Source of the DNA: Bacteroidota bacterium
Lineage (GTDB): Bacteria; Bacteroidota; Bacteroidia; Chitinophagales; Chitinophagaceae
Assembly (NCBI GenBank): GCA_013285905.1
Contig: JABDGU010000006.1
Location: 1-64,000 of the forward strand
Reading direction: 5' to 3'
DNA: 64,000 nt
Under the pieces are notes generated by a model. That model did not search any database, was not told the origin of the DNA, and saw nothing but the letters and a program-made list of their open reading frames with translations. The translations under genes were made by a program, and so were the position numbers. Shown here in pieces: positions 1 to 64,000 of the stretch (its first letter is position 1; each line of letters starts with the position of its first letter).

Positions 1-833
1 CTCAAATGCAGTATGATTTCGATAAAAAAGAACAGGCTGTAAAGGCAGAACAGGAAAAAAAGAACGCTCTTGCTGTAGAAAATATAAAAAAACAGACATT
101 AATAAGAAATACTTCATTCGCAGGCCTTGGCGTCCTAATGTTATTTTCAGTGATCGTTTACAAACAACGTAACCGTGCTACAAAAGAGAAAAAAAGAAGT
201 GATGAGTTGTTGCTCAATATCCTTCCGGCAGAAGTTGCGGAAGAACTAAAAAATAAAGGCGTAGCTGACGCAAAACAATTTGAAGATGTGACTGTATTAT
301 TCACAGATTTTGTAAATTTTACTGACGCAGGGGAAAGAATGACACCTAAGCAATTGGTGGGCGAACTGCATGCCTGTTTCAAGGCATTTGATGACATATT
401 GGGCAGATATAATATAGAAAAAATAAAGACAGTGGGCGATGCCTATCTCGCAGTGTCTGGCCTGCCTGTTTCAAACCCCAAGCATGCTTTGGAAATAGTT
501 GCCGCAAGTATTGATATCCGCGACTTTATGAAGCAAAGGAAACAGCAATTGGGCGCCGGCACTTTTGAGATGCGCATCGGCATACATAGCGGCAGTGTGG
601 TTGCAGGAATAGTGGGTGTGAAAAAATTCGCTTATGATATCTGGGGCGATACTGTAAACACAGCAGCCCGTATGGAGCAACACAGCGAATCAGGCAGGAT
701 AAATATATCAGAGACTACTTACCAACTCGTTAAGGACAAATATGTTTGCACCCAAAGGGGCAAGATAGAAGCAAAGAATAAAGGTCTGATTGATATGTAT
801 TTTGTTGAAAAGGTAAAAGAGGCGAACTCTTAG
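1..833 (+). CDS. Adenylate cyclase, class III, membrane-anchored (5' end outside window)
   Basis: The reading frame is open to the left edge, so the N-terminus is missing; in this family it usually carries TPR repeats. Counting from the first visible Met (position 6): a charged coiled coil (1-33), one TM helix (about 34-52), then a class III cyclase domain (about 75-270). Metal-binding Asp are D101 (VLFTDF) and D145 (KTVGDAY). The purine-selecting pair is K141 and D211 (YDIWGD), the adenylate cyclase pattern rather than guanylate. Transition-state residues N218 and R222 (TVNTAAR) are present, so the enzyme should be active. Inference: it makes cAMP in the cytoplasm in response to protein contacts of the missing TPR part. 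Confidence 0.93.
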   Translation, partial: QMQYDFDKKEQAVKAEQEKKNALAVENIKKQTLIRNTSFAGLGVLMLFSVIVYKQRNRATKEKKRSDELLLNILPAEVAEELKNKGVADAKQFEDVTVLFTDFVNFTDAGERMTPKQLVGELHACFKAFDDILGRYNIEKIKTVGDAYLAVSGLPVSNPKHALEIVAASIDIRDFMKQRKQQLGAGTFEMRIGIHSGSVVAGIVGVKKFAYDIWGDTVNTAARMEQHSESGRINISETTYQLVKDKYVCTQRGKIEAKNKGLIDMYFVEKVKEANS

Positions 834-947
834 TTGACCGATACCTCATTTGCTGCGGGATGAAATATTGTTAGGCAAAAAAAACCATCCCATACTGTTA
901 TCGACCTTTTTTTTTATTATTATTGCCAGACTAAAAAAACAATAGAT

Positions 948-1064
948 ATGTCGCAACAGGACCTATTACATACGCTGGTATATCCCGGACTTACCCTGAT
1001 AGTTATTTTTGTTTTGCTGCGGGGAGGGAAATTTCTCGGCAGGTCGAAGAAAAAAGACGAATGA
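948..1064 (+). CDS. Small single-pass membrane protein, 38 aa
   Basis: This is an ATG-started 38-codon frame in the gap between the cyclase and the next gene. It begins MSQQDLLHTLVYPGLTLIVI, has one hydrophobic helix (about residues 11-24), and ends in a strongly basic tail (GRSKKKDE). A short polar N-terminus, one TM helix and a positive cytoplasmic end are typical of real bacterial miniproteins. No family is recognised. It could be chance, but the composition is far from random translation. Confidence 0.45.
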   Translation: MSQQDLLHTLVYPGLTLIVIFVLLRGGKFLGRSKKKDE

Positions 1065-1073
1065 CGATACTAA

Positions 1074-1427
1074 TTATTTTTCTTTTTGTGTTCCCGAATA
1101 GGTGATGATAGCTTCATTCTTATCCACGAAGTTTAAGAACTCCCTCAGGTTAACATACTTTTGGTAAGGTGTTCCCAATGGTACTAATTCTCTCAGAATC
1201 ACAAAGGCCTCATATTCCGGCAATTTGTAAAATGCCAAAGCTTTTTCAGGACATTTTAGCTCCTGGAATAACTGAAAAAATAAATTACGGTTTATTTGAT
1301 TATACGGACATACCAGGATATGATCTATCACTTCAAATTCCTTGTCCTCATTTAGAACTACGCTGCCTACCAGGTGTTGATATTGCTCGCTAAGCATCTT
1401 TGCCTCTGCAAATGTAAGTACCTTCAT
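1074..1427 (-). CDS. Hypothetical protein, 117 aa
   Basis: An uncharacterised acidic cytoplasmic protein with no signal peptide or TM helix. The start at 1427 (MKVLTFAEAK) is preferred over the upstream Met at 1484 because a purine-rich GAGAGA lies just before it and the extra 19 residues look like untranslated leader. It contains a VIDHILVCPYN segment and aromatic-rich C-terminal helices. No known domain is recognised. It is convergent with the 38-aa gene and divergent from the cation transporter gene. Confidence 0.6.
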   Translation of the reverse strand: MKVLTFAEAKMLSEQYQHLVGSVVLNEDKEFEVIDHILVCPYNQINRNLFFQLFQELKCPEKALAFYKLPEYEAFVILRELVPLGTPYQKYVNLREFLNFVDKNEAIITYSGTQKEK

Positions 1428-1588
1428 TGTCTCTCTCACGTTAAAAATCGGCAGCAAAAATAGGACGAATTTTATTTTGTACAAAAAAACTCTTTTTCCC
1501 TTTTAAATTTAGTTAGCGCTGTTTCACTTTTCGGTTTTCACTATTAGTCCCGTATTAGTTTAGATGTCCCCATTTTAGGCACACTATT

Positions 1589-1596
1589 TATATTTG
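1589..1596 (+). promoter_or_regulatory. Bacteroidota -7 promoter element TATATTTG
   Basis: A perfect TAnnTTTG match 46 bp upstream of the cation diffusion facilitator start. No convincing -33 TTTG was seen at the expected spacing. Confidence 0.45.
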
Positions 1597-1641
1597 TACT
1601 GCCATGAGACAAACGAACCATAATAGAATTAGCTTTAAACA

Positions 1642-2538
1642 ATGAGGTCTAAGACGGTCGTCTATATTGCTTTGGTGTCGGACTTGCTGATCGCTGTTAC
1701 AAAATTTCTTGTGGCAGCCATTACCCGCAGTTCGGCAATGGCATCAGAAGGCGTCCACTCTGTGATAGATTGCATAAGCCAGCTTCTGCTGCTTTGGGGC
1801 ATAAGAAAAAGCAAACAGAAAGCCGATGACAAACGCCCCTTTGGCTATGGCAGGGAACTATATTTCTGGTCATTTATCGTTTCGCTTACCATGTTCAGCA
1901 TGGGTGGCTGCATTTCGTTTTATGAAGGCATAGGCCAGTTCCGAAAACATACAGCACTGTCCCATCTTGGTTGGAATTACCTTGTCCTTGCCATCGGTGC
2001 CGTATTCACTATAATTTCAGCATCTGCTTCATTAAAAGTTTTCAACAAACAGAGAGGCGACATAACATTCTGGAAGGCCATATTGCAAAGTAAAGACCCT
2101 GCTATATTTATTGTGCTGCTCGGCGACCTGGGCGACCTCGCCGGCCTTTTCGTTGCATTTCTGGGTATCTTTTTTACCCATTTGTTCAAGGACCCCGGTT
2201 ACGATGCCATCGCTTCCATCATTATCGGAGCCATACTCATCTGCATATCCCTACTATTAGTGCGCGAAAGCCGGAGCCTGCTATTAGGCGAAGCTCCGAA
2301 TAAAAGAACACTACGCCGGATAATGGACATTGTAGAAACTGATGAGACCGTCATAAAAGTAAAAGAACACTTTTCTACTTACCTGGCGCCGGACGAAGTA
2401 ATTCTGCAACTCGTCACGGTTTTTAAAGACGATCTGAACACCCAACAAATAACCGAGGCAATTGAAAGGATCATTAAAACGGTGCAGCTGAAATACCCGA
2501 AGATCAAACAGATATTTATTGAGCCCCATCGCAAGTAA
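1642..2538 (+). CDS. Cation diffusion facilitator (CDF) family metal transporter
   Basis: 298 aa with about six TM helices and a cytoplasmic C-terminal domain (about 215-298), the usual CDF architecture. The TM2 metal site is visible as H39 and D43 (SEGVHSVID), followed by the family loop RPFGYGRELYFWS. TM5 carries an acidic pair (D162, D165) in LLGDLGDLAGLF, and the TM6 start DPGYDAIASI is typical. The protein resembles the SLC30A9-like branch more than the YiiP branch. Expected role: proton-coupled efflux of Zn(II) or a related divalent metal across the inner membrane; the specificity cannot be read from sequence. A 13-codon open frame upstream ends in a TGA overlapping this ATG. Confidence 0.92.
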   Translation: MRSKTVVYIALVSDLLIAVTKFLVAAITRSSAMASEGVHSVIDCISQLLLLWGIRKSKQKADDKRPFGYGRELYFWSFIVSLTMFSMGGCISFYEGIGQFRKHTALSHLGWNYLVLAIGAVFTIISASASLKVFNKQRGDITFWKAILQSKDPAIFIVLLGDLGDLAGLFVAFLGIFFTHLFKDPGYDAIASIIIGAILICISLLLVRESRSLLLGEAPNKRTLRRIMDIVETDETVIKVKEHFSTYLAPDEVILQLVTVFKDDLNTQQITEAIERIIKTVQLKYPKIKQIFIEPHRK

Positions 2539-2921
2539 ATTTCTGTCTGCCAAAATGGAAACATATCCACATTCCCCGTCACTGGCACAAAATTTGTGCA
2601 TAATAAATACGTTTTCTACCATTGTTATTTTGGCAGAAAAAAGGTTACAAAAGCTCTTTGAAATATTAATAAATGAAGCCGTTTTTTTGCGGCTTTGCGA
2701 TAAAATCTCTATCCACATTTTGCCGGAAATGATTTTTTCAGAAAAGCAGAAAAATATACCGGAACCCTTTACTGTAAAGGATTTAAAATTTTTGCCACCG
2801 GAAGAAAGCGGAAAAAACCGGAAATTTGAATGTGGATATCTTTCCTGACTGGTTTTCAGATTCACCCTTCCCTGCCCTTGTTTTTCGACCGCTACTGTTT
2901 TACATTTATACAAATTATTTT
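2539..2921. other. Intergenic region with a DnaA-box-like cluster (origin candidate)
   Basis: 383 bp without a convincing gene. It holds four 9-mers close to the DnaA box TTATNCACA: 2563-2571 (+, ATATCCACA), 2595-2603 (-, TTATGCACA, perfect), 2709-2717 (+, CTATCCACA) and 2831-2839 (-, ATATCCACA). The first and last form a 12-bp inverted pair, 2563-2574 with 2828-2839. A second inverted pair, TCTGCCAAAAT, lies at 2546-2556 and 2627-2637. CCGGAA occurs four times in the right half, and the middle is AT-rich. A 109-codon frame (2519-2848) crosses the region but overlaps the transporter gene and has no protein-like features. Confidence 0.35.
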
Positions 2922-3809
2922 ATGGAGTCCGTTCTCAGTGTCCAGAACATATCGAAAAACTATAGCCAGGTGCAGGCCCTCAAAAATGTTTCTTTTGATG
3001 TGCCGGCAGGCTCCGTGTTTGGCATCCTTGGCCCTAATGGCAGCGGCAAAACTACTTTACTCGGCATCATTCTCGATATCATAGTGCCTCTTGGCGGCCA
3101 TTATAATTGGTTTGGCGGCATGGATGCCGTGCATGCGCGCAGGCAGATCGGTTCTTTATTGGAAACACCCAATTTCTACCATTATATGTCGGCCTTCGAC
3201 AATCTTGGCATTTCAGCTTCCATCAAGCAAAGAGGATATAACGACAGGATAGCTGTGCTGGAAAAAACAGGCCTGCTGCAAAGGAAGGACTCTAAGTTCC
3301 AAACCTATTCGCTGGGCATGAAACAACGCCTGGCCATAGCTGCGGCATTGCTTGGCGGCCCAAAAGTGTTGGTATTTGATGAACCTACCAATGGTCTCGA
3401 CCCCGCCGGCATTGCAGAAATGCGGGAGTTGATACGCCTGCTTAACAGCGAGGGCATTACCGTCATCATGGCCAGCCACCTGCTGGACGAGGTAGAAAAA
3501 GTTTGCACACACGTTGCAATATTAAAGAAGGGAGAACTGCTGGTGCATGGTCCTGTTGATACTGTGCTCCGCAGTGACGATGTGCTGGAAGTAAAAGCGG
3601 CCGATATGGCTGTGCTTCAAAACGTGTTGCAATCTATGACCGGCATCAATAGCGTGCAGCACGTAAACGACCTGCTGTTGCTCAAATGCGTTGCCGACAT
3701 GAAAGCAGCCGATATTAACCGCTATTGTATGGACAAAGGGATCGTATTATCACATCTCGTCCTGAAAAAGAAAAGCCTCGAAACCCGTTTTATGGAACTG
3801 ACTAACTGA
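2922..3809 (+). CDS. ABC transporter ATP-binding protein
   Basis: 295 aa from the ATG at 2922; the frame is open further upstream, but those residues precede the conserved N-terminal beta strand and lie in the repeat-rich intergenic region. Walker A is GPNGSGKT (37-44), the ABC signature YSLGMKQR (129-136), Walker B VLVFDEPTNGLDP (149-161) and the H-loop ASHLLDE (184-190). All catalytic elements are intact. The long C-terminal extension is typical of ATPases paired with ABC-2 permeases (antibiotic or lantibiotic-immunity type exporters). The permease gene follows 7 bp later and forms one operon with it. Confidence 0.95.
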   Translation: MESVLSVQNISKNYSQVQALKNVSFDVPAGSVFGILGPNGSGKTTLLGIILDIIVPLGGHYNWFGGMDAVHARRQIGSLLETPNFYHYMSAFDNLGISASIKQRGYNDRIAVLEKTGLLQRKDSKFQTYSLGMKQRLAIAAALLGGPKVLVFDEPTNGLDPAGIAEMRELIRLLNSEGITVIMASHLLDEVEKVCTHVAILKKGELLVHGPVDTVLRSDDVLEVKAADMAVLQNVLQSMTGINSVQHVNDLLLLKCVADMKAADINRYCMDKGIVLSHLVLKKKSLETRFMELTN

Positions 3810-3816
3810 TAATAAT

Positions 3817-4611
3817 ATGAGCTCATTACTTACTATAGAGTGGCTGAAACTGAAACGGTACAAAACCTTTTGGATACTGATATCTTTCTTTGTTGTCATG
3901 CTGCCCTTGTGGAATTACTGCATTATCAAAGGCATGATCAATATGGGCTCTAAAGGCGTTAATATATTTAATCCGTCTTACTCTTTCCCCGCGGTGTGGA
4001 GTAATGTGGGTTTCTGGGGGAGCCTGTTTATTATATTGCTTTCAATACTGGTCATTATTATCACCAGCAACGAGTTTACTTTTCGTACACACCGGCAAAA
4101 TGTGATAGACGGCTGGAGCCGCCTGCAGTTCTTTCATGCCAAGGTTTACCTGGTTGTTTTATTGAGCCTTATAGCTACGCTGTATCTGTTTATAGTTGGG
4201 GCAATTTTCGGTTATGTCAATTCAGGTTCTTTCAGTTCTTTGTTTGAAGGCACAGAGAAGGTTTTTTATTTTTTCCTGCTTTCCATCAACTATTTAGGCT
4301 TTGCTTTGTTTGCCGCCCTCCTGATAAAACGGAGCGGTTTATCAATAGGCATGTTTTTACTCTACGTATTTGTCATTAAAAACATCCTAAAAGGTATATT
4401 AAATTACGCCGGCGACCATCTGAATGTAGGTAATTATCTGCCCATGCAGTCTAGCAGCGAATTACTGCCTTTTCCGCTTTTTGAGATGGCCAGGGCACTT
4501 CTTAAGCAAACCGAAGCGCCACCAATTACAGCTTATGTTATAGCAAGTATAGCCTGGGTCATCGTATATTATATAGTTTGCCGCATGATGTTATTAAAAA
4601 GGGATTGGTGA
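3817..4611 (+). CDS. ABC-2 type transporter permease
   Basis: 264 aa with about six TM helices. The N-terminus LLTIEWLKLKRYKTFWILIS is a classic amphipathic helix leading into TM1 of ABC-2 or YhaQ-like permeases, and the ITSNEFTFRTHRQNVIDG stretch after TM2 is typical of such permeases. It follows its ATPase by 7 bp, so the two probably form an inner-membrane exporter with two copies of each subunit. The substrate is unknown. Confidence 0.9.
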   Translation: MSSLLTIEWLKLKRYKTFWILISFFVVMLPLWNYCIIKGMINMGSKGVNIFNPSYSFPAVWSNVGFWGSLFIILLSILVIIITSNEFTFRTHRQNVIDGWSRLQFFHAKVYLVVLLSLIATLYLFIVGAIFGYVNSGSFSSLFEGTEKVFYFFLLSINYLGFALFAALLIKRSGLSIGMFLLYVFVIKNILKGILNYAGDHLNVGNYLPMQSSSELLPFPLFEMARALLKQTEAPPITAYVIASIAWVIVYYIVCRMMLLKRDW

Positions 4612-4735
4612 TACCTAAATTCCCTAAAATACCTTGGGATTGTTTTTTTAGGGCAAATGCCTCCCGACAAAAGTGATAAGCATTTCTTTTTACATTTATT
4701 TTACAAGCCGGATTACCAAAATGCCGGATTTTTAA

Positions 4736-4743
4736 TATATTTG
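4736..4743 (+). promoter_or_regulatory. -7 promoter element TATATTTG of the C10 protease operon
   Basis: A perfect TAnnTTTG match 18 bp before the protease ATG. It is preceded by two direct copies of GCCGGATT (about 4707-4730) that could be a regulator site. Confidence 0.5.
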
Positions 4744-4761
4744 TATCTTACACTTTAATAA

Positions 4762-6183
4762 ATGCGAAAAATCATAACATTTTGTTTGCTGGCTATTAGC
4801 AGCATATCCTATTCCAAGCCCTTAAGCCAAAGTACCGCACAGTCTGTTGCATACAATTATTATAAAAATGTCGGTAAAATACTCAGTTCAGACGACCTGT
4901 CTTTGGCATATACAGCAAGCAACAATATAAATGGGGCACAAATTGCTGATTTCTACGTCTTCAATGTCGTTTCTTCTGCTGGCTTCATTATTGTATCGGC
5001 TGATGATATCATCACACCTATTCTTGGCTTTTCAACCGAATCTGCTTTTAATACAAACAATATCCCACCGGATCTCAGCTTTTGGCTTAAAGGCTATCAG
5101 AACTCCATAGCAAGAGGTATAGGCAATGGCACAAACGCTACTGCTGAAATATCAGAAAAATGGAATACCCTGCTTCAGCCCGCTTCAAACGGCATGGCAG
5201 CCAAGACCACTAATAATTCCGTGCTGCCTATGGTTACAACCATGTGGAACCAGGACGGGATTTACAATGCAATGTGTCCTTATGATTACTCATATCAGAC
5301 GAATGTGCTTACTGGCTGCGTAGCCACTGCAATGGCCCAGGTAATGAGATTTTGGAAATGGCCTGATACCGCAGTTGGTTCCAATTCTTACAATTCCAAT
5401 TACGGAATGCTGCAAGTGAATTATAACAATAGCGTTTACAGCTGGGATTCTATGGTGATCAACCCTACACATGCTAACAATTATATCGCAAAACTGATGT
5501 ATGATGCAGGTGTAAGTGTTGATATGGGTTATGGAGTTACTGAAAGCGGCTCTTATGTCACTGTCAATGAAAATTCTGTCTGCGCACAAACTGCATTACA
5601 AGATTATTTCCGCTACAAACATACGATGGCTGCTGTTGAGCGGTATAGTAAGACAGACTCCCAATGGGTTAGCTTATTGCAAAATGAGCTATTGGCCGGC
5701 CGGCCCATTATTTACGAAGGCTCTGGCCCACAGGGGGGCCATTGTTTTGTTAATGATGGTTATTTCCAATACGATCATTTTCATTTTAATTGGGGCTGGG
5801 GTGGTTCTTGCAATGGGTATTTCATAATCAATTCCCTTACTCCCGGAAATGATACGTTTAATGATCAGCAAGCTGTTTTAATAAATATTATCCCTGATAC
5901 CCCAGTTACCATTGTTAATACGGGTATCGAACAAGTGAGGCCTAATGACAACATAAATATTTATCCTAACCCTGCAAAAGATGAAATAAACATTGCATCG
6001 GGCACACAAACAATAACAGAGATTCATGTTACCGATATGCTGGGACGTGAAGTAATTGTAAACTACCCGCTTAACAAACAGTTTATCACTTTGCCGGTTC
6101 GAAACCTTGTACCTGGTGTATATAACATACAACTGGCTACAGCCAAAGGGCGCCTTAGTTCCCAAATAGTCATTACGAAATGA
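4762..6183 (+). CDS. C10 family (streptopain-like) cysteine protease with T9SS sorting domain
   Basis: 473 aa. A signal peptide (1-18) is followed by a propeptide of the Spi type (about 20-115), the papain-fold catalytic domain (about 150-380) and a C-terminal T9SS type A sorting domain (about 395-473, beginning INIYPNPAKDEINI). Catalytic Cys186 lies in LTGCVATAMAQVM and His327 in GGHCFVNDGY; FNWGWGG supplies the conserved Trp/Asn wall. Expected role: a zymogen exported by Sec, then secreted or anchored at the surface by the type IX system, degrading host or environmental proteins. The stop overlaps the next start by 4 bp (ATGA), so a 161-aa partner is translationally coupled. Confidence 0.95.
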   Translation: MRKIITFCLLAISSISYSKPLSQSTAQSVAYNYYKNVGKILSSDDLSLAYTASNNINGAQIADFYVFNVVSSAGFIIVSADDIITPILGFSTESAFNTNNIPPDLSFWLKGYQNSIARGIGNGTNATAEISEKWNTLLQPASNGMAAKTTNNSVLPMVTTMWNQDGIYNAMCPYDYSYQTNVLTGCVATAMAQVMRFWKWPDTAVGSNSYNSNYGMLQVNYNNSVYSWDSMVINPTHANNYIAKLMYDAGVSVDMGYGVTESGSYVTVNENSVCAQTALQDYFRYKHTMAAVERYSKTDSQWVSLLQNELLAGRPIIYEGSGPQGGHCFVNDGYFQYDHFHFNWGWGGSCNGYFIINSLTPGNDTFNDQQAVLINIIPDTPVTIVNTGIEQVRPNDNINIYPNPAKDEINIASGTQTITEIHVTDMLGREVIVNYPLNKQFITLPVRNLVPGVYNIQLATAKGRLSSQIVITK

Positions 6184-6665
6184 GGTATCTAATTACCGCA
6201 TTTTTTCTTTGCTATACTATTTGCTTTGTAAATACCATTTCAGCCCAAACAGCTGTCGGCAACGAAGGGCCGCATCTCCTGCTATATAAAACACGTAGAG
6301 ATTACCGGGCTTTGGTGCCCGTTGCGCTGTCGGATGATAAGAAGCGTATAGTATCCTTGCCTGATCCGGGCGATCTTCGTACTTCACAAGGATACGCAAT
6401 GCCCGTATTGTTGCATAAAGGCTACTTGCTTGATAAAAGGGGAATCGGTAAAAATGTAGCTTTCCTTAAAATGACATATAAGGAGTATGCTGCGTTGCAA
6501 TTACCGCCGCCCACAGATGAACTCTATAAAATGATCATTGATAAAGACCCTTTAAGCTCTTTATGCGACTGTGGCCCGGCAAGCTTATTCAAAAACCCCG
6601 AAATGAAATTGAACTCCCTCATTGACGGGAAGAAACTAAAGAAAGCCTGCAAAACACTCAGGTAG
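6180..6665 (+). CDS. Secreted hypothetical protein coupled to the C10 protease
   Basis: 161 aa with a signal peptide (about 1-22, cleavage near ISA-Q), no TM helix afterwards, a basic C-terminus, and a CDCG pair near residue 130. It starts inside the stop codon of the protease gene, so both are made from one message. No family is recognised. C10 proteases in Bacteroides and Streptococcus are often encoded next to small inhibitors (Spi, staphostatin-like Bfi), so by context this could be an inhibitor, chaperone or accessory factor; sequence alone does not show it. Confidence 0.75.
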   Translation: MRYLITAFFLCYTICFVNTISAQTAVGNEGPHLLLYKTRRDYRALVPVALSDDKKRIVSLPDPGDLRTSQGYAMPVLLHKGYLLDKRGIGKNVAFLKMTYKEYAALQLPPPTDELYKMIIDKDPLSSLCDCGPASLFKNPEMKLNSLIDGKKLKKACKTLR

Positions 6666-6670
6666 GCAAG

Positions 6671-7045
6671 TTAATTATTGTAGAAGTTATTACCATAGTT
6701 GATCAATATCTCTTCATTTTTAGATATTGCTTTCAATGCAGTAATATATAATTCATTATTTTGTTCAGGTAAACCCTGGTGTTCCATTAGTTCATACTTG
6801 GCGTTTGCTTGGTTCTGATGATTGTACAAAGAACCAAATCCTAACGCGAACATCGAACCGTTTTTGCCGTACTCATATACATAAGATTGCAACTTGGTCT
6901 TCAATACATTCGTATTATCCTTGTCAGAAAATATCAATATCGGGCATATCTCTATCACTTCACCCTTTCTTATATCAACCGATGCAAACACACCTCTTCC
7001 TGCATCCTTAATGTTCGATTCGCTTACGTATACCTTTTTTTTCAT
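6671..7045 (-). CDS. Stand-alone SET domain protein (lysine methyltransferase-like)
   Basis: 124 aa, consisting almost entirely of a SET domain. Visible motifs are GRGVFAS near the start (SAM-binding), the GSLYNHQNQANAKYEL block equivalent to the NH(S)-xxPN motif of motif III, and the C-terminal ISKNEEILINYG equivalent to GEEL-xxDYG with the conserved Tyr. Short bacterial SET proteins of this type methylate lysines of unknown partners. The protein is cytoplasmic. It is convergent with the protease operon, only 5 bp apart. Confidence 0.85.
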   Translation of the reverse strand: MKKKVYVSESNIKDAGRGVFASVDIRKGEVIEICPILIFSDKDNTNVLKTKLQSYVYEYGKNGSMFALGFGSLYNHQNQANAKYELMEHQGLPEQNNELYITALKAISKNEEILINYGNNFYNN

Positions 7046-7132
7046 AAAGGGCGCAAGATAAGCTTATAGTAATAATAAAACAGAAAAGACTTTTTAAAAA
7101 AAGACACAATATCTTTTTTCCGGATTGCAAAA

Positions 7133-9307
7133 CTAAGCTCCTAATGGTAGTTGCACATTAAACGTGGTTCCTTTGCCTTTTTCGCTCGTCACAGTAATAG
7201 AACCATTATTAGCTTTCACAAATTCGTAACACAGCAATAATCCCAGGCCTATGCCCTTTTCCCCATCAGTGCCGTAAGTGGTAGTTTCAGCGGTCGACGT
7301 AAAAAGCTTGTTTATCTGCTCCGGCAACATGCCTACACCTGTATCGGAAATGCTAAGGTTTACAGAATCTTCCACCGCGATGGCATTAAGAGTTATACAG
7401 CCATTGTTGGGGGTGAACTTAACGGCATTCATTACTATATTCCTGATAATTATCTGCAATTGCTCCGGGTCGCAAAGAACCTCAATGTTGTCAGGTATGT
7501 TGTTATTGATACCTATTCCTTTGGTTTCTGCTATATCATTCAATAATTCAATTGTGTCCCTTGCTGCCAGCAGCAGGTTCACTTGCGCCGGATTGGCATG
7601 TGTATGGCCCTGTATATAATGTCGTGCCCATTGCAATAAGTTGTCAAGCAGCGTATTCAGCGATTTGAGCTGCCTGTTCACTTCCGGTTTTAGTTCAGAA
7701 AATTCTTCCGGGCTAAGTATATCCTGGTCAAGCATCTGCACTGTCGACGTAACTGAGCCAAGAGGCCCTCTCAGGTCATGGGAAAGCACTGAAAATGTTT
7801 TATCCTTAAAGCGGTTGAGCTCTTCAAGCTTTTGGGCCTGCTTTTGTATCTCTTCTTTTTGTCTCAATATTTTTTTCCTGCTCCGCTTCTCATGCAGGCT
7901 ATTGCGATACAGTAATACACTTATGATAATAAGCAAGACCAAGCCGCCCACCAATGCAAGCATTATCAATTTCTGCCTTTCGCTTTTACTTTGCTGGATC
8001 TCTTTGTCCTTATTAAGTAAGGTTATCTGGCTTTCCTTTTTTCCAAGTTCATAATCAAATTGTGTTTGTAATATCCGTTTATTGGTTTTTTCGTTGTACA
8101 GTGAATCATAATAATTATAATATAACTTATGATATAACAATGCATGCTGGTAATCATGCAGCCTTTCATATGCATCAGATAAATCCCTGGCTGTTTCAAA
8201 AATGCTTTGTTTCAGTTGTTTTATTTGCGCCATGTTCAAAGCCTCCTGCAAAAGCGTGATACCCTCCTGAACTTTCCCTCGTTTCACTAGTATCGCACCA
8301 ATGGTCTGTTTACCTGTTTCTATGATAATAGTATCCGCCTGGTCATCCTCTTTCAACAACCTGGTGTAAATAGCAAGAGCAGAATCATCATTACCTGTTT
8401 TATAATAAGCGTCGGCAATATTGCCCAGGCAAAGGTTTTTCCATCTTATATCGCCAATAGCGTCTGCTATCGCAATTGCTTTATTATATGCCTTGAAAGC
8501 GTCGGTATAATCCTGCATCTGGCAATATGCCACTCCGGAATTAACATAGTTAGAGAATAAAACCTCTTTGTCGCTTACACCATTTATAGCAAGGCCCTGG
8601 TCAATATATTCTTTTGCTTTTTTATAATTGCCCATCCCGGAATACACTGTGGCTATATTCACCATAGTCATTGATATATCTTCATTGCTTTTAAGTTTTT
8701 CAAAAGCCTTCAATGCATTAATATAATAAGTGATAGCCTCCGGAAAATTACTCTGGTCTGCATATATCCCGCCAACATCTACCAATGCCAGCCCTTCTGT
8801 TTTGAGATTATTAATAGTTCTGCAGATATTTATGCACTTGTCATAACATTCAATGGCCAAAGCCCTGTTGCCAATGCGGTCATATATATCAGCAACAGAA
8901 AGCAAAACCCTGCACTGCGACTTCTTACTATTTGTACCCTCGTAAATATGTAAGGCCTCCAGGTAATATTTTAATGCGGTATCAAACTTGTTTCTTCTTA
9001 AATCGCCTATTCCAAGAAATTGCAGACAAGATGCCTCTCCTCTTAAATAATTTAACTTATATGCCAATTGCAAACCCTGGTTTGCAAACAACATCATCGA
9101 ATCCAGGTTGGTATCACGATAGCCCGAGGCTATGTCCGATAGCAATTGAACTTTAGTAGTATCATTTTGCAAATGAGATTTGAGGACAAAAAGAAGGCTA
9201 TCCTTGTTTTGTGCTTCTGCGGTACCGTTGAATGGTAGTGAGAAAAACAAACTAAGCGCAAAGACTACCCAATAAAAAGAATTTGACCGGTTTATCTTAT
9301 TATCCAT
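7133..9307 (-). CDS. TPR-repeat sensor histidine kinase
   Basis: About 724 aa from the Met at 9307 (MDNKINRSN); an upstream Met at 9352 is possible, but the signal sequence fits the inner start better. An N-terminal signal/TM region is followed by several tetratricopeptide repeats (periplasmic), one TM helix (WLLIIISVLL-like stretch two thirds along), a coiled coil, HisKA with the phospho-acceptor in FSVLSHDLRGPLGS, and HATPase_c with N box IVMNAVKFTPNNG, G1 DTGVGM and G2 GIGLGLLL. No response regulator is adjacent, so its partner is unknown. This architecture is common in Bacteroidota. Confidence 0.93.
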   Translation of the reverse strand: MDNKINRSNSFYWVVFALSLFFSLPFNGTAEAQNKDSLLFVLKSHLQNDTTKVQLLSDIASGYRDTNLDSMMLFANQGLQLAYKLNYLRGEASCLQFLGIGDLRRNKFDTALKYYLEALHIYEGTNSKKSQCRVLLSVADIYDRIGNRALAIECYDKCINICRTINNLKTEGLALVDVGGIYADQSNFPEAITYYINALKAFEKLKSNEDISMTMVNIATVYSGMGNYKKAKEYIDQGLAINGVSDKEVLFSNYVNSGVAYCQMQDYTDAFKAYNKAIAIADAIGDIRWKNLCLGNIADAYYKTGNDDSALAIYTRLLKEDDQADTIIIETGKQTIGAILVKRGKVQEGITLLQEALNMAQIKQLKQSIFETARDLSDAYERLHDYQHALLYHKLYYNYYDSLYNEKTNKRILQTQFDYELGKKESQITLLNKDKEIQQSKSERQKLIMLALVGGLVLLIIISVLLYRNSLHEKRSRKKILRQKEEIQKQAQKLEELNRFKDKTFSVLSHDLRGPLGSVTSTVQMLDQDILSPEEFSELKPEVNRQLKSLNTLLDNLLQWARHYIQGHTHANPAQVNLLLAARDTIELLNDIAETKGIGINNNIPDNIEVLCDPEQLQIIIRNIVMNAVKFTPNNGCITLNAIAVEDSVNLSISDTGVGMLPEQINKLFTSTAETTTYGTDGEKGIGLGLLLCYEFVKANNGSITVTSEKGKGTTFNVQLPLGA

Positions 9308-9450
9308 GTATATGCGAGAAAGCACTTGCAATGTAGGGAAATAATATAACACTTGTTCTCCAGGCTACTGTCGACTAGCCATCATTATTATATGGGAATC
9401 CACTATTTTGCGAAATAATTGACTAATTACGCATACCGAAAAATAAAATT

Positions 9451-9978
9451 ATGATACGCTATATAGCTTTTTTACGTGCCATGAATGTCGGCGGGCGGGT
9501 GCTGAAGATGGAAGAATTAAAGAAAATATTTGTGATGCCCGGTTTTAAAAACATAAGTACCTATATACAAAGCGGCAATGTTATTTTCGACTGTGCCGAG
9601 GAAGACACATCTCTTCTTGCAAAAAAGATAGAAGCAAAACTATTCAAATCCCTCTCTTACGAAGTAAAAGTATTCATAAAAACGATCCCGGATATTGCTG
9701 GCATTGTTAAAAAGAACCCTTTTAAAGATCACCCCGAAGATATGAACCTGCATGTAAGCTTTCTATCAGCAAAACCCGACAAAGAAAAAGTTGAGCTGAT
9801 CCTTCCTCTGCAAAATGAGAACGAGCAATTCAAGGTTATAAATACAGAAATATACCTGTTGGTGAAAAAAGGCGGCTACGGCAATTCCACATTTTCAAAT
9901 AATTTCTTTGAAAAAAAACTGAAGGTTCAGGCCACCACCCGCAATTGGGCCACTGTAAATAAGATGCTGGAATATTAG
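9451..9978 (+). CDS. DUF1697 family protein
   Basis: 175 aa. The N-terminal signature YIAFLRAMNVGGR and the motif STYIQSGNVIFD identify DUF1697, a small cytoplasmic family of unknown function widespread in bacteria. The length is normal and the C-terminal TRNWATVNKM block is conserved in the family. It stands alone and overlaps the convergent SRPBCC gene by 4 bp. Confidence 0.9.
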   Translation: MIRYIAFLRAMNVGGRVLKMEELKKIFVMPGFKNISTYIQSGNVIFDCAEEDTSLLAKKIEAKLFKSLSYEVKVFIKTIPDIAGIVKKNPFKDHPEDMNLHVSFLSAKPDKEKVELILPLQNENEQFKVINTEIYLLVKKGGYGNSTFSNNFFEKKLKVQATTRNWATVNKMLEY

Positions 9979-10424
9979 GGCAGTTTCCCCAACATTGTTT
10001 TTGCAGTCTTCATTCCTCTTCTTGTGTTCTTTTTAAGGCTCATTGTTATCAAGGGTCTTAACAAACGCAGTAAGAACGAATCTTTGAAAATCAAGGTGTT
10101 TGTCTGGGTCCATAATGTACCTGAATCTTCCGGAATATACTTCCATGAACCTCCTCCACCGCTTATCATAACAGAGCTTACATTGGTCATTACAAGTGAA
10201 GTTTTATTGGGCCTGTCGTCGAGTTTATATACCAGTTCTGCCTTCAGGCCCCAACTTCCAACAATACTTATTCTCCTTGGCTTAGTTTCAATAACTTTTG
10301 CTTCCCTTATTGTTTTGTCCCAAAGTGAACGCTTATTATAGTCTTGCGTAAAATCCCATACTAGATATGGTGGCCGGTTTATAAAAATGCTTTCTGATAT
10401 AGTTACTGTCATTGGTAGTTTCAC
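9975..10424 (-). CDS. SRPBCC (START-like) family protein
   Basis: 149 aa. SISESIFINRPPYLVWDF-type opening and alternating beta strands suggest the polyketide cyclase/START-like fold that binds small hydrophobic ligands; no catalytic residues are assignable. The start is either the GTG at 10422-10424, directly abutting the racemase stop, or the ATG at 10410-10412. The tight spacing makes it the second gene of a racemase-SRPBCC operon. Confidence 0.8.
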   Translation of the reverse strand: MKLPMTVTISESIFINRPPYLVWDFTQDYNKRSLWDKTIREAKVIETKPRRISIVGSWGLKAELVYKLDDRPNKTSLVMTNVSSVMISGGGGSWKYIPEDSGTLWTQTNTLIFKDSFLLRLLRPLITMSLKKNTRRGMKTAKTMLGKLP

Positions 10425-11117
10425 TTAAAGACTTAATGCAAACGCCGAAGCGGCTTCTGCATGTATGCGGGTGGTATCAAAAACAGGCATCTTCACATCA
10501 GCTTGTTTGATCAACAATGGTATCTCAGTACAGCCTAAAATAATCCCTTCAGCGCCTTCTTCAACAAGTTTGTCCATTATAACTAGGTATCTCTTTTTAG
10601 TTTCTTCATTAATAATGCCCTTGCCCAATTCACCGAATATAGATGCATGAATAAATGTGCGGTCTTCCTCTTCGGGTACTATGGCTTCTATGCCTTTATC
10701 TGCTAATTTCTTTTTGTAGAAATCCATTTCCATCGTTGGTATAGTGCCCAGCAAACCAACTTTTCGCAGGCCCTGTTTGTTTATCTCGTTGGCAGTGGCT
10801 GCAGCAATATGTATAAGGGGCATGCCGGTTTGCCTTTCAATATCTTCGGCAAACATGTGCATTGTGTTGGCACATAGAACGATTGCGCCCGCGCCACTCT
10901 GTTTTAAATGCATACACGCATTAGTTACCATGCTCAATACGGCCTCATTGTTTTTAGCATCTGCGTTCTTTTTTACTTCCGCATAATTGAGAGAATAAAT
11001 AATGCACTCAGCGTAATTAAGGCCTCCTAATTGCTTATTCACAGCTTCATTAATATACCGGTAATAATCAATTGTAGATACCCACGATATGCCGCCTACA
11101 AGACCTAAAATTTTCAT
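10425..11117 (-). CDS. Aspartate/glutamate racemase family protein
   Basis: 230 aa. MKILGLVGGISWVST at the N-terminus and the two active-site cysteines, C82 (VLCANTMH) and C196 (LGCTEIPLL), define the PLP-independent Asp/Glu racemase superfamily (YgeA/RacX type). Both catalytic Cys are present, so broad-specificity amino acid racemisation in the cytoplasm is likely; the substrate is not fixed by sequence. It is followed immediately by the SRPBCC gene. Confidence 0.92.
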   Translation of the reverse strand: MKILGLVGGISWVSTIDYYRYINEAVNKQLGGLNYAECIIYSLNYAEVKKNADAKNNEAVLSMVTNACMHLKQSGAGAIVLCANTMHMFAEDIERQTGMPLIHIAAATANEINKQGLRKVGLLGTIPTMEMDFYKKKLADKGIEAIVPEEEDRTFIHASIFGELGKGIINEETKKRYLVIMDKLVEEGAEGIILGCTEIPLLIKQADVKMPVFDTTRIHAEAASAFALSL

Positions 11118-11136
11118 GATATAAAATAGATAAATC

Positions 11137-11922
11137 TTAAAAAGCTTTGCCTTCTTTTTTCATTGCAGCGTATTGACGCACTAAATTATACTTTATCCAG
11201 GTATCGTAAGCCTGCAGCTTGCAAACAATTAACCCATAATACCCATCCAAAAATCCCAGCCGTATTATATAATTAATAAAAAACACCCAGCCAGGCACAA
11301 CAATTATTTTCAGCAGGCTGTAATTTTTATTTTTTTCTACTCTTGCCCGTGCAGCTATATCCGAATATTTTTCAATTTTTTTCAAATGATCTGACATGGT
11401 ATAAAAGCTATAATGAAGGATATCTCCTTTTATTCTTTTTATGTTTTTAGTATTGTCATATAGCTCCCAGCGGTCATGAGGGTTCTCTCCTTTCCAGCAA
11501 CCTTTTGTCCTGTTGAAAAGGCGTATTTTTCTATCCGGATACCAGCCACTATGTTTTATCCATTTGCCACAATAATTGGTAAGCCTGCTCATCAGGTATG
11601 CGTCAGTGGCACCTGTAAAATTGGATTGTTTTATTTCCCGGATGCTTTTTTCAAGCTCCGGGCTTAGTGCTTCATCTGCGTCGAGCGACAGTACCCAATC
11701 GTTTGCAGCTTGCGAAGCTGCAAAATTCTTCTGTTCAACATGTCCAAGGAAAGCCTGTGAAATTACTTTTGCTCCATACTTTTCTGCGATGCTGACAGTC
11801 TTGTCCTGTGATAAACTATCAACCACTACAATTTCATCGGCAATATCTTTTACAGATTGCAGGCAGCGTTCTATATTCCTCTCTTCATTAAAAGTGATGA
11901 TAACAACGCTAATTTGAATCAT
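11137..11922 (-). CDS. Glycosyltransferase family 2 (WaaE/KdtX-like)
   Basis: 261 aa. A GT-A fold with ISVVIITFNEERNIERCL at the N-terminus, the donor-binding VVVDSLSQDKT and the metal site LSLDADEAL. The SGWYPDRKIRLFNR motif is typical of lipopolysaccharide core beta-1,4-glucosyltransferases of the WaaE/KdtX group. A C-terminal hydrophobic/basic region suggests association with the inner membrane. Expected role: adding a sugar to LPS core or another glycolipid. Confidence 0.9.
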   Translation of the reverse strand: MIQISVVIITFNEERNIERCLQSVKDIADEIVVVDSLSQDKTVSIAEKYGAKVISQAFLGHVEQKNFAASQAANDWVLSLDADEALSPELEKSIREIKQSNFTGATDAYLMSRLTNYCGKWIKHSGWYPDRKIRLFNRTKGCWKGENPHDRWELYDNTKNIKRIKGDILHYSFYTMSDHLKKIEKYSDIAARARVEKNKNYSLLKIIVVPGWVFFINYIIRLGFLDGYYGLIVCKLQAYDTWIKYNLVRQYAAMKKEGKAF

Positions 11923-11980
11923 GCTTTGGTATGGAGTTTACGCTTCTTGTAAACTATTTAGATGGAACAGTAAATGAAAA

Positions 11981-12445
11981 TCAGGAAAGTAACTTTTGGC
12001 GTAACAGGAATTCAAGCTGGTCGTTCGAAACACTAAGCTTTTCTGTCATCTCTTTTTCTTCTATTCGCTTTTTATAAACGTCGTAAGCCCTTTGTATGGT
12101 CATGTCAAGTTCTTCTTCGTTCCAGGGCTTTGTGAGATAATGAAAAATTTTACCTTTATTAACTGCATCAATAACGGCATTCATATCTGCGTATCCCGTT
12201 AGCAAAACTCTTATAGGTTCGGGATGTTTTTCAATAATGGATTCCAGGAATTCTACCCCCGTCATACCTGGCATCCTTTGATCCGTAATTATTATATTTA
12301 TTTTGTTATTATCCAGAACTTTCTTCGCTTCTTCCCCCCCGATAGCCGTAAACACCTGGTATTTGATCCTAAAAACAGCCTTAAAAGAGATAAGGTTATT
12401 ATTTTCATCATCAACGTAAAGTATATTTATTTTTTCATTTGTCAT
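11981..12445 (-). CDS. Response regulator, single receiver domain with coiled-coil tail
   Basis: 154 aa. REC domain 1-122 with acidic pocket V-D12-D13, phospho-acceptor D55 (IITDQRMPG), T/G-Y switch in LLTGYAD and K-P in YLTKPW. This is the RpfG-like REC type. A short charged coiled coil follows and no DNA-binding domain. The REC is clearly paralogous to the REC of the hybrid kinase at 17944 (shared ILYxDDExNNL and VLxTGYAD blocks). It is divergent from the ThiF-nitroreductase operon, which suggests joint function. Confidence 0.93.
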   Translation of the reverse strand: MTNEKINILYVDDENNNLISFKAVFRIKYQVFTAIGGEEAKKVLDNNKINIIITDQRMPGMTGVEFLESIIEKHPEPIRVLLTGYADMNAVIDAVNKGKIFHYLTKPWNEEELDMTIQRAYDVYKKRIEEKEMTEKLSVSNDQLEFLLRQKLLS

Positions 12446-12630
12446 TTTTCCATCTTAATTTTCATTACATCCGAAATAAATAATACTAAATTTGGTCTCG
12501 AAATATATGCAAGTTAAGAGATTTGTTTGTACTATTATACTATAAATATAATGATTAAAGCAATTAATCCAAGCACTTACCACTAAATATATTATGAAAG
12601 CTGTTTTGAAAGTTCTTAAATTCAATATAA
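12446..12630. promoter_or_regulatory. AT-rich divergent promoter region
   Basis: 185 bp between the divergent receiver gene and the signalling operon. A perfect -7 element TAAATTTG lies at 12487-12494 (+). The region is very AT-rich. The start of a 28-codon open frame (12594) overlaps the beginning of the next gene and was not called. Confidence 0.4.
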
Positions 12631-14952
12631 ATGGATATTATAAAGAGATATACCGCTTCACAAAGCATTTTGTCGAGTGATATATACACTCCTCAAATTT
12701 TTAATACCAAAGTTAACGAGCATAGAAAAAAAATAGAAAATCTTCTCGATAAGCATAACTCACTTTATATTTATGATGAAATAGACGGACAATTAAGAGA
12801 GTTAATAAAAAGCCTGAACCCTTCAATAAAAATAAAACAGGAAGACTACCCCGCTTTAATCAAGGAACACCTTAATGGTCAAGACTTTGATGATTATGGT
12901 GTTTGGGTATATTATCCCTGGAGCCAGAAATTTATTCATACCCTGGATGAAGAAGAGTTCATTGAGATCAGGACAAACAGGAACCGCTACAAGATAACGC
13001 GGGAAGAACAACAACTTTTAAGAACAAAAAAGATCGGTGTCATAGGCTTATCTGTCGGGCAGTCAATTGCTTTGACTTTGGCCATGGAACGCACTTGCGG
13101 GGAATTGAGATTAGCTGATTTCGATACCGCTGAGTTAAGTAACCTGAACAGGATACGCACAGGCTTGCATAACCTGGGCGTAAAGAAAACCATAATTGCT
13201 GCAAGGGAAATTGCTGAAATAGACCCGTTTATAAAAGTGAAAATATTCAGTGATGGGCTCACTACCGGCAATATGGACGATTTTTTTGAGGGAGATGGCA
13301 AACTTGATCTTTTGGTGGAAGTATGTGATGGACTGGATATAAAGATACAAAGCCGTTACAAAGCCCGCTCCCTCAAAATACCAGTGGTAATGGATACTAA
13401 TGACAGGGGCATGCTGGATGTGGAACGCTTTGACCTGCAACCTGACCGGCCTGTTTTACATGGGCTTGCAGATGGCCTTGACCCTGAAAATATTAAAGAC
13501 CTCAGCAACGAAGAGAAAATCCCCTACATTCTTAAAATGGTGGGAATTGATACTATTTCAACGAGGCTTAAGGCTTCTATGATGGAAGTGGAGCAATCCA
13601 TCAATACCTGGCCACAACTTGCATCTTCAGTTACCCTTGGTGGAGCTTTAACAACCGATGTATGCCGCAGGATATTGTTGGATCAGTATCATGATTCGGG
13701 CAGGTATTATATAGACTTGGATGAACTGGTTGAAGATAAGGTAATACATAAAAACGGGAAAGCTCATTTCGGCGCTAATCCATACAAACCACTTGAGCAG
13801 GAAGAAATGCAGAAAATAGTTGCAAAATATTTCTCTTTTGCAAAGGCCCCCGAGTATAAACCGGCTGAAGAACAACTTGATAAAATAATAGACGCCGCTA
13901 TCGCTGCGCCATCTGCAGGTAATAATCAACCCTGGAAATGGTATTATAGTAATGGCATCTTATTCCTTTTCCATGATAAATACAGGTCATGGTCATGGGG
14001 CGATTATTATGAAATGGGATCCCACATGGCTTTAGGTGCGGCTCTTGAGAATGTTCACCTCGAAGCGCTGAAATTAAAATTAGAAGATAAGTGTACAGTT
14101 CTGCCTATAAAAGATGAACCTAAACTAATTGCTGTTGTCCATTTTGCTACAGACTTGATGAATGAAGATTTGCTTAGTTTGAAGCTTGCCGATAATATCT
14201 TTAAAAGAACTACTAACCGAAAACTTGGTCCCCGCAAGCCATTGCCAGCTGCTTTTTACGACACTTTACAAAATGTAATTCAGCCACTTGGCAATATACA
14301 TCTTGCCCAACTTGATGATGAAGAAAACCTTACTAAACTAGGCGGGATCATAGCCTCTTGCGACAGGATAAGATTGCTAAATGAGCAGGGCCATGAAGAG
14401 TTTTTTAATGAAGTGCGGTGGACAAAGGAACATGCAGAAGAACACAGGGATGGAATTGAGCTAGCCAGCGTGGAATTGAGCAAAAGTGATATAGCGGGGT
14501 TCCAGGTAGCACAGGACTGGAATGCTGTTGAATTACTAGCTAAGTGGAATAAAGGGGACGCTTTCAAACGTTCATCTGTAAAAACCATCAAATCGGCGTC
14601 AGCTATGTTACTGTTTTCGATACCTGAATTTGACCATAGTTCTTTAATAAATGCCGGAAGGGCTATTGAAAGAGTATGGATATTTGCTAATTTACATGGC
14701 ATTTCAGTCCACCCTATGCTATCGCCTGTTTTCTTTTTTAACAGGATGATACACGGCAAAGGCATTGAAATGGAAGAAAGTGTTATCAAAGAATTGAAAG
14801 GATTGAGGGAAGAATTTGTAAATATTTTTCCATTACATATAGAAAACCAAGGAGCGTATTCAGAGGTATTTCTCATGAAATTGTCAATTGCTGATGATAT
14901 CGGGACAAAATCATTGAGAAAACCTAAAAAAGATATATTTTACAGGGAGTAA
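12631..14952 (+). CDS. Rv1355c-like fusion: ThiF/E1-like adenylyltransferase plus nitroreductase
   Basis: 773 aa in two parts. Residues about 110-350 form an E1/ThiF/MoeB Rossmann domain: nucleotide loop IGVIGLSVGQS (135-145), acidic strand LRLADFDTAELSNLNR (159-174) and the second half TDVCRRILL. No CxxC zinc pairs are visible. Residues about 405-760 form a nitroreductase-like flavin domain (AAIAAPSAGNNQPWKW). The same fusion is known from Mycobacterium as Rv1355c (annotated moeY), of unknown function. ThiF plus flavin dehydrogenase chemistry recalls the activation and oxidation steps of azole-type natural products. First gene of a five-gene run; the next start follows the stop without a gap. 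Confidence 0.88.
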   Translation: MDIIKRYTASQSILSSDIYTPQIFNTKVNEHRKKIENLLDKHNSLYIYDEIDGQLRELIKSLNPSIKIKQEDYPALIKEHLNGQDFDDYGVWVYYPWSQKFIHTLDEEEFIEIRTNRNRYKITREEQQLLRTKKIGVIGLSVGQSIALTLAMERTCGELRLADFDTAELSNLNRIRTGLHNLGVKKTIIAAREIAEIDPFIKVKIFSDGLTTGNMDDFFEGDGKLDLLVEVCDGLDIKIQSRYKARSLKIPVVMDTNDRGMLDVERFDLQPDRPVLHGLADGLDPENIKDLSNEEKIPYILKMVGIDTISTRLKASMMEVEQSINTWPQLASSVTLGGALTTDVCRRILLDQYHDSGRYYIDLDELVEDKVIHKNGKAHFGANPYKPLEQEEMQKIVAKYFSFAKAPEYKPAEEQLDKIIDAAIAAPSAGNNQPWKWYYSNGILFLFHDKYRSWSWGDYYEMGSHMALGAALENVHLEALKLKLEDKCTVLPIKDEPKLIAVVHFATDLMNEDLLSLKLADNIFKRTTNRKLGPRKPLPAAFYDTLQNVIQPLGNIHLAQLDDEENLTKLGGIIASCDRIRLLNEQGHEEFFNEVRWTKEHAEEHRDGIELASVELSKSDIAGFQVAQDWNAVELLAKWNKGDAFKRSSVKTIKSASAMLLFSIPEFDHSSLINAGRAIERVWIFANLHGISVHPMLSPVFFFNRMIHGKGIEMEESVIKELKGLREEFVNIFPLHIENQGAYSEVFLMKLSIADDIGTKSLRKPKKDIFYRE

Positions 14953-15657
14953 ATGTTAAAAATACGGGCATTTAAGGCCACTGATGATCTTGAGTCATGC
15001 AAGCGCTTCGCGGAAGGGCATGCTAATGTTTTGCGGGATTATGGTGTCACAAAGGTAACATCGTCGAAAAACGATTGGTTTTATAACCCTGATGTATATG
15101 TTGTACTGGTTGAAACAATTGATGGATCGGAAGTAGTAGGAGGAGAGCGAATACACTTAGTGAATAAAAAATTCCCCTTGCCTATTGAAGAGGCTGTATC
15201 AATTGTTGATAAGAGAATTTATGACCTTGTGGCCCGGTATTCGGACAATCAAATAACCGGGGAGCTATGCGGGCTGTGGAATGCAAAGCTAATTGCGGGG
15301 AGAGGCGTTAGCTGGTTCCTGACAAAACTGGGAGTTGCAATTGCGAATATGATAAGTATGGACAGTCTTTTTGTGTTGTGTGCCCCGTATACCGTAGAGA
15401 TGTGCCAAAAGGCCGGTTTTGAAATTGAAACTTCTATAGGCGACCATGGAACTTTCAATTATCCCAAACTTGACCTGATAGCGACTGCCCTTTTGATAAA
15501 AGACCCCGAAACACTGGGCTATGCAGATAATAGCGTGCGGGAAGAAATTTTTAATTACATTAGAAACCCACTGGGTACTATTATTGAAGCCGGCCCAAAA
15601 GGAGATACTGAAATAGAGTATAATATTTTGCTGCCAAAATTGCAAAAACAATTATGA
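14953..15657 (+). CDS. Acyltransferase-like protein (GNAT / N-acyl amino acid synthase type)
   Basis: 234 aa. It has the GNAT-fold order of motifs: N-terminal MLKIRAFKATDDLESCKRF, a central beta strand ending in GGERIHLVNKKF, the acyl-CoA or acyl-ACP pocket region GLWNAKLIAGRGVSWFL and a late ...FVLCAPYTVEMCQKAGFE helix. This resembles the LuxI/FeeM-like branch rather than plain acetyltransferases, but no catalytic residue is certain. It directly abuts the ThiF-nitroreductase gene and overlaps the kinase gene by 4 bp. Inference: it acylates the product of, or a substrate for, the fusion enzyme. Confidence 0.7.
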   Translation: MLKIRAFKATDDLESCKRFAEGHANVLRDYGVTKVTSSKNDWFYNPDVYVVLVETIDGSEVVGGERIHLVNKKFPLPIEEAVSIVDKRIYDLVARYSDNQITGELCGLWNAKLIAGRGVSWFLTKLGVAIANMISMDSLFVLCAPYTVEMCQKAGFEIETSIGDHGTFNYPKLDLIATALLIKDPETLGYADNSVREEIFNYIRNPLGTIIEAGPKGDTEIEYNILLPKLQKQL

Positions 15658-17834
15658 GGTACACCCGTTATCTGATTTTTTTTATTGCTTTTCTTTCCTT
15701 CTGTTCATTAAAAAGTATAGGCCAAACGGCGCTTGATTCTATTATAGTATCAAATCAAAAAACACAGGAAACTTATTTCGGCGATAAGGTTTATATCCTG
15801 GCAGATTCCGCAGGCAAGCTTGATATTAACGACATTGTTAAAGACACGTCATTTAAGCACAGTCATGAAAACATACCTAACCTGGGTATTAATAATTCTA
15901 CGTTCTGGATAAAGCTAAGGCTGCATAATAATTCCGAAAATAAAAAAATACTGCTTGAAGTAGAAAACCCCTTACTTGAAGATGTAAGTCTCTATTATGC
16001 TTCTGACACTGCCGGACATTTTGCGAAAAAAATAGTTACCAAAGACCTGCCCTTTGCCGCACGGGGCAATTCAAGCCAGAATTATGATTTCACTGTTATA
16101 CAGGAACCCGGCACTACAGGTACTTATTTCCTGAAGATAAGAGGCAATACGCAGAAACTGATACCCATAAAGGCAGGAGTTCCTGTTGTTATCGCCAACG
16201 ATGGTTCGAATAAGGACCTTTTAAGCGGTTTGTATTTCGGCATCATGCTTGTCATGTTCCTGTATAACCTCTTTGTTTATATCAGCGTAAAAGACAAAAG
16301 CTATCTATACTATATTCTGTACATTGTTGCAGTAACACTTGTCCAGCTCAACATTACAGGTTTTGGTTTTAAATACCTGTGGCCGGGATACCCTGCATTT
16401 GAAAAATTCAGTGTTTTCCTATTTCCCTCGGTAACTGCTTTCACTTCTATAGCTTTTATAAGGCAGTTTTTACGTACTAAGCAATTTGTGCCACGCCTGC
16501 ATCACGGGTTCTGGATATTTATTGTGGCATACCTGTTTACTGTTGCTAATGGTATATGGGGTAATAAATTACTAAGCTATAATTTAATAAATGCCAATGC
16601 CCTACCCCTATCGTTATATATGATAGGTATTGCTACCTACATCAGGATAAAACACAAATACAGGCCTGCATTTTTCTTCCTGGTAGCATGGACGGTCTTC
16701 TTGCTTAGCATCATGATATTTGTGCTGAAAGATTTTGGCATTTTTCCGTACAACCTGCTTACCGTTTCATTTATCCAGATAGGCTCCGCGGTTGAAGTTG
16801 TGTTATTGTCAATCGCCCTTGCCGACAGGATAAATATTCTTACCCGCGAAAAAGAAGAATCACAGGCCCTTGCATTGCAAGCTGCCGAAGAAAACGCACG
16901 TATCATCAGTGAGCAAAATGTAATACTCGAAACGAAAGTTGAAGAACGCACCGTTGAGCTAAAAGCCTCGAACGATGACCTGAGTAAGGCTATGACGGAA
17001 CTTAAAGAAGCCGAATCGCAGTTGGTGGAATCAGAGAAAATGGCTTCTCTTGGTCAGCTTACTGCCGGTATTGCACACGAAATAAATAATCCTATCAATT
17101 TCGTCACATCCAACATCAAACCACTGAAAAGAGATGTGGAGATGCTGCTTGAGGTTGTAGACACCATAGAGAAGGTATCCTTGTCTGATGTGTCGGCAGC
17201 CGAAAAACAAAAGCAAATAGACTCCTATAAGATGGACATTGACTTCGATTATCTTAAAACAGAGATCGACCATTTGCTGAACGGCATCAATGAGGGGGCA
17301 TCAAGGACATCTGAAATTGTAAAGGGCCTGCGCATATTCTCCCGCCTTGACGAGGACGACTTGAAAATGGCTGATATAAACGAAGGCATAGACTCCACAC
17401 TTGTCATAATAAATAACCTCTTAAATAACCGTATAGAAGTAGTAAAATACTACGGGCAAATACCTTTGGTGGAATGTTATCCCGGCAAGCTCAACCAGGT
17501 ATTCTTAAACATGATTACCAATGCTATTTACGCCATAAACAAAAGGTTTTTTGAGCAAGCAGGTGGCAAAGTGACCATTACTACAAGCAATAATGAGGAT
17601 AATGTATTCATTAAAATAGCGGATAATGGCACCGGAATGGACGAGACCACCAAGAAGAAACTTTTTGAACCCTTCTTTACGACGAAGGATGTTGGTGAAG
17701 GTACGGGCTTAGGTCTTTCTATCGCTTACAATACCATCAACAAGCACAACGGGCACATTAATGTAAACTCCGTAATAGGTGAAGGCACGGAATTTATAAT
17801 TGATATACCCTTGAAGCCGGCTGTGGCGGTGTAA
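15654..17834 (+). CDS. 7TM-DISM sensor histidine kinase
   Basis: 726 aa. Signal peptide (about 1-23), periplasmic 7TMR-DISMED2 beta domain (about 40-170, with NSTFWIKLRLHN), seven TM helices (about 185-395), a coiled coil, HisKA with H475 in TAGIAHEINNP, and HATPase_c with MITNAIYAI, DNGTGMD and GTGLGLSIAYNT. DISMED2 domains are carbohydrate- or small-ligand-binding-like extracellular sensors. Its start overlaps the acyltransferase stop, so sensor and synthase candidates are translationally coupled. Partner: likely the REC proteins at 17944, 19038 or 11981. Confidence 0.94.
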   Translation: MRYTRYLIFFIAFLSFCSLKSIGQTALDSIIVSNQKTQETYFGDKVYILADSAGKLDINDIVKDTSFKHSHENIPNLGINNSTFWIKLRLHNNSENKKILLEVENPLLEDVSLYYASDTAGHFAKKIVTKDLPFAARGNSSQNYDFTVIQEPGTTGTYFLKIRGNTQKLIPIKAGVPVVIANDGSNKDLLSGLYFGIMLVMFLYNLFVYISVKDKSYLYYILYIVAVTLVQLNITGFGFKYLWPGYPAFEKFSVFLFPSVTAFTSIAFIRQFLRTKQFVPRLHHGFWIFIVAYLFTVANGIWGNKLLSYNLINANALPLSLYMIGIATYIRIKHKYRPAFFFLVAWTVFLLSIMIFVLKDFGIFPYNLLTVSFIQIGSAVEVVLLSIALADRINILTREKEESQALALQAAEENARIISEQNVILETKVEERTVELKASNDDLSKAMTELKEAESQLVESEKMASLGQLTAGIAHEINNPINFVTSNIKPLKRDVEMLLEVVDTIEKVSLSDVSAAEKQKQIDSYKMDIDFDYLKTEIDHLLNGINEGASRTSEIVKGLRIFSRLDEDDLKMADINEGIDSTLVIINNLLNNRIEVVKYYGQIPLVECYPGKLNQVFLNMITNAIYAINKRFFEQAGGKVTITTSNNEDNVFIKIADNGTGMDETTKKKLFEPFFTTKDVGEGTGLGLSIAYNTINKHNGHINVNSVIGEGTEFIIDIPLKPAVAV

Positions 17835-17841
17835 ACAAAAA

Positions 17842-17867
17842 AACCTATAGAATTGATTCTTTAGGTT
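17842..17867 (+). terminator. Weak intergenic hairpin after the 7TM-DISM kinase
   Basis: Two 12-nt arms (AACCTATAGAAT / ATTCTTTAGGTT) with one mismatch and a very tight loop. No clear T tract follows. It may be an attenuator in the 109-bp gap inside the signalling gene run. Confidence 0.3.
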
Positions 17868-17943
17868 AAGTTTGGAAGCCTATGAGCCTTAAAATCAATA
17901 ATTGGCTATAAAACTTTGATAAATATTTGTAAATTGTTTTTGA

Positions 17944-19035
17944 TTGAGTAAGAGCGATAAGATAAAGATACTATACATTGACGATGAGGTCAATAACCTG
18001 GTGGGGTTTAAAGCATCCTTCCGGATGGAGTATACTGTTTTTGTTGCTCCTGACACTATACAGGCTTTTGACGTGCTTGAAAAAAACCCCGACATAAGGG
18101 TAATACTGAGCGACCAGCGCATGCCCAACCAAACCGGGGTACAGTTTTTTGAGCAAGTGCGCACTTTGCACCCCAACCCCATGAGGGTGCTTATTACCGG
18201 GTACGCAGATATTGAGGCTGTAATAGAATCCATCAACGTTGGTCATATTTTCCGTTATATACGCAAGCCCTGGCAAGAGGTAGATATTATTTCCGCTATA
18301 GAGGAAGCAAATAAATTTTATGTTACCAATACAATGCTCTCGGTTAAAAACGAAGAGTTGCAAAAGGCCTACGATGAACTTGATAAATTTGCCTACAGCG
18401 TTACACATGATATGCGTGGCCCTTTGTTAAGTATCCTTGGTGCGGTTGACCTCTCTAAAAACATTGATGATATTAATGAAATAAGGGAGATGCTGGGCAT
18501 GATGGAAAAGTCTGTGCTGAAACTGGACAATTTCATAAGAAGCGTGCATGAGTATTATAACCTGAAACGTGGCGACTTGCATATTGTCAACATTGATTTT
18601 AATAGTATCGTTACCGATCTTACCGATATGTATGATATTACAAGGAAGATGGCCAACATAAGGTTTGTTACCAATGTTTCGCAAAAAGAGGCGTTCAGGT
18701 GCGATGAAATGTATTTGAGGATCATATTGAATAATTTGCTTTCTAATGCATTTAAGTATAATCGTAAGGATATTTCTGATAAATTTGTGGAATTAAATAT
18801 CGAAACGGGCAATGGCAGCAGTGTTATTACCGTTAAAGACAACGGAATAGGCATACACGAAAGCCACATTGGCGAGATATTTAAAATGTTTTACAGGGCT
18901 ACCAACGAGGAAACAGGGTCGGGGTTTGGTTTATATAATGTAAAAGATGCATTGACAAAATTGAATGGTGAAATTATTGTTGATTCTAAACCTGAAGAAG
19001 GCACAACGTTTAAAGTGATCATACCAAGTAAATAA
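17944..19035 (+). CDS. Hybrid protein: receiver domain followed by histidine kinase (TTG start)
   Basis: 363 aa. REC 1-125 with D57 (LSDQRMPN) and IRKPW, then a coiled coil, HisKA with H155 in FAYSVTHDMRGPLLS, and HATPase_c with NNLLSNAFKYN, DNGIGIH and GSGFGLYN. The only start compatible with a full REC domain is TTG at 17944, because an in-frame TGA lies directly upstream (17941-17943). REC at the N-terminus of a soluble kinase is a phosphorelay intermediate: it probably receives phosphate from the DISM kinase and passes the signal to the receiver 2 bp downstream. Confidence 0.92.
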   Translation: MSKSDKIKILYIDDEVNNLVGFKASFRMEYTVFVAPDTIQAFDVLEKNPDIRVILSDQRMPNQTGVQFFEQVRTLHPNPMRVLITGYADIEAVIESINVGHIFRYIRKPWQEVDIISAIEEANKFYVTNTMLSVKNEELQKAYDELDKFAYSVTHDMRGPLLSILGAVDLSKNIDDINEIREMLGMMEKSVLKLDNFIRSVHEYYNLKRGDLHIVNIDFNSIVTDLTDMYDITRKMANIRFVTNVSQKEAFRCDEMYLRIILNNLLSNAFKYNRKDISDKFVELNIETGNGSSVITVKDNGIGIHESHIGEIFKMFYRATNEETGSGFGLYNVKDALTKLNGEIIVDSKPEEGTTFKVIIPSK

Positions 19036-19037
19036 AA

Positions 19038-19442
19038 ATGACCCCGAACAAACTACACTTTATTGTTATTGACGATAGCAAACTCGATTGTTTCATAGCA
19101 GAAAAGATCATTCGCAACACAGGCCGCAGCGAAACTATAAAGTCATTCCTTCATGCCAGCGAGGCCCTGGACTATATAAGAAATGCCCCCCTCGCTACAG
19201 ACGGGCTGAAAACCATATTGCTGGTTGATATACAGATGCCTGTGATGAACGGCTTTGAGTTTGTAGAATCCTTCGACCGCCTGCCTAAAGAAAAAAGGGA
19301 AGACTATATTATTTACGTACTCTCCTCCTCCATCAACGAAAACGACCTTAACCGCGTACGCTACCACACATCCGTAAGGCAATTCTTAAACAAACCCCTT
19401 ACCAGCAATACCTTATCTGCAATGCTGGACATGGTGCATTAA
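19038..19442 (+). CDS. Single-domain response regulator (CheY-like)
   Basis: 134 aa consisting only of a REC domain: acidic pocket D12-D13, phospho-acceptor D64 (LLVDIQMPVMNG), switch S in LSSSIN and K-P in FLNKPL. It starts 2 bp after the hybrid kinase. There is no output domain, so it should act by protein contact or as a phosphate carrier at the end of the relay. Confidence 0.94.
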   Translation: MTPNKLHFIVIDDSKLDCFIAEKIIRNTGRSETIKSFLHASEALDYIRNAPLATDGLKTILLVDIQMPVMNGFEFVESFDRLPKEKREDYIIYVLSSSINENDLNRVRYHTSVRQFLNKPLTSNTLSAMLDMVH

Positions 19443-19446
19443 GATT

Positions 19447-19698
19447 TTTTTTGTTATCAACTTCCCATTTCATGGCAATGTTCGGGGCGTTGGCACCCTG
19501 CTTGGTTCGGTAATTCTACCTATCTTTCCTTATATTAGTGTATGATTATTCAATTCTGCGGTCTTTCGGGTGCAGGTAAAACCACTCTTGCTAAAGCAGT
19601 TAAAACCATAGTAAACCAACAAAATATCCCTGTCGAGATAATTGATGGTGATGAATACAGGAAACTACTATGCGCTGATTTGGGCTTTACTAAAGAAG
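19447..19698 (+). repeat. Upstream copy of a duplicated cysC 5' segment
   Basis: About 250 bp repeated at about 20977-21232. The block begins a few bases after the stop codon of the upstream frame in both places, covers the whole cysC leader and the first 157 nt of the gene. In the coding part I count about 17 differences in 157, and the leader is similarly close. The match ends abruptly at 19698/21232. A DUF1016 gene and an fbp remnant lie between the copies. Confidence 0.88.
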
Positions 19699-19733
19699 CG
19701 TGTTATCCATCCTCATCTGCCTTATTCCAATAA
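19542..19733 (+). pseudogene. cysC: Truncated cysC (APS kinase) copy
   Basis: The first 52 codons match the intact cysC at 21076, including P-loop GLSGAGKTT and IIDGDEYRKLL. The frame then runs 11 foreign codons (ACYPSSSALFQ) to a stop inside the DUF1016 3' end. All sequence after LGFTKE, including the APS-binding and lid regions, is lost, so it cannot be a kinase. It was created by the local duplication. Confidence 0.88.
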
Positions 19734-20720
19734 TTTGTTTAACTTGTTTGTAAGCAGTGTTTTATCAGGCAGGTACAGTTGGTACTTGCTCGTTAGTATC
19801 TGGTTACTGATGTTTGCTGTCGCATATTCCACTAATACATGGTCTTTATACGCACCAAGCAATATTCCTACCGGCTCGTTATCGCCCTCGCTGGCTTCTT
19901 CTTTTTTAAAGTAATTCAGGTACAAGTTCATTTGTCCTACATCTTCATGGTCTATTTCACCTCTTTTCAGGTCTATCAGCACAAAGCATTTTAATATCCG
20001 GTGATAAAAAAGCAGGTCAACATGAAAGTGCCGGCCTGCTATACTTATCCTGTATTGGCGTGCTATAAACGCAAACCCCTTACCCAGTTCCAATAAAAAC
20101 TGTTGTAAATTATCTATTAGCTTTTGTTCCAGTTCCGTTTCTAAATACCGCTCTTGTTCAGGTATGTTCAGAAATTCAAGCACAAAAGGGTCTTTTATCA
20201 GGTCCTCGGCGCTTTGCACCTCATGGCCCTCGCTCGCCAGTTTCAATATTCCTTCTTTATCTTTGCTTAGTGCCAACCGGTGAAATAGCATACTTTTCAT
20301 CTGCCTCTTTAGCTCCCGTACGCTCCAGTTTTCTTTCTCTGCCTGTTTTGTATAGAAACCTATCTCCAGTTCGTTTTCTGCTTTTAATATTTCAAAATAA
20401 TGCGACCACGTCAATTGGTGAGACAGTGTCTCACCAATTGGGAAAGACAGGAACAATCTCCGCATATATATAATATTCGAGCGGCTAAATCCCCTTCCAT
20501 ACCTCGCTGTTAAGTCTGTAGAAAGTCTGTCTATTAATTGTGTCCCGTAACTCGCTTTCGCACTGCCATCCTGTTCAAAATTAACGATATACTGCCCTAT
20601 CTGCCAGTAGGTTTGCACCAAAATAGTGTTCACCGCATAAGCCGCCTTTTCCCTGCCCTGGCTTAGCAGCTTACCTATCTGTTCTACTAATGAGGGATAA
20701 GCATCCATAGTCTTTTCCAT
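19722..20720 (-). CDS. DUF1016 / YhcG-type PDDEXK nuclease-domain protein
   Basis: 332 aa. An N-terminal helical domain (about 1-160, including YWQIGQYIV, RYGRGFSRSNI and LTWSHYFEIL) is followed by a PD-(D/E)XK core (about 225-300) with HVDLLFY and FVLIDLKRGEI giving the D...D-x-K signature. This is full-length DUF1016, a family of predicted nucleases often found in mobile or accessory DNA. It is inserted between the two copies of the cysC 5' end and has no partner gene. A 29-bp palindrome lies within its coding sequence (20412-20440). A role in DNA processing or defence is inferred only. Confidence 0.9.
   Translation of the reverse strand: MEKTMDAYPSLVEQIGKLLSQGREKAAYAVNTILVQTYWQIGQYIVNFEQDGSAKASYGTQLIDRLSTDLTARYGRGFSRSNIIYMRRLFLSFPIGETLSHQLTWSHYFEILKAENELEIGFYTKQAEKENWSVRELKRQMKSMLFHRLALSKDKEGILKLASEGHEVQSAEDLIKDPFVLEFLNIPEQERYLETELEQKLIDNLQQFLLELGKGFAFIARQYRISIAGRHFHVDLLFYHRILKCFVLIDLKRGEIDHEDVGQMNLYLNYFKKEEASEGDNEPVGILLGAYKDHVLVEYATANISNQILTSKYQLYLPDKTLLTNKLNKLLE
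20412..20440. repeat. 29-bp palindrome inside the DUF1016 gene
   Basis: Two perfect 14-nt arms, CAATTGGTGAGACA and its complement, around one central base. On the coding strand it encodes PIGETLSHQL, and the opposite strand would encode almost the same peptide. Confidence 0.9.
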
Positions 20721-20844
20721 GATTCTGCCTTTTATTATTTTCCACTTTTTCCAAAGTGGGCTACATGAATTACTCGTTCTGTAAAAATATTCTTATATTT
20801 GGATATAACGAAACTGTTATGAAATACAGTTTATCTTTTATTTG

Positions 20845-20973
20845 GGCGGCTGCAATATCCTCGATATTGTGCCTACCGAATTGCACCAGCGCACACCCAT
20901 TTTCATAGACTCTAAAAACATGGTGAATAAAGCCCTGGAGTTTATGAATGAGGATGCAATGGTGGGTAAATAA
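20845..20973 (+). pseudogene. fbp: Remnant of the 3' end of class I fructose-1,6-bisphosphatase
   Basis: 42 codons read [20 protein letters not shown], then [13 protein letters not shown] to a TAA. ILDIxPTxxHQRxPxxxGSKxxV is the C-terminal signature of class I FBPase, so this is the last part of such a gene. The rest is absent; upstream lies unrelated AT-rich DNA with a TATATTTG element (20794-20801). The duplicated cysC leader follows right after the stop. Confidence 0.75.
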
Positions 20974-20976
20974 AAC

Positions 20977-21232
20977 ACTTTTTGGCTTATCAGCCTCCCA
21001 TTTCATTGCAGTGTTCCGGGGCGTTGGCACCCTGCATGGTTCGGTAATTCTATCTATCTTTCCTTATATTAGTGTATGATTATCCAATTCTGTGGCCTTT
21101 CAGGTGCAGGTAAAACAACACTTGCAACAAGAGTCAAAACCATATTAAACGAGCAAAATATCCCTGTCGAGATAATTGATGGTGATGAATACAGGAAAAT
21201 ATTATGCGCTGATTTGGGCTTTACCAAAGAAG
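20977..21232 (+). repeat. Downstream copy of the duplicated cysC 5' segment
   Basis: The partner of 19447-19698 and presumably the parental copy, since it continues into an intact cysC. It includes the leader with the block GGCGTTGGCACCCTGC and the shared start context TATATTAGTGTATG. Confidence 0.88.
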
Positions 21233-21606
21233 ACAGAAATACAAATATCCGGCGGCTTGCTTTTGTAGCGGCTAAATTATCCTCATACAATATTGTATCT
21301 ATTATTTGCGCAATAAACCCTTACGAAGAAATCCGTAAAGAGATTGGTTTGCAATACCCCAATGTAAAAACTGTTCACATCAACTGCAGCATAGACGAAC
21401 TGCTGAATCGCGATACAAAAGGCCTGTACAAAAAAGCGATGCTGCCCGATACGCATCCTGATAAGATTCATAACCTTACCGGCATTAACGACCCTTTCGA
21501 AGCGCCTCAAAAGCCTGATTTGACAGTAAACTCCCACCTTGAGACTATTGAACGATCCGCCGGAAAGCTAGCCCAATTCATTTTACAGAATTATAAAAGC
21601 GCCTGA
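21076..21606 (+). CDS. cysC: Adenylylsulfate (APS) kinase
   Basis: 176 aa. ATP + APS to PAPS. P-loop GLSGAGKT (7-14), DGDEYR, LGFTKEDRNTNIRR and RDTKGLYKKA lid motifs are all present, so the enzyme should be active. It is shorter at the N-terminus than E. coli CysC (about 200 aa), as is common for stand-alone forms. Convergent with cysN: the 3' ends overlap by 24 bp. PAPS made here may feed the sulfotransferase at 28550. Confidence 0.95.
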   Translation: MIIQFCGLSGAGKTTLATRVKTILNEQNIPVEIIDGDEYRKILCADLGFTKEDRNTNIRRLAFVAAKLSSYNIVSIICAINPYEEIRKEIGLQYPNVKTVHINCSIDELLNRDTKGLYKKAMLPDTHPDKIHNLTGINDPFEAPQKPDLTVNSHLETIERSAGKLAQFILQNYKSA

Positions 21607-22803
21607 TGTATTATTCGTTTCAGGGTCTATAATAATACCTCTGCCTGTCTCTGCCTGTCCTGGCCGATGTCTCTGCCCTTGCAGGACTCGGCGGCAATCA
21701 AAAGCAATTTTATCCTTCATCTTTATTTTCACTCTTGCAAATTCATTCACACTTACCGGTTCTTCACTTTTATACGTTTCAAAAGTATCATTGTCCGTTT
21801 TGCAAATTATCTCCTTCACTTTGCATATAGTTTCTGCTGTTCCTATCCTTAACAAATAATCTTTGCCTGCCTGCAATGCATTTTGCGTGTCCAAGCAGCA
21901 AAGTTCCGCTTCAATTTCCTGCCCACATTGTAGGGTGTTTAATTCACGGGTTAAAATATCGCCTCTTTTCACATCGCCGTTCACGAACAAACAAATATTT
22001 TGTCCCGCAACAGCTTCCAGCACTTCATCATATCCATGCAGTATTTTATCCGCCACAAGCCTTTCTCCTTGCGGATTTACCAATAAAACGTCACCACTTT
22101 TTAAAGTACCCGATATCATTTTTCCATACACAGCATTATCTCTTACATATTGCACCGAAAACCTCATTTCGGCATTAACTGCATTTTCTTTCCCTTCGCA
22201 TTTTTCAAGATACTCAAACAAAGTTACCCCATCATACCAGGGCATATTCCCCGAGCGGAAACTTATATTATCTCCTTCCAATGCGCTTACAGGTATAAAA
22301 TTCACATCCGGCAATTGCAGCTTTTCGGCTATTTGCAGGTACTCATTTTTAATAACCTTAAATATTGCTTCATCATAGCCCATCATGTCCATTTTATTGA
22401 TGGCCACCACCACCTGCTTTATTCTTAGAAAAGAAGCCACTAAAGAATGCCTGCGTGTCTGGGCTGTAATGCCATTGCGGGCATCTATTAATATAATTAT
22501 TGCATCCACATTCGATGCCCCCGTAACAAGGTTCTTGGTATATTGAAAATGCCCCGGCGCATCCGTAATAATATATTTCCGGTTTGGAGTAGTAAAATAT
22601 TTATAGGCAACATCAATCGTTATCCCCTCCTGCCTTTCGGCCCGCAAGCCGTCTGTTATATGCGCTAAATTAATAGCCGCATTCGCAGACACCGATTCCA
22701 GCACATCAGCTTTCAGGTTATTGGTATCATACAACAACCTGCCTATCAAAGTACTCTTCCCATCATCCACACTTCCCGCCGTTATAAACCTAAGTATGTC
22801 CAT
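21583..22803 (-). CDS. cysN: Sulfate adenylyltransferase subunit 1 (GTPase)
   Basis: 406 aa from the Met at 22803 (MDILRFITAGSVDDGK). G1 loop GSVDDGKS (10-17), G3 DAPGHFQYTKN (from 81) and G4 NKMD (136-139), then EF-Tu-like beta-barrel domains. It couples GTP hydrolysis to APS formation by CysD. Not fused to CysC, which is separate and convergent. The frame stays open upstream to 22887 through palindromic repeats, but the family begins at MDILRF. A 110-bp repeat-filled gap separates it from cysD, unusually long for this pair. Confidence 0.95.
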   Translation of the reverse strand: MDILRFITAGSVDDGKSTLIGRLLYDTNNLKADVLESVSANAAINLAHITDGLRAERQEGITIDVAYKYFTTPNRKYIITDAPGHFQYTKNLVTGASNVDAIIILIDARNGITAQTRRHSLVASFLRIKQVVVAINKMDMMGYDEAIFKVIKNEYLQIAEKLQLPDVNFIPVSALEGDNISFRSGNMPWYDGVTLFEYLEKCEGKENAVNAEMRFSVQYVRDNAVYGKMISGTLKSGDVLLVNPQGERLVADKILHGYDEVLEAVAGQNICLFVNGDVKRGDILTRELNTLQCGQEIEAELCCLDTQNALQAGKDYLLRIGTAETICKVKEIICKTDNDTFETYKSEEPVSVNEFARVKIKMKDKIAFDCRRVLQGQRHRPGQAETGRGIIIDPETNNTSGAFIIL

Positions 22804-22815
22804 TTTTTTGTTGTC

Positions 22816-22860
22816 ATGGCGGGCGCCGACCCGCCATCTCATCAATCCCGCAAAGCGGGA
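22816..22860. repeat. Two tandem hairpin repeats between cysD and cysN
   Basis: ATGGCGGG/CCCGCCAT (22816-22823 with 22830-22837) and TCCCGC/GCGGGA (22846-22851 with 22855-22860). The arrangement (TCATGGCGGG...CCCGCCATCTC) has the look of the dispersed REP-like elements common in Bacteroidota. It sits in the cysD-cysN spacer and would form hairpins in the message. Confidence 0.7.
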
Positions 22861-22881
22861 ATATCGGTACTCGCCCTCCAT

Positions 22882-22912
22882 TTGCACATTTTCACATTTT
22901 CAAATTTGCCCA
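22882..22912. repeat. Degenerate CACATTTTC-type repeat
   Basis: A run of CACATTTTC-like units (TTGCACATTTTCACATTTTC, then AAATTTGCCCATT). A similar run occurs at 27405-27440, so it is a dispersed low-complexity repeat type. Confidence 0.55.
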
Positions 22913-22913
22913 T

Positions 22914-23867
22914 TCAAAAATACCCCACCATCTTCCTGTCCTCCATGCCTGCATCCGAAATAGCATCATCCATTCTTGTTTCGCCCCGCTCGCTTATCGC
23001 CGAGTGCTCAATTTCATATATCACCTCATCCATCGTCATGGCTTCCGAGCGCACTGCTGCCGTGCAGGTCATATCGCCCACTGTTCTGTAGCGCACCATA
23101 GTGTTTACAATCGTGTCCCTATCTTCTATATTTATAAATTCCGACACCGCCACCAGCTTCCCCTCATGCACAATACACTTCCTTTCATGTGCAAAATATA
23201 AGGATGGCAAAGCTATTTTCTCCCGCCGTATATAATGCCACACATCCACCTCGCTCCAATTACTTATCGGGAACACCCGCATATTGCCCTGCGCCGCACT
23301 TCCCCTCTCGAGAGGGCTTAGGGCTGTGTTATTCCCCCTGTCATCCTGAGCTCGCCGAAGGAGCCCATTATAAACCTCCCAAAGCTCCGGCCTTTGCTCA
23401 CTTGGCTGCCAGGCACCCGAAGCATCCCGCACCGAAAATATCCGCTCTTTCGCTCTCGCTTTTTCTTCATCCCTGCGGCCACCACCTATGCAGCAATCAA
23501 ACCTAAACTCATTTATGGCATCCATCAAAGTAACAGACTGCAAGGCGTTCCTGCTTGGTAATTTCGATTTTTCTTCTTGTATTTTTTTCAACCGTATGGT
23601 GTCTCCCACACGTCGCACAATCAGCTCCAAACCATGCTGCCTCACCAATTCATCCCGAAAAATTAATGCCTCCTCAAAATTATGCCCAGTATCTATATGC
23701 ATCACCGGGAAGGGTAGCTTATTAGGATAGAAAGCCCTCAGCGCCAGATGTATCATCAGGGTAGAATCCTTGCCTCCCGAAAACAGCAGCACGGGTTTTG
23801 TAAACTGCGCCGCCACCTCCCGCATAATATATACTGCTTCTGCCTCTAAAATCTCTAGGTGGTCCAT
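22914..23867 (-). CDS. cysD: Sulfate adenylyltransferase subunit 2, with repeat-derived insertion
   Basis: 317 aa. ATP + sulfate to APS with CysN. The PP-loop is LLFSGGKDSTLM (about 28-39); CCIGGGRRDEEKARAKERI and the family C-terminus are present. The usual sequence NG-(about 7 aa)-RVFPxSNW is here interrupted by about 22 extra residues (roughly LLRRAQDDRGNN, TALSPLERGSAAQG). That insert is exactly the translation of two dispersed DNA repeats (23298-23365), and the frame is kept. The core is otherwise intact, so the protein is probably functional. It follows the GT25 gene by 1 bp, giving an operon GT25-cysD-cysN. Confidence 0.94.
   Translation of the reverse strand: MDHLEILEAEAVYIMREVAAQFTKPVLLFSGGKDSTLMIHLALRAFYPNKLPFPVMHIDTGHNFEEALIFRDELVRQHGLELIVRRVGDTIRLKKIQEEKSKLPSRNALQSVTLMDAINEFRFDCCIGGGRRDEEKARAKERIFSVRDASGAWQPSEQRPELWEVYNGLLRRAQDDRGNNTALSPLERGSAAQGNMRVFPISNWSEVDVWHYIRREKIALPSLYFAHERKCIVHEGKLVAVSEFINIEDRDTIVNTMVRYRTVGDMTCTAAVRSEAMTMDEVIYEIEHSAISERGETRMDDAISDAGMEDRKMVGYF
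23298..23365. repeat. Two dispersed repeats inserted in frame in cysD
   Basis: 23298-23331 (hairpin CCCTCT-CG-AGAGGG, then TTAGGGCTGTGTT) matches 28430-28463 at 30 of 34 positions by my count. The adjoining 23339-23363 resembles the widespread Bacteroidota repeat GTCATCCTGAGC...GAAGGA. Together they account for the extra residues in CysD. Confidence 0.8.
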
Positions 23868-23868
23868 C

Positions 23869-24510
23869 TTAACCCTGTATATTAGATTTGAAAGACTGGC
23901 TTGGAAAAATCAAATTAAATGGGAAAGTAAGCCTTATATTATATCTACCCGAGGCATTGTAATTGTAACTCATATGCTGTAATATCTTGGCGTAGAAATT
24001 ATCTATTTCCATTCCCGAAGCCTCTGCCATATTGATAATATCATCAAACAGTTTACTGGCTACCCCATAAGCATAGCCACCCACCACCTGGTTTCTGAAA
24101 TGTGGCTCAATAAGCCCACCAAAATAAAGCATGTCCCAATCATTCAATATGGCGCGGTTTTGTTCTAAAAGTTCATTGGGATGCATTAAAAACTCAACAT
24201 CATCTTCCAATATCAGTATGCGTTTATAATTCCTTTCACTTGCTATTCTTATACACTTAAGATGAGATGCCCTCGCGGATAGCTGGCCTATAACATATCT
24301 CTTGTCTTTCTTAATGAAATTGCGGTATTTTTCAAGCCCTGGCAACTCTTTCAGTTCTATTGCGTCAATCCTTTCAAAATTAGATATGCTAAGTTTATAA
24401 AACTGTTTTATCATGTTCTCATTCCTTGCTACATCCTTTTCAAGGTTTATATAAAATACCTTATCAAAATAAGCATCTAAACTTAATCCTGTATTTGTAG
24501 AATTCGGCAA
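23869..24510 (-). CDS. Glycosyltransferase family 25 (LPS biosynthesis type)
   Basis: 213 aa. FYINLEKDVARNENM at the N-terminus, ARASHLKCIRIA and the metal-binding ILILEDDVEFL are GT25 hallmarks. The family transfers galactose or glucose onto LPS or related surface glycans. It lies 1 bp upstream of cysD, linking sugar transfer to sulfate activation in one message. Confidence 0.88.
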   Translation of the reverse strand: MPNSTNTGLSLDAYFDKVFYINLEKDVARNENMIKQFYKLSISNFERIDAIELKELPGLEKYRNFIKKDKRYVIGQLSARASHLKCIRIASERNYKRILILEDDVEFLMHPNELLEQNRAILNDWDMLYFGGLIEPHFRNQVVGGYAYGVASKLFDDIINMAEASGMEIDNFYAKILQHMSYNYNASGRYNIRLTFPFNLIFPSQSFKSNIQG

Positions 24511-24665
24511 TATTTACGATGCTTTTTTTATATTGATAAATCTGTTTGGAATAACACCTCAAATATAAATAATAACCCTATTTTACGCAAGTAACATTAA
24601 ATTATTTGGTTTTTTATAAAAAAGTATTTAAATTGGTTCTGATATTTTTTAAAAGCACACTCATT

Positions 24666-26009
24666 ATGTCAGATTTTTGTATTTTTTGTGGGACTTCTGG
24701 AGCATTTTGCAAAATTAGTTCAGGTACGACCTCATCTGGTACTTATGCAAATATCCTTGGAGGAGGTGGTCATACAGCTTGTGGAGACAATCATACTATA
24801 ATTAATGGTTCAAATAATGAAACCCATGGGCCAGCACAATGGATATTAATTGGCAATGGAAGGGATCATGTTAATTGTGGTCAATATTCCGTAATATTAA
24901 ATGGAATACAAAACTGCATAGGTGAAATTGGTTCCCGTAAAACAATTGGTAACGGACAGTGTAACTGTATTTGTTCAGGTGTACACCATACTATAGAAAA
25001 TGGTTGCATTAATACAATATCAACTTATAGCGGTTATATATTGGGTTACACTATATTAAACGGGTGCAATAATATTATTGATACAACCGCAGTGGGCTGT
25101 AATTGTTATAATACAATTATGAATGGGGAAAGCAATTTAATTTCCGGATGCATTAATTATAGTATTCTTGGCAACGGGTTGGGCAACACCATGTCTGGTA
25201 GCTATTCCTCTTTATTGAATGGTGCCAATAACAGGATTTGCAATGGGACAAACCAATTTATAGGCAATGGTGCAGATAATGTTATTGATACCTCCTCCGG
25301 TAGTTATAATAACCAGAATACAATTATTAATGGTTGTGATAACGGTATTTACGCCGACCATTTAAACACTATTATCAGTGGCCAGCAAAATGCTATATGT
25401 AACGGAACAAATAACGGTATTATAACCGGTTATTTAAATTGTATTGATGGAACGGATTACAATTTCATTATGGGGGGTGCCCGCGATGTTATATCAGGGT
25501 CCTGCTTTAGCGCTATCGGCGCTGGTGAAAGCAATTGTATAGTAAGTGCTTGTCATTCTGGTGTTTTTGGCGGTTGCTTTAATACGGTTTCCGGTAATTA
25601 TTCATTTATAGGAACTGGTGCTTGCAACACTGTTAATACAGATTATAGCGGCACTGTTTCCGGTTACTGTAATACAATAAGCGCCATTAATTCTTTTATT
25701 GGCGCGGGTTACTGTAATAGTATTATTTCAGGTCACTCTTCATCCATTCTCGGTGGTTATAACAACACATCTTCGGGTAATTACTCATCCATTCTCGGTG
25801 GTTCCGGAAATACCGTTACACATAACCATGCCGCTGTATTCGGTCAAAACATTTCATCTCAAGCAGACCATACTTTCCATGTGGAATGTTTAAACGCTAT
25901 TCATACTCCCGTGCAACCTGGCTCAACTTTACCTCATGGTACCGTATTTAAGCTCTGCAATGGATTTCCGCCACCTAACTGCGCTCTTCCTCTTTATATT
26001 GTCAATTAA
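24666..26009 (+). CDS. Cysteine-rich, Asn-Gly repeat protein (YadA-head/beta-solenoid-like)
   Basis: 447 aa from MSDFCIFCGTSG (a Met at 24606 would add 20 residues). Almost the whole length is a degenerate repeat built on units like TIINGxxNxI, SILGGSGNTV and FIGNGADNVI, resembling the SGxxNxAxGxxS repeats of YadA-type heads, so a beta-solenoid is likely. About 28 Cys are spread through it, including CNCIC and CNCYN, far above normal for a Bacteroidota protein. The C-terminus (HAAVFGQNIS, TFHVECLNAI) resembles the foot of such fibres. There is no clear signal peptide and no T9SS domain. Function unknown; adhesive or structural surface role is inferred. Confidence 0.8.
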   Translation: MSDFCIFCGTSGAFCKISSGTTSSGTYANILGGGGHTACGDNHTIINGSNNETHGPAQWILIGNGRDHVNCGQYSVILNGIQNCIGEIGSRKTIGNGQCNCICSGVHHTIENGCINTISTYSGYILGYTILNGCNNIIDTTAVGCNCYNTIMNGESNLISGCINYSILGNGLGNTMSGSYSSLLNGANNRICNGTNQFIGNGADNVIDTSSGSYNNQNTIINGCDNGIYADHLNTIISGQQNAICNGTNNGIITGYLNCIDGTDYNFIMGGARDVISGSCFSAIGAGESNCIVSACHSGVFGGCFNTVSGNYSFIGTGACNTVNTDYSGTVSGYCNTISAINSFIGAGYCNSIISGHSSSILGGYNNTSSGNYSSILGGSGNTVTHNHAAVFGQNISSQADHTFHVECLNAIHTPVQPGSTLPHGTVFKLCNGFPPPNCALPLYIVN

Positions 26010-26058
26010 TGTTTATCAATAATATGATAGATTCTAAAATGAATAAAAAAACAGAAGA

Positions 26059-27399
26059 ATGAAAAAGTACATTTTATTTCTTTTTCTTTTTTTGCCTTTT
26101 GTAATAAAAGCACAGATTATTAGTGCTTTTGCTGGTGGTGGCTCAGGTGGGGATGGAAGTCCTGCAATATCTGCGAGCATATACGACCCTAATAGCTTAA
26201 CATTCGATAAACAGGGCAATTTATACTTTTCACAGTCACTAAGCCATAAAATACGAAAAATAGATACCGCTGGCATTATCACTACGATTGCTGGTACCGG
26301 AACAGGCGGTTTTAATGGAGATAATCAATTGGCAACTGCGGCCGAATTATATCAACCAAATGGTATCGCTATTGATACATTTGGCAATATTTATATTGCT
26401 GATGGTATAAATAATAGAATAAGAAAAATAGATATTGCAACGGGGATCATAACCACATTTGCTGGTAATGGTAATCCTGGATTTAGTGGCGATAGCGGCT
26501 TGGCCACCGCAGCTTCATTACATGTTCCTTCTTCAATTTGTTTTGACAAACGGGGTAATTTATATATTGGGGATGATGTTAACTTTAGAATCCGTAAAGT
26601 AAATACCTCAGGTATCATTACAACCGTTGCTGGTACTGGGATAGCTGGCTATGTTAATGATAGCGGCATAGCTACGGTAGCACAATGCATACCTGAGACA
26701 GGCATATGTATTGATTATATGGGAAATTTATATATAGCAAGTGGCAATCAGGTAGTGCTTAAAATGGATACCACAGGCATTATAACAACTATAACTGGTG
26801 ATACCTCTTTGTATATGTACAATGGTGATGGCATACTTGCGATTCAGGCACATTTGACACCTTCATTTCTTGCAATTGATAGCGGTTTATTGTACATATC
26901 AGATGCTCTCAATAACAGAATACGTAAAATTGACGCAAATGGTATTATCCATACTGTAGCTGGAAATGGTTTAGCTATTTTGGGAGGCAATGGAGGCATA
27001 GCAGATTCTGCTTCATTTGATGGGCCAAGCGGCATAGCTTTTGACAATTGCGGCAATTTGTACATAGCAAATGTTAATACTCCACGCATTCGTAAAGTAA
27101 CATTCGATACATCCTGTCATTTATCTAGTGTAGACACCAACCTTAAAATAAACACTATTTCATCCAATTCATCAATAAATATTTACCCCAACCCCGCTAA
27201 TAAAATAATAACTGTTACAAGCACAAATAAAATAAATAATGTAGCCATCATAAATATGCTTGGGCAAACTTTATATAACCGGGAGTATAATAACGATAAA
27301 ATAGAGGTAGATATAAGTAAGTATGCAAGTGGTGTTTATTATTTGCAGATAACAGATATTTCAGGTAGTAAAGAAGTAAAAAAGATTGTAAAACAATAA
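26059..27399 (+). CDS. NHL-repeat beta-propeller protein with T9SS sorting domain
   Basis: 446 aa. Signal peptide (1-18), then about five to six NHL repeats (GIAIDTFGNIYIADGINNRI and similar, each followed by IRKI...GIITTIAGTG), forming a beta-propeller (about 25-355), then a T9SS type A sorting domain (about 372-446, SINIYPNPANK ... GVYYLQI). Secreted or surface-attached; NHL propellers usually bind proteins or glycans, and some have lyase activity (no such site can be assigned). It follows the Cys-rich repeat protein by 49 bp and may be co-expressed. Confidence 0.92.
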   Translation: MKKYILFLFLFLPFVIKAQIISAFAGGGSGGDGSPAISASIYDPNSLTFDKQGNLYFSQSLSHKIRKIDTAGIITTIAGTGTGGFNGDNQLATAAELYQPNGIAIDTFGNIYIADGINNRIRKIDIATGIITTFAGNGNPGFSGDSGLATAASLHVPSSICFDKRGNLYIGDDVNFRIRKVNTSGIITTVAGTGIAGYVNDSGIATVAQCIPETGICIDYMGNLYIASGNQVVLKMDTTGIITTITGDTSLYMYNGDGILAIQAHLTPSFLAIDSGLLYISDALNNRIRKIDANGIIHTVAGNGLAILGGNGGIADSASFDGPSGIAFDNCGNLYIANVNTPRIRKVTFDTSCHLSSVDTNLKINTISSNSSINIYPNPANKIITVTSTNKINNVAIINMLGQTLYNREYNNDKIEVDISKYASGVYYLQITDISGSKEVKKIVKQ

Positions 27400-27404
27400 A
27401 AACA

Positions 27405-27440
27405 TTTGCACATTTTCATATTTCTCACATTTCCACATTA
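27405..27440. repeat. CACATTT-type repeat upstream of the GT9-like gene
   Basis: A second copy of the low-complexity run seen at 22882-22912 (TTGCACATTTTC, then CACATTTCCACATT). Confidence 0.5.
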
Positions 27441-27445
27441 ATAGT

Positions 27446-28429
27446 ATGAACATTATTTTCCAAATTGACGGCGGAATCGGCAAAAATGTGGCTGCTACTG
27501 CAGTATGCAAAGCTATTAAAACTCAATATCCTAATGATAAATTAATTGTTATCACAGGTTATCCAGAGGTTTTTCTCTGTAGTCCTTATGTAGATAAAGC
27601 CCTTAATTTTAATAATCTGAACTACTTCTATTCCGACAATATTGAAGGGCAGCAAGTCAAGATGATGTTGCATAACCCCTATATGGAATCTGACTTTGTT
27701 AACCAAATCGGGCATCTTAATAAAGTGTGGTGCGAAATGTTTGGCATTAAGTACAATAATGAGCAACCTGAATTGCATTTAAATAACCGGGAACTTCAAT
27801 TTTTTGGTAACCAAATAAGCGCTCCCAAGCCTATAATGGTTTTACAAACCAATGGGGGCGCACAAAACCAGCCTAACAAATATTCCTGGACAAGAGATTT
27901 ACCGATAGCTACTGCCCAAAAAGTAGTAAATCATTTTGTGAAGGATTATACAATCGTACACATCCGCCGCGAAGACCAGCCAGCTTTGCAAAATACTATT
28001 TCGGTACATAACGAGTTCCGCGCCATAGCTACCCTTATCAATATGAGTACGAAAAGGCTCTTTATTGACAGTTTTTGTCAGCACACTGCCGCTTCGCTTA
28101 ACAAGCCTTCCGTAGTATGTTGGATAGGCAATATACCTTCCCAATTTGGCTATGATATACATACTAATATTATCGCCAACCCTCCAACTATGAAGCCGGA
28201 ACTTCGTAATTCCGTATTTAGTAAATATAATATTTCAGGCCAGCCAACCGAATTTTGCTATAATAGCGAAGATGAAATTTTTGATGCAGACAGGATTATA
28301 GAAGCATTACAAACTGATGTATCACCTCTTCAGAACATCAGCGCTATCCCTGATTTGCAATTGAATATTGAGGAAGAAAAAACTAAACAAAATGGAAGTT
28401 CTAAAAAACTAAAACCCGAAACTGCATAG
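27446..28429 (+). CDS. Glycosyltransferase family 9-like protein
   Basis: 327 aa. GT-B fold resembling ADP-heptose:LPS heptosyltransferases: MNIIFQIDGGIGKNVAATAV (the D-G-IG loop), a domain linker near 140-150, the acceptor-side VLQTNGGAQNQPNKYSW, and DSFCQHTAASLNKPSVVCWIG, the nucleotide-sugar loop (SxxxHxAAxxxxPxVxxxG). An acidic, Lys-rich tail follows (from about 300). Expected role: transfer of a sugar to LPS or a surface glycan, together with the neighbouring sulfotransferase. Confidence 0.82.
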   Translation: MNIIFQIDGGIGKNVAATAVCKAIKTQYPNDKLIVITGYPEVFLCSPYVDKALNFNNLNYFYSDNIEGQQVKMMLHNPYMESDFVNQIGHLNKVWCEMFGIKYNNEQPELHLNNRELQFFGNQISAPKPIMVLQTNGGAQNQPNKYSWTRDLPIATAQKVVNHFVKDYTIVHIRREDQPALQNTISVHNEFRAIATLINMSTKRLFIDSFCQHTAASLNKPSVVCWIGNIPSQFGYDIHTNIIANPPTMKPELRNSVFSKYNISGQPTEFCYNSEDEIFDADRIIEALQTDVSPLQNISAIPDLQLNIEEEKTKQNGSSKKLKPETA

Positions 28430-28520
28430 CACTTCCCCTCTTTAGAAGGGTTAGGGCTGTGTTCTTTGCGGCTCTTTGCGTACCCTCTGCGCCCTTTGCG
28501 TTTAAACTCTCAACGACACA
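28430..28520. repeat. Dispersed repeats between the GT9-like and sulfotransferase genes
   Basis: 28430-28463 is the second copy of the hairpin repeat found inside cysD. It is followed by CTTTGCG units at 28465-28502 (CTTTGCGGCTCTTTGCG, then CCCTTTGCG). Both are typical intergenic repeats of Bacteroidota. Confidence 0.7.
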
Positions 28521-28549
28521 AATCCTTCAATCCTTAAATCAAGCGCATC

Positions 28550-29368
28550 ATGGTCAAAAAGATATTCTTTCAAAGTAGCCTTCCCCGCGTTGGCAGCACA
28601 GTTTTTCAAAACCTCATGAGCCAGGACGAGCGTTTTTATGTTACCCCAACATCTGGTATGTTAGAGCTTATTTTTGCTGCCCGGCACAATTACACCGAAA
28701 GCCCCGAGTTCAAAGCACAGGATGCAGAGCTAATGAAAAAAGCGTTCTTCGGTTTTTGCAGGGAAGGCATACAAGGTTACTACAACGCTATTACAAATAA
28801 GCCCTACGTGCTTGATAAATCCCGTGGCCATTTTGCCCACTATGGTTTTATAGATAGCTTTTATCCCAAACCCAAAATGATATGCCTGGTTCGCAACCTG
28901 CCCGATATTATCGCATCCATGGAGAAAAAATTTCGCGAAAACCCGCATAAGTCAAACCCTATTCAAAACCACGCTACCATGCAAGGCACCAGCACACCCA
29001 AGCGGGTGGATATATGGTTCAACTCCCCGCCTATTGGCCTTGCCATAGAAAGGCTGGGTGAAGCCATGAGGCAGGGCATAGATAAAAACATGCTTTTCAT
29101 CAAATACGAGTCCCTTTGCCTTTATCCCGAAATAGAAATGAAACGTGTATATGAATACCTTGAAATAGAACCTGCAAAATTTGATTTCAATAAAATAGAG
29201 CAAGTTACCAAAGAAGACGATGCCATTTACGGCATAGCAGACCTCCACACCATCCGTCCCAAATTAGAAATGCAACCCTCCGATGCCCAACAAGTCCTCG
29301 GCAAAGACGTCTGCGATTGGATAAAAAACACCTACAAATGGTACTACGACTATTTCGGGTATAAATAA
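28550..29368 (+). CDS. Sulfotransferase family protein
   Basis: 272 aa. The 5'-phosphosulfate-binding loop is SLPRVGSTVFQN (about 10-21; a P-R-V-G-ST-type PSB loop) and the 3'-phosphate-binding segment MICLVRNLPDIIASM (about 110-125). Transfers sulfate from PAPS to a hydroxyl, probably of a glycan or lipid. PAPS supply genes cysC/cysN/cysD lie 5-7 kb upstream, with two glycosyltransferases between. Confidence 0.88.
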   Translation: MVKKIFFQSSLPRVGSTVFQNLMSQDERFYVTPTSGMLELIFAARHNYTESPEFKAQDAELMKKAFFGFCREGIQGYYNAITNKPYVLDKSRGHFAHYGFIDSFYPKPKMICLVRNLPDIIASMEKKFRENPHKSNPIQNHATMQGTSTPKRVDIWFNSPPIGLAIERLGEAMRQGIDKNMLFIKYESLCLYPEIEMKRVYEYLEIEPAKFDFNKIEQVTKEDDAIYGIADLHTIRPKLEMQPSDAQQVLGKDVCDWIKNTYKWYYDYFGYK

Positions 29369-29442
29369 GCCAGCCGCTGTCCCACACTTCAAAAGGTGTG
29401 CAGCGCCTGTAGCACAATACGGCAATACCCAGTTTAGCTTCT

Positions 29443-29459
29443 CCTCTCCTTCGGAGAGG
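29443..29459. repeat. Dispersed hairpin repeat CCTCTCC-TTC-GGAGAGG
   Basis: A perfect 7-bp stem followed by CCGGGAGAGGTTTTTAT. It belongs to the same general class of CTCTCC/GGAGAG intergenic elements as those near 23300 and 28440, and could act as a terminator for the sulfotransferase gene. Confidence 0.6.
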
Positions 29460-29609
29460 CCGGGAGAGGTTTTTATAACTTTCTTTCCGCTCCCACAGCC
29501 ACTTTCAGAAATAAATTTGGAAAACGCCCCCGCCAAATCGTACCTTTATACAGAAATTAGCATGAAAACTATTTTATTTAATATAAACCTAAAACAACCC
29601 TTTTTAAGA

Positions 29610-29741
29610 ATGCCCGATTATAACAGAATCAGGAGAAATCGGGCATAAAATGCCCGATTTAATGTCCGGTATTTTTATTGATAATCAACCATTTATGCAA
29701 AAAATGTCCGCACTTTTCAAAAAAAACCGGACATCGGGCAT
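29610..29741. repeat. Alternating inverted repeats of ATGCCCGAT
   Basis: ATGCCCGAT occurs at 29610 (+), 29638 (-), 29650 (+) and 29733 (-), with ATGTCCGGT/ACCGGACAT nested at 29662 and 29726. Two mutually exclusive hairpins can form: 29610-29619 with 29637-29646 (17-nt loop), or 29636-29646 with 29650-29660 (11-bp stem, 3-nt loop). The outer arms pair 29648-29670 with 29726-29744. Confidence 0.85.
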
Positions 29742-30035
29742 TTTGGCAGATCGCGGGAAATTATGGGAAAGTGTGAGAACTTTCTCATAAACACATTTAA
29801 AAAAATAAAAAAGAAGTGAATAAAGTATGGGACCTTTTGAGCAATAATGTGCATTTATTTTTCTCATACATTGCTTAACCGTTCAATCAAAGTAGCATCG
29901 TAAAAACAGGAAATTAAAGCCCACAAAACGATACCAAAACAGCTGAAATCGGAACCAGAATGGCCCGAATAGGAAAAAGCGGAACTTTTCTCTTGAACAC
30001 CTCTTGAAAAATAGAAAATATGTGAATAAAAAATA

Positions 30036-30935
30036 TTATTTCACCGCCTCTACCCTATAGCCTTTCTTGCGTAGCAGGGCTATCACCCCATTAGGCCCCC
30101 ATAAGTGTCCCGCACCTACGGCAAAGAAAACGGGCTCTTGTTTTATCTTTTCTTCAATCCTGCTTATCCATTTTTTATTTCTGTCATCGAGGAAAACGCC
30201 CATATCGCTGCCGAGGTCGTTTGATTTTTGTAAAAGTGCAAACAGCTTGCCGAGGTCCTGATTTTTATAGGCACTTACCATTTCTTCATAATTATCGTTG
30301 TCGGGGGATGATGCCCCTTTAATGCTTTCCATAAGGTCATGAATAATGCTATCAACCGGTATGTTTTGCAAAATGGCTATTTGCTCGCTAGCCTGCTCCA
30401 GGCCGCTGATCGTTTTGTTGCTTTTTTTAGCAAGCTCCATCAGATGGTCTTCATAAGACACAGGGTTGGCACATTCGAGGTTCTTGGATGTAAGCATCAT
30501 ATCGAGGGCAATGGGTTTCATGTTCTGAAACATACTGATCTGCAGGCCCATGCTGTCATTTATGTATTTCGCCAGTTTTTGGTATTGATCTTCAGTAAAG
30601 TAATCTTTCAGCATCTTGCCGCTGGAATCTATCATGCTTGCAGCCGCCTGCACCATCACACTTGGGTCGTCAAGGTTCATTTCGAAACATACCACATCGC
30701 TTTTCTGCAGGCAGGCGTTCATACTGTCGGTCCAGAAATAATCCTGGGGGCAAATCATATGTATAGTACCGAATAAATAAGATGCATGATGCAGGCCATT
30801 GCCCCTAATTCGCCATAAAAGCGAAGTGGAAAAAGTATCGCTCTGGGGCTTATGTGCAGGCTGTTCCTTTACGCTTTGGGACCATGTAAAAGTAAAAGAA
30901 CAGACGGCTACAAGGGCTAAAATAATCCTCTTCAT
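30036..30935 (-). CDS. TraB/GumN family protein
   Basis: 299 aa. Signal peptide (1-19), then the TraB/GumN (Tiki-like) fold: LFGTIHMICPQDYF at the N-terminal strand and VGAGHLWGPNGVIALL near the C-terminus supply the two conserved G-x-x-H motifs thought to bind a metal. Periplasmic. Some members are metal-dependent proteases; the substrate is unknown. It stands alone. Confidence 0.9.
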   Translation of the reverse strand: MKRIILALVAVCSFTFTWSQSVKEQPAHKPQSDTFSTSLLWRIRGNGLHHASYLFGTIHMICPQDYFWTDSMNACLQKSDVVCFEMNLDDPSVMVQAAASMIDSSGKMLKDYFTEDQYQKLAKYINDSMGLQISMFQNMKPIALDMMLTSKNLECANPVSYEDHLMELAKKSNKTISGLEQASEQIAILQNIPVDSIIHDLMESIKGASSPDNDNYEEMVSAYKNQDLGKLFALLQKSNDLGSDMGVFLDDRNKKWISRIEEKIKQEPVFFAVGAGHLWGPNGVIALLRKKGYRVEAVK

Positions 30936-31003
30936 TTCCTAAAGGTAAATATTAAAATATAAGTGCAGCCAAATAGAATGCTAAAGAATGCAGGCCGGAT
31001 TTT

Positions 31004-31035
31004 TTTGGCATTTATCGCAGAGCGCATTATATTTA
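31004..31035 (+). promoter_or_regulatory. Promoter of the YqgE/AlgH gene
   Basis: -33 TTTG (31004-31007), 20-bp spacer, -7 TATATTTA (31028-31035), only 7 bp before the ATG, so the message would be nearly leaderless. The element is embedded in an imperfect palindrome CGCAT...ATGCG. Confidence 0.5.
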
Positions 31036-31042
31036 TTATGCG

Positions 31043-31624
31043 ATGGATTTTTTAAACTTCATAAAACCGGGAAATACTATTCAGCCCGGAGCGGGAAAAC
31101 TGCTTATAGCAGAACCTTTTCTGCAAGACAATAATTTCTCGCGGTCGGTGGTGTTGCTTTGCGAACATGGAGAAGAAGGTACGGTAGGCTTTATATTGAA
31201 CCACTTGACCGAACTGACATTAGGAGAACTATTGCCCGACCTGTCTTTTATTAAAGCAGACATCTACGAAGGAGGGCCGGTGCAAACAGATACTTTACAT
31301 ATTTTGCACCGTATACCCGATGTGCTGGGTGGCAAGGAAATATGCCAGGGCATCTATTGGGGCGGATCGTATGATATTTTGCAGGAAATATTGCACGATA
31401 ACACATATAAGCCTGAAAATATAAGATTGTTTGTGGGTTATACAGGCTGGTCGCCGGGGCAGCTTGATAAAGAATTGGAAGAAGGATCCTGGTTTGTAAC
31501 CGAAATGCCGAGCGCCAGCCTACTCCAGGCTGAGCCTGCAAACGTATGGAAAGAGGCCATCTCATTTTTGGGAAAAGAGTATCAATACCTTGCTAATATG
31601 CCCATAAACCCTCAATTGAACTAA
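31043..31624 (+). CDS. YqgE/AlgH family protein
   Basis: 193 aa, the normal length. Family signature blocks GKLLIAEPFLQDNNFSRSVV, GTVGFILN, IYEGGPVQTDTLHILH and VGYTGWSPGQLDKELEEGSW are all present. Cytoplasmic protein of unknown biochemical role, linked in other bacteria to regulation of alginate or stress responses. Confidence 0.95.
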   Translation: MDFLNFIKPGNTIQPGAGKLLIAEPFLQDNNFSRSVVLLCEHGEEGTVGFILNHLTELTLGELLPDLSFIKADIYEGGPVQTDTLHILHRIPDVLGGKEICQGIYWGGSYDILQEILHDNTYKPENIRLFVGYTGWSPGQLDKELEEGSWFVTEMPSASLLQAEPANVWKEAISFLGKEYQYLANMPINPQLN

Positions 31625-31661
31625 TTGTTCCCAATTGCGGCTTGTTTATTAATTTTATACG

Positions 31662-32255
31662 GTGAGAATCAATCAAATATTCAGCGCGGCACTGTTTATC
31701 GCTATTACAAGTGTTTTACTATGTGCATGCGCAAAGAAGAACGCAGATGAGAATGAATGCGATCCATCGAAACTGAAAGGCACTTACTACTCTATCAGGC
31801 AATTTGCCCGCGACCAGTTTGATATGTATAAAGGCACTCCTTACGGATTTAAGAAAGTAAGCGTACTGAATGGTAAAAAAGACACCGCCTACGAAAATAT
31901 ATACACGCTGGACTGGCCGATGATCTTTAAAACATTTTTCGAAACGGATATAAGCCAGCGCAAGTTTGACTGCCTTTATAATTTCAGCATGTTTGACGAC
32001 GATGTTTCGGAAACAAGAAATTATTATTACGAAGCCAAAGACCCTAAACTTTTTACTCGCAAACTAATTATCACCACTAATACAACAACGCAGAAAGTAG
32101 TGAGTATATATATAGAAACAGAGAAGAAAACCGCTTTTAGTTTCCAGGCACAGAAGTTATTGTACATACCACTGAAAGTGATACAGATACAGAAGTATGA
32201 AAAAACATTTTTCCGTGCCCCCCAAGACCTGTTTTTAGAATATGATTTTATGTAA
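31662..32255 (+). CDS. Hypothetical lipoprotein (GTG start)
   Basis: 197 aa beginning with GTG at 31662, since no ATG lies near the signal sequence. The N-terminus has a TM-like signal and a lipobox LCAC (Cys about 24), so it is lipidated and probably in the outer or inner membrane. The mature part has repeated aromatic beta-strand-like segments. No family recognised. It is 8 bp upstream of uvrC, suggesting co-transcription. Confidence 0.75.
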   Translation: MRINQIFSAALFIAITSVLLCACAKKNADENECDPSKLKGTYYSIRQFARDQFDMYKGTPYGFKKVSVLNGKKDTAYENIYTLDWPMIFKTFFETDISQRKFDCLYNFSMFDDDVSETRNYYYEAKDPKLFTRKLIITTNTTTQKVVSIYIETEKKTAFSFQAQKLLYIPLKVIQIQKYEKTFFRAPQDLFLEYDFM

Positions 32256-32262
32256 GTGAACG

Positions 32263-34080
32263 ATGACGAGAGAAGAGTTTAGCAAGATAGCGCCAAGTAT
32301 TCCCCATCAGCCAGGCTGTTATAAATACTACGATATACAAAACGAATTATTGTATGTTGGCAAGGCTAAAGACCTGCGAAAACGTGTAGGTTCCTACTTC
32401 AACAAGACGCTTGATAATAATAAAACAAAGAGATTAGTTTATTTCATCCACCATATTGATTTTACTGTAACAGGCAGCGAACACGATGCCTTCCTGCTGG
32501 AGAATTCACTTATTAAACACTACCAGCCCCGTTTTAATGTTTCATTAAAAGACGACAAATCATATCCTTATATCGTTATAAAAAAAGAGAATTTTCCGCG
32601 CGTTTTTTTTACGAGGCGAGTAATACGCGACGGGTCAGAATACCTGGGCCCATTTACCGGCCTGATGCGTGTGAAGGAATTGCTGGAGATGGTGAAACAA
32701 AACATTCCTTTGCGTACCTGCAACCTTAACCTTACGCCGCAGAATATTGCTAAGCATAAGTTTAAGGTTTGCCTTGAGTATCATTTGGGAAATTGTAAAG
32801 GCCCATGTGAAGGCCTGCAAAGCCCCGAAGACTATATGGAGAACCTACAGCATGTGCGCCATGTGCTGAAAGGGAATATAAGCGAAGTAATAAAATACCT
32901 TAAAGCTGAGATGCTGAAATATGCCTCTGAGATGCAATTTGAAAAAGCGGAAGTGGTAAAAACAAAGATAGAATCGCTGAATAGTTACCAAAGCAAATCT
33001 ACCATTGTAAATCCCAAGCTTGGCAACCTTGATATTGCCAGCATAGTGAGCGATGCAGGCCACTTTTACGTGAATTATATGATGGTGAGCAAAGGGACCG
33101 TGGTATATTCGAAAAGCGTGCTGATAGAGAAAAAACTGGACGAGCCGGAGGATGAAGTGCTTGCCATTGCATTGGATAAGCTGCGTGACACTTTTCAAAG
33201 CAATGCGGAAGAAGTGGTGGTGCCTTTTGCTATTGATGTTACGAACGCCGCCCTTAAAGTTACTGTGCCTAAAGCAGGCGATAAAAAACAATTGCTTGAT
33301 CTGAGCCTGAAGAATGCGGAGGCATTTCATGCGGAACTAAGAAAGAAAGACACATTGCTGCTTGGAGAAACATCGAAAGCCAAGACCATGGAAGTGCTGG
33401 AAGAACTACAAGAAGCATTGCAGTTGTCGGAACTGCCTTTGCACATTGAGTGTTTTGATAATTCTAATTTCCAGGGTGCCTACCCTGTTGCCGCAATGGT
33501 TTGTTTTAGGGATGGGGTGCCATACAAAAAGGATTATCGTCATTTTCATATAAAAACGGTAAAAGGCATCAATGATTTCGCGTCCATGGCAGAGATCGTT
33601 TACCGGCGTTATAAACGCCTGATGGATGAAAAGCAGCCATTGCCGCAATTGGTAATTATTGATGGTGGCAAAGGCCAATTAAGCTCGGCACTGGAAAGCA
33701 TAGAAAAATTAGGCTTAACAGGGCGTATGACCATAGTGGGACTTGCCAAGCGGGAAGAATCGATATTCTTTCCAAGTGATACCGAACCGCTGCAACTAAA
33801 TTTTGACAGCCAGGCCTTGCTGCTTGTCCGCAGGATAAGGGACGAGGTGCACCGCTTTGGCATCACTTTTCACAGGGATGCGCGGAGCAAGGGCACTATT
33901 AAAAACGAGCTGGACGGCATACCCGGTATAGGTGATAAAACAGCTATGGCACTGCTTAAAGAATTTCGCTCGGTTAAAAACATACAAACCCTTACTGAGC
34001 GCGAATTAGCGAAAGCTATAGGAATGGCTAAAGCCCGTATAGTTTATAGCTATTTTCATGATGATAAAGGCACAATATAA
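32263..34080 (+). CDS. uvrC: Excinuclease ABC subunit C
   Basis: 605 aa, normal length. GIY-YIG domain (about 15-95: PGCYKYY ... YVGKAKDLRKRVGSYF), Cys-rich/UvrBC helix (about 200-235), RNase H-like endonuclease domain (about 385-545, FDNSNFQGAYPVAAMVCF ... VIDGGKGQLSSAL) and a C-terminal helix-hairpin-helix (DGIPGIGDKTAMALL). Makes both incisions around bulky lesions in nucleotide excision repair with UvrA and UvrB. Confidence 0.97.
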   Translation: MTREEFSKIAPSIPHQPGCYKYYDIQNELLYVGKAKDLRKRVGSYFNKTLDNNKTKRLVYFIHHIDFTVTGSEHDAFLLENSLIKHYQPRFNVSLKDDKSYPYIVIKKENFPRVFFTRRVIRDGSEYLGPFTGLMRVKELLEMVKQNIPLRTCNLNLTPQNIAKHKFKVCLEYHLGNCKGPCEGLQSPEDYMENLQHVRHVLKGNISEVIKYLKAEMLKYASEMQFEKAEVVKTKIESLNSYQSKSTIVNPKLGNLDIASIVSDAGHFYVNYMMVSKGTVVYSKSVLIEKKLDEPEDEVLAIALDKLRDTFQSNAEEVVVPFAIDVTNAALKVTVPKAGDKKQLLDLSLKNAEAFHAELRKKDTLLLGETSKAKTMEVLEELQEALQLSELPLHIECFDNSNFQGAYPVAAMVCFRDGVPYKKDYRHFHIKTVKGINDFASMAEIVYRRYKRLMDEKQPLPQLVIIDGGKGQLSSALESIEKLGLTGRMTIVGLAKREESIFFPSDTEPLQLNFDSQALLLVRRIRDEVHRFGITFHRDARSKGTIKNELDGIPGIGDKTAMALLKEFRSVKNIQTLTERELAKAIGMAKARIVYSYFHDDKGTI

Positions 34081-34103
34081 ATGCATAGAAACATTTTGTG
34101 AAC

Positions 34104-34111
34104 TACCTTTG
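34104..34111 (+). promoter_or_regulatory. -7 element TACCTTTG of the DUF983 gene
   Basis: A perfect TAnnTTTG 17 bp before the ATG at 34128. It lies downstream of a possible GTG at 34098, which argues for the ATG as true start. Confidence 0.55.
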
Positions 34112-34127
34112 TGTAAATTTTCATCCA

Positions 34128-34541
34128 ATGTCATCTTCAGACAAAACCCCGCTTCTACCCTCCCTTTTAAAAATGAAATGCCCCAATTGCCGTAAAGGAA
34201 ATATGTTTTCGAACAAACACATTTTGCCGCTCAATAAGCTAATGGCGATGCCGGAGAAATGCCCCGTTTGCGGCCAGAAATTTGAGCCTGAAGTAGGATT
34301 TTATTATGGTACAGGCTTTGTAAGCTATGCTTTGTCGGTAATGTTTTTAGCTGCCATTTGGATAGCCTATTGGGTACTGTTCGGGCTTTCTTATACCAAT
34401 AACTCCGTATTTTATTGCCTGGGTGCCTCTATTGTGATACTAGTGCTATTGCAGCCCTGGTTGATGCGCCTGTCGCGGGTATTGTATCTTTATATTTTTG
34501 TAAAATACGGAAAGGGCATGCGTTGGAAAAGCGAGGAATAG
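34128..34541 (+). CDS. DUF983 family membrane protein
   Basis: 137 aa. N-terminal zinc-ribbon-like Cys pairs (MKCPNCRKGNMF and KCPVCGQKFEPEVGFYYG) followed by two TM helices (about 65-85 and 90-110) and the conserved VKYGKGMRW tail. Family common in Bacteroidota and alphaproteobacteria; function unknown. The start was placed after the TACCTTTG promoter. Confidence 0.9.
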   Translation: MSSSDKTPLLPSLLKMKCPNCRKGNMFSNKHILPLNKLMAMPEKCPVCGQKFEPEVGFYYGTGFVSYALSVMFLAAIWIAYWVLFGLSYTNNSVFYCLGASIVILVLLQPWLMRLSRVLYLYIFVKYGKGMRWKSEE

Positions 34542-34593
34542 ATTGATATTAACTTATCCCCCACTCCAATCAGAAAAATCACTATTCAGAGTA

Positions 34594-34601
34594 TATATTT
34601 G
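34594..34601 (+). promoter_or_regulatory. -7 element TATATTTG of the FTCD gene
   Basis: A perfect TAnnTTTG, 18 bp before the start codon at 34620. Confidence 0.55.
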
Positions 34602-34619
34602 CAGTCCAAACCACAATAA

Positions 34620-36308
34620 ATGAAAGACTTTAAGAACGCCATCGTAGAATGTGTACCTAATTTCAGCGAGGGGCGCAATACGGACATTATAAAACAAATA
34701 ACAGACGAAATAGAGAAAGTAGAAGGCGTGCAATTGTTGGATGTTGACCCCGGCAAGGCTACCAACAGAACCGTTGTAACAATTGTGGGTAATCCATATG
34801 CTGTTATTGAAGCGGCTTTTTATGCTATAAAAAAGGCAGGTGAGTTGATAGATATGCGCAACCACAAGGGTGAACACCCCCGTATGGGCGCTACGGATGT
34901 TTGTCCGCTGATACCAATATCGGGCATTACCATGGAGGAAACCGTGGAGTTTGCCAAAATGCTGGCCAAACGTGTGGGAGAAGAATTAGACATACCAGCC
35001 TACCTTTATGAATATGCTGCATCTGCCGACTATCGTCGCAACCTGGCAGACATACGCAGTGGCGAGTATGAGGGTTTTACCGCCAAGATACAGAAAGAGG
35101 AATGGAAGCCGGACTATGGCAGGGCACATTTTAATGAAAAGAGCGGAGCAACAGTAATAGGTGCACGCGACTTTTTGATAGCTTATAATGTGAACCTGAA
35201 TACCACTTCTACCCGCCGTGCCAACGCTGTGGCATTTGATATAAGGGAAAAAGGACGGCAGAAAAAAGATGAAAAAGGCAAAACCGTAAAAGGAAATGAT
35301 GGAGAAGCAGTATGGGAACCCGGGCTGCTGAAAGCTGTAAAGGCCATTGGTTGGTATATAGAGGAATATGGAATTGCCCAGATATCAGTGAACCTGACCA
35401 ACATGAACATCACCCCACTGCATGTACTGTTTGACACCGCCTGCGAGCGGGCTAACGCAAGGGGAATGAGGGTTACAGGCAGTGAACTGGTAGGGCTGGT
35501 GCCATTACAAGCCATACTGGAAGCCGGTAAATATTTTTTACACAAGCAACAGCGAAGCCTTGGTGTGAGCGAAGCAGAAATAATAAAAATTGCCGTACGC
35601 TCTTTAGGGTTGGATGAACTGGGGCCTTTTGACCCACAGAAGAAAATAATAGAATATCGCCTGCGGGATATGAATGCTAAAAAGCTGGTTGGCATGACGC
35701 TGACCCGCTTTGCAGAAGAAACTGCAAGCGAATCTCCTGCACCAGGTGGTGGCTCTATTGCGGCTTATGCGGGTGCAATGGGTGCGGCTTTAGGCACCAT
35801 GGTGGCTAATCTTTCAAGCCACAAAAAAGGCTGGGATGCGCGCTGGGAAGAGTTCAGCAAGCATGCGGAAAAAGGACAGTCCTTAATGAGCGAATTACTG
35901 GCCCTGGTGGACGAAGACACAAACGCCTTCAATAAAATAATGGAGGCATTCGGCCTGCCCAAAAGCAATGATGCCGAAAAAGCTGCGCGTACCGCTGCTA
36001 TAGAAACTGCTACCATTTATGCAATAAAGATCCCCTTCCGCACCATGGAATTGGCTTATGAAGCATTTGAGCTCGCCAAGACAATGGCAGAGATCGGCAA
36101 CCCGAACAGCGTAAGCGATGCGGGTGTTGGAGCCTTGTGTTTACGCACCGCATTGAAAGGTGCATACATGAACGTGCGCATCAACAGCCAGGGACTGGAG
36201 AACAATGCCGAAGTAAAACCCATATTGGTTCAAGCGGAAGCCATGAATACTGCAATTGATGCCAAAGAAAAAGAAGTTTGGGAGATCGTGCTGGGTAAAA
36301 TGAAGTAA
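34620..36308 (+). CDS. ftcD: Bifunctional glutamate formimidoyltransferase / formimidoyl-THF cyclodeaminase
   Basis: 562 aa. The N-terminal transferase part (about 1-330) opens with AIVECVPNFSEGRNTDII and carries DPGKATNRTVVT and HPRMGATDVCPLIP; the C-terminal cyclodeaminase (about 360-560) begins with FAEETASESPAPGGGSIAAY. Converts formimidoglutamate from histidine breakdown and tetrahydrofolate to glutamate and methenyl-THF plus ammonia. The fusion is usual in Bacteroidota. No hut genes are adjacent. Confidence 0.96.
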   Translation: MKDFKNAIVECVPNFSEGRNTDIIKQITDEIEKVEGVQLLDVDPGKATNRTVVTIVGNPYAVIEAAFYAIKKAGELIDMRNHKGEHPRMGATDVCPLIPISGITMEETVEFAKMLAKRVGEELDIPAYLYEYAASADYRRNLADIRSGEYEGFTAKIQKEEWKPDYGRAHFNEKSGATVIGARDFLIAYNVNLNTTSTRRANAVAFDIREKGRQKKDEKGKTVKGNDGEAVWEPGLLKAVKAIGWYIEEYGIAQISVNLTNMNITPLHVLFDTACERANARGMRVTGSELVGLVPLQAILEAGKYFLHKQQRSLGVSEAEIIKIAVRSLGLDELGPFDPQKKIIEYRLRDMNAKKLVGMTLTRFAEETASESPAPGGGSIAAYAGAMGAALGTMVANLSSHKKGWDARWEEFSKHAEKGQSLMSELLALVDEDTNAFNKIMEAFGLPKSNDAEKAARTAAIETATIYAIKIPFRTMELAYEAFELAKTMAEIGNPNSVSDAGVGALCLRTALKGAYMNVRINSQGLENNAEVKPILVQAEAMNTAIDAKEKEVWEIVLGKMK

Positions 36309-36439
36309 AGCAGAGAGATCGCAATTTCACTAAAAATGCAAGCTATACATTATAATTATTTTTAATTAGTATGTATTGAAAATAAAATATTAAATTCACG
36401 TCACAAGCACGATTCGAAATCGAAAATAAAAAATAGTTT

Positions 36440-36937
36440 ATGAAAGCAACCATTGGAGTATATAACACACACGAAGAAGCTGTAGAAGCAGTTAAAGAAT
36501 TAAAAAGCGGTGGCTATCCTGTAAAGCACCTTTCCATCATCGGGAAATTGCATACAGAACACGTTGATGACAAGCTGCATATATCAGAGAAATACCCCTT
36601 AAAATTAGGTGGTATTGAAGTAGGATCTGCTTTGGGTGTTACACTCGGTGTATTAACAGGTGTTGGTTTATTTGCTATTCCCGGCGTAGGCTTTTTGTTT
36701 GGTGCAGGTGCCCTGACAGGAGCTATAGCAGGTTTTGACTTCGGACTGATGGGCGGCGGTATTGCCAGCGCATTTATGAACCTTGGCATGGATGAGAACC
36801 TTGCAAAACAATACCAGGCAGAACTTATGGATGGCAAATGCCTCGTTGTAGCCCATGGAAGCAGTAAAGAAATGGCACAAGCCAAAGAGATACTGGCTAA
36901 GCATGGTACACATACAGCTTTAGATACGCACGAGTAA
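36440..36937 (+). CDS. General stress protein 17M-like (YflT-type) protein
   Basis: 165 aa. An N-terminal YflT-like ferredoxin-fold motif (ATIGVYNTHEEAVEAVKELK ... HLSIIGK) is followed by a glycine-rich hydrophobic pair of helices (about 60-115) and a second short alpha/beta part (YQAELMDGKCLVVAHG). Similar proteins are stress-induced in Bacillus. The glycine zipper could insert in membranes. The upstream 130 bp is AT-rich and contains CGATTCGAAATCG, a short imperfect palindrome. Confidence 0.78.
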   Translation: MKATIGVYNTHEEAVEAVKELKSGGYPVKHLSIIGKLHTEHVDDKLHISEKYPLKLGGIEVGSALGVTLGVLTGVGLFAIPGVGFLFGAGALTGAIAGFDFGLMGGGIASAFMNLGMDENLAKQYQAELMDGKCLVVAHGSSKEMAQAKEILAKHGTHTALDTHE

Positions 36938-36974
36938 TACTCGTTTCGAATATTTGAGAAACGTTTAGTGCCTA

Positions 36975-38750
36975 TTACTTGCTGTTAAGCTCTGCCCACT
37001 TCTCCATTTTCTCATGCAATATATTAAGCGGCACACAGCCATCTTTCAGCACTTCTTTATGGAAAGAAGCAATGTTGAATTTCGGCCCCAGTTGCTGCTC
37101 GTAATGTGTGCGTTCTGCCCTTATAGCCAGTTGGCCGATCTTGTAAGATAAGGCCTGCCCCGGTATTGCCATATAGCGTTCTATCTCCGCCGTGGCTTCC
37201 TGTTCCGTGGCTCGTTCATGCGTCATCATATATTTTATGGCATCCTCACGGTTCATACCTTTATAGTGCAGGCCAATGTCCACAACAAGCCGTATAGCAC
37301 GGTGCATAGCATCACTCAGGTGCCCGAAATATTGGTATGGGTTATCGTACATGCCCATTTCATTGCCTAAAGATTCAGAGTAGAGTGCCCAGCCTTCGCC
37401 ATAGGCGCCATACCACAGAAAACGCCTGAAAGTTGGCAATTCTTTATTTTCCTGTTGTATGGATATCTGGTAATGGTGCCCGGGAATGGCTTCGTGCATA
37501 AATAAAGTAACCATGCCTACTGCGTTAAACTTTTTGGCATCTAATATCGGCACATAAAATATGCCTGGCCTGCTGCCATCTTCCGATGGTTGGTTGTATT
37601 CTGCACTTGCTGATGCGGCTCTGAAAGCTTCTGTCTGCCGTATGGTAAAGGGAGATTTAGGCGTATCGCTGAACAAACGTCTTAACTGTGGCCCTTCCTG
37701 TTTCTTAATATTCCAGAAGCTATCAATTACTTGTTCGGCTGTTGCGAAAGGGAAGAATTTTTTATCCTTATTCAGGTAATCGAAGAAAGCATGTATATCA
37801 CCTTTAAACCCTGTTTGAACCATAACCTTATTCATATCAGCCTCTATCCTTGCTACTTCGCTCAATCCGATCTGGTAAATACTATCTGCTGTAAGGTCAG
37901 TCGTGGTCCAGTATTTGATGCAGTATTGGTAATATTCTTTACCGCCGGGCAAATCATTTACACCGCTGCTGTTGCGGGCTTTGGGCATATACTCTTTTTC
38001 AAAAAAATCATGCAATTTAGCATAACTCGGAATCACAATACTGTCGATGGCTCTTGTATAAGCTATTGTAAGCCGCTGCTTGTCATCAGCCGAAAAGCTT
38101 GCCGGCATTGTTTTTACAGGGGTGTAAAAAATACTCTCTTTACTATCTTTCACAATCATAGCCTGCAATTGCGGCAATATTTTCACCACCAGGAGCTTTG
38201 GCAATACCCAACCGGCTGCAATACCCTTGCGCATATTATATATCGCAGTATCCGACCATGATGGTAAAACTGCCAAGCGCTTTAAAAAATCGTCATAGTC
38301 CTTTACGCTTTTAAAAGGCTGGTTACCCTGCCCTGAGCCAAGTTGGGGCATATCGAGTGTTAAGGCCCAGAATTGGTTAATAGGTGAATACTGGGTAGGA
38401 TATTTGAAACCCTCCAAATTCATTTCCATCTCGTATTTAAACAGGCGGTAGCTCAGTTTATCATTATCATTCAGGCTGGCAGTATCAATATCTTTTAGTT
38501 GGTCCAGGTATTTTGTGTAAAACCTTTTGGCGCTATCGATAAAACTTTCTGCAATAGTGATAGTCAGTTTATCATTATAGCGGTAATCGCCTTTTGCGGT
38601 AGCCTCCAGAGGGTATAATTGCATTCTTTCCTCCCAGTAGGCATCTAATAAGGAAGGAAGGGATTTGCTGGTTTGTACTTTGTTTTCATGGCTATTGCAT
38701 GAATAAAGCAGTATCAATGATGATAAAATAAGGAGGAAATTCTTGTTCAT
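36975..38750 (-). CDS. DUF885 family lipoprotein (predicted metallopeptidase)
   Basis: 591 aa from the Met at 38750 (MNKNFLLILSSLI), with lipobox LYSC; upstream Met codons add an unlikely 58-residue leader. DUF885 domain about 30-580. The motif LFMHEAIPGHHYQ carries an HE...H metal-site pattern, followed by GEGWALYSESLG, both typical of the family. Predicted periplasmic or outer-membrane Zn-peptidase; substrate unknown. Confidence 0.92.
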   Translation of the reverse strand: MNKNFLLILSSLILLYSCNSHENKVQTSKSLPSLLDAYWEERMQLYPLEATAKGDYRYNDKLTITIAESFIDSAKRFYTKYLDQLKDIDTASLNDNDKLSYRLFKYEMEMNLEGFKYPTQYSPINQFWALTLDMPQLGSGQGNQPFKSVKDYDDFLKRLAVLPSWSDTAIYNMRKGIAAGWVLPKLLVVKILPQLQAMIVKDSKESIFYTPVKTMPASFSADDKQRLTIAYTRAIDSIVIPSYAKLHDFFEKEYMPKARNSSGVNDLPGGKEYYQYCIKYWTTTDLTADSIYQIGLSEVARIEADMNKVMVQTGFKGDIHAFFDYLNKDKKFFPFATAEQVIDSFWNIKKQEGPQLRRLFSDTPKSPFTIRQTEAFRAASASAEYNQPSEDGSRPGIFYVPILDAKKFNAVGMVTLFMHEAIPGHHYQISIQQENKELPTFRRFLWYGAYGEGWALYSESLGNEMGMYDNPYQYFGHLSDAMHRAIRLVVDIGLHYKGMNREDAIKYMMTHERATEQEATAEIERYMAIPGQALSYKIGQLAIRAERTHYEQQLGPKFNIASFHKEVLKDGCVPLNILHEKMEKWAELNSK

Positions 38751-38853
38751 AAGCCTGATTCGAGAAATAAACGGCAAATATAAAAAATTAAAAAAATATT
38801 GATGGGTGATATTTTGCGTGAAATGTATACTATCGATTTTGATTATTCTCTTA

Positions 38854-38886
38854 TTTGGGTAGAAACAAATAGTTCCCTTACCTTTG
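38854..38886 (+). promoter_or_regulatory. Complete Bacteroidota promoter of the bacilliredoxin gene
   Basis: -33 TTTG (38854-38857), 21-bp spacer, -7 TACCTTTG (38879-38886), 28 bp before the ATG. The best two-part match in the window. Confidence 0.65.
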
Positions 38887-38914
38887 TTATATAAAATATT
38901 AAATAAAAGTCCAA

Positions 38915-39328
38915 ATGTATCCAAGTGAAATAGTTGCGCCGATGAAGGCTGAAATGACCAGCCATGGTTTCAGGGAGTTGTTAACACCTGAAGAAGTAGA
39001 TAAAACATTAAATCAACCCGGTACAACTTTATTATTTATCAATTCTGTTTGCGGTTGTTCTGCAGGTACTGCCCGTCCGGGTGTATTGATGGCGGTGCAT
39101 AATACCCAGAAAAAGCCCGATAATATTGTTACCAGTTTTGCAGGCTTCGATATAGAGGCTGTTAACCAGGCGCGTAAACTTTTGTATCCCTACCCTCCTT
39201 CTTCTCCTTCCATTGTTTTATTGAAAGATGGTAAAGTGGTACACATGATAGAACGCCACATGATAGAAGGGCGTCCGGCGCAGATGATAGCCGCCAACCT
39301 GATACAGGCATTCGAAACTTATTGCTGA
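38915..39328 (+). CDS. Bacilliredoxin (BrxA/BrxB, YphP/YqiW family)
   Basis: 137 aa, normal length. MYPSEIVAPMKAEMT opening and the C46-G-C48 redox motif in FINSVCGCSAG identify the family, which removes bacillithiol from S-bacillithiolated proteins; in organisms without bacillithiol the thiol partner differs. Thioredoxin-like fold, cytoplasmic. Confidence 0.95.
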   Translation: MYPSEIVAPMKAEMTSHGFRELLTPEEVDKTLNQPGTTLLFINSVCGCSAGTARPGVLMAVHNTQKKPDNIVTSFAGFDIEAVNQARKLLYPYPPSSPSIVLLKDGKVVHMIERHMIEGRPAQMIAANLIQAFETYC

Positions 39329-39349
39329 TAATTAGCTTTATATAATTGT

Positions 39350-39380
39350 AAAATGCCCTACAGAAATGCGGGGCATTTTT
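39350..39380 (+). terminator. Intrinsic terminator after the bacilliredoxin gene
   Basis: Stem AAATGCCC / GGGCATTT with a 12-nt loop, followed by TTATTT. Confidence 0.75.
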
Positions 39381-39469
39381 ATTTAATATAGCAATTCTTT
39401 TCCTGATACACGGCTGCCATCTAGAAAATGACAAAATAATTTGCTTTATTCGCAGGCTAAATCCACTAC

Positions 39470-40033
39470 TTGCAGGGAAAGATCATTATCATAGCAGCGC
39501 CTTCGGGGGCAGGAAAGACCACACTGGTGAAACGGCTGGTAAAAGCCTGCACACAGTTGGAGTTTGCCATCTCTGCCTGCACACGCGAGCCACGTCCCGG
39601 AGAGGAAAACGGAAAGGATTATTATTTCTATAAGGTAGACGAATTTAATAAACTGATAGACAAGGGCGCTTTTGTGGAATGGGAAATGGTTTATACCGGC
39701 AAATACTATGGCACCTTGAAATCTGAATTCCAACGTATATGGGACGAAGGCAAACAACCGCTTGTAGAGATTGATGTAAAAGGCGCATTGAATATTAAAA
39801 AAGAATACCAGGATAATTCGCTCAGCATTTTTATTGAAGCCCCCTTAGAGGTACTGCAGGAAAGACTGAAAATGCGGGGCACAGAAAGTGACGAACATCT
39901 TGCAGAGCGCCTTGAAAAAGCAAAATTCGAACTCAGCTTTGCTACTAAATTTGATAAGCGTGTAGTAAACGAAAATATCGATACTGCTACTGCACAATTG
40001 GTACAGGTAGTTGAGGATTTTTTAGGAGAATAA
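39470..40033 (+). CDS. gmk: Guanylate kinase (TTG start)
   Basis: 187 aa. GMP + ATP to GDP + ADP. P-loop AAPSGAGKTTL (9-19), SACTREPRPGEENGKDYYF GMP-binding block, and EIDVKGA. The start is TTG at 39470; no ATG or GTG is present upstream in frame before stops, and the next Met is deep inside the domain. Essential for nucleotide metabolism. Confidence 0.95.
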   Translation: MQGKIIIIAAPSGAGKTTLVKRLVKACTQLEFAISACTREPRPGEENGKDYYFYKVDEFNKLIDKGAFVEWEMVYTGKYYGTLKSEFQRIWDEGKQPLVEIDVKGALNIKKEYQDNSLSIFIEAPLEVLQERLKMRGTESDEHLAERLEKAKFELSFATKFDKRVVNENIDTATAQLVQVVEDFLGE

Positions 40034-40035
40034 AT

Positions 40036-40854
40036 TTATTTCTTCCCAAGGAATTTATCTATCGCAGCTATGTATTCTGATCCGTAAAATGTTTTTGAGA
40101 GTTTCTCAAAACCATGTAAATGCTCCCCATCAAAATTGACCACTTTAATTGCAGGCTTGCTTTTCTTTAGTTTCTGTATATCAGCATCTGTAGTAACAAC
40201 ATCCTGTTTACCCGAAAATATTAGCATAGGCACTTTTATTGCTTCAAGTTTCGTTTCATAAGTATTTGCATTAGCCGGCAATAATATATTTTCTTTAGGT
40301 GCGTAAAATGCTTTTATTTTCGCAGGGCTAGTTACGAAACCATCACCAATAATAAAATCAGGCTTTGCTTTTTCATACGACAATGTGGCAATGATAGTAC
40401 CCATTGAGAAACTCCATACGCCTGTCTTGTTTTTAGGGTATTTCTTCCTGGCAAATTCTATAGCGGCTGTCAGGTCTGTAACAAATTCATTATAATACAG
40501 CATGTCTTTATTCACAGTAAAATCATCACTTTCTCCAAAACCACGATAATCAAACATAACAACAGTATAGCCAAATTGAGACAGGATCGTAGCTTGTGTT
40601 AGCCACCACGACATATTGCCGGCATCAGCATAAGCCATTACAACAGTAGCGTGCTTATCCCCATTACTTGGCAAGAAAGTCCAGGATTTAAGATGAACGT
40701 CATCTGTTGTGGTGATAACATTCTTCTCGAAAGGCAGTTTCATAGTGTCGGGAACTGCCTCATAACCCTTTGAAGGTTTAAGCGCATAGGCATTCGTGTG
40801 CAAAAGGCTTGCGAAAGCAAGCGCCGCAAAAAAAGGAATGGCATATAACTTCAT
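40036..40854 (-). CDS. Alpha/beta hydrolase, secreted
   Basis: 272 aa from the Met at 40854 (MKLYAIPFFAALAFA), with a signal peptide (about 1-24). Nucleophile elbow VWSFSMGTII (Ser), acid in FSGKQDVVTTDAD and His in FDGEHLHGFEK. Resembles the BAAT/FrsA-like or YqkD group of serine hydrolases. Periplasmic; substrate unknown. Confidence 0.88.
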   Translation of the reverse strand: MKLYAIPFFAALAFASLLHTNAYALKPSKGYEAVPDTMKLPFEKNVITTTDDVHLKSWTFLPSNGDKHATVVMAYADAGNMSWWLTQATILSQFGYTVVMFDYRGFGESDDFTVNKDMLYYNEFVTDLTAAIEFARKKYPKNKTGVWSFSMGTIIATLSYEKAKPDFIIGDGFVTSPAKIKAFYAPKENILLPANANTYETKLEAIKVPMLIFSGKQDVVTTDADIQKLKKSKPAIKVVNFDGEHLHGFEKLSKTFYGSEYIAAIDKFLGKK

Positions 40855-40925
40855 AGTTTGCAAGTTTTTATAAATGTACTTTTCACACATGAAAAATATT
40901 GTTAAAAATCCTAACTTTATTTAGA

Positions 40926-41270
40926 ATGAACCCGGCTCCTGTTTCTGCTATTATTGTTGGTGCCTGGCTGCTGATAAACGGCATCCTGCACGATATTTTT
41001 GTGTTGAGGTCCGAGCACGGCAAAGTTTATAATCGTGATCTGCTTCGTTTATTGATGGATGGGCATATACTTATTAGCTGCGGAATAATTCTGTTGTTAT
41101 GCTATAAGGGTCTGCAACAAAACCAAGCCTACGCCTATTTTATAGCACTGACCGCCAGCTTTAGTATCCTTGTATATTGTGCTATGATCTACCCCTTTTT
41201 GAAATCAGTATTAACAATATTGCTTAATTTGGCTTTATCTCTTATACTTATACTGGCCTATTTCAAATAG
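40926..41270 (+). CDS. Small integral membrane protein
   Basis: 114 aa from the Met at 40926, with about four TM helices (about 5-20, 38-57, 64-83, 90-111). A short conserved-looking loop HDIFVLRSEHGK follows TM1. No family recognised. It is 16 bp upstream of the AHSA1-like gene and may be co-transcribed. Confidence 0.75.
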   Translation: MNPAPVSAIIVGAWLLINGILHDIFVLRSEHGKVYNRDLLRLLMDGHILISCGIILLLCYKGLQQNQAYAYFIALTASFSILVYCAMIYPFLKSVLTILLNLALSLILILAYFK

Positions 41271-41286
41271 ACATAAAATCTTTTCT

Positions 41287-41781
41287 ATGGCAAACAATGA
41301 TTGGAACAGCTTTAAACAAACCATGTATTATAAAGCCCCGCTTTCAAAAGTATATGCGATGTGGGCCACAAGAACGGGGCTTGAGAGCTTTTTTCTGAGC
41401 CAGGCGGAATTTACAAAAACAGATGGAACTGTCAGAGAGCATGATAGCCCGATTCAAAAAGGAGATACTTACAAATGGAGGTGGTTCGGATACCCGGTAG
41501 AAGAATATGGAGAAATTACTGAAGCTAATGGCATAGATACCTTGGGCTTTATTTTTGGAGAAGCCGGCAATGTAACTGTGAAACTGAGGGAAGAACAAGG
41601 AGGAACTTTCCTGACACTGACCCAAGAACAAGTGCCCTGCGAAACGGAAGATCAGAAATTTAATTTTCGTATCGGCTGCGCCACCGGCTGGACATTTTAC
41701 CGTGTGAACCTAAAATCCTTATTAGAAGGCGGTATAGACCTGAGAAATAAAAACCCCGACATTAAAACCCCTAACGACTAA
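41287..41781 (+). CDS. AHSA1/SRPBCC domain protein
   Basis: 164 aa. YYKAPLSKVYAMWATRTGLESFFLSQAEF opens an activator-of-Hsp90-ATPase-like (AHSA1) SRPBCC fold, and the C-terminal CATGWTFYRVNLKSLLEGG is typical. Binds a hydrophobic ligand or protein; enzymatic activity is not indicated. Confidence 0.9.
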   Translation: MANNDWNSFKQTMYYKAPLSKVYAMWATRTGLESFFLSQAEFTKTDGTVREHDSPIQKGDTYKWRWFGYPVEEYGEITEANGIDTLGFIFGEAGNVTVKLREEQGGTFLTLTQEQVPCETEDQKFNFRIGCATGWTFYRVNLKSLLEGGIDLRNKNPDIKTPND

Positions 41782-41788
41782 AAGAATA

Positions 41789-43141
41789 TTATTTCTGCAC
41801 ATCATAGTATTTTACATAGTAAAACCGGTCAACGAGCAAAATACAGGTTGCTAACGCACAGGCTATACAATTCCAATAAAAATACCTGAAGTCAGTATCG
41901 CATGGAAAAACGAAAAAAGACGGCAAGGAGTATAATAGGCTGGATGAGAGCAGAACGATGAATGCTGATTTAGATGCAGGGTTTCTGAATGCAGAAACAA
42001 AAGCGAACAATACGAGATTGAGTAAATACCAAAACCAGGGCTTAAAGTAGGGAATCCCTGATTGCCAGATCAAAGGCCGAATAAATATTTTTGAAATAAA
42101 ATTGGGATGAAAAGAAATTTCGGGGTAGCGGACATCCGGAATAACTGTGGCATAATAATAGTAAAGAGGAGAACCACTGTTCTTTATCCGCAGATAGTAT
42201 AAGAATCCGAGAAAACGGTTTTTGAAATAGACAGTCGGGTATTTTGAAATCGCGTTAATCCAGGCTAGCCTCAGTTCCTTTATTGTTTTTTCATCTGTTA
42301 CAAGATAAGGCGCCATGCCATTTGCATCCCACCAAAGATGGTCGAAAGTGGCGGGGTTGTAGCCCTTCCGCAATGTAATGGAATCGAAAAGAGGGTTTTT
42401 ATTCAAATAGTCAGGATAAAAATTATGCCCTGTTTTAGCATAAATGCCATCTATATCGTGCATGTATATTTTAGCCTGCGGGTAAGATATTTCAGCATTT
42501 ACTATCTTGTTATTAAATATCCAATTACCAAGCTTGATAAAACACAAAAACAATAAAGAGATCGCAAATATCCAGTAGCTGTTCTTTTTCGTGAATACCA
42601 GTTTGCAGAACATATAGCAGAGTGGCAGAACGCCCGGCAAAGCATTTATCCTCACCCAGCAACCATAAACGATCAGGAGGAAACATACAATCGCTTCCGG
42701 TATACGGAATTTCGCTTCGTTAATTGCCAACCTGTACATAATAGCAAAGGCCAATAACCATGAAAAAGCCATTTGGCTGTCCTTAATTATGTAGCCGGCA
42801 AAATTCTGAACAAAGGGCGCCAATACCAGCAATAGGATAAGTATATGCCATAGCCTGCTTTTGATACTTATAAAAAGAATATACGCACTAAGCCATAATA
42901 GTGACAATTGGAAAGCAAGAATTAGGATTGTTCCCCTGTACATTTTGTTAAGTACGCTCCACAATGCAGCCATAACAGGAGGGTGCCAGTCGTTGTAATG
43001 ACCACTGAGTGCCTGTGTGTATTGATCGAAACTATCCGGGGAAAGAAAACCCCGATAATAGGCAATCATGTTTAGCACAAAACCAACAATACAAATAATT
43101 GCATAGCGTTTATTTATTTTTAGCGTATGTAAAAATTGCAT
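41789..43141 (-). CDS. Polytopic membrane protein, GT-C-like
   Basis: About 450 aa from the Met at 43141 (an earlier Met at 43171 adds 10 residues). Eleven or so TM helices. The first loop after TM1 contains LSPDSFDQYTQALSG and HPP, resembling the acidic loop and DUF6020-like pattern of GT-C glycosyltransferases. Probably transfers or flips a polyprenyl-linked sugar, but no family is certain. Confidence 0.7.
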   Translation of the reverse strand: MQFLHTLKINKRYAIICIVGFVLNMIAYYRGFLSPDSFDQYTQALSGHYNDWHPPVMAALWSVLNKMYRGTILILAFQLSLLWLSAYILFISIKSRLWHILILLLVLAPFVQNFAGYIIKDSQMAFSWLLAFAIMYRLAINEAKFRIPEAIVCFLLIVYGCWVRINALPGVLPLCYMFCKLVFTKKNSYWIFAISLLFLCFIKLGNWIFNNKIVNAEISYPQAKIYMHDIDGIYAKTGHNFYPDYLNKNPLFDSITLRKGYNPATFDHLWWDANGMAPYLVTDEKTIKELRLAWINAISKYPTVYFKNRFLGFLYYLRIKNSGSPLYYYYATVIPDVRYPEISFHPNFISKIFIRPLIWQSGIPYFKPWFWYLLNLVLFAFVSAFRNPASKSAFIVLLSSSLLYSLPSFFVFPCDTDFRYFYWNCIACALATCILLVDRFYYVKYYDVQK

Positions 43142-43182
43142 CTCAGAAAAATAAATTCTTATTAATTTCAAAAAAATAAGCC

Positions 43183-43863
43183 ATGGAAAAACAAAAGTAT
43201 AAAAATTACCTTGCTGAAGTTGAACTAAAGATCAGATTGGCCAATAATGCCATTCCGCATCAACGCGCGGCACATAAAGATGGTTTTTCTTTTTCGGGTC
43301 TGCCATTCGCTGAACAGGTCTTAATATGGGACCATATATGGAAACATGCAGATAACTACAGAACACAAATACAAGCTTTCTTTTTTATTGAAAACTATCT
43401 TGGGAAAAGAGAGCTGTATAGCGCAATATGGAATATCACAGAAAGCTGGCAGGAAGAAGTAAGTGACTGGAGCCTCTGCGATGCACTTGCAAAAATTTAT
43501 ACTAAAATATTAGAAACCGAAACGAAAAAAGTTTACGCACGATTAAAAGAGTGGAATAAAGATGCTAGTTTATGGAAACGCAGGCAATCGCTGGTAAGCC
43601 TTTTGTATTATAGCAGGACGAAGAAAATACATCTGCCATACCTGAAGATCATTACCTTGGTAAAACCGCTCTTAAAAGACAAGGAATATTATGTGCAGAA
43701 AGGTATAGGATGGTGTTTGAGGGAAGTATATAATGTTTACCCGGAACAGACTTATGAATTCCTTAAAGAAAATATTAAAGATATAAGCAGTATTGCTTTT
43801 ACAATTGCTATTGAGAAAATGAATGAAGAGCGGAAGGATGAACTAAAACGAGTAAGAAGATAA
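43183..43863 (+). CDS. DNA alkylation repair protein (AlkD-like HEAT repeats)
   Basis: 226 aa, all helical with HEAT-like repeats; GLPFAEQVLIWDHIWK near the start and VQKGIGWCLREVYNVYPE near the C-terminus are diagnostic of the DNA alkylation repair family. AlkD-type glycosylases remove bulky or cationic alkylpurines without base flipping. Divergent from the GT-C-like gene. Confidence 0.9.
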   Translation: MEKQKYKNYLAEVELKIRLANNAIPHQRAAHKDGFSFSGLPFAEQVLIWDHIWKHADNYRTQIQAFFFIENYLGKRELYSAIWNITESWQEEVSDWSLCDALAKIYTKILETETKKVYARLKEWNKDASLWKRRQSLVSLLYYSRTKKIHLPYLKIITLVKPLLKDKEYYVQKGIGWCLREVYNVYPEQTYEFLKENIKDISSIAFTIAIEKMNEERKDELKRVRR

Positions 43864-43995
43864 TTACCTTCCTAGATGTTCCTCCAGGCCGCAACCACAT
43901 CCATGGGCATGTTTTGGACCCGTCATGCAGCTTTGAAATATTGTAAGCAGTACAATCGCTAATGTAAACAAGATACAATCCAGAAACCTTGTCAT
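43864..43995 (-). CDS. 43-aa Cys/His-rich small lipoprotein, coupled to the MFS gene
   Basis: A 43-codon frame whose ATG overlaps the TGA stop of the MFS gene (ATGA). It begins MTRFLDCILFTLAIVLLT, has a lipobox FQSC, and a tail HAHGCGCGLEEH. Signal plus lipobox plus a metal-binding-like Cys/His tail and the translational coupling argue it is real. No family recognised. Function probably linked to the transporter. Confidence 0.6.
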   Translation of the reverse strand: MTRFLDCILFTLAIVLLTIFQSCMTGPKHAHGCGCGLEEHLGR

Positions 43996-45215
43996 TCCTC
44001 AATAAAATTCAGGTCTTTGCCAAAAGTTTCTTCTGTCATTACCACAGCTATGCAGCTAATTATCATTACGACCAGACCTGTTACCGCACCTGCATTAATA
44101 TAGCCGAACGAAGGTTTGAGCGCATTGAACAGAATAATGATAAGAGGTAATGAGCCGCGCACCATATTAGGTACTGTAGTTGCCGCTGTTGCCCGTAAGT
44201 TTGTGCCAAAATGCTCAGCAGCCATGGTAACAAACAAAGCCCAGAAACCAGTGCCAAAGCCTAAAAGCATACAAATAGCGTACATGCCACTCACCGTGCC
44301 ATTGTTTTGCATAAAATAAAGGACTATGCCGGCTATGGTAAGCAAATAAAATATATAAAGGGCTTTCTTCCTGCTCTTGAGCCACTGGCTTACAAAACCA
44401 ATTAGCAGATCGGCAATAGAGATGGCAACGTAGGCCAGCATAATAGCTTTACCCGGTTCTATTTTTCCTTGTATGCCAAATTTCTCCCCAAATTCTTTGG
44501 AGAAAGTGATGAGTACACCTATAACATACCAGGTGGGCAGGCCTATAAGAATACTTAGGAGGTATTTTTTGAAACGTTTTCCATTGGTAAAGAACATAAA
44601 AAAATTGCCCCTTACTATTTTTGATTTCTTAATATTCACAAACATCCCCGACTCAAATACACTAATACGGAGTATCAATAAACAAAAGCCCAAGCCCCCG
44701 CCAATAAAATAACACGTGCGCCAATCGAAGGTTTTTGAAATAAAATAAGCGACTACCGCACCCGATAAGCCAACACCCGCAACTACCGAAGTAGCCAATC
44801 CCCTCTTCTCTTTGCTTATCAGCTCGCTCACCAAAGTGATCCCTGCCCCCAGTTCGCCTGCGAGGCCAATGCCAGCAATAAAACGGCAAATACTATATTG
44901 TGTTACGTTCTGTACAAAACCATTTGCAATGTTGGCAAGGGAGTATAATATTATAGAGCCGAAGAGTACACTCAAACGTCCCTTTTTATCGCCCATTACG
45001 CCCCATAAAATACCGCCGATCAATAAACCTATCATCTGTACACTGATGATGGTCTTACCATCAGTGTCTAACAAGAGGTCGTTCAAACCCAGGCTTTTCA
45101 GACTCGTAATCCTGATGATACTGAATAAAAGCAGGTCGTAAATATCAACAAAATAGCCTAGTGCGGCCACCATAACCGGAATACTGAACAGCGCTATGGA
45201 CTTATTTTGTTCCAT
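43992..45215 (-). CDS. MFS transporter
   Basis: 407 aa, 12 TM helices. The loop 2-3 motif GVMGDKKGRLSVLFGS and the second-half loop near SQWLKSRKK are MFS signatures; GLAGELGAGITLVSEL in TM5 resembles the metabolite:H+ symporter (MHS/sialate) subfamily. Substrate unknown. The stop codon overlaps the small lipoprotein start. Confidence 0.9.
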   Translation of the reverse strand: MEQNKSIALFSIPVMVAALGYFVDIYDLLLFSIIRITSLKSLGLNDLLLDTDGKTIISVQMIGLLIGGILWGVMGDKKGRLSVLFGSIILYSLANIANGFVQNVTQYSICRFIAGIGLAGELGAGITLVSELISKEKRGLATSVVAGVGLSGAVVAYFISKTFDWRTCYFIGGGLGFCLLILRISVFESGMFVNIKKSKIVRGNFFMFFTNGKRFKKYLLSILIGLPTWYVIGVLITFSKEFGEKFGIQGKIEPGKAIMLAYVAISIADLLIGFVSQWLKSRKKALYIFYLLTIAGIVLYFMQNNGTVSGMYAICMLLGFGTGFWALFVTMAAEHFGTNLRATAATTVPNMVRGSLPLIIILFNALKPSFGYINAGAVTGLVVMIISCIAVVMTEETFGKDLNFIEE

Positions 45216-45225
45216 TCTTGATTAT

Positions 45226-45873
45226 TTAGGCCGTAGGTTTTTTCTTTTTACTAAAGAACATTTTTATCAAAACTGGCAAGGTTGTAATTAATACAATGCC
45301 AATTATAAGAAGGTCTATACGCTTTTGCAGTATAGGGAACCTGTCGCCAAGGAAATAGCCTATGCACATCATAGATGTTATCCATGTTATAGAACCGACA
45401 ATGTTATAAAACATGAATTTTTTCCGATCCATCTCTACAACACCGGCCACGATGGGTACAAAGGTGCGCACAATAGGCAGGAAGCGCGCCAGGAAAATGG
45501 TGCCGGGCCCTCTTTCATCATAAAACTCTTTTGCCGCCAGCAAGTGTTTTCTTTTAAACAGGAAAGTGTCTTTTTTCTGAAACAAAAGCGGCCCTGATTT
45601 TTTCCCAAACCAATAGCCTACCATATTACCCAGAATACCCGCTATACTTAATAAAACAAGCATAGGTATGAACCCGATAACATTGCCATGTAAACTGTCT
45701 TTAGCGAAAAGCAGGCCGGTAACGAATAATAAAGAGTCGCCGGGGAGAAAAAAACCAACAAACAAGCCTGTTTCAGCGAAAATAATTACAATAACAAATA
45801 GTAAGCCCAAGGGATGTTCGCTGATCCAGGTTAAGCCAAACAAGTACTTTATGAAAACTATTAATTTATCCAT
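45226..45873 (-). CDS. DedA/VTT family membrane protein
   Basis: 215 aa, about five TM helices. The DedA signature lies in FAETGLFVGFFLPGDSLLF, GNMVGYWFGKKSG and GTIFLARFLPIVRTFVPIVAG. Members flip undecaprenyl phosphate or phospholipids. Upstream of the MFS gene by 10 bp, so probably co-transcribed. Confidence 0.94.
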   Translation of the reverse strand: MDKLIVFIKYLFGLTWISEHPLGLLFVIVIIFAETGLFVGFFLPGDSLLFVTGLLFAKDSLHGNVIGFIPMLVLLSIAGILGNMVGYWFGKKSGPLLFQKKDTFLFKRKHLLAAKEFYDERGPGTIFLARFLPIVRTFVPIVAGVVEMDRKKFMFYNIVGSITWITSMMCIGYFLGDRFPILQKRIDLLIIGIVLITTLPVLIKMFFSKKKKPTA

Positions 45874-45899
45874 CCTTCTTAATTAACTGGCAAAATAAG

Positions 45900-47303
45900 C
45901 TATTGTTCCGAAATATCACTATCCAGTGATTTTTCCCATTTACTTACAACCGCAGTTGCTATACTGTTGCCTATTACATTCATTGCAGCGCGGCCCATAT
46001 CCAGCAAAGGGTCTATGCCTAATATTAGGGCAAGCCCCGCCTCGGGAATCTTAAAACTTGTCAATGTGCCGGCTATAACTACCAGGGCCACCCTTGGCAC
46101 ACCGGCTACGCCCTTACTGGTAAGCATTAAGACCATCAGCATACTAAACTGGGTGGCAAAGTCCAAATGCATGCCATAGCACTGTGCAATAAAAATAGTG
46201 GCATAGGTTACATACATCATTGTGCCTGCCAGGTTAAAGGAATAACCTAAAGGCAAAACAAAACTTACGATCCTGTTCTCACAGCCGAAGCGCTCCAACT
46301 CGAGCAATAATTTAGGGAATGCCGCCTCTGAACTATTGGTGCTGAACGCAAGGATCACAGGCTCTTTGATATGTTTCATAAGGGTGAAGACCCTTTTTCT
46401 GATAACAAGATAACAGGCAAATAAAAGAATGAGAAGCAGTATGAGCAAGCCGATATAAAACTCGCCGATGAAAATGGAATAAGTCTGTAAAATACCGAGA
46501 CCTTGCTTGGCAATAACAACAACCATAGCGCCAAATACCGCCAATGGCGCAAACTTCATTACATAGCCTGTCATTTTCAGGATAACATCGGCTATAGCAT
46601 CCAGCGCTTTAATAACTATCTCACCGTGCTTGCCTATTGCAGCTGTAGCAATGCCAAAAAACAAAGAAAATACAACTACCTGCAATATTTCGTTCTTAGC
46701 CATTGCATCAAACACGCTGGTTGGAAAAACATGGTACATAAACTCCCGAACAGTGAGAGCAGATTTAGCAATATCGGCATTTACAGCATCCGGCATAGGA
46801 AGGTGCATAGCCATGCCAGGCTGAAAATAGTTTACCAAAACCATCCCCAGGAAAAGACTTAAAAATGAGCTTGCCACAAACCACAATAAGGTTTTGCCCC
46901 CTATCCTGCCCACCGACCTGATATCGCCGAGCTTTGCTACACCAACCACCAAAGTGCTGAAAACCAGGGGAGCAATAATCATTTTTATAAGCCTCAGAAA
47001 AATATCTGCAAGCAATGAGAACCACTCTAACTTCTTATCGCGGGTATTAGTAACACTGTTTTTAAGGTTTACTGTAGTAGTTTTTTGCGACGCCACCTGT
47101 TTATAAGCTAGACTATTTGTATCAGCAATATTCTGCAGTTGTGCCCTGAGAGAATTTATTTGCCATTCAGCTTTTGCGATTTGGGAATTTTCGTCTTTTA
47201 CATAAGTAGTATTCAGATAAAAGCCAAATGCTATGCCTGAAAAAAGGGCAATAATGATATAAAGAGTAAGCCTGTTCGGTTTTTTAGCCGTGGTTTCTTT
47301 CAT
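45900..47303 (-). CDS. Dicarboxylate/amino acid:cation symporter (DAACS family)
   Basis: 467 aa. EAAT/GltP fold: IIAPLVFSTLVVGVAKLGD, AFSTNSSEAAFPKLL (HP1), GTMMYVTYATIFIAQ (the NMDGT-like TM7 region) and GRAAMNVIGNSIATAVV (TM8). An extra periplasmic segment (about 35-85, rich in N/Q/T) follows TM1. Imports glutamate, aspartate or C4-dicarboxylates with cations. Confidence 0.93.
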   Translation of the reverse strand: MKETTAKKPNRLTLYIIIALFSGIAFGFYLNTTYVKDENSQIAKAEWQINSLRAQLQNIADTNSLAYKQVASQKTTTVNLKNSVTNTRDKKLEWFSLLADIFLRLIKMIIAPLVFSTLVVGVAKLGDIRSVGRIGGKTLLWFVASSFLSLFLGMVLVNYFQPGMAMHLPMPDAVNADIAKSALTVREFMYHVFPTSVFDAMAKNEILQVVVFSLFFGIATAAIGKHGEIVIKALDAIADVILKMTGYVMKFAPLAVFGAMVVVIAKQGLGILQTYSIFIGEFYIGLLILLLILLFACYLVIRKRVFTLMKHIKEPVILAFSTNSSEAAFPKLLLELERFGCENRIVSFVLPLGYSFNLAGTMMYVTYATIFIAQCYGMHLDFATQFSMLMVLMLTSKGVAGVPRVALVVIAGTLTSFKIPEAGLALILGIDPLLDMGRAAMNVIGNSIATAVVSKWEKSLDSDISEQ

Positions 47304-47332
47304 GTAGCCGGTTTGAAAGCCAAAATAATGAA

Positions 47333-48271
47333 TTAATAGTTCAGCTTATCCTTAATTGTATCATTTCCCTGCAAGCCACCTGTGTGGATGCACAAAACAG
47401 AGGCCAGGGCTTCCCCGCTGTCTTCACATTTATTGATCTTAAATGGCTCGCCAAATGAAAGAGAACGTGTGCCGTACATCATTTTAGCAGTATAGACCAT
47501 ATCAAGAGGGATGCCATTGATCTTATAAAAATCATTCATGAATTTTACAAGATCCTCATTATATTTTCCAAAACCTCCGAAATGCCATTTGTCCAAAAGC
47601 TGCCAGTTATCATTTTTTTCGCGCAACACTTTCTTGGAAATTTCTTCTTCGAGGTAAATACCGTTTTTCATCGGTGCAAAACCCAACAATTGCTGAGATG
47701 CTGGCAAAGCATTTCTTAAACCTATGAATGTCGTTGCAGTACCAATAGATACACAGACATGCGTATAAGACGCAGGTATCATGGCTGCAATATCCTCTGC
47801 ACCTCTTCTGCCCAACTCATTGGCTCCGCCTTCGGGGATAATGAAAGGCTCATCAAATTGCGTACTTATTTCCTGTAGCCAAAGCCCATCATCTTTTTTT
47901 GCATAGTCTTCCCTTGACACAAATACCAAGTGCATTCCGTATTCAATGCAGTTTTTCAGGGTTGGCGTCAACTCATTTTCTGCATAAGTGCCTCTAACAA
48001 TTCCAATGCACTTTAGCCCCCTTTCCTTTGCAGCAGCGGCAGTAGCTATTAAATGATTGGAATAGGCGCCCCCGAAAGTGAGCACACTTCTGTATCCGGC
48101 GCCTAAAGCGTGTTGCAGGTTATACTTTAGCTTATACCATTTATTACCGGATATAACAGGATTGATAAGATCGAGCCGAAGCATGTCAATGCCTCGCAGG
48201 TCAGACGGGTGCCAATCGGGATTCAGCGGTTGTATGATCGCTTTGCTTTCATCAATTATAGCCATACTCAC
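47333..48271 (-). CDS. 1-aminocyclopropane-1-carboxylate deaminase / D-cysteine desulfhydrase family
   Basis: 312 aa. PLP fold type II. Lys in the NPVISGNKWYKLKYNL block (K44) is the Schiff-base lysine; FGGAYSNHLIATAAAAKERG is the substrate carboxylate loop. D-cysteine desulfhydrase or ACC deaminase activity cannot be separated by eye. Overlaps the era stop by 20 bp and is downstream of it on the same strand. Confidence 0.9.
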   Translation of the reverse strand: MSMAIIDESKAIIQPLNPDWHPSDLRGIDMLRLDLINPVISGNKWYKLKYNLQHALGAGYRSVLTFGGAYSNHLIATAAAAKERGLKCIGIVRGTYAENELTPTLKNCIEYGMHLVFVSREDYAKKDDGLWLQEISTQFDEPFIIPEGGANELGRRGAEDIAAMIPASYTHVCVSIGTATTFIGLRNALPASQQLLGFAPMKNGIYLEEEISKKVLREKNDNWQLLDKWHFGGFGKYNEDLVKFMNDFYKINGIPLDMVYTAKMMYGTRSLSFGEPFKINKCEDSGEALASVLCIHTGGLQGNDTIKDKLNY

Positions 48272-49136
48272 TCAGGTAATTTTCATTGTCCCGCCACTTG
48301 GGCCGTACTTTCACAAACAATTCGAGATGCACTTTTTTCTGCAAAAATTCTTCTATTACCTTTCGGGAATTGATACCTAATTGTTTTATAAGACTGCCGC
48401 CCTTGCCTATTAGTATTACTTTTTGTGTCTCGCGGCTCACTATTATTTCCGCTTTAATAACGTTCAGCGTAGTCTTTTCTTCAAAAGCCTGGATGATAAC
48501 CGCAGCGTGGTAGGGAATTTCTTCGTGGTATAATTTATATATCTGTTCCCTTATCATTTCAGCTACAAAGAAGCGCTCCGACCTGTCGGACATGCTGTCT
48601 TCAGGATAATATGCCGGCGCCTCGGGCAAATTTTTTAATATCAGGGGGACGATCTTGTCAGTGTTTGTTTTCTGCAAAGCCGAAACAGGCACAATATCCC
48701 ATTTCGGGAATTTGTTTTTGTAAATAGTTACCAGTTCTTCTATTTTCTTTTTATCCTTTAAAGTATCCGACTTATTGAGCAATAATATACATGGCACTTT
48801 AAGTTTAAGCATGGCCGTAATGGGCTCCAGCTCTTCAATCGGCAGGTTTATATCATGTACCAATATAGCAATGTCACCGTCCTCAAGGGCGCTTTTCACC
48901 TGCTGCATCATTTTTTCGTGCAGTTTATACTGCGGTTCCATTATGCCGGGCGTATCAGAAAAAACAATCTGATAAGTGGGTTCCGTAAGAATACCGAGGA
49001 TACGATGCCTGGTCGTCTGTACTTTATGCGACGTAATAACAAGGTTCTCACCCAGCAAAGTGTTGAGCAGGGTTGATTTCCCGGCATTAGGTGCGCCAAA
49101 AATATTTACAAAACCGGCTTGATGTTTATCTGACAT
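48252..49136 (-). CDS. era: GTPase Era
   Basis: 294 aa. G1 GAPNAGKS (14-21), effector THKVQTTRHR-like block TSHKVQTTRHR, G3 DTPGI, G4 NKSD, and a C-terminal KH domain (about 205-290, with VILIGKGGSLIKQLG). Binds the 3' end of 16S rRNA and helps 30S assembly. Essential in most bacteria. Confidence 0.97.
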   Translation of the reverse strand: MSDKHQAGFVNIFGAPNAGKSTLLNTLLGENLVITSHKVQTTRHRILGILTEPTYQIVFSDTPGIMEPQYKLHEKMMQQVKSALEDGDIAILVHDINLPIEELEPITAMLKLKVPCILLLNKSDTLKDKKKIEELVTIYKNKFPKWDIVPVSALQKTNTDKIVPLILKNLPEAPAYYPEDSMSDRSERFFVAEMIREQIYKLYHEEIPYHAAVIIQAFEEKTTLNVIKAEIIVSRETQKVILIGKGGSLIKQLGINSRKVIEEFLQKKVHLELFVKVRPKWRDNENYLSEYGYN

Positions 49137-49243
49137 GGGTTGGCAAAAATACTACCTGTATTGCAATTACAGCATTTTAACAGGATATAAAAATGAAATG
49201 ATTTGTTTATTAAGTACACAACACCTACATTTGCACCCCACAT

Positions 49244-49315
<72 letters not shown>

Positions 49316-49320
49316 CGAAC

Positions 49321-49352
49321 GAAAGGAATGCTTTACGCATTCCTTTCTTGTT
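49321..49352 (+). terminator. Terminator after tRNA-fMet
   Basis: Stem GAAAGGAATG / CATTCCTTTC with a 7-nt loop, followed by TTGTT. Confidence 0.8.
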
Positions 49353-49384
49353 ATATCATATTGTCATTATCTAAAACTATCCCC

Positions 49385-50362
49385 TTATCTATCCACGTCA
49401 TGCATAAAATTGAAATCGTATTTTAAGCCTTGAATATCATCGAATAAATTTTTCCCAATAAATTTCTTTCTCCTTAAAAATTCAAATGCCGATATGTAAT
49501 TGGGGTCAAGTACTCCATTTTTCATAATTCTATTTTGTCCACGCATAAAGCTATTATACCTTATATTAAAAATGGTCATAACTGGCTCTGCAATATTAAG
49601 ATTATAATATTTCTGATGATTTTCTAAAAAACGAATGAAATCAACATTAAGCTTTCCATCAATATCAATATCCTTCGCATTATGATTATCAAATAACAAA
49701 AAGCATCCTTTTTGTGCACTCAAATTAAAATTTCTATCTTCTTCTGGTTTCAAAACCAAGCCTAACTTTGCATTTAATGCTGTATCTCTGTGATAATGTG
49801 TTTCATAAGACAAAAGATAACTATCAAAACTTTCAGTGTTAATTTCTTTAATTGAAAAAGCACTTTCTAATATTTTAGTATTTATCCTATAAATACTAAC
49901 GTAGTCTCTTTCAATTTCCGTGGAAAAATGAATCGAATTCCCATCTTGATATGTTGAACCACTTGAGCCCTGAATTCCCGACATTGCAAAATACATAGCA
50001 ATCATCGGATCAAAAGTAAAATCAATCAAACACGTAGGTATGCCATAATGTTGCAGATAAATACACTTTTGAAGTGCATTAAATGCTGTCAAATTTGTTA
50101 TATTATTGTATAAATATTTGCTATAAAAGGAGTTAAATAATTGATCTTGCAACTGTTGGCTCAGTACACTACTAAAATTGAAAGAATTTTTTTTTGTGTA
50201 AAATCTATTGAAAGAAGATTCTAATTTCCATTTTATAAATTCGCCTTTAGCATCAATCGCATTTGATTGGCCACGAAAAATATAAGGTGACAAATCTATT
50301 TTTTCATGTATTTCAACATATTCTCTCCATGAGTTTATGTTCTTTATTTCGACATATGACAT
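49385..50362 (-). CDS. FRG domain-containing protein
   Basis: 325 aa. The FRG domain is marked by SPYIFRGQSNA near residue 25 and LQHYGIPTCLIDFTFDPMIAMYFA near 105. Base composition looks more AT-rich than the neighbours. FRG proteins are common next to phage and defence genes; their activity is unknown. Located between tRNA-fMet and a UbiA-like gene, with no integrase beside it. Confidence 0.92.
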   Translation of the reverse strand: MSYVEIKNINSWREYVEIHEKIDLSPYIFRGQSNAIDAKGEFIKWKLESSFNRFYTKKNSFNFSSVLSQQLQDQLFNSFYSKYLYNNITNLTAFNALQKCIYLQHYGIPTCLIDFTFDPMIAMYFAMSGIQGSSGSTYQDGNSIHFSTEIERDYVSIYRINTKILESAFSIKEINTESFDSYLLSYETHYHRDTALNAKLGLVLKPEEDRNFNLSAQKGCFLLFDNHNAKDIDIDGKLNVDFIRFLENHQKYYNLNIAEPVMTIFNIRYNSFMRGQNRIMKNGVLDPNYISAFEFLRRKKFIGKNLFDDIQGLKYDFNFMHDVDR

Positions 50363-50428
50363 AGCTTACAGTGTCAAGATAAAATGATTTAAAATTACAC
50401 TTTCATTCTGATCCTATATTCATCATTC

Positions 50429-51346
50429 CTAAAACCAAACCATCGCCACACTCCCGCACACAGCTTTTACCAATAATAAGCCATCTATAATAATAAGATA
50501 GTACAAAATAGGCCTGCGCTGTTTCATAGAAAAGGCCACAGTGATCAATGCGATAAAGGGGATAGTATTGAGCAGCATTTTAATTACACTGAAATGGTGT
50601 GTGAAACCGTAAGTAAGGAAGGTACCAAAGCCCAGCATGCATAAGGGAATAAGAATAAAGAAGATCGTACTGCGCAAGCCTACCTTTACTACAAATGTCT
50701 TCAGCTCTTTGTTGTAGTCCATGGCGTAGTCTTTAATATCGAACATGATGCCCAAAACAGTTACAAACATGAAGTTCTTCAGGAAGAGCAAAGAACCGAT
50801 AAATGTAAATTGGTAGGCTACGTTATTAGTTATATCATAAAACAAAACAGGGTAAATGGTGACAAGCCCTGCCCAAACAAAACCAATAACAAAAGGTTTT
50901 AGCCAACCTACATTTCTTAAATTATAGCCTCCCAAAGTTTTACTGCCAAGCCCGTAATATGCAATGGCTATAAGCGGGAAGATAAATATCAATAGCCATT
51001 GCCGCAGGGGCATTTGTATGAAGCGGGAGAAATTACCCTGCAATACATAAACAACGAAAGCCAGTATAATAAGGGACATTGCAACCTGACTGCGCATCAC
51101 AAATTTTCTATGCTGCCGGTACCAAAGCAATCTTAAATTTGTTGTATCGGCCGATGTCTCCTGTATATAGGCTATGGTATAATAAAGTACTGTTACTGCA
51201 AAAAGAGTTGCATAATAAAAGAGGCTGTTAAGTGGGAAACTTTGCTGCAAACTCGCCTCTATAGAAAGACCTATGGCACATATACCACAAAAGTAATTAG
51301 CAAAGAATATCCGCTGCACTAATGAATTAGCCGATTGTAGCGACAT
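50429..51346 (-). CDS. UbiA-like prenyltransferase family membrane protein
   Basis: 305 aa with eight or nine TM helices. A second-motif-like MFDIKDYAMDYNKELKTFVVKVG (DxxD after TM6) matches UbiA enzymes, but the first Asp-rich motif NDxxDxxxD is not seen; YIQETSAD sits in its place. It may be a divergent or inactive member. Confidence 0.75.
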   Translation of the reverse strand: MSLQSANSLVQRIFFANYFCGICAIGLSIEASLQQSFPLNSLFYYATLFAVTVLYYTIAYIQETSADTTNLRLLWYRQHRKFVMRSQVAMSLIILAFVVYVLQGNFSRFIQMPLRQWLLIFIFPLIAIAYYGLGSKTLGGYNLRNVGWLKPFVIGFVWAGLVTIYPVLFYDITNNVAYQFTFIGSLLFLKNFMFVTVLGIMFDIKDYAMDYNKELKTFVVKVGLRSTIFFILIPLCMLGFGTFLTYGFTHHFSVIKMLLNTIPFIALITVAFSMKQRRPILYYLIIIDGLLLVKAVCGSVAMVWF

Positions 51347-51373
51347 GATATGGAATTAGTGCAAAAGTAAAGC

Positions 51374-52948
51374 CTAATGCTGTATTATCACTTTTTTGCT
51401 CAGCCCTACTCCATTTTCGTCAGCAACCTTTATTATATATACCCCTTCAGCTAATCCCGACACTGATATGCTTGTCTCCGCTAGTTGTGTTTGAAGGGAA
51501 TAAACTGTCTGCCCAAGCATGTTGAGCAGATAAATAGTATGTGCTGCATTGTCTGGCATTTTCACTGATAGTTCATCATTAGCGGGGTTGGGGTAAACTT
51601 GTATTGAATTTTGTGAACTCACAAGACCCTGCACACCTAGCCCAAGTGTTGGACATCCGCTACATGCTATCCCATTTTTTTTACACGCCCATCCTTTGCT
51701 TATCTCACTCCAACAGCCCGGAGCAGGCGGGGTAGGGAAAGGATCTCCCCAATAAGTTTCAACGTCAATAATTCCAACACCTACTTTATATATATTAATA
51801 TCTATACCGCAATATTCAAACAAAATTGGGAATCCACCCGAAGTAGAATAGTCTTGGTAAACATAGCTATTATCAAATTCATAGAGATTGCTTACAAAAC
51901 AATTGGAACTATCGTTTGCAACAAAATAATAAGAATATGCTGCATTCCATTCTTCAGGCATTTTTGTGGAATCAAACAAAAGAGTGGTGTCTGTGTATTG
52001 AAATGAGCTACTGCCATATGAAACTGTACTATATACAGGAGCACTTTGTTGTGGATAATCAACAGTTTGTCTGGCAATACGAGCGGTATAACTTGTACCG
52101 TTCGTGATGTTCGTCTTTGTAATGATGCTATCTATTCCATTTTGGCAATAATATTGTCCATATCCTGAAGTATAACAGTAAGTTCCACCTATTATATCGC
52201 CAGGGTTATAGCTATATATTTCATCCTGGGAAGGATAATGAAATGATACCTGTGTGAATTGTTGGTAACTGTTAATTGTATAAGGCGAAAAATTAGGTCC
52301 TGAAAATGGGGGAAATCCATGTACAGTACTAACCATGTAAAAAAAGTAATCATTAAAGTTCGTGTAGCCATAATCAGAATCATGATATGGAAAAGTGTAA
52401 AGGTCGAATACTTTTACAAAACCATGATTTTTGCTTAAGACTATACTTAAATTATTGATAGGGCTATTACTAACTACATTCGTTCCGTTGTATGCCGTAA
52501 TGGATATATTTTTTACAGAATCTAAAACACCGATTATAGAGGCTGTATCAGCGGATACAACATTTGCCACATAATAAACAGAACTGGTATCGTTATAAAA
52601 TATCCAGCTATCCCCTATGTTTGCTTGTGTTTTAATTATAACCGTATCGTTCCATATATCATCAAAAAGAAAAGTTCCATCAGTTTGTTCTATTACTTTT
52701 TTCCCCAACCAACTTCCTCCATTTGAGTCTATGGCCACTACTAAATTTATGTACCCTCTTATAGAATGAAATGGATAATAAACAGTATCCGTCCCATTAG
52801 TTCGTACCGAATCTATACGCATACCGCGCAAGTAATTATTGGAATTGGTAAAAAACTGCTTTTGGGCAGGCAAAAAACAATTCCAGTTTTGTCCGAAAGT
52901 GGAATGAACAATGAAAAGCAGGGTAAGTAAAGTAAGGAGTTTTTTCAT
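51374..52948 (-). CDS. Secreted protein with T9SS type A sorting domain
   Basis: 524 aa. Signal peptide (1-19, ending STFG-Q), a long Ser/Thr/Tyr/Asn-rich region with no recognised domain, a Cys cluster near 420-435 (KNGIACSGCPTLG) and a C-terminal sorting domain (about 450-524: IQVYPNPANDEL, LLNMLGQTVY, GVYIIKV). Secreted through the type IX system; role unknown. Confidence 0.88.
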   Translation of the reverse strand: MKKLLTLLTLLFIVHSTFGQNWNCFLPAQKQFFTNSNNYLRGMRIDSVRTNGTDTVYYPFHSIRGYINLVVAIDSNGGSWLGKKVIEQTDGTFLFDDIWNDTVIIKTQANIGDSWIFYNDTSSVYYVANVVSADTASIIGVLDSVKNISITAYNGTNVVSNSPINNLSIVLSKNHGFVKVFDLYTFPYHDSDYGYTNFNDYFFYMVSTVHGFPPFSGPNFSPYTINSYQQFTQVSFHYPSQDEIYSYNPGDIIGGTYCYTSGYGQYYCQNGIDSIITKTNITNGTSYTARIARQTVDYPQQSAPVYSTVSYGSSSFQYTDTTLLFDSTKMPEEWNAAYSYYFVANDSSNCFVSNLYEFDNSYVYQDYSTSGGFPILFEYCGIDINIYKVGVGIIDVETYWGDPFPTPPAPGCWSEISKGWACKKNGIACSGCPTLGLGVQGLVSSQNSIQVYPNPANDELSVKMPDNAAHTIYLLNMLGQTVYSLQTQLAETSISVSGLAEGVYIIKVADENGVGLSKKVIIQH

Positions 52949-53069
52949 AAGGTTTATTGGTTGTTATAAAATCCCATATAGAAGACGAGATAGTACAGAT
53001 GAATCCCTATTCAAATATATAAATATTAAGTTAGAAATTCAATTTTATGTTAATATTAGTCAACCCTAA

Positions 53070-53100
53070 TTGATATTCTTTGAATTGAAGCGTACTTTTG
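53070..53100 (+). promoter_or_regulatory. Promoter of the NlpC/P60 gene
   Basis: -33 TTG (53070-53072), 20-bp spacer, -7 TACTTTTG (53093-53100), 41 bp before the chosen ATG at 53142. Confidence 0.5.
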
Positions 53101-53141
53101 CCAAACATTCAATAAGATATAGGGGTAAAAATTTATTGCTG

Positions 53142-54101
53142 ATGAGGAGATACTTAGCCTGGTTTACAAGTGTTTGCGCTGCTTTTATATTATTAAGCAG
53201 TTGCAGCACCAGCAAGCCGGCAGCACATCCCTACTCCTCAAACAATAAGACCAAAAGCAATCCACGATATCTTGACAATGTATCTATTGGCAGCAAGGGC
53301 GGTAACAAAATAAAAATGGATGTTGGCAACAAAGAGCGCCAGGTCAAAAATGACGATGAGGATATTGCCGACAACAGGGAAATTTTAAATAAGCAATCCG
53401 CAGGGCAACAATCGGTGGAAATTGTGGAGGATACCGAAGCTGAAACGCCGCAAACAAAAAAAGCAGTTGCAGCTGAAAAGCCTGCTACGGGAGATAAAAA
53501 ACGCAATAAGCATAAAAAAAGAGAAACAACACCAAGTATAGACTTAGATGCCGAGCCATTGGTGGACGTTGTGCCCCTGCACGATTCTAATTTAGTGGTA
53601 AAGAACCCTGTTCATATCTACCAGAAGGACCTCAGCAGAAACAACGCCAAAGATGACGCATCATGCCTGCTGAAATATTCGGGCATGCTGTGCAGCATAC
53701 CCCAGGCGCTCACTAACCTTGCTTTGTATAAATTTATTGATGAATGGTATGGCGTCGATTACCGTATGGGTGGTAACGATAAGGACGGTATCGATTGCTC
53801 TGCCTTTGTGCAACGCCTGTACCAGGAGGTGTTTGGCCTCAGCTTGGTACGCACAGCTATCGATCAGTTTAACTATGTTACTATTATACAGGACTTTGAC
53901 AAGCTAAAAGAAGGCGACCTTGTTTTCTTTCACGTACATAGCAAACATATCACTCACGTTGGTATTTACCTTATGAACCAGTTCTTCGTTCATGCCTCAT
54001 CAAGCCAGGGGGTGGTAATAAGCAGTCTCAACGACAGCTACTGGCGTAAATATTTTGCAGGGGCGGGCGATATGATAGACAATTATGCCCCTTTTCATTA
54101 A
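53142..54101 (+). CDS. NlpC/P60 (C40) family lipoprotein peptidase
   Basis: 319 aa from the Met at 53142 (MRRYLAWFTSVCA), signal with lipobox LSSC. A charged linker (30-135, Lys/Asp/Glu-rich) leads to the NlpC/P60 domain: catalytic Cys in DGIDCSAFVQ, His in HITHVGIYL, and FVHASSSQGV. D,L-endopeptidase of peptidoglycan, on the periplasmic face. Overlaps the pafA-like gene by 4 bp, convergent. Confidence 0.93.
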   Translation: MRRYLAWFTSVCAAFILLSSCSTSKPAAHPYSSNNKTKSNPRYLDNVSIGSKGGNKIKMDVGNKERQVKNDDEDIADNREILNKQSAGQQSVEIVEDTEAETPQTKKAVAAEKPATGDKKRNKHKKRETTPSIDLDAEPLVDVVPLHDSNLVVKNPVHIYQKDLSRNNAKDDASCLLKYSGMLCSIPQALTNLALYKFIDEWYGVDYRMGGNDKDGIDCSAFVQRLYQEVFGLSLVRTAIDQFNYVTIIQDFDKLKEGDLVFFHVHSKHITHVGIYLMNQFFVHASSSQGVVISSLNDSYWRKYFAGAGDMIDNYAPFH

Positions 54102-55744
54102 TGTTTATTCTTCATTAGGCCCGGTATAACTTTGCCAATACAACCGTTGGGCATTTGCACATGTAGTATAGCAGCTAATGTGGCGCTTATGTCGGTCATA
54201 TCAACAGTACTGTAGGTCTTTCCTTTCATCACATGCCAGCCATACCATAGCAAAGGTATATGGGTGTCATAGGGGTTCCATGCACCGTGGGTCATACCTG
54301 TGAATTTGCCTCCGTTATCATACCAACCGGGATTTAATATTAGCTGTATACTTCCGCTCCTAAGCCTGCTATAGCCGTTCACGATCATTTTGCGTATAGG
54401 TTCGGGAACAGGGGTATGGTCCATTCTCTCCATATCAACCACGTAAGCTATTTCAGGTCGCTTATTCAGCCACTCGCAAGTACTTGCCTTTATTTTGTCA
54501 AGATCCATTCCAGATTTCGCGATCAGGGTGTTATTAAAGAACACCTGGTTGTTCAATATGGTATTTACAATTGAATCCTTTCCGAATTTGCTTTTTAAAT
54601 AGGCATTCATCTCGGGAACAATACCAATATTAAGTACGCCCGCAGGTACGTCAAGGTCTTCCAGGTAAACAGCATTATGTGCACCGGCATGATCGGCCGT
54701 TAAAAAAAACAGGTAATTATCTTTGCCCACTGTTTTGTCAAGGTATTTTAAAAAAGAAGCGATTTCCTGGTCCAGGCGCAGATACATATCTTCTATTTCC
54801 ACCGAGTTCGGCGCAAATTGATGCCCAACATAATCTGTACTGGACAAACTCACCGCGAGAAAATCAGCATATTCACCAGTTCCCAAATGTTCTCCTTCCA
54901 TGCATGCTTTTGCCATTTCGATGGTAAGCGTATTACCTGCAGGCATCGTCTTTATCATGCTAACACGCTCACTGTCGCTCAAAGAGTCTGTCTTATGCGG
55001 GAATACAGGAGTTTTCTCCCCTTTAAATCCTTTTTCGTAATTGGTTGCATCCAGGCTGCTTTGGGTGTAAGTATTTGCAGCGTATAATAAATTCCAATTG
55101 AGTTTTGCAAGGCTATCAGCAAGATGTCTTTTATTAAAATGCTGCAACCATTCGGGGTTTTGATTGGGGTAATAAGTGCTGGTTACAAAATTTCCATTTC
55201 TGTCGTTATACCAATAAGCGCCATTTGCAAGATGCCCTGCAGGTAATATAGCCCCTCTATCTTTGATCGCAACGCCATATACGCGCGACTTTAAATTAGT
55301 AGCAAGTCTTAACTCGTCGGTAATGGTAGAGGTCAGCAATGTCCTCGGGCTACAGGATGCTGTACTTGCCGGGTCACCTACTTCGCGTACATTATCATCT
55401 TGCACGCAATACACATTTTTCCCGCTCATATTGTCTATCCAGCTATTTCCGGCTATACCATGTATTGACGGCACAGATCCGGTATATACACATGCATGTC
55501 CCGGGGCTGTGTTTGCAGGGATATAATTGAGCATCGTATTTTCGCAACTGAAGCCTTTATTCATCAAACGCTTGAAACCATCGTCTCCATAGCGCGCATA
55601 AAAACGGTATAAATAATCCCAACGCATCTGGTCCACTATCAGGCCTACAACAAGTTTGGGTCTTTTCACATCATGATTTTCTTTTTTCATGCATGACGAG
55701 AAAGCAATGAGGAGCAACAACAGTACAGGTATAAAACGCTTCAT
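54098..55744 (-). CDS. Alkaline phosphatase superfamily lipoprotein (PafA-type)
   Basis: 548 aa. Lipobox SSC (Cys about 18). Nucleophile Thr79 in NTAPGHAC, Asn100 in IAGNSW, the KDR triad (161-163) and metal ligands D38, DHAGAH are all present and spaced as in Elizabethkingia PafA. Phosphate-irrepressible monoesterase of the periplasm or outer membrane. Confidence 0.94.
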   Translation of the reverse strand: MKRFIPVLLLLLIAFSSCMKKENHDVKRPKLVVGLIVDQMRWDYLYRFYARYGDDGFKRLMNKGFSCENTMLNYIPANTAPGHACVYTGSVPSIHGIAGNSWIDNMSGKNVYCVQDDNVREVGDPASTASCSPRTLLTSTITDELRLATNLKSRVYGVAIKDRGAILPAGHLANGAYWYNDRNGNFVTSTYYPNQNPEWLQHFNKRHLADSLAKLNWNLLYAANTYTQSSLDATNYEKGFKGEKTPVFPHKTDSLSDSERVSMIKTMPAGNTLTIEMAKACMEGEHLGTGEYADFLAVSLSSTDYVGHQFAPNSVEIEDMYLRLDQEIASFLKYLDKTVGKDNYLFFLTADHAGAHNAVYLEDLDVPAGVLNIGIVPEMNAYLKSKFGKDSIVNTILNNQVFFNNTLIAKSGMDLDKIKASTCEWLNKRPEIAYVVDMERMDHTPVPEPIRKMIVNGYSRLRSGSIQLILNPGWYDNGGKFTGMTHGAWNPYDTHIPLLWYGWHVMKGKTYSTVDMTDISATLAAILHVQMPNGCIGKVIPGLMKNKH

Positions 55745-55815
55745 TAAATGTTAATTTCCTGCAAATCTGCAATTAATATAAGGAAAATCAGTTACAAAGG
55801 GGTTTATATTTTTAT

Positions 55816-55823
55816 TAATTTTG
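55816..55823 (+). promoter_or_regulatory. -7 element TAATTTTG of the SPT-like gene
   Basis: A TAnnTTTG match in the 141-bp divergent gap, 62 bp before the start at 55886. No clear -33. Confidence 0.45.
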
Positions 55824-55885
55824 CGCCACATTTTAGCTGCACCTGCAGCATCTACTTATACTAAATCAACATCATATAGAACGAT

Positions 55886-57139
55886 ATGGACATTTTTGCA
55901 AAGTTTGAAAACAAATTGGGCCCGATAGGAGATTACGCTGAGAAAGCGCCGGGTTATTTTGCATTCCCCAAACTGGAAGGCGAGATCGCTAACCGCATGA
56001 AATTCCGGGGTAAAGAGAAAATAGTATGGAGCCTTAATAATTACCTCGGCCTTGCCAATATGCCCGAAGTAAGAAAAGCAGATGCCGATGCCGCTGCTAA
56101 ATACGGTTTGGCCAGCCCTATGGGTGCACGCATGATGAGCGGAAACTCGAACCTGCACGAAAAACTGGAGCGTGAACTGGCCGCCTTTGTGGGAAAAGAA
56201 GATGCTATGCTGTTCAATTATGGTTACCAGGGCATGGTTTCAACAATTGATGCACTATGTGGCCGCCATGATGTTGTGGTATATGATGCGGAATCTCATG
56301 CGTGTATCATTGATGGCTTGCGCATGATTCCCAGCCATCGTTATGTTTATAAGCACAACAATATAGAAGATTGCGAAAAGCAACTGCAGCGCGCCACTGA
56401 AATGGCACTGAAGACCGGGGGTGGCATAATGGTTATTACCGAAGGTGTATTCGGTATGGCCGGCGACCAGGGTAAAATAAAGGAAATAGCTGCCTTAAAA
56501 GGTAAATATGAATTCCGTTTGTTTGTGGACGATGCCCACGGTTTTGGCACAATGGGTAAAACAGGTGCCGGCATTGGCGAGGAACAGGATTGCACTGACG
56601 ATATCGACATTTACTTCTCCACTTTCGCAAAATCTATGGCCAGCATAGGTGGTTTCCTGGCTGCCGATAAAAAGATACTTACTTATTTGCGCTATAATAT
56701 GCGCTCGCAGATATTTGCAAAATCCCTGCCTATGCCCATAGTTGCTGGCAACCTGAAGCGTCTTGAACTATTGCGCACAAGGCCTGAACTGCGCGAAAAG
56801 CTGTGGCATAATGTACGTAAACTGCAAGACGGATTTAAAGAAAGGGGCTTTAGCATTGGTTATACAAACACCCCCGTAACACCGGTGTTTATGCACGGAG
56901 GTTTATACGATGCCGTTCAGCTTACTTACGACCTGCGCGAGAATTATGACATCTTCTGCTCAGTAATTGTTTACCCGGTTATCCCTAAAGGGCAGATCAT
57001 ACTTCGCATCATCCCTACCGCAGCACATACAGATAAAGACATAGAAGAAACACTGACAGCATTCAGCGCTGTACGCGAAAAGCTGGAGAAGAAACTGTAC
57101 CCGCAGGAAATGCCACAGGTAGAAGCTGAATTAGTATAG
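55886..57139 (+). CDS. Alpha-oxoamine synthase, serine palmitoyltransferase-like
   Basis: 417 aa, PLP fold type I. PLP lysine K249 in STFAKSMASIGGF, D215 and H218 (VDDAHGFG), H138 in DAESHACI. The length and the region TGGGIMVITEGVFGMAGDQG agree with Bacteroidota serine palmitoyltransferase, the first step of sphingolipid synthesis, though 2-amino-3-ketobutyrate CoA ligase is related. No lipid genes adjacent; activity assigned by similarity only. Confidence 0.88.
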   Translation: MDIFAKFENKLGPIGDYAEKAPGYFAFPKLEGEIANRMKFRGKEKIVWSLNNYLGLANMPEVRKADADAAAKYGLASPMGARMMSGNSNLHEKLERELAAFVGKEDAMLFNYGYQGMVSTIDALCGRHDVVVYDAESHACIIDGLRMIPSHRYVYKHNNIEDCEKQLQRATEMALKTGGGIMVITEGVFGMAGDQGKIKEIAALKGKYEFRLFVDDAHGFGTMGKTGAGIGEEQDCTDDIDIYFSTFAKSMASIGGFLAADKKILTYLRYNMRSQIFAKSLPMPIVAGNLKRLELLRTRPELREKLWHNVRKLQDGFKERGFSIGYTNTPVTPVFMHGGLYDAVQLTYDLRENYDIFCSVIVYPVIPKGQIILRIIPTAAHTDKDIEETLTAFSAVREKLEKKLYPQEMPQVEAELV

Positions 57140-57162
57140 TCCCGTCAGACAATGTTGTTACA

Positions 57163-57188
57163 TAGAGACGCAATGCATTGCGTCTCTA
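57163..57188. repeat. 26-bp perfect palindrome
   Basis: Arms TAGAGACGCAATG and complement meet at the centre GCATTGC. It belongs to the GTAGAGACGC...GCGTCTCTAC type of dispersed repeat seen in many genomes. Starts 23 bp after the SPT-like stop; could form a cruciform or terminate transcription. Confidence 0.9.
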
Positions 57189-57274
57189 CTGGTTATTACA
57201 CCTTGCATTGCAGTAATACGAAAATTTGAAATGTAGACTTTTTTACTATCCCATATATTTTGTACGTTCGTTTT

Positions 57275-57415
57275 ATGGTTTATTTAAATCTTGGGCGTAA
57301 TGATGGTATAGGTCCACATTTGCCACATTGGCTTCTCCATACAATATGGATTGCAATATTAATAATAGTTATTCTTGTCATGATACAGAACTATAACTTT
57401 ACAAAAAGGAAATGA
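57275..57415 (+). CDS. Small single-pass membrane protein, 46 aa
   Basis: 46 codons starting MVYLNLGRNDGIGPHLPHWL, one TM helix (about 24-38), basic end FTKRK. Preceded by a TATATTTTG element (spacing one base too long for the consensus). No family recognised, but the topology and isolated position are plausible for a miniprotein. Confidence 0.45.
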   Translation: MVYLNLGRNDGIGPHLPHWLLHTIWIAILIIVILVMIQNYNFTKRK

Positions 57416-57531
57416 GATTTGATTATCGTAAAAATTCAAACTAATACACTACATACGTCAGATGTCCAAAATCATAGCAATCCCAAAATCCTTTAATCCC
57501 GGTTCAGACATTTATTTCTTATTTTAGCCTC

Positions 57532-58410
57532 ATGAAAGTTTTTATTCTCGGTGCATCCGGCCTTGTTGGCGGTAATTGCCAGAAACATTTTACAGAAATG
57601 GGCTGGGATGCTAAAGGCTCTTATTTCTCTTTCGAAACTCCGGGCACTGTTTATTACAATACGCTGGAACCCCTGCACCCTGGCAATTTTGATGTAAAGG
57701 CATTTCAGCCGGATGTGATAGTGCATTGCGGCGCCCTTACTGCTGTGGACTATTGCGAAACACATGAAGAAGAGAGTTACCAGAAGACCGTGCAAAGCAC
57801 CATCAATGTTATAGCGCTGGCCAAACAATGCAATGCCAAGATGGTCTACATATCTACCGACTATGTTTTTGATGGGGTACATGGCCCATATCGCGAGGAT
57901 GATCCTGTTAGCCCTATAAGTGTTTATGCAAGACATAAACTGGAGGCGGAACAAATGACTTTGAAAGAATTACCCAACTCGCTGGTGCTGCGGGTGACTA
58001 ATGTTTATGGCAACGAAGTGCGTGGTAAAAATTTCATAGCCCGTATTATTGACCAGTGCCAGAAAAAACAAAAGCTCACTTTAAAACTCCCTTACGATCA
58101 ATATGCATCCCCGGCCAATGCCTGGGATATAGCCAGGGCAATGTTTGTTTTATTGCGCGATAATAAAAAAGGCATCTATCATATTGGCGGAACAGATTAT
58201 TTGAATCGTGTAGAACTTGCTTTAAGAGTATTGAGCTATTTCCCTGATGCTCAATACGATCTCATTCCTATCAGCACTGCAGAATTAAAACAACCTGCAG
58301 CGAGGCCACTAATAGGAGGCTTTGTAAAAATGAAATTCAGTAATGAGTATCCCGATTTTCTTTTCGGCAATGTTGATAGCTATATGAAAGAGTCAACCCT
58401 AAATCCCTAA
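57532..58410 (+). CDS. RmlD-like sugar-nucleotide reductase (SDR family)
   Basis: 292 aa. Rossmann glycine loop GASGLVGGN, YISTDYVFDG, active YARHK (YxxxK). Closest to dTDP-4-dehydrorhamnose reductase (rmlD) and related SDR sugar modifiers. No rmlA/B/C neighbours. The last six codons overlap a dispersed AAATCCCTAAAGGGACTT-type repeat that supplies the stop codon, so the original C-terminus may have been replaced. Confidence 0.88.
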   Translation: MKVFILGASGLVGGNCQKHFTEMGWDAKGSYFSFETPGTVYYNTLEPLHPGNFDVKAFQPDVIVHCGALTAVDYCETHEEESYQKTVQSTINVIALAKQCNAKMVYISTDYVFDGVHGPYREDDPVSPISVYARHKLEAEQMTLKELPNSLVLRVTNVYGNEVRGKNFIARIIDQCQKKQKLTLKLPYDQYASPANAWDIARAMFVLLRDNKKGIYHIGGTDYLNRVELALRVLSYFPDAQYDLIPISTAELKQPAARPLIGGFVKMKFSNEYPDFLFGNVDSYMKESTLNP

Positions 58411-58483
58411 AGGGACTTTTCCTTTTTTACTTAAAATTTTTTGATTCAAACATCTCCCCTTTAGGGACTGGGGGAAAAGCAAC
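58396..58483. repeat. Inverted CCCTAAAGGGA-type dispersed repeats
   Basis: The left unit (58396-58423, AAATCCCTAAAGGGACTTTT) overlaps the RmlD-like stop; the right unit (58453-58479, CTCCCCTTTAGGGACTGGGGG-like) is similar to elements throughout Bacteroidota genomes. Confidence 0.7.
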
Positions 58484-58508
58484 TGCCCCGGCCATATGCC
58501 GGGGCAGT
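58482..58508 (+). terminator. Strong hairpin after the RmlD-like gene
   Basis: Stem ACTGCCCCGGC / GCCGGGGCAGT (11 bp) with a 5-nt loop CATAT. No T tract follows, so it may be a bidirectional or factor-assisted terminator. Confidence 0.65.
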
Positions 58509-58783
58509 CAGATTGTTACTTACTAACCCATCGTAAGCATAACAAATATCTGAAAAAGGATTCGCAATTAGAAATAAAATTTTTCTAAAATAATATTGAT
58601 AAATATTAATATTAAACTATACGACCATCCCTTAATACACGGGCTTCGTTTGATCATAATGCGTTGAATCATCCCTCAATTTCAATTCATTATATGAGCC
58701 AAGTTTACAGGCTTAATTTATCTTTATACGCCATTTTGTCTGTTAATTTTTTTAAATAATGTCATTTTGTCTTATTAAGTCAA
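58509..58783. other. AT-rich leader region of hsp20
   Basis: Non-coding. Contains two copies of CATTTTGTCT (about 58732 and 58763) that could be regulator half-sites upstream of the sigma-54-like promoter; otherwise nothing recognised. Confidence 0.4.
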
Positions 58784-58800
58784 TTGGCTTTTGGTTTGAT
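58784..58800 (+). promoter_or_regulatory. Sigma-54-like promoter of hsp20
   Basis: TTGGCTTTTGGTTTGAT: GG at 58786-58787 and GA at 58798-58799 give the -24 GG / -12 GC spacing of sigma-54 with one mismatch. Start codon 46 bp downstream. Confidence 0.35.
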
Positions 58801-58846
58801 TAATACTAAACATAAAACAACATTTAACAACTAAAAAAATTACATT

Positions 58847-59293
58847 ATGTATTACAAAAGCAAATATGGCGTAATGCCCCGCACATTCGGAGGTCTTATT
58901 GAAGACGTGTTTCAAAATGGTGTAAACATCTTTCATGATGATGTTCCTGTTCGTTCAAATGTCCCTGTGAACATTAAAGAAACAGACAAATCTTATGAAT
59001 TACATGTAGTTGCCCCCGGCCTGAACAAGGAAGACATTAAGATCAATGTGGACCGTGATATATTAACTATATCATTCGAACAGAAAGAGCAGAAAGAAGA
59101 AAGCTCAGAAAAAGCAGAAGGCAAATGGCTGCGCAGTGAATACCATTTCCGTTCTTTTAAAAGGAGCTTTACCCTTAACGAAAAGGTAGATGCTGCAAAC
59201 ATCAATGCCAAATACGCAGACGGCATTTTGAATGTGAACTTGCCTAAAAAAGAAAATGTTGAGCCAACTGCTCATCAGATAAGTGTGAGTTAA
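58847..59293 (+). CDS. Small heat shock protein Hsp20
   Basis: 148 aa, an alpha-crystallin domain (about 35-140): VPVNIKETDKSYELHVVAPG, DRDILTISFEQK, EYHFRSFKRSFTLNE and ADGILNVNLPKKE, the A-x-x-x-n-G-v-L signature. A holdase chaperone binding unfolding proteins. Followed by a strong terminator. Confidence 0.96.
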   Translation: MYYKSKYGVMPRTFGGLIEDVFQNGVNIFHDDVPVRSNVPVNIKETDKSYELHVVAPGLNKEDIKINVDRDILTISFEQKEQKEESSEKAEGKWLRSEYHFRSFKRSFTLNEKVDAANINAKYADGILNVNLPKKENVEPTAHQISVS

Positions 59294-59314
59294 GTTTGAG
59301 ATAGACAGATAGTT

Positions 59315-59345
59315 AAAGGCGGTGTTTTTACACCGCCTTTTTTGT
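59315..59345 (+). terminator. Intrinsic terminator of hsp20
   Basis: Stem AAAGGCGGTG / CACCGCCTTT with a 6-nt loop and a run of T (TTTTTT) after it. Confidence 0.9.
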
Positions 59346-59354
59346 ATATGCTAA

Positions 59355-60125
59355 TCACAGTCCGGTGTTACGGTGTTTTTTTCTGTCTCGATCCGCAGCC
59401 CTCTCTATCATGTCTTCGATATTGAAACATAGTCCAATACTACCTTCTGAAGTTTCATAATTCCAGGGGATGTAACCAATATTATTTACACCTACCAACT
59501 GAAACTGAAACTTCAGTAAACGGCCACCTGCACGAAGTGTTAGACAGGGCTCAAAGAATGTGTAGCTACCATTGTCAATTCTTCTTCCTGTATAATCAAT
59601 AAGGTTTTGTGAGCTTAAATAATCATCGGTTTGGCCATTAGCGTCAAAATTATAGTATTTAACATTGACTATCCTCCAACTTAAAGCAAGATCAAAATAT
59701 CTGCCTCGTAAACCAATGCCAGGCTGTATAAAAAACCTGCGGAAATTCATGTTCACATCACTATTCATTTTTCCCCCGCCAAATCCTCCATAGATGTCGC
59801 CCACCAGTTTTACTCTACCCTGTGTTGCATAATAATATCCTGCGCCTATCTCCAACAGGTGCGCAGACCCTTCACTACCACTGCCTCCGGAACCACTATA
59901 AGTGGCACAATTTCCAATCAAGCCTAAATGGTTTAGGGGAGAGTAGGACATTTGTAAATTATTGATGTTCACAAAGTCTGAAGAACCAAGACTTCCATCA
60001 ATATGAAACTGATTTTTGTCAGTCAACAATGGCACATTTACGTCATTCGGACAGTAGTAATACTTGGTGCAACCGCTGAGCAACAGTGATAACAATACAA
60101 CTAATAACAAGCCTCTATTTTTCAT
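59355..60125 (-). CDS. Outer-membrane-type lipoprotein, beta-rich
   Basis: 256 aa from the Met at 60125 (MKNRGLLLVV), lipobox LSGC. The remainder alternates glycine/aromatic strands (IYGGFGGGKM, QPGIGLRGRYFDLAL) as in small outer-membrane beta barrels. No known family. Located next to the XRE regulator, divergent from it. Confidence 0.8.
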   Translation of the reverse strand: MKNRGLLLVVLLSLLLSGCTKYYYCPNDVNVPLLTDKNQFHIDGSLGSSDFVNINNLQMSYSPLNHLGLIGNCATYSGSGGSGSEGSAHLLEIGAGYYYATQGRVKLVGDIYGGFGGGKMNSDVNMNFRRFFIQPGIGLRGRYFDLALSWRIVNVKYYNFDANGQTDDYLSSQNLIDYTGRRIDNGSYTFFEPCLTLRAGGRLLKFQFQLVGVNNIGYIPWNYETSEGSIGLCFNIEDMIERAADRDRKKHRNTGL

Positions 60126-60248
60126 CTTCTTACGTTTATTATATAAATGTCCGCATATGCAGATGGCATTCCCAATTGATCTGAGGTGCTCTTTATTAGA
60201 GACTTGCAGAAAATCCCATACACCACACCTATAGCCAAACCTCTTTGC

Positions 60249-60279
60249 TTGCAATTGCTAAAACATTAGTGTATTTTTG
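60249..60279 (+). promoter_or_regulatory. Promoter of the XRE regulator gene
   Basis: -33 TTG (60249-60251), 20-bp spacer, -7 TATTTTTG (60272-60279). Confidence 0.5.
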
Positions 60280-60284
60280 TTTTA

Positions 60285-60332
60285 TTGGCAAAAAATGCAA
60301 AAACAAATTTGCCGAAAATTGATTCTTGCCAA
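60285..60332 (+). promoter_or_regulatory. Putative operator repeats in the leader of the XRE gene
   Basis: TTGGCAA (60285-60291), TTTGCCGA (60307-60314) and TTGCCAA (60326-60332) lie directly after the -7 element, giving inverted TTGGCAA/TTGCCAA half-sites that could be an autoregulatory operator. A related palindrome is at 62863-62885. Confidence 0.35.
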
Positions 60333-60347
60333 AAAAGTTCTGTGTAT

Positions 60348-61358
60348 ATGGAATCCAACGACCTGCAACAATTATTTTTCAAACACATTAAATCCCTGCT
60401 TCCCGCAAACCGTTCTTTTGTGGATGAAGTTGCTGACCTGCTCCATATAAGCAACGATAGCGCCTATCGCAGAATACGTGGAGAAAAAGCAATTACATTG
60501 GAGGAGATACAAAAGCTGTGCAACCATTATCACGTCTCAATAGACCAGGTAATGAATATAAGCTCCGATAGCATCGTTTTTCATGGCAACAATGTGGAGC
60601 CGGGCAATTTTGATTTTGAGAAATACCTGCAGGAAATGCTCCATATTCTTAAAGCATTGAATGCTGCGAACAAGAAGATGATGATATATGAGGCCAAAGA
60701 CATGCCTGTATTCTACAATTTCCTTTTTCCGGAATTGGCTTCATTCAAATTCTTTTTCTGGATGAAAAGCGTATTATCCTATCCGGACCACGCTAAAATG
60801 AAATTTGAGGATAATGAATTGGAACCCATCCTGCAAAAAACAGGGGCAGATATCTTTAAAAATTACTGCCAGGTACCCTCTACAGAAATATGGGTAGTGG
60901 AATCTATCAGTACTACGATACGTCAGATAGAATATTACACGGAAAGCGGTGTTATCCGCAAAAAAGATACTATTGCTCTATTATACGAACAACTGGAAAA
61001 AGTGGTGGAACATATTAAAGAGCAGGCCGAGCATGGAGAAAAATTTCAGTTAGGCTCAAAGCCCGCGGGTAAACCCGATAATTATAAATTGTATTATAAC
61101 GAGGTTTTCCTGGGCCACAATTCAATTATACTTGAGGCTGACAGTATGCAGACAGTGGTTATCAACCACGGCGTACTGAACTATATGCGCACCAGCGATA
61201 AAAAATTCTATGACTATACTCTGAAACAGTTGGAGAACACCATGAAAAAATCCCTTCTCATCAGTTCTGTAAGCGAAAAAGAGCGCAACCGCTTTTTTAA
61301 TGTCTTGTTTGATAAAATAAGCCAGTCGAAAAAAGCTACCTTGGAGCAAAGGGGTTAA
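60348..61358 (+). CDS. Helix-turn-helix (XRE/BetR-like) transcriptional regulator
   Basis: 336 aa from the Met at 60348 (MESNDLQQLF). An N-terminal HTH (about 20-60: FVDEVADLLHISNDSAYRRI, then RGEKAITLEEIQKLCNHYH) resembling the BetR/XRE group, followed by a long all-alpha C-terminal part of unknown fold that is common in Bacteroidota regulators. Confidence 0.88.
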   Translation: MESNDLQQLFFKHIKSLLPANRSFVDEVADLLHISNDSAYRRIRGEKAITLEEIQKLCNHYHVSIDQVMNISSDSIVFHGNNVEPGNFDFEKYLQEMLHILKALNAANKKMMIYEAKDMPVFYNFLFPELASFKFFFWMKSVLSYPDHAKMKFEDNELEPILQKTGADIFKNYCQVPSTEIWVVESISTTIRQIEYYTESGVIRKKDTIALLYEQLEKVVEHIKEQAEHGEKFQLGSKPAGKPDNYKLYYNEVFLGHNSIILEADSMQTVVINHGVLNYMRTSDKKFYDYTLKQLENTMKKSLLISSVSEKERNRFFNVLFDKISQSKKATLEQRG

Positions 61359-61374
61359 AACAATTACACGTGCA

Positions 61375-61809
61375 CTATATTAATCCCGGCATCATGGGCC
61401 CGGCAAATTGCATATTAAGCGTAAAGGGCGATGAAAGTAATGCGATAAACAATACTACAAGCAATAAAGTTTCAATTATACCTATAGCAAGCCCTATTTT
61501 GGCAAGCCCCTTATAGCGGCAATTATGTCGTAGCCCTAAAGCACCTAAAATAATTGCTAACGGGCCAAGTAATGTTGCCGCAAATACGATGGCTAAAATG
61601 CCCAAAGCACCGCCTTTCTTTTGTTTATAGTCTTCTACATAGCTTTTCGGAGGCGTTGTCTTTTGGGCACATTCAAGTACATCTTTCCGGGCAAGCACTG
61701 TATCCTTATCGCATTTTACCACAAATGCAGCATCTGCCTTTTGTGCTGAAAAGATACAGATCGCTGCCAATAAAAGTGTAGTGAAAATTGTGTGTTTCAT
61801 AAAATTCAT
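61375..61809 (-). CDS. Two-TM hypothetical protein (DUF4190-like), paralog 1
   Basis: 144 aa (Met at 61809; M4 at 61800 also possible). Signal peptide, then two TM helices about 67-90 and 105-125; the loop LGLRHNCRYKGLAKIGLAIG is shared with the next gene. Cys at 34 and 47 could pair. Function unknown; small membrane protein family. Confidence 0.8.
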   Translation of the reverse strand: MNFMKHTIFTTLLLAAICIFSAQKADAAFVVKCDKDTVLARKDVLECAQKTTPPKSYVEDYKQKKGGALGILAIVFAATLLGPLAIILGALGLRHNCRYKGLAKIGLAIGIIETLLLVVLFIALLSSPFTLNMQFAGPMMPGLI

Positions 61810-61834
61810 TTTTTAGTAAAAGTGAACAATGCTT

Positions 61835-62236
61835 TTAAAGACCGTGTTGGGATATGCTAAGTAATAAGTATAAAAAAAATAATGATTCCACACTCCCAAT
61901 GATTAAACCTATAATAGCAAGGGCCTTGTAAGAGCAATTTCTGTGTAACCCTTTCAATCCCAAAACAACTGCAAGAGGCCCTAAAATCCCCAAAAAACAA
62001 ACAAGAAATGAAGCAATGGCAAAGTCACCATCACTATGGCCGTGCATATATTGGTTTGTCCTGGGAATGAAGCTGTTAGAAAATCGTTCTGTGTGCAAAA
62101 TCTGTCTTAGTTCTTTAACCATGTCTCTTTTAGTTGTCATTACATTGCTTTTCGTAAGAAATGCAGCATAAGAACTCTGAAATGAAACAATGCATACTGT
62201 AATTAAGAAAACTGTACCAAGTACTTTGTGTTTCAT
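61835..62236 (-). CDS. Two-TM hypothetical protein (DUF4190-like), paralog 2
   Basis: 133 aa. Same layout as paralog 1: signal peptide, then hydrophobic segments about 75-97 and 105-128 joined by LKGLHRNCSYKALAIIGLIIG. Tandem duplication with 25 bp between the genes. Function unknown. Confidence 0.8.
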   Translation of the reverse strand: MKHKVLGTVFLITVCIVSFQSSYAAFLTKSNVMTTKRDMVKELRQILHTERFSNSFIPRTNQYMHGHSDGDFAIASFLVCFLGILGPLAVVLGLKGLHRNCSYKALAIIGLIIGSVESLFFLYLLLSISQHGL

Positions 62237-62343
62237 AAATTTATTTTACAAGATGAGTAATAATAATTTTTAATAACCAGCAAGGAACCTTGAAGCAATA
62301 AGAATATAAACCATCCCATATTAAGTCCTGTCAGAGCAAGGAT
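62237..62343 (-). pseudogene. Degenerate third paralog of the two-TM family
   Basis: Reading the minus strand from 62342, codons give KILALTGLNMGWFIFLLLQG, matching the C-terminal helix of paralogs 1 and 2 (KALAIIGLIIG...) with an internal deletion. It has no start and joins directly onto the 3' end of the small lipoprotein gene. An 11-bp inverted repeat CCCATATTAAG (62315-62325 / 62344-62354) spans the junction. Confidence 0.65.
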
Positions 62344-62344
62344 C

Positions 62345-62689
62345 TTAATATGGGAATACGCCGGACCCGCAATTACTATTGCTGTTTGCAGAAACAATAC
62401 ACACTACACTATAATTGCCATTTTCTGTTTTACGTTCTATTTTATATCCCACTGCACTTAGGTTCTGGACATTCCAATATAGGGACGCAATAATTACATT
62501 TATGAATTGACCATTCCGATGTGAAATATTATTATAACTATAATCAGGGACGGGATCAGGGATGGCTCCTATAAAAGACCCTGCATATAGATTTGTTGGA
62601 GCAGTAAGTGATGGTGTTGCTTGTTCAGTTTTATTGCATCCTGAAAAAATGAATGATGTTGATAATATAAGTAGTAATACTTGTTTCAT
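62345..62689 (-). CDS. Small lipoprotein with fibronectin-III-like segment, probably 3'-truncated
   Basis: 114 aa, lipobox FSGC (Cys 18). Residues about 30-100 (TAPTNLYA ... YWNVQNLSAVGYKIERKTEN) look like a single Fn3 domain, but the frame stops at FPY just where a family member would continue with its last strands, at the junction with the degraded paralog. Likely a fusion product of a deletion. Confidence 0.65.
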   Translation of the reverse strand: MKQVLLLILSTSFIFSGCNKTEQATPSLTAPTNLYAGSFIGAIPDPVPDYSYNNISHRNGQFINVIIASLYWNVQNLSAVGYKIERKTENGNYSVVCIVSANSNSNCGSGVFPY

Positions 62690-62862
62690 AAAATTACTTA
62701 ATAGATAAATAATAAAGTACTAACACAAAGATTGGCCTATACCCGGCCATATCATAATTGATTCCTGCGCGATGTGAGGTGAGATTTGCAGCAATTATAG
62801 AAACGAATGTTTTAGAGGGTCAATTGCCCCATTATTGCAGTTGTGCTTGATGCACTATCAGT

Positions 62863-62885
62863 TTTTTGGCAAAAATTGCCAAAAA
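62863..62885. promoter_or_regulatory. Palindrome TTTTTGGCAA-AAA-TTGCCAAAAA
   Basis: 10-bp arms separated by three A. The half-site TTGGCAA is the same as in the leader of the XRE gene, so it may be a second binding site of that regulator. Confidence 0.45.
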
Positions 62886-62910
62886 CTCTTAAATATTTAT
62901 TGATTTTTAC

Positions 62911-62942
62911 TAAAGAAAAAGGGCAAAGTTTACACCTTGCCC
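62911..62942 (-). terminator. Terminator of the arginine decarboxylase gene
   Basis: On the minus strand: GGGCAAGG ... CTTTGCCC stem (one mismatch, 6-nt loop), followed by TTTTTCTTT. Confidence 0.8.
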
Positions 62943-62971
62943 AAAACTATTTACCGTTTCAACTTATCAAC

Positions 62972-64000
62972 TTATTTAACGTAACCAAGTATTTTCAGCA
63001 TACTTAGTGAGGTTTGCTCCTTGGCATAGAGCCAGTCTTCCAGTTTACCTTCTTTGTTCTTTTCTATAACCACATGCTTGGGAGATGGTATCATGCAATG
63101 CTTGATGCCTCCATAACCGGCAAGCTGGTCCTGGTAGGCACCGGTGTGGAAGAAGCCAATATAAAGTGGTTCAGCTCCTTTTTCCTTATCTAATTTGGGT
63201 AGGAACACCGCATTTATATGCTCTTCTGATGTGTAAAAATCGTGGCTGTCGCAGGTCAGACCGCCCAGGTGCACTTCCTGGTATTCTTTATCCCATTTAT
63301 TTATCGGCAGCATCAGGAATTTCTCACCAATGCCCCAGGTGTCGGGTAATGTGGTAATAAAAGAGCTATCGATCATATACCATATCTCGCGGTCGTTCTG
63401 CATTTTTTCGTCCAAAATGCTATAGATCACAGCCCCCGACTCTCCCACAGTAAAGGAACCAAACTCGGTATATATATCAGGTGTATCAACTTTGTTTTTC
63501 TTACATACTTTTTTAATGGTGGATACGATCTCGTTCACCATATAATTGTAATCATAGTCGAAGCCAAGCGAGTGTTTTATGGGCAGGCCACCACCAATAT
63601 TCAAGCCATCCAGTTCAGGGCATACCTTTTTCAATTGGCAATAGATATTCAGCACTTTGTTCAACTCACTCCAATAATAGACATCGTCTTTTATCCCTTT
63701 GTTCATGAAAAAATGCAGCATCTTTAGTCGAAACTTGTCATTGCCCTTCAATTTATCTACATAAAATTCCAGTACATCCCTGCTGCGTATACCCAGGCGC
63801 GACGTATAGAAATCAAATGTGGGCTCTTCCTCGCTTGCTATGCGCATCCCTATGTTCACGGGTTCTTTGGTGCGTATCAGGCGTTTGTAATCGTCAAACT
63901 CATTTTTATTATCCAGTATGGGTATTACATTTTTAAACCCTTCATTTATAAGCCGGGATATACTGCGTGTATAGGCCTTTGTTTTAAAGCCATTGCAGAT
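62972..64000 (-). CDS. speA: Biosynthetic arginine decarboxylase (5' end outside window)
   Basis: The frame is open from 62972 to the right edge, 342 codons visible; the GTG at 63859 is internal. Visible parts: ICNGFKTKAYTRS at the edge, LHFFMNKGI (the PLP-phosphate region HxG-like), DGLNIGGGLP (glycine loop), YTEFGSFTVGESGAV and CDSHDFY (substrate Cys region). Fold type III PLP decarboxylase making agmatine for polyamine synthesis. Length suggests only the C-terminal half is in the window. Confidence 0.93.
   Translation of the reverse strand: MCNGFKTKAYTRSISRLINEGFKNVIPILDNKNEFDDYKRLIRTKEPVNIGMRIASEEEPTFDFYTSRLGIRSRDVLEFYVDKLKGNDKFRLKMLHFFMNKGIKDDVYYWSELNKVLNIYCQLKKVCPELDGLNIGGGLPIKHSLGFDYDYNYMVNEIVSTIKKVCKKNKVDTPDIYTEFGSFTVGESGAVIYSILDEKMQNDREIWYMIDSSFITTLPDTWGIGEKFLMLPINKWDKEYQEVHLGGLTCDSHDFYTSEEHINAVFLPKLDKEKGAEPLYIGFFHTGAYQDQLAGYGGIKHCMIPSPKHVVIEKNKEGKLEDWLYAKEQTSLSMLKILGYVK

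Follow-up and report, generated by a model that had tools for sequence, protein, structure and literature searches.

The operon described here probably encodes a self-contained small-molecule signaling system, in which the DISMED2-7TM sensor of a histidine kinase would recognize the operon's own acyl-amino-acid-derived product. It lies in the window, the whole 64,000-nt stretch of contig JABDGU010000006.1 that was analyzed, and is widespread among Bacteroidota. The new point of the analysis is the modularity of a tailoring slot and a sensor. Across 99 operons, the sensor half of the kinase, and not its kinase half, co-varies with the tailoring enzyme encoded beside an acyltransferase. This co-variation is like that of ComQXP pherotypes and speaks for self-sensing, with an acyl-oxazolone or ester as the signal.

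The preliminary description had listed five same-strand genes and a divergent receiver; all six open reading frames were recovered at the same positions, and the gene set, junctions, and domain types of the five were as it had given them (Pfam, NCBIfam). On the forward strand, a ThiF-like cyclase is fused to a nitroreductase-superfamily flavin oxidase of the Rv1355c/TrzS/OxzB type (12631..14952, 773 aa), with the ThiF half at approximately residues 19-368 (12685-13734) and the nitroreductase half from approximately residue 411 (13861-14949). This gene abuts that of a FeeM/LuxI-fold N-acyltransferase, a predicted N-acyl amino acid synthase (14953..15657, 234 aa), which overlaps by 4 bp the gene of a 7TMR-DISM histidine kinase (15654..17834, 726 aa, phosphoacceptor His475). 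Within the kinase gene, DISMED2 is encoded at 15783-16172, the 7TM bundle at 16215-16829, and HisKA/HATPase from approximately 17049; the co-diversifying sensor segment, delimited by trees and the identity profile, comprises residues 1-395 (15654..16838). A REC-HisKA-HATPase hybrid kinase, the REC-kinase (17944..19035, 363 aa, TTG start as listed, Asp57 and His155), follows after a 109-bp gap and is separated by 2 bp from a lone receiver domain (19038..19442, 134 aa, Asp64). The divergent receiver domain, on the reverse strand (11981..12445, 154 aa, Asp55), shares 46% identity over 144 residues with the REC of the hybrid kinase, which bears out the paralogy proposed for the two.

A search of related genomes found the gene order kept well beyond close relatives, a broader conservation than the preliminary description could know. 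Within the window's family (Chitinophagaceae), the acyltransferase was identified in 46 of 147 genomes, and its neighbor genes are shared across relatives at approximately 40-75% identity; because it has the same neighbors in 34 of 100 sampled genera, the arrangement is not due to chance. The same DISMED2-7TM kinase adjoins the acyltransferase in all 46 of these genomes, whereas a full-length kinase (E<=1e-60, a cut-off that we set, with at most 7 candidates scored per genome) was found in none of the 101 family genomes without the acyltransferase. Together with the co-diversification of the sensor, this coupling supports the earlier proposal that the enzymes would make a compound sensed by the coupled kinase. 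The two genes were also paired in all 80 loci taken from named records, which were the best 80 of 555, a non-random set located via the acyltransferase. With 40 other loci, 120 were fetched, and removal of 7 duplicates left 113 distinct loci, in all of which the kinase is next to the acyltransferase, either complete or truncated at a contig end. The operon is patchy, being missing from 101 of the 147 family genomes, and the sole other genome of the window's genus (89% complete) also lacks it. One candidate for a kinase without the acyltransferase, in genome G059, was rejected as a different 532-aa protein matched in the kinase half only.

Pfam matches of the kinase included 7TMR-DISM_7TM (3e-49), DISMED2 (3e-25), and HATPase, along with HisKA at 22.4 bits, under its cut-off of 26.9; the combination of DISMED2, 7TM bundle, HisKA, and HATPase marks it as a 7TMR-DISM histidine kinase. 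His475 was present in 110 of the 113 loci, with gaps in the remaining 3. The receivers matched Pfam Response_reg. The REC-kinase was identified in 105 loci (Asp57 in 104, His155 in 104), the lone receiver in 48 (Asp64 in all 48), and the divergent receiver in 104 (Asp55 in all 104). The Pfam scan identified no output domain in the operon, its receivers being REC-only and REC-kinase proteins, and neither a DNA-binding regulator nor a LuxR-type gene was found within it.

The slot beside the acyltransferase is exchangeable: it can be empty or hold a ThiF-nitroreductase fusion, ThiF without the nitroreductase, a methyltransferase (SAM or ICMT-type), or a FAD oxidase. Tailoring types were set by BLAST with one query per type and checked with Pfam in 8 representatives and the window's own fusion; one locus (L035) was labeled ICMT by hand from its reading frames and later gave a match at 63% identity. 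Trees were built from 99 rows, comprising the window and 98 of the 113 loci, after 15 with an incomplete kinase, REC-kinase, or divergent REC or a fragmentary label had been removed; loci L171-L182 were outside this set. Five of the 99 had no tailoring gene in the slot, and an ICMT elsewhere in the genome was matched in 1 of these (7e-27), weakly matched in 3 (2e-7 to 4e-4), and absent in 1. The empty-slot score of L041, a locus outside the 98, was due to a contig end.

Tailoring type required 13 changes on the sensor tree, against 26 for the kinase half, 21 for the acyltransferase, 25 for the REC-kinase, and 24 for the divergent REC. FastTree with full columns gave 16, 27, 21, 24, and 22, respectively, and bootstraps (150 columns, 30 each) gave 12-16 for the sensor, 19-22 for the acyltransferase, and 22-28 for the kinase; the fast columns of kinase and REC-kinase gave 22-27 (20 replicates). 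All 24 methyltransferase-type sensors group in a single clade with support of 99.9. This clade, picked as a test case once the sensor tree was known, was rejected by the data of the kinase (p-AU 5e-55), acyltransferase (5e-47), and REC-kinase (1e-40) in quick trees. In Sphingobacterium, 2 ThiF-type operons (L139 and L147) share only 25-27% sensor identity with a methyltransferase-type operon (L144), with 89% identity in the kinase half, 93% in the REC-kinase, and 92-93% in the acyltransferase. Given the kinase, REC-kinase, and divergent REC, tailoring difference correlated with sensor distance (partial r 0.32, reached in 0 of 500 permutations), and for the acyltransferase across all 99 rows it did not (partial r -0.04, equaled or exceeded in 441 of 500 permutations), although such permutation tests overstate significance because they treat loci as exchangeable and leave shared ancestry uncorrected. 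For the kinase half, the correlation with tailoring type was small (0.13). Only 6 tailoring-discordant pairs had a mean kinase and REC-kinase distance below 0.2, and at distances of 0.3-0.4 the sensor contrast was nearly gone (0.66 for the same vs 0.69 for different tailoring).

Such a pattern could also arise in a linked cassette without self-sensing, in which the biosynthetic operon is under the control of a kinase that responds to some unrelated signal from the envelope or the environment, and tailoring gene and sensor travel together by adjacency. In operons ordered acyltransferase-tailoring-kinase, one recombination can swap the tailoring gene and the sensor half because these are neighbors between conserved flanks, and it is there that the contrast is strong, with 5 label changes on the sensor tree vs 12-13 on the others. 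In the order tailoring-acyltransferase-kinase, the contrast is nearly absent (6 for the sensor; 7 each for acyltransferase, REC-kinase, and divergent REC; 8 for the kinase), and the label-change test does not discriminate within these tailoring-first operons. Linkage would also fit the position of the exchange boundary, which lies where sequence similarity resumes (identity climbs at kinase residues of approximately 360-410 in exchanged pairs), and the tracking of the enzyme within the 24 methyltransferase operons by the acyltransferase (0.807) as well as by the sensor (0.952). Also in line with this alternative, PMC12856293 reports that oxazolones are induced by subinhibitory antibiotics in proteobacteria and proposes stress roles. 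However, over all rows tailoring type is not tracked by the acyltransferase, although its gene is just as close. In tailoring-first operons, ThiF distance follows the acyltransferase (partial r 0.349) and the kinase half (0.334) nearly as closely as the sensor (0.435), which weakens the case for ligand matching, but the more distant sensor still does at least as well as the intervening acyltransferase. The presence of the kinase in every acyltransferase-bearing family genome also speaks against linkage alone, which we consider unlikely.

The chemistry that self-sensing would require is suggested by the fusion, which matches the NCBIfam Rv1355c family NF005901 over its full length (residues 16-768) at 800 bits (cut-off 476), along with Pfam ThiF (7e-15) and Nitroreductase (4e-7). 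The statement in the preliminary description that fusions of this type lack an assigned function no longer holds, since TrzS and OxzB of this family close N-acyl amino acids into oxazolones (PMC12856293), and the biochemistry of TrzA/TrzS and TyzACB has been described (PMC12856293, PMC10404671). Judged by sequence, the window's fusion belongs to the Rv1355c/TrzS/OxzB oxazolone synthases, with oxazolone formation as its predicted activity. ThiF residues G139, G143, D163, D165, R174, and D233 are invariant in all 74 ThiF-bearing relatives, with D233 also invariant in the 8 rows of a smaller ThiF alignment, and the positions of the APS-GN-QPW motif are retained in 42-46 of 47 fusions. Residues reported for TrzS of M. 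smegmatis are the adenylation Asp D217 as well as R540 and Q651, and D233 of the window is the likely counterpart of D217. ThiF relatives (E<=1e-30) were identified in 30 of the 147 family genomes, all 30 within the 46 that carry the acyltransferase, and a natural single-protein FeeM-ThiF-nitroreductase fusion was identified in Nitratidesulfovibrio (L170).

The acyltransferase matched no Pfam family at E<=1, including the LuxI and FeeM (PF21926) models, and no NCBIfam family at E<=1, and searches against PHROGs, PDB sequences (single and profile), and plasmids returned no significant family. Its AlphaFold2 model (pLDDT 92.2) has the GNAT fold expected from the preliminary description, and structural comparison agreed with the LuxI/FeeM-like features that had been noted. 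Neither of the two outcomes named there as counter-evidence, a gene order confined to close relatives or a best alignment to an unrelated GNAT family, was observed. The top VIA-align match was FeeM (2g0b, Z 17.2 over 173 residues), with LasI (15.5), RpaI (15.3), and BjaI (15.2) at ranks 4-6 below two generic acyltransferases (1xeb, 16.3; ElaA, 16.2), and ranks 1-9 in Foldseek were BjaI, RpaI, and FeeM. Because generic GNATs also score 13-16, the functional assignment rests on context too; TyzA likewise has FeeM and BjaI among its top fold matches (PMC10404671). Alignments of the acyltransferase with ThiF neighbors in Streptomyces, Mycolicibacterium, and Rhodococcus gave nothing significant (best, Rhodococcus L166, probability 8%), nor did alignment with the N-terminal region of the fusion from Nitratidesulfovibrio; kinship to TrzA/OxzA is therefore based on fold and context and not on sequence similarity. 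The model points to a FeeM/LuxI-fold enzyme, for which amino acid N-acylation is predicted.

In the self-sensing model, the acyltransferase would attach a fatty-acyl group to an amino acid through its amine, and the ThiF half, using ATP, would close the carboxylate of this N-acyl amino acid into a 5(4H)-oxazolone ring. The nitroreductase half would then desaturate the oxazolone to an acyl-azolone, the presumed product, as do TrzS and OxzB, and in relatives, other enzymes in the slot would give this carboxylate a different end group, such as a methyl ester. The product, predicted to be neutral and amphipathic, may exit the cell or partition into the envelope and would serve as ligand for the DISMED2-7TM half of the same-operon kinase. 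From this kinase, phosphate may pass to the three RECs (that of the hybrid kinase, the lone one, and the divergent one), in a putative order, toward a presumed output that might depend on cell density. In PMC12856293, tryptazolones were mainly intracellular, with acyl-amino-acid intermediates in the medium, a finding that weighs against the model; the same paper reports that the oxazolone ring is attacked by acid and alcohols.

On balance, we lean toward a Bacteroidota-wide family of small-molecule pherotypes, in which an invariant acyl-amino-acid synthase would be combined with end-group enzymes that can replace one another (FAD oxidase, O-methyltransferases of the ICMT or SAM type, and oxazolone cyclase alone or with desaturase), each enzyme being exchanged as one cassette with a DISMED2-7TM sensor module that reads its chemistry. 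LuxI/LuxR-type systems are not known to be the rule in Bacteroidota. If the proposal is true, these operons would provide a signaling language for this phylum, a stimulus for some 7TMR-DISM kinases, a receptor for oxazolones, a gene candidate for NAME-type ester signals, and a chemical analogue of ComX/Agr pherotypes, with small-molecule signal chemistry and receptor evolving via cassette exchange. The physiological role of oxazolones is called a major unresolved question in PMC12856293, and with a receptor kinase constantly encoded alongside the enzymes, this question becomes one of testing product plus kinase directly.

Like OxzAB, TrzAS, and TyzACB, the window's operon combines a FeeM-fold N-acyltransferase, a ThiF cyclase, and a nitroreductase-superfamily oxidase (PMC12856293, PMC10404671), with cyclase and oxidase fused as in OxzB and TrzS. 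It differs from them in its constant 7TM-DISM kinase and REC proteins and its exchangeable tailoring enzyme; the main texts of both papers mention no kinase or two-component system. The arrangement also recalls LuxM-LuxN, where an acyl synthase gene lies next to a multi-TM kinase, and it shares with LuxI-type systems an acyl synthase of common fold (LasI, RpaI, BjaI). In contrast to LuxI and LuxM/AinS, ring closure at the carboxylate is predicted to depend on ThiF and ATP rather than on SAM chemistry, and unlike LuxI, the acyltransferase has no Pfam LuxI match and no LuxR-type partner in the operon. The N-terminal half of ComP is its variable part, and agr likewise co-diversifies. As in ComQXPA, where a signal-modifying enzyme and a kinase co-diversify in one locus (PMC4408185, available part), chemistry and receptor change together here, but the predicted signal is an acyl-amino-acid small molecule rather than a peptide, and the system belongs to Gram-negative Bacteroidota, with a DISMED2-7TM receptor and an operon without a DNA-binding regulator. 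NAMEs are a plausible product class of the methyltransferase-type operons (PMC11580390; see also PMC6296433), although the methyl-transfer step is inferred from genes, and PMC11580390 states that earlier studies gave no candidate genes for a NAME synthase. The terms "7TM" and "DISM" are absent from the available text of a review of two-component quorum sensing (PMC8895600), and no description of the kinase-acyltransferase operon was found in searches limited to open-licence papers.

The product might instead be mainly an envelope lipid, surfactant, or antibiotic, whose level the kinase monitors for homeostasis or immunity and not for cell-cell communication. Both N-acyl amino acids and oxazolones can associate with membranes or have bioactivity, according to PMC12856293 and PMC10404671, but this alternative by itself leaves the joint diversification of end-group chemistry and receptor unexplained, and we give it a low probability. 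Sensing of the product is part of this alternative as well, and only the purpose sets it apart from the self-sensing model. That the ThiF domain is the E1 of a ubiquitin-like protein-conjugation or defence system, as PADLOC E1-E2 matches to the ThiF part might suggest, is highly improbable, and the E1-E2 defence reading was rejected: these matches are weak (best, 27 bits), no E2, peptidase, or ubiquitin-like gene was recognized when the recurrent genes of 40 loci were clustered (clusters taken as groups), the whole-length match is to Rv1355c/TrzS, all 30 ThiF-bearing family genomes also carry the acyltransferase, and the Nitratidesulfovibrio protein fuses the functions.

The five co-oriented genes and the divergent receiver gene of the preliminary description were confirmed in the window, with domains assigned by Pfam and NCBIfam. 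The forward strand encodes a ThiF-nitroreductase fusion (12631-14952; Pfam, NCBIfam), an acyltransferase (14953-15657; by ORF position), a 7TMR-DISM kinase (15654-17834; Pfam), a hybrid REC-kinase (17944-19035; Pfam), and a lone REC (19038-19442; Pfam), and the reverse strand the divergent REC (11981-12445; Pfam). The proposed kinship of the hybrid kinase's REC with the divergent receiver also held, with 46% identity over 144 residues.

The acyltransferase was present in 46 of 147 Chitinophagaceae genomes, 40 of which were fetched as large regions. The remaining six were the window, G065, G131, and G145 (fetched), and G033 and G107, in which the acyltransferase is split across contig ends and, by coordinates, the kinase comes after its main piece (G033) or C-terminal piece (G107). 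Related genomes were searched for the same gene arrangement, as had been suggested, and in the 40 large regions, located via the acyltransferase like all phylum-sample and species-scan loci, the DISM kinase came after it in 40/40 (one cut by a contig end), with REC-kinase in 37, divergent REC in 35, ThiF or ThiF-nitroreductase in 28, and lone REC in 19. A kinase search (E<=1e-60) recovered 47 of the 147 genomes, namely the 46 with the acyltransferase and G059; the latter was rejected as a kinase without acyltransferase, being a different 532-aa protein that matches in the kinase half only. ThiF relatives (E<=1e-30) occurred in 30/147 genomes, all within the 46. The operon is patchy and is missing from the sole other same-genus genome sampled (89% complete). 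Across the phylum sample, 13/395 genomes had the acyltransferase, and the kinase adjoined it in 11/11 neighbourhoods examined (window; L035, L047; L175-L182; G253 and G334 left out). Scanning 84,980 species genomes for the acyltransferase yielded at least 592 candidate stretches, at least 555 of them confirmed; the best 80 of these, which include Sphingobacterium, Pedobacter, Parapedobacter, Daejeonella, Mucilaginibacter, Algoriphagus, Cytophaga, Cryomorphaceae, Crocinitomicaceae, and Thermaurantimonas, all had the kinase (80/80), some copies being cut by contig ends.

No family was recognised for the acyltransferase sequence in the libraries searched, including Pfam and NCBIfam. Its suggested likeness to LuxI and FeeM was followed up with a structure model built from 43 sequences (mean pLDDT 92.2). 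FeeM (2g0b) scored highest (VIA-align Z 17.2), followed by the generic acyltransferases 1xeb (16.3) and ElaA (16.2), the AHL synthases LasI (15.5), RpaI (15.3), and BjaI (15.2), and other GNATs (13-15), and Foldseek placed BjaI, RpaI, and FeeM at ranks 1 to 9. FeeM and BjaI are also the closest structures of TyzA in excerpts of PMC10404671. Two loci (L072, L132) carry two acyltransferase paralogues within one operon, the second possibly giving a second acyl-amino-acid product.

The Rv1355c family model (NCBIfam) matched fusion residues 16-768 at 800 bits. The earlier view of these fusions as lacking an assigned function is outdated: in excerpts of PMC12856293, tryptophan is N-acylated by TrzA (Rv1356c), and TrzS (Rv1355c) performs ATP-driven cyclisation and then O2 desaturation to N-acyl tryptazolone. 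The excerpts of PMC10404671 describe similar chemistry by the separate proteins TyzA, TyzB, and TyzC and cite OxzAB from Pseudoalteromonas rubra. ThiF signature residues did not vary in 74/74 relatives bearing ThiF, and nitroreductase motif positions were conserved in 42-46 of 47 fusions, with the exact APS string missing from 4 (L043, L058, L063, L068). The nitroreductase half of the L058 fusion (6890-8968) is entirely without the flavoenzyme motif, making this locus an apparent intermediate between the ThiF-nitroreductase and ThiF-only types. In Nitratidesulfovibrio (L170, 2162-5083), a 974-aa single chain joins FeeM (Pfam 5e-44), ThiF, and Nitroreductase, a candidate one-protein oxazolone pathway; it is plasmid-borne and adjoins PEP-CTERM protein genes. 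A Streptomyces plasmid (L167, 5170-7038) has a weak GNAT/FeeM-like part joined to ThiF in one protein, followed by a ketoacyl-ACP synthase gene, and another (L168, 5926-7724) has a ThiF-GNAT gene pair; both ThiF proteins are without a nitroreductase domain. We infer that acyltransferase, ThiF, and nitroreductase activities form a single pathway. In Rhodococcus (L166, 2961-4696), an Rv1355c-type gene is flanked by a GGDEF gene and a divergent gene for an unannotated 252-aa protein with faint, below-significance resemblance to the acyltransferase family; c-di-GMP genes also adjoin trzAS (PMC12856293, excerpts).

The tailoring enzyme, encoded before or after the acyltransferase, differs between loci. 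Among 113 distinct loci, we identified ThiF-nitroreductase in 47, ThiF alone in 27, class I SAM methyltransferase in 26, ICMT-type methyltransferase in 3, FAD-binding oxidase in 2, no tailoring gene in 6 (one a contig end), and contig-end nitroreductase fragments in 2. Types were called by BLAST, with Pfam run on 8 representatives (ICMT 1.5e-20, 3e-18; Methyltransf_25 9e-20, 1e-16, 4e-13; FAD_binding_4 9e-22, 5e-18; ThiF 5e-15). Judging from family chemistry, an N-acyl amino acid could have its free carboxylate capped by ThiF and by ICMT-type and SAM methyltransferases alike.

Tailoring type followed the kinase's sensor half (residues 1-395, DISMED2 plus 7TM). On trees of 99 complete loci, the fewest tailoring-type changes were 13 for the sensor vs 26 for the kinase half, 21 for the acyltransferase, 25 for REC-kinase, and 24 for divergent REC; FastTree on full columns gave 16 (7TM 14, DISMED2 15) vs 27, 21, 24, and 22, respectively. 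Resampling 150 columns (30 replicates per part) gave 12-16 for the sensor, 12-17 for 7TM, 13-20 for DISMED2, 19-22 for the acyltransferase, 22-28 for the kinase half, 23-28 for REC-kinase, and 22-28 for divergent REC. As a control, the fastest kinase plus REC-kinase columns required 22-27 changes in 20 replicates; with labels shuffled 200 times, the sensor tree never needed fewer than 41. A single clade (support 99.9) held all 24 methyltransferase-type sensors. This grouping, selected for testing once the sensor tree was known, was rejected by the data of the kinase (p-AU 5e-55), acyltransferase (5e-47), and REC-kinase (1e-40). Conditioned on kinase, REC-kinase, and divergent REC distances, partial correlations with tailoring difference were 0.32 for the sensor, 0.41 for 7TM, and 0.11 for DISMED2 (each 0/500 permutations) and -0.04 for the acyltransferase; the kinase half, given both REC proteins, reached 0.13 (0/500). 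Like all permutation tests here, these make no correction for shared ancestry of loci.

The exchange was visible in Sphingobacterium, where the tailoring enzyme is ThiF in L139 and L147 and a methyltransferase in L144. Identity to L144 was 25-27% for the sensor, against 89% for the kinase half, 92-93% for the acyltransferase, and 93% for REC-kinase. Between L147 and L144, 94% DNA identity extends almost to the acyltransferase gene 3' end and identity rises again at residues 360-410, the end of the 7TM bundle; the exchanged segment thus comprises the tailoring gene and sensor half. Only 6 different-tailoring pairs had a mean kinase plus REC-kinase distance <0.2, several sharing L144. At distances of 0.2-0.3, median sensor distance was 0.48 for same (n=111) vs 0.70 for different tailoring (n=142), and at 0.3-0.4, it was 0.66 vs 0.69.

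Physical linkage, with tailoring gene and sensor half exchanged as neighbours, could contribute to this pattern. Linkage alone could do so in the acyltransferase-tailoring-kinase order because the exchanged parts adjoin there (sensor 5 changes vs 12-13 elsewhere), and in the 24 methyltransferase operons, the acyltransferase tracks the methyltransferase too (0.807; sensor 0.952). However, the equally adjacent acyltransferase does not track tailoring type over all rows. In the tailoring-acyltransferase-kinase order, label counts hardly differ (sensor 6 vs 7-8), but ThiF distances track the sensor at least as well across the intervening acyltransferase (partial r 0.435; acyltransferase 0.349, kinase half 0.334; all permutation-significant). 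Co-variation of signal-processing enzyme and kinase is also characteristic of ComQXP, whose pherotypes set the communication groups (PMC4408185, excerpts). These three points favour function.

We class the operon as a probable two-component small-molecule self-sensing system. In the proposed scheme, whose early steps draw on characterised homologues, an amino acid and acyl-CoA or acyl-ACP would give an N-acyl amino acid, which ThiF and ATP would convert to an oxazolone and the flavin domain with O2 to an azolone. Co-diversification suggests this product as the ligand of the DISMED2-7TM sensor; on its arrival, His475 would be phosphorylated and the phosphate passed to REC-kinase Asp57, lone REC Asp64, or divergent REC Asp55, a relay order and output that we infer. 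His475 was kept in 110/113 relatives (3 gaps), Asp57 in 104/105, Asp64 in 48/48, and Asp55 in 104/104. The component parts are already known; searches of the open-licence literature showed no description of them combined with a dedicated, chemistry-matched receptor, and there is a real chance that the operon represents a new Bacteroidota signalling family.

Directly downstream in the window, on the opposite strand, lies a YhcG/DUF1016 PDDEXK nuclease gene (19722-20720; Pfam 2.6e-58). Three ORFs at 21076-23867 resemble, by eye, the sulfate-activation genes cysC, cysN, and cysD. Upstream lies a TPR histidine kinase gene (7133-9352) absent from the recurrent genes of relatives' loci.
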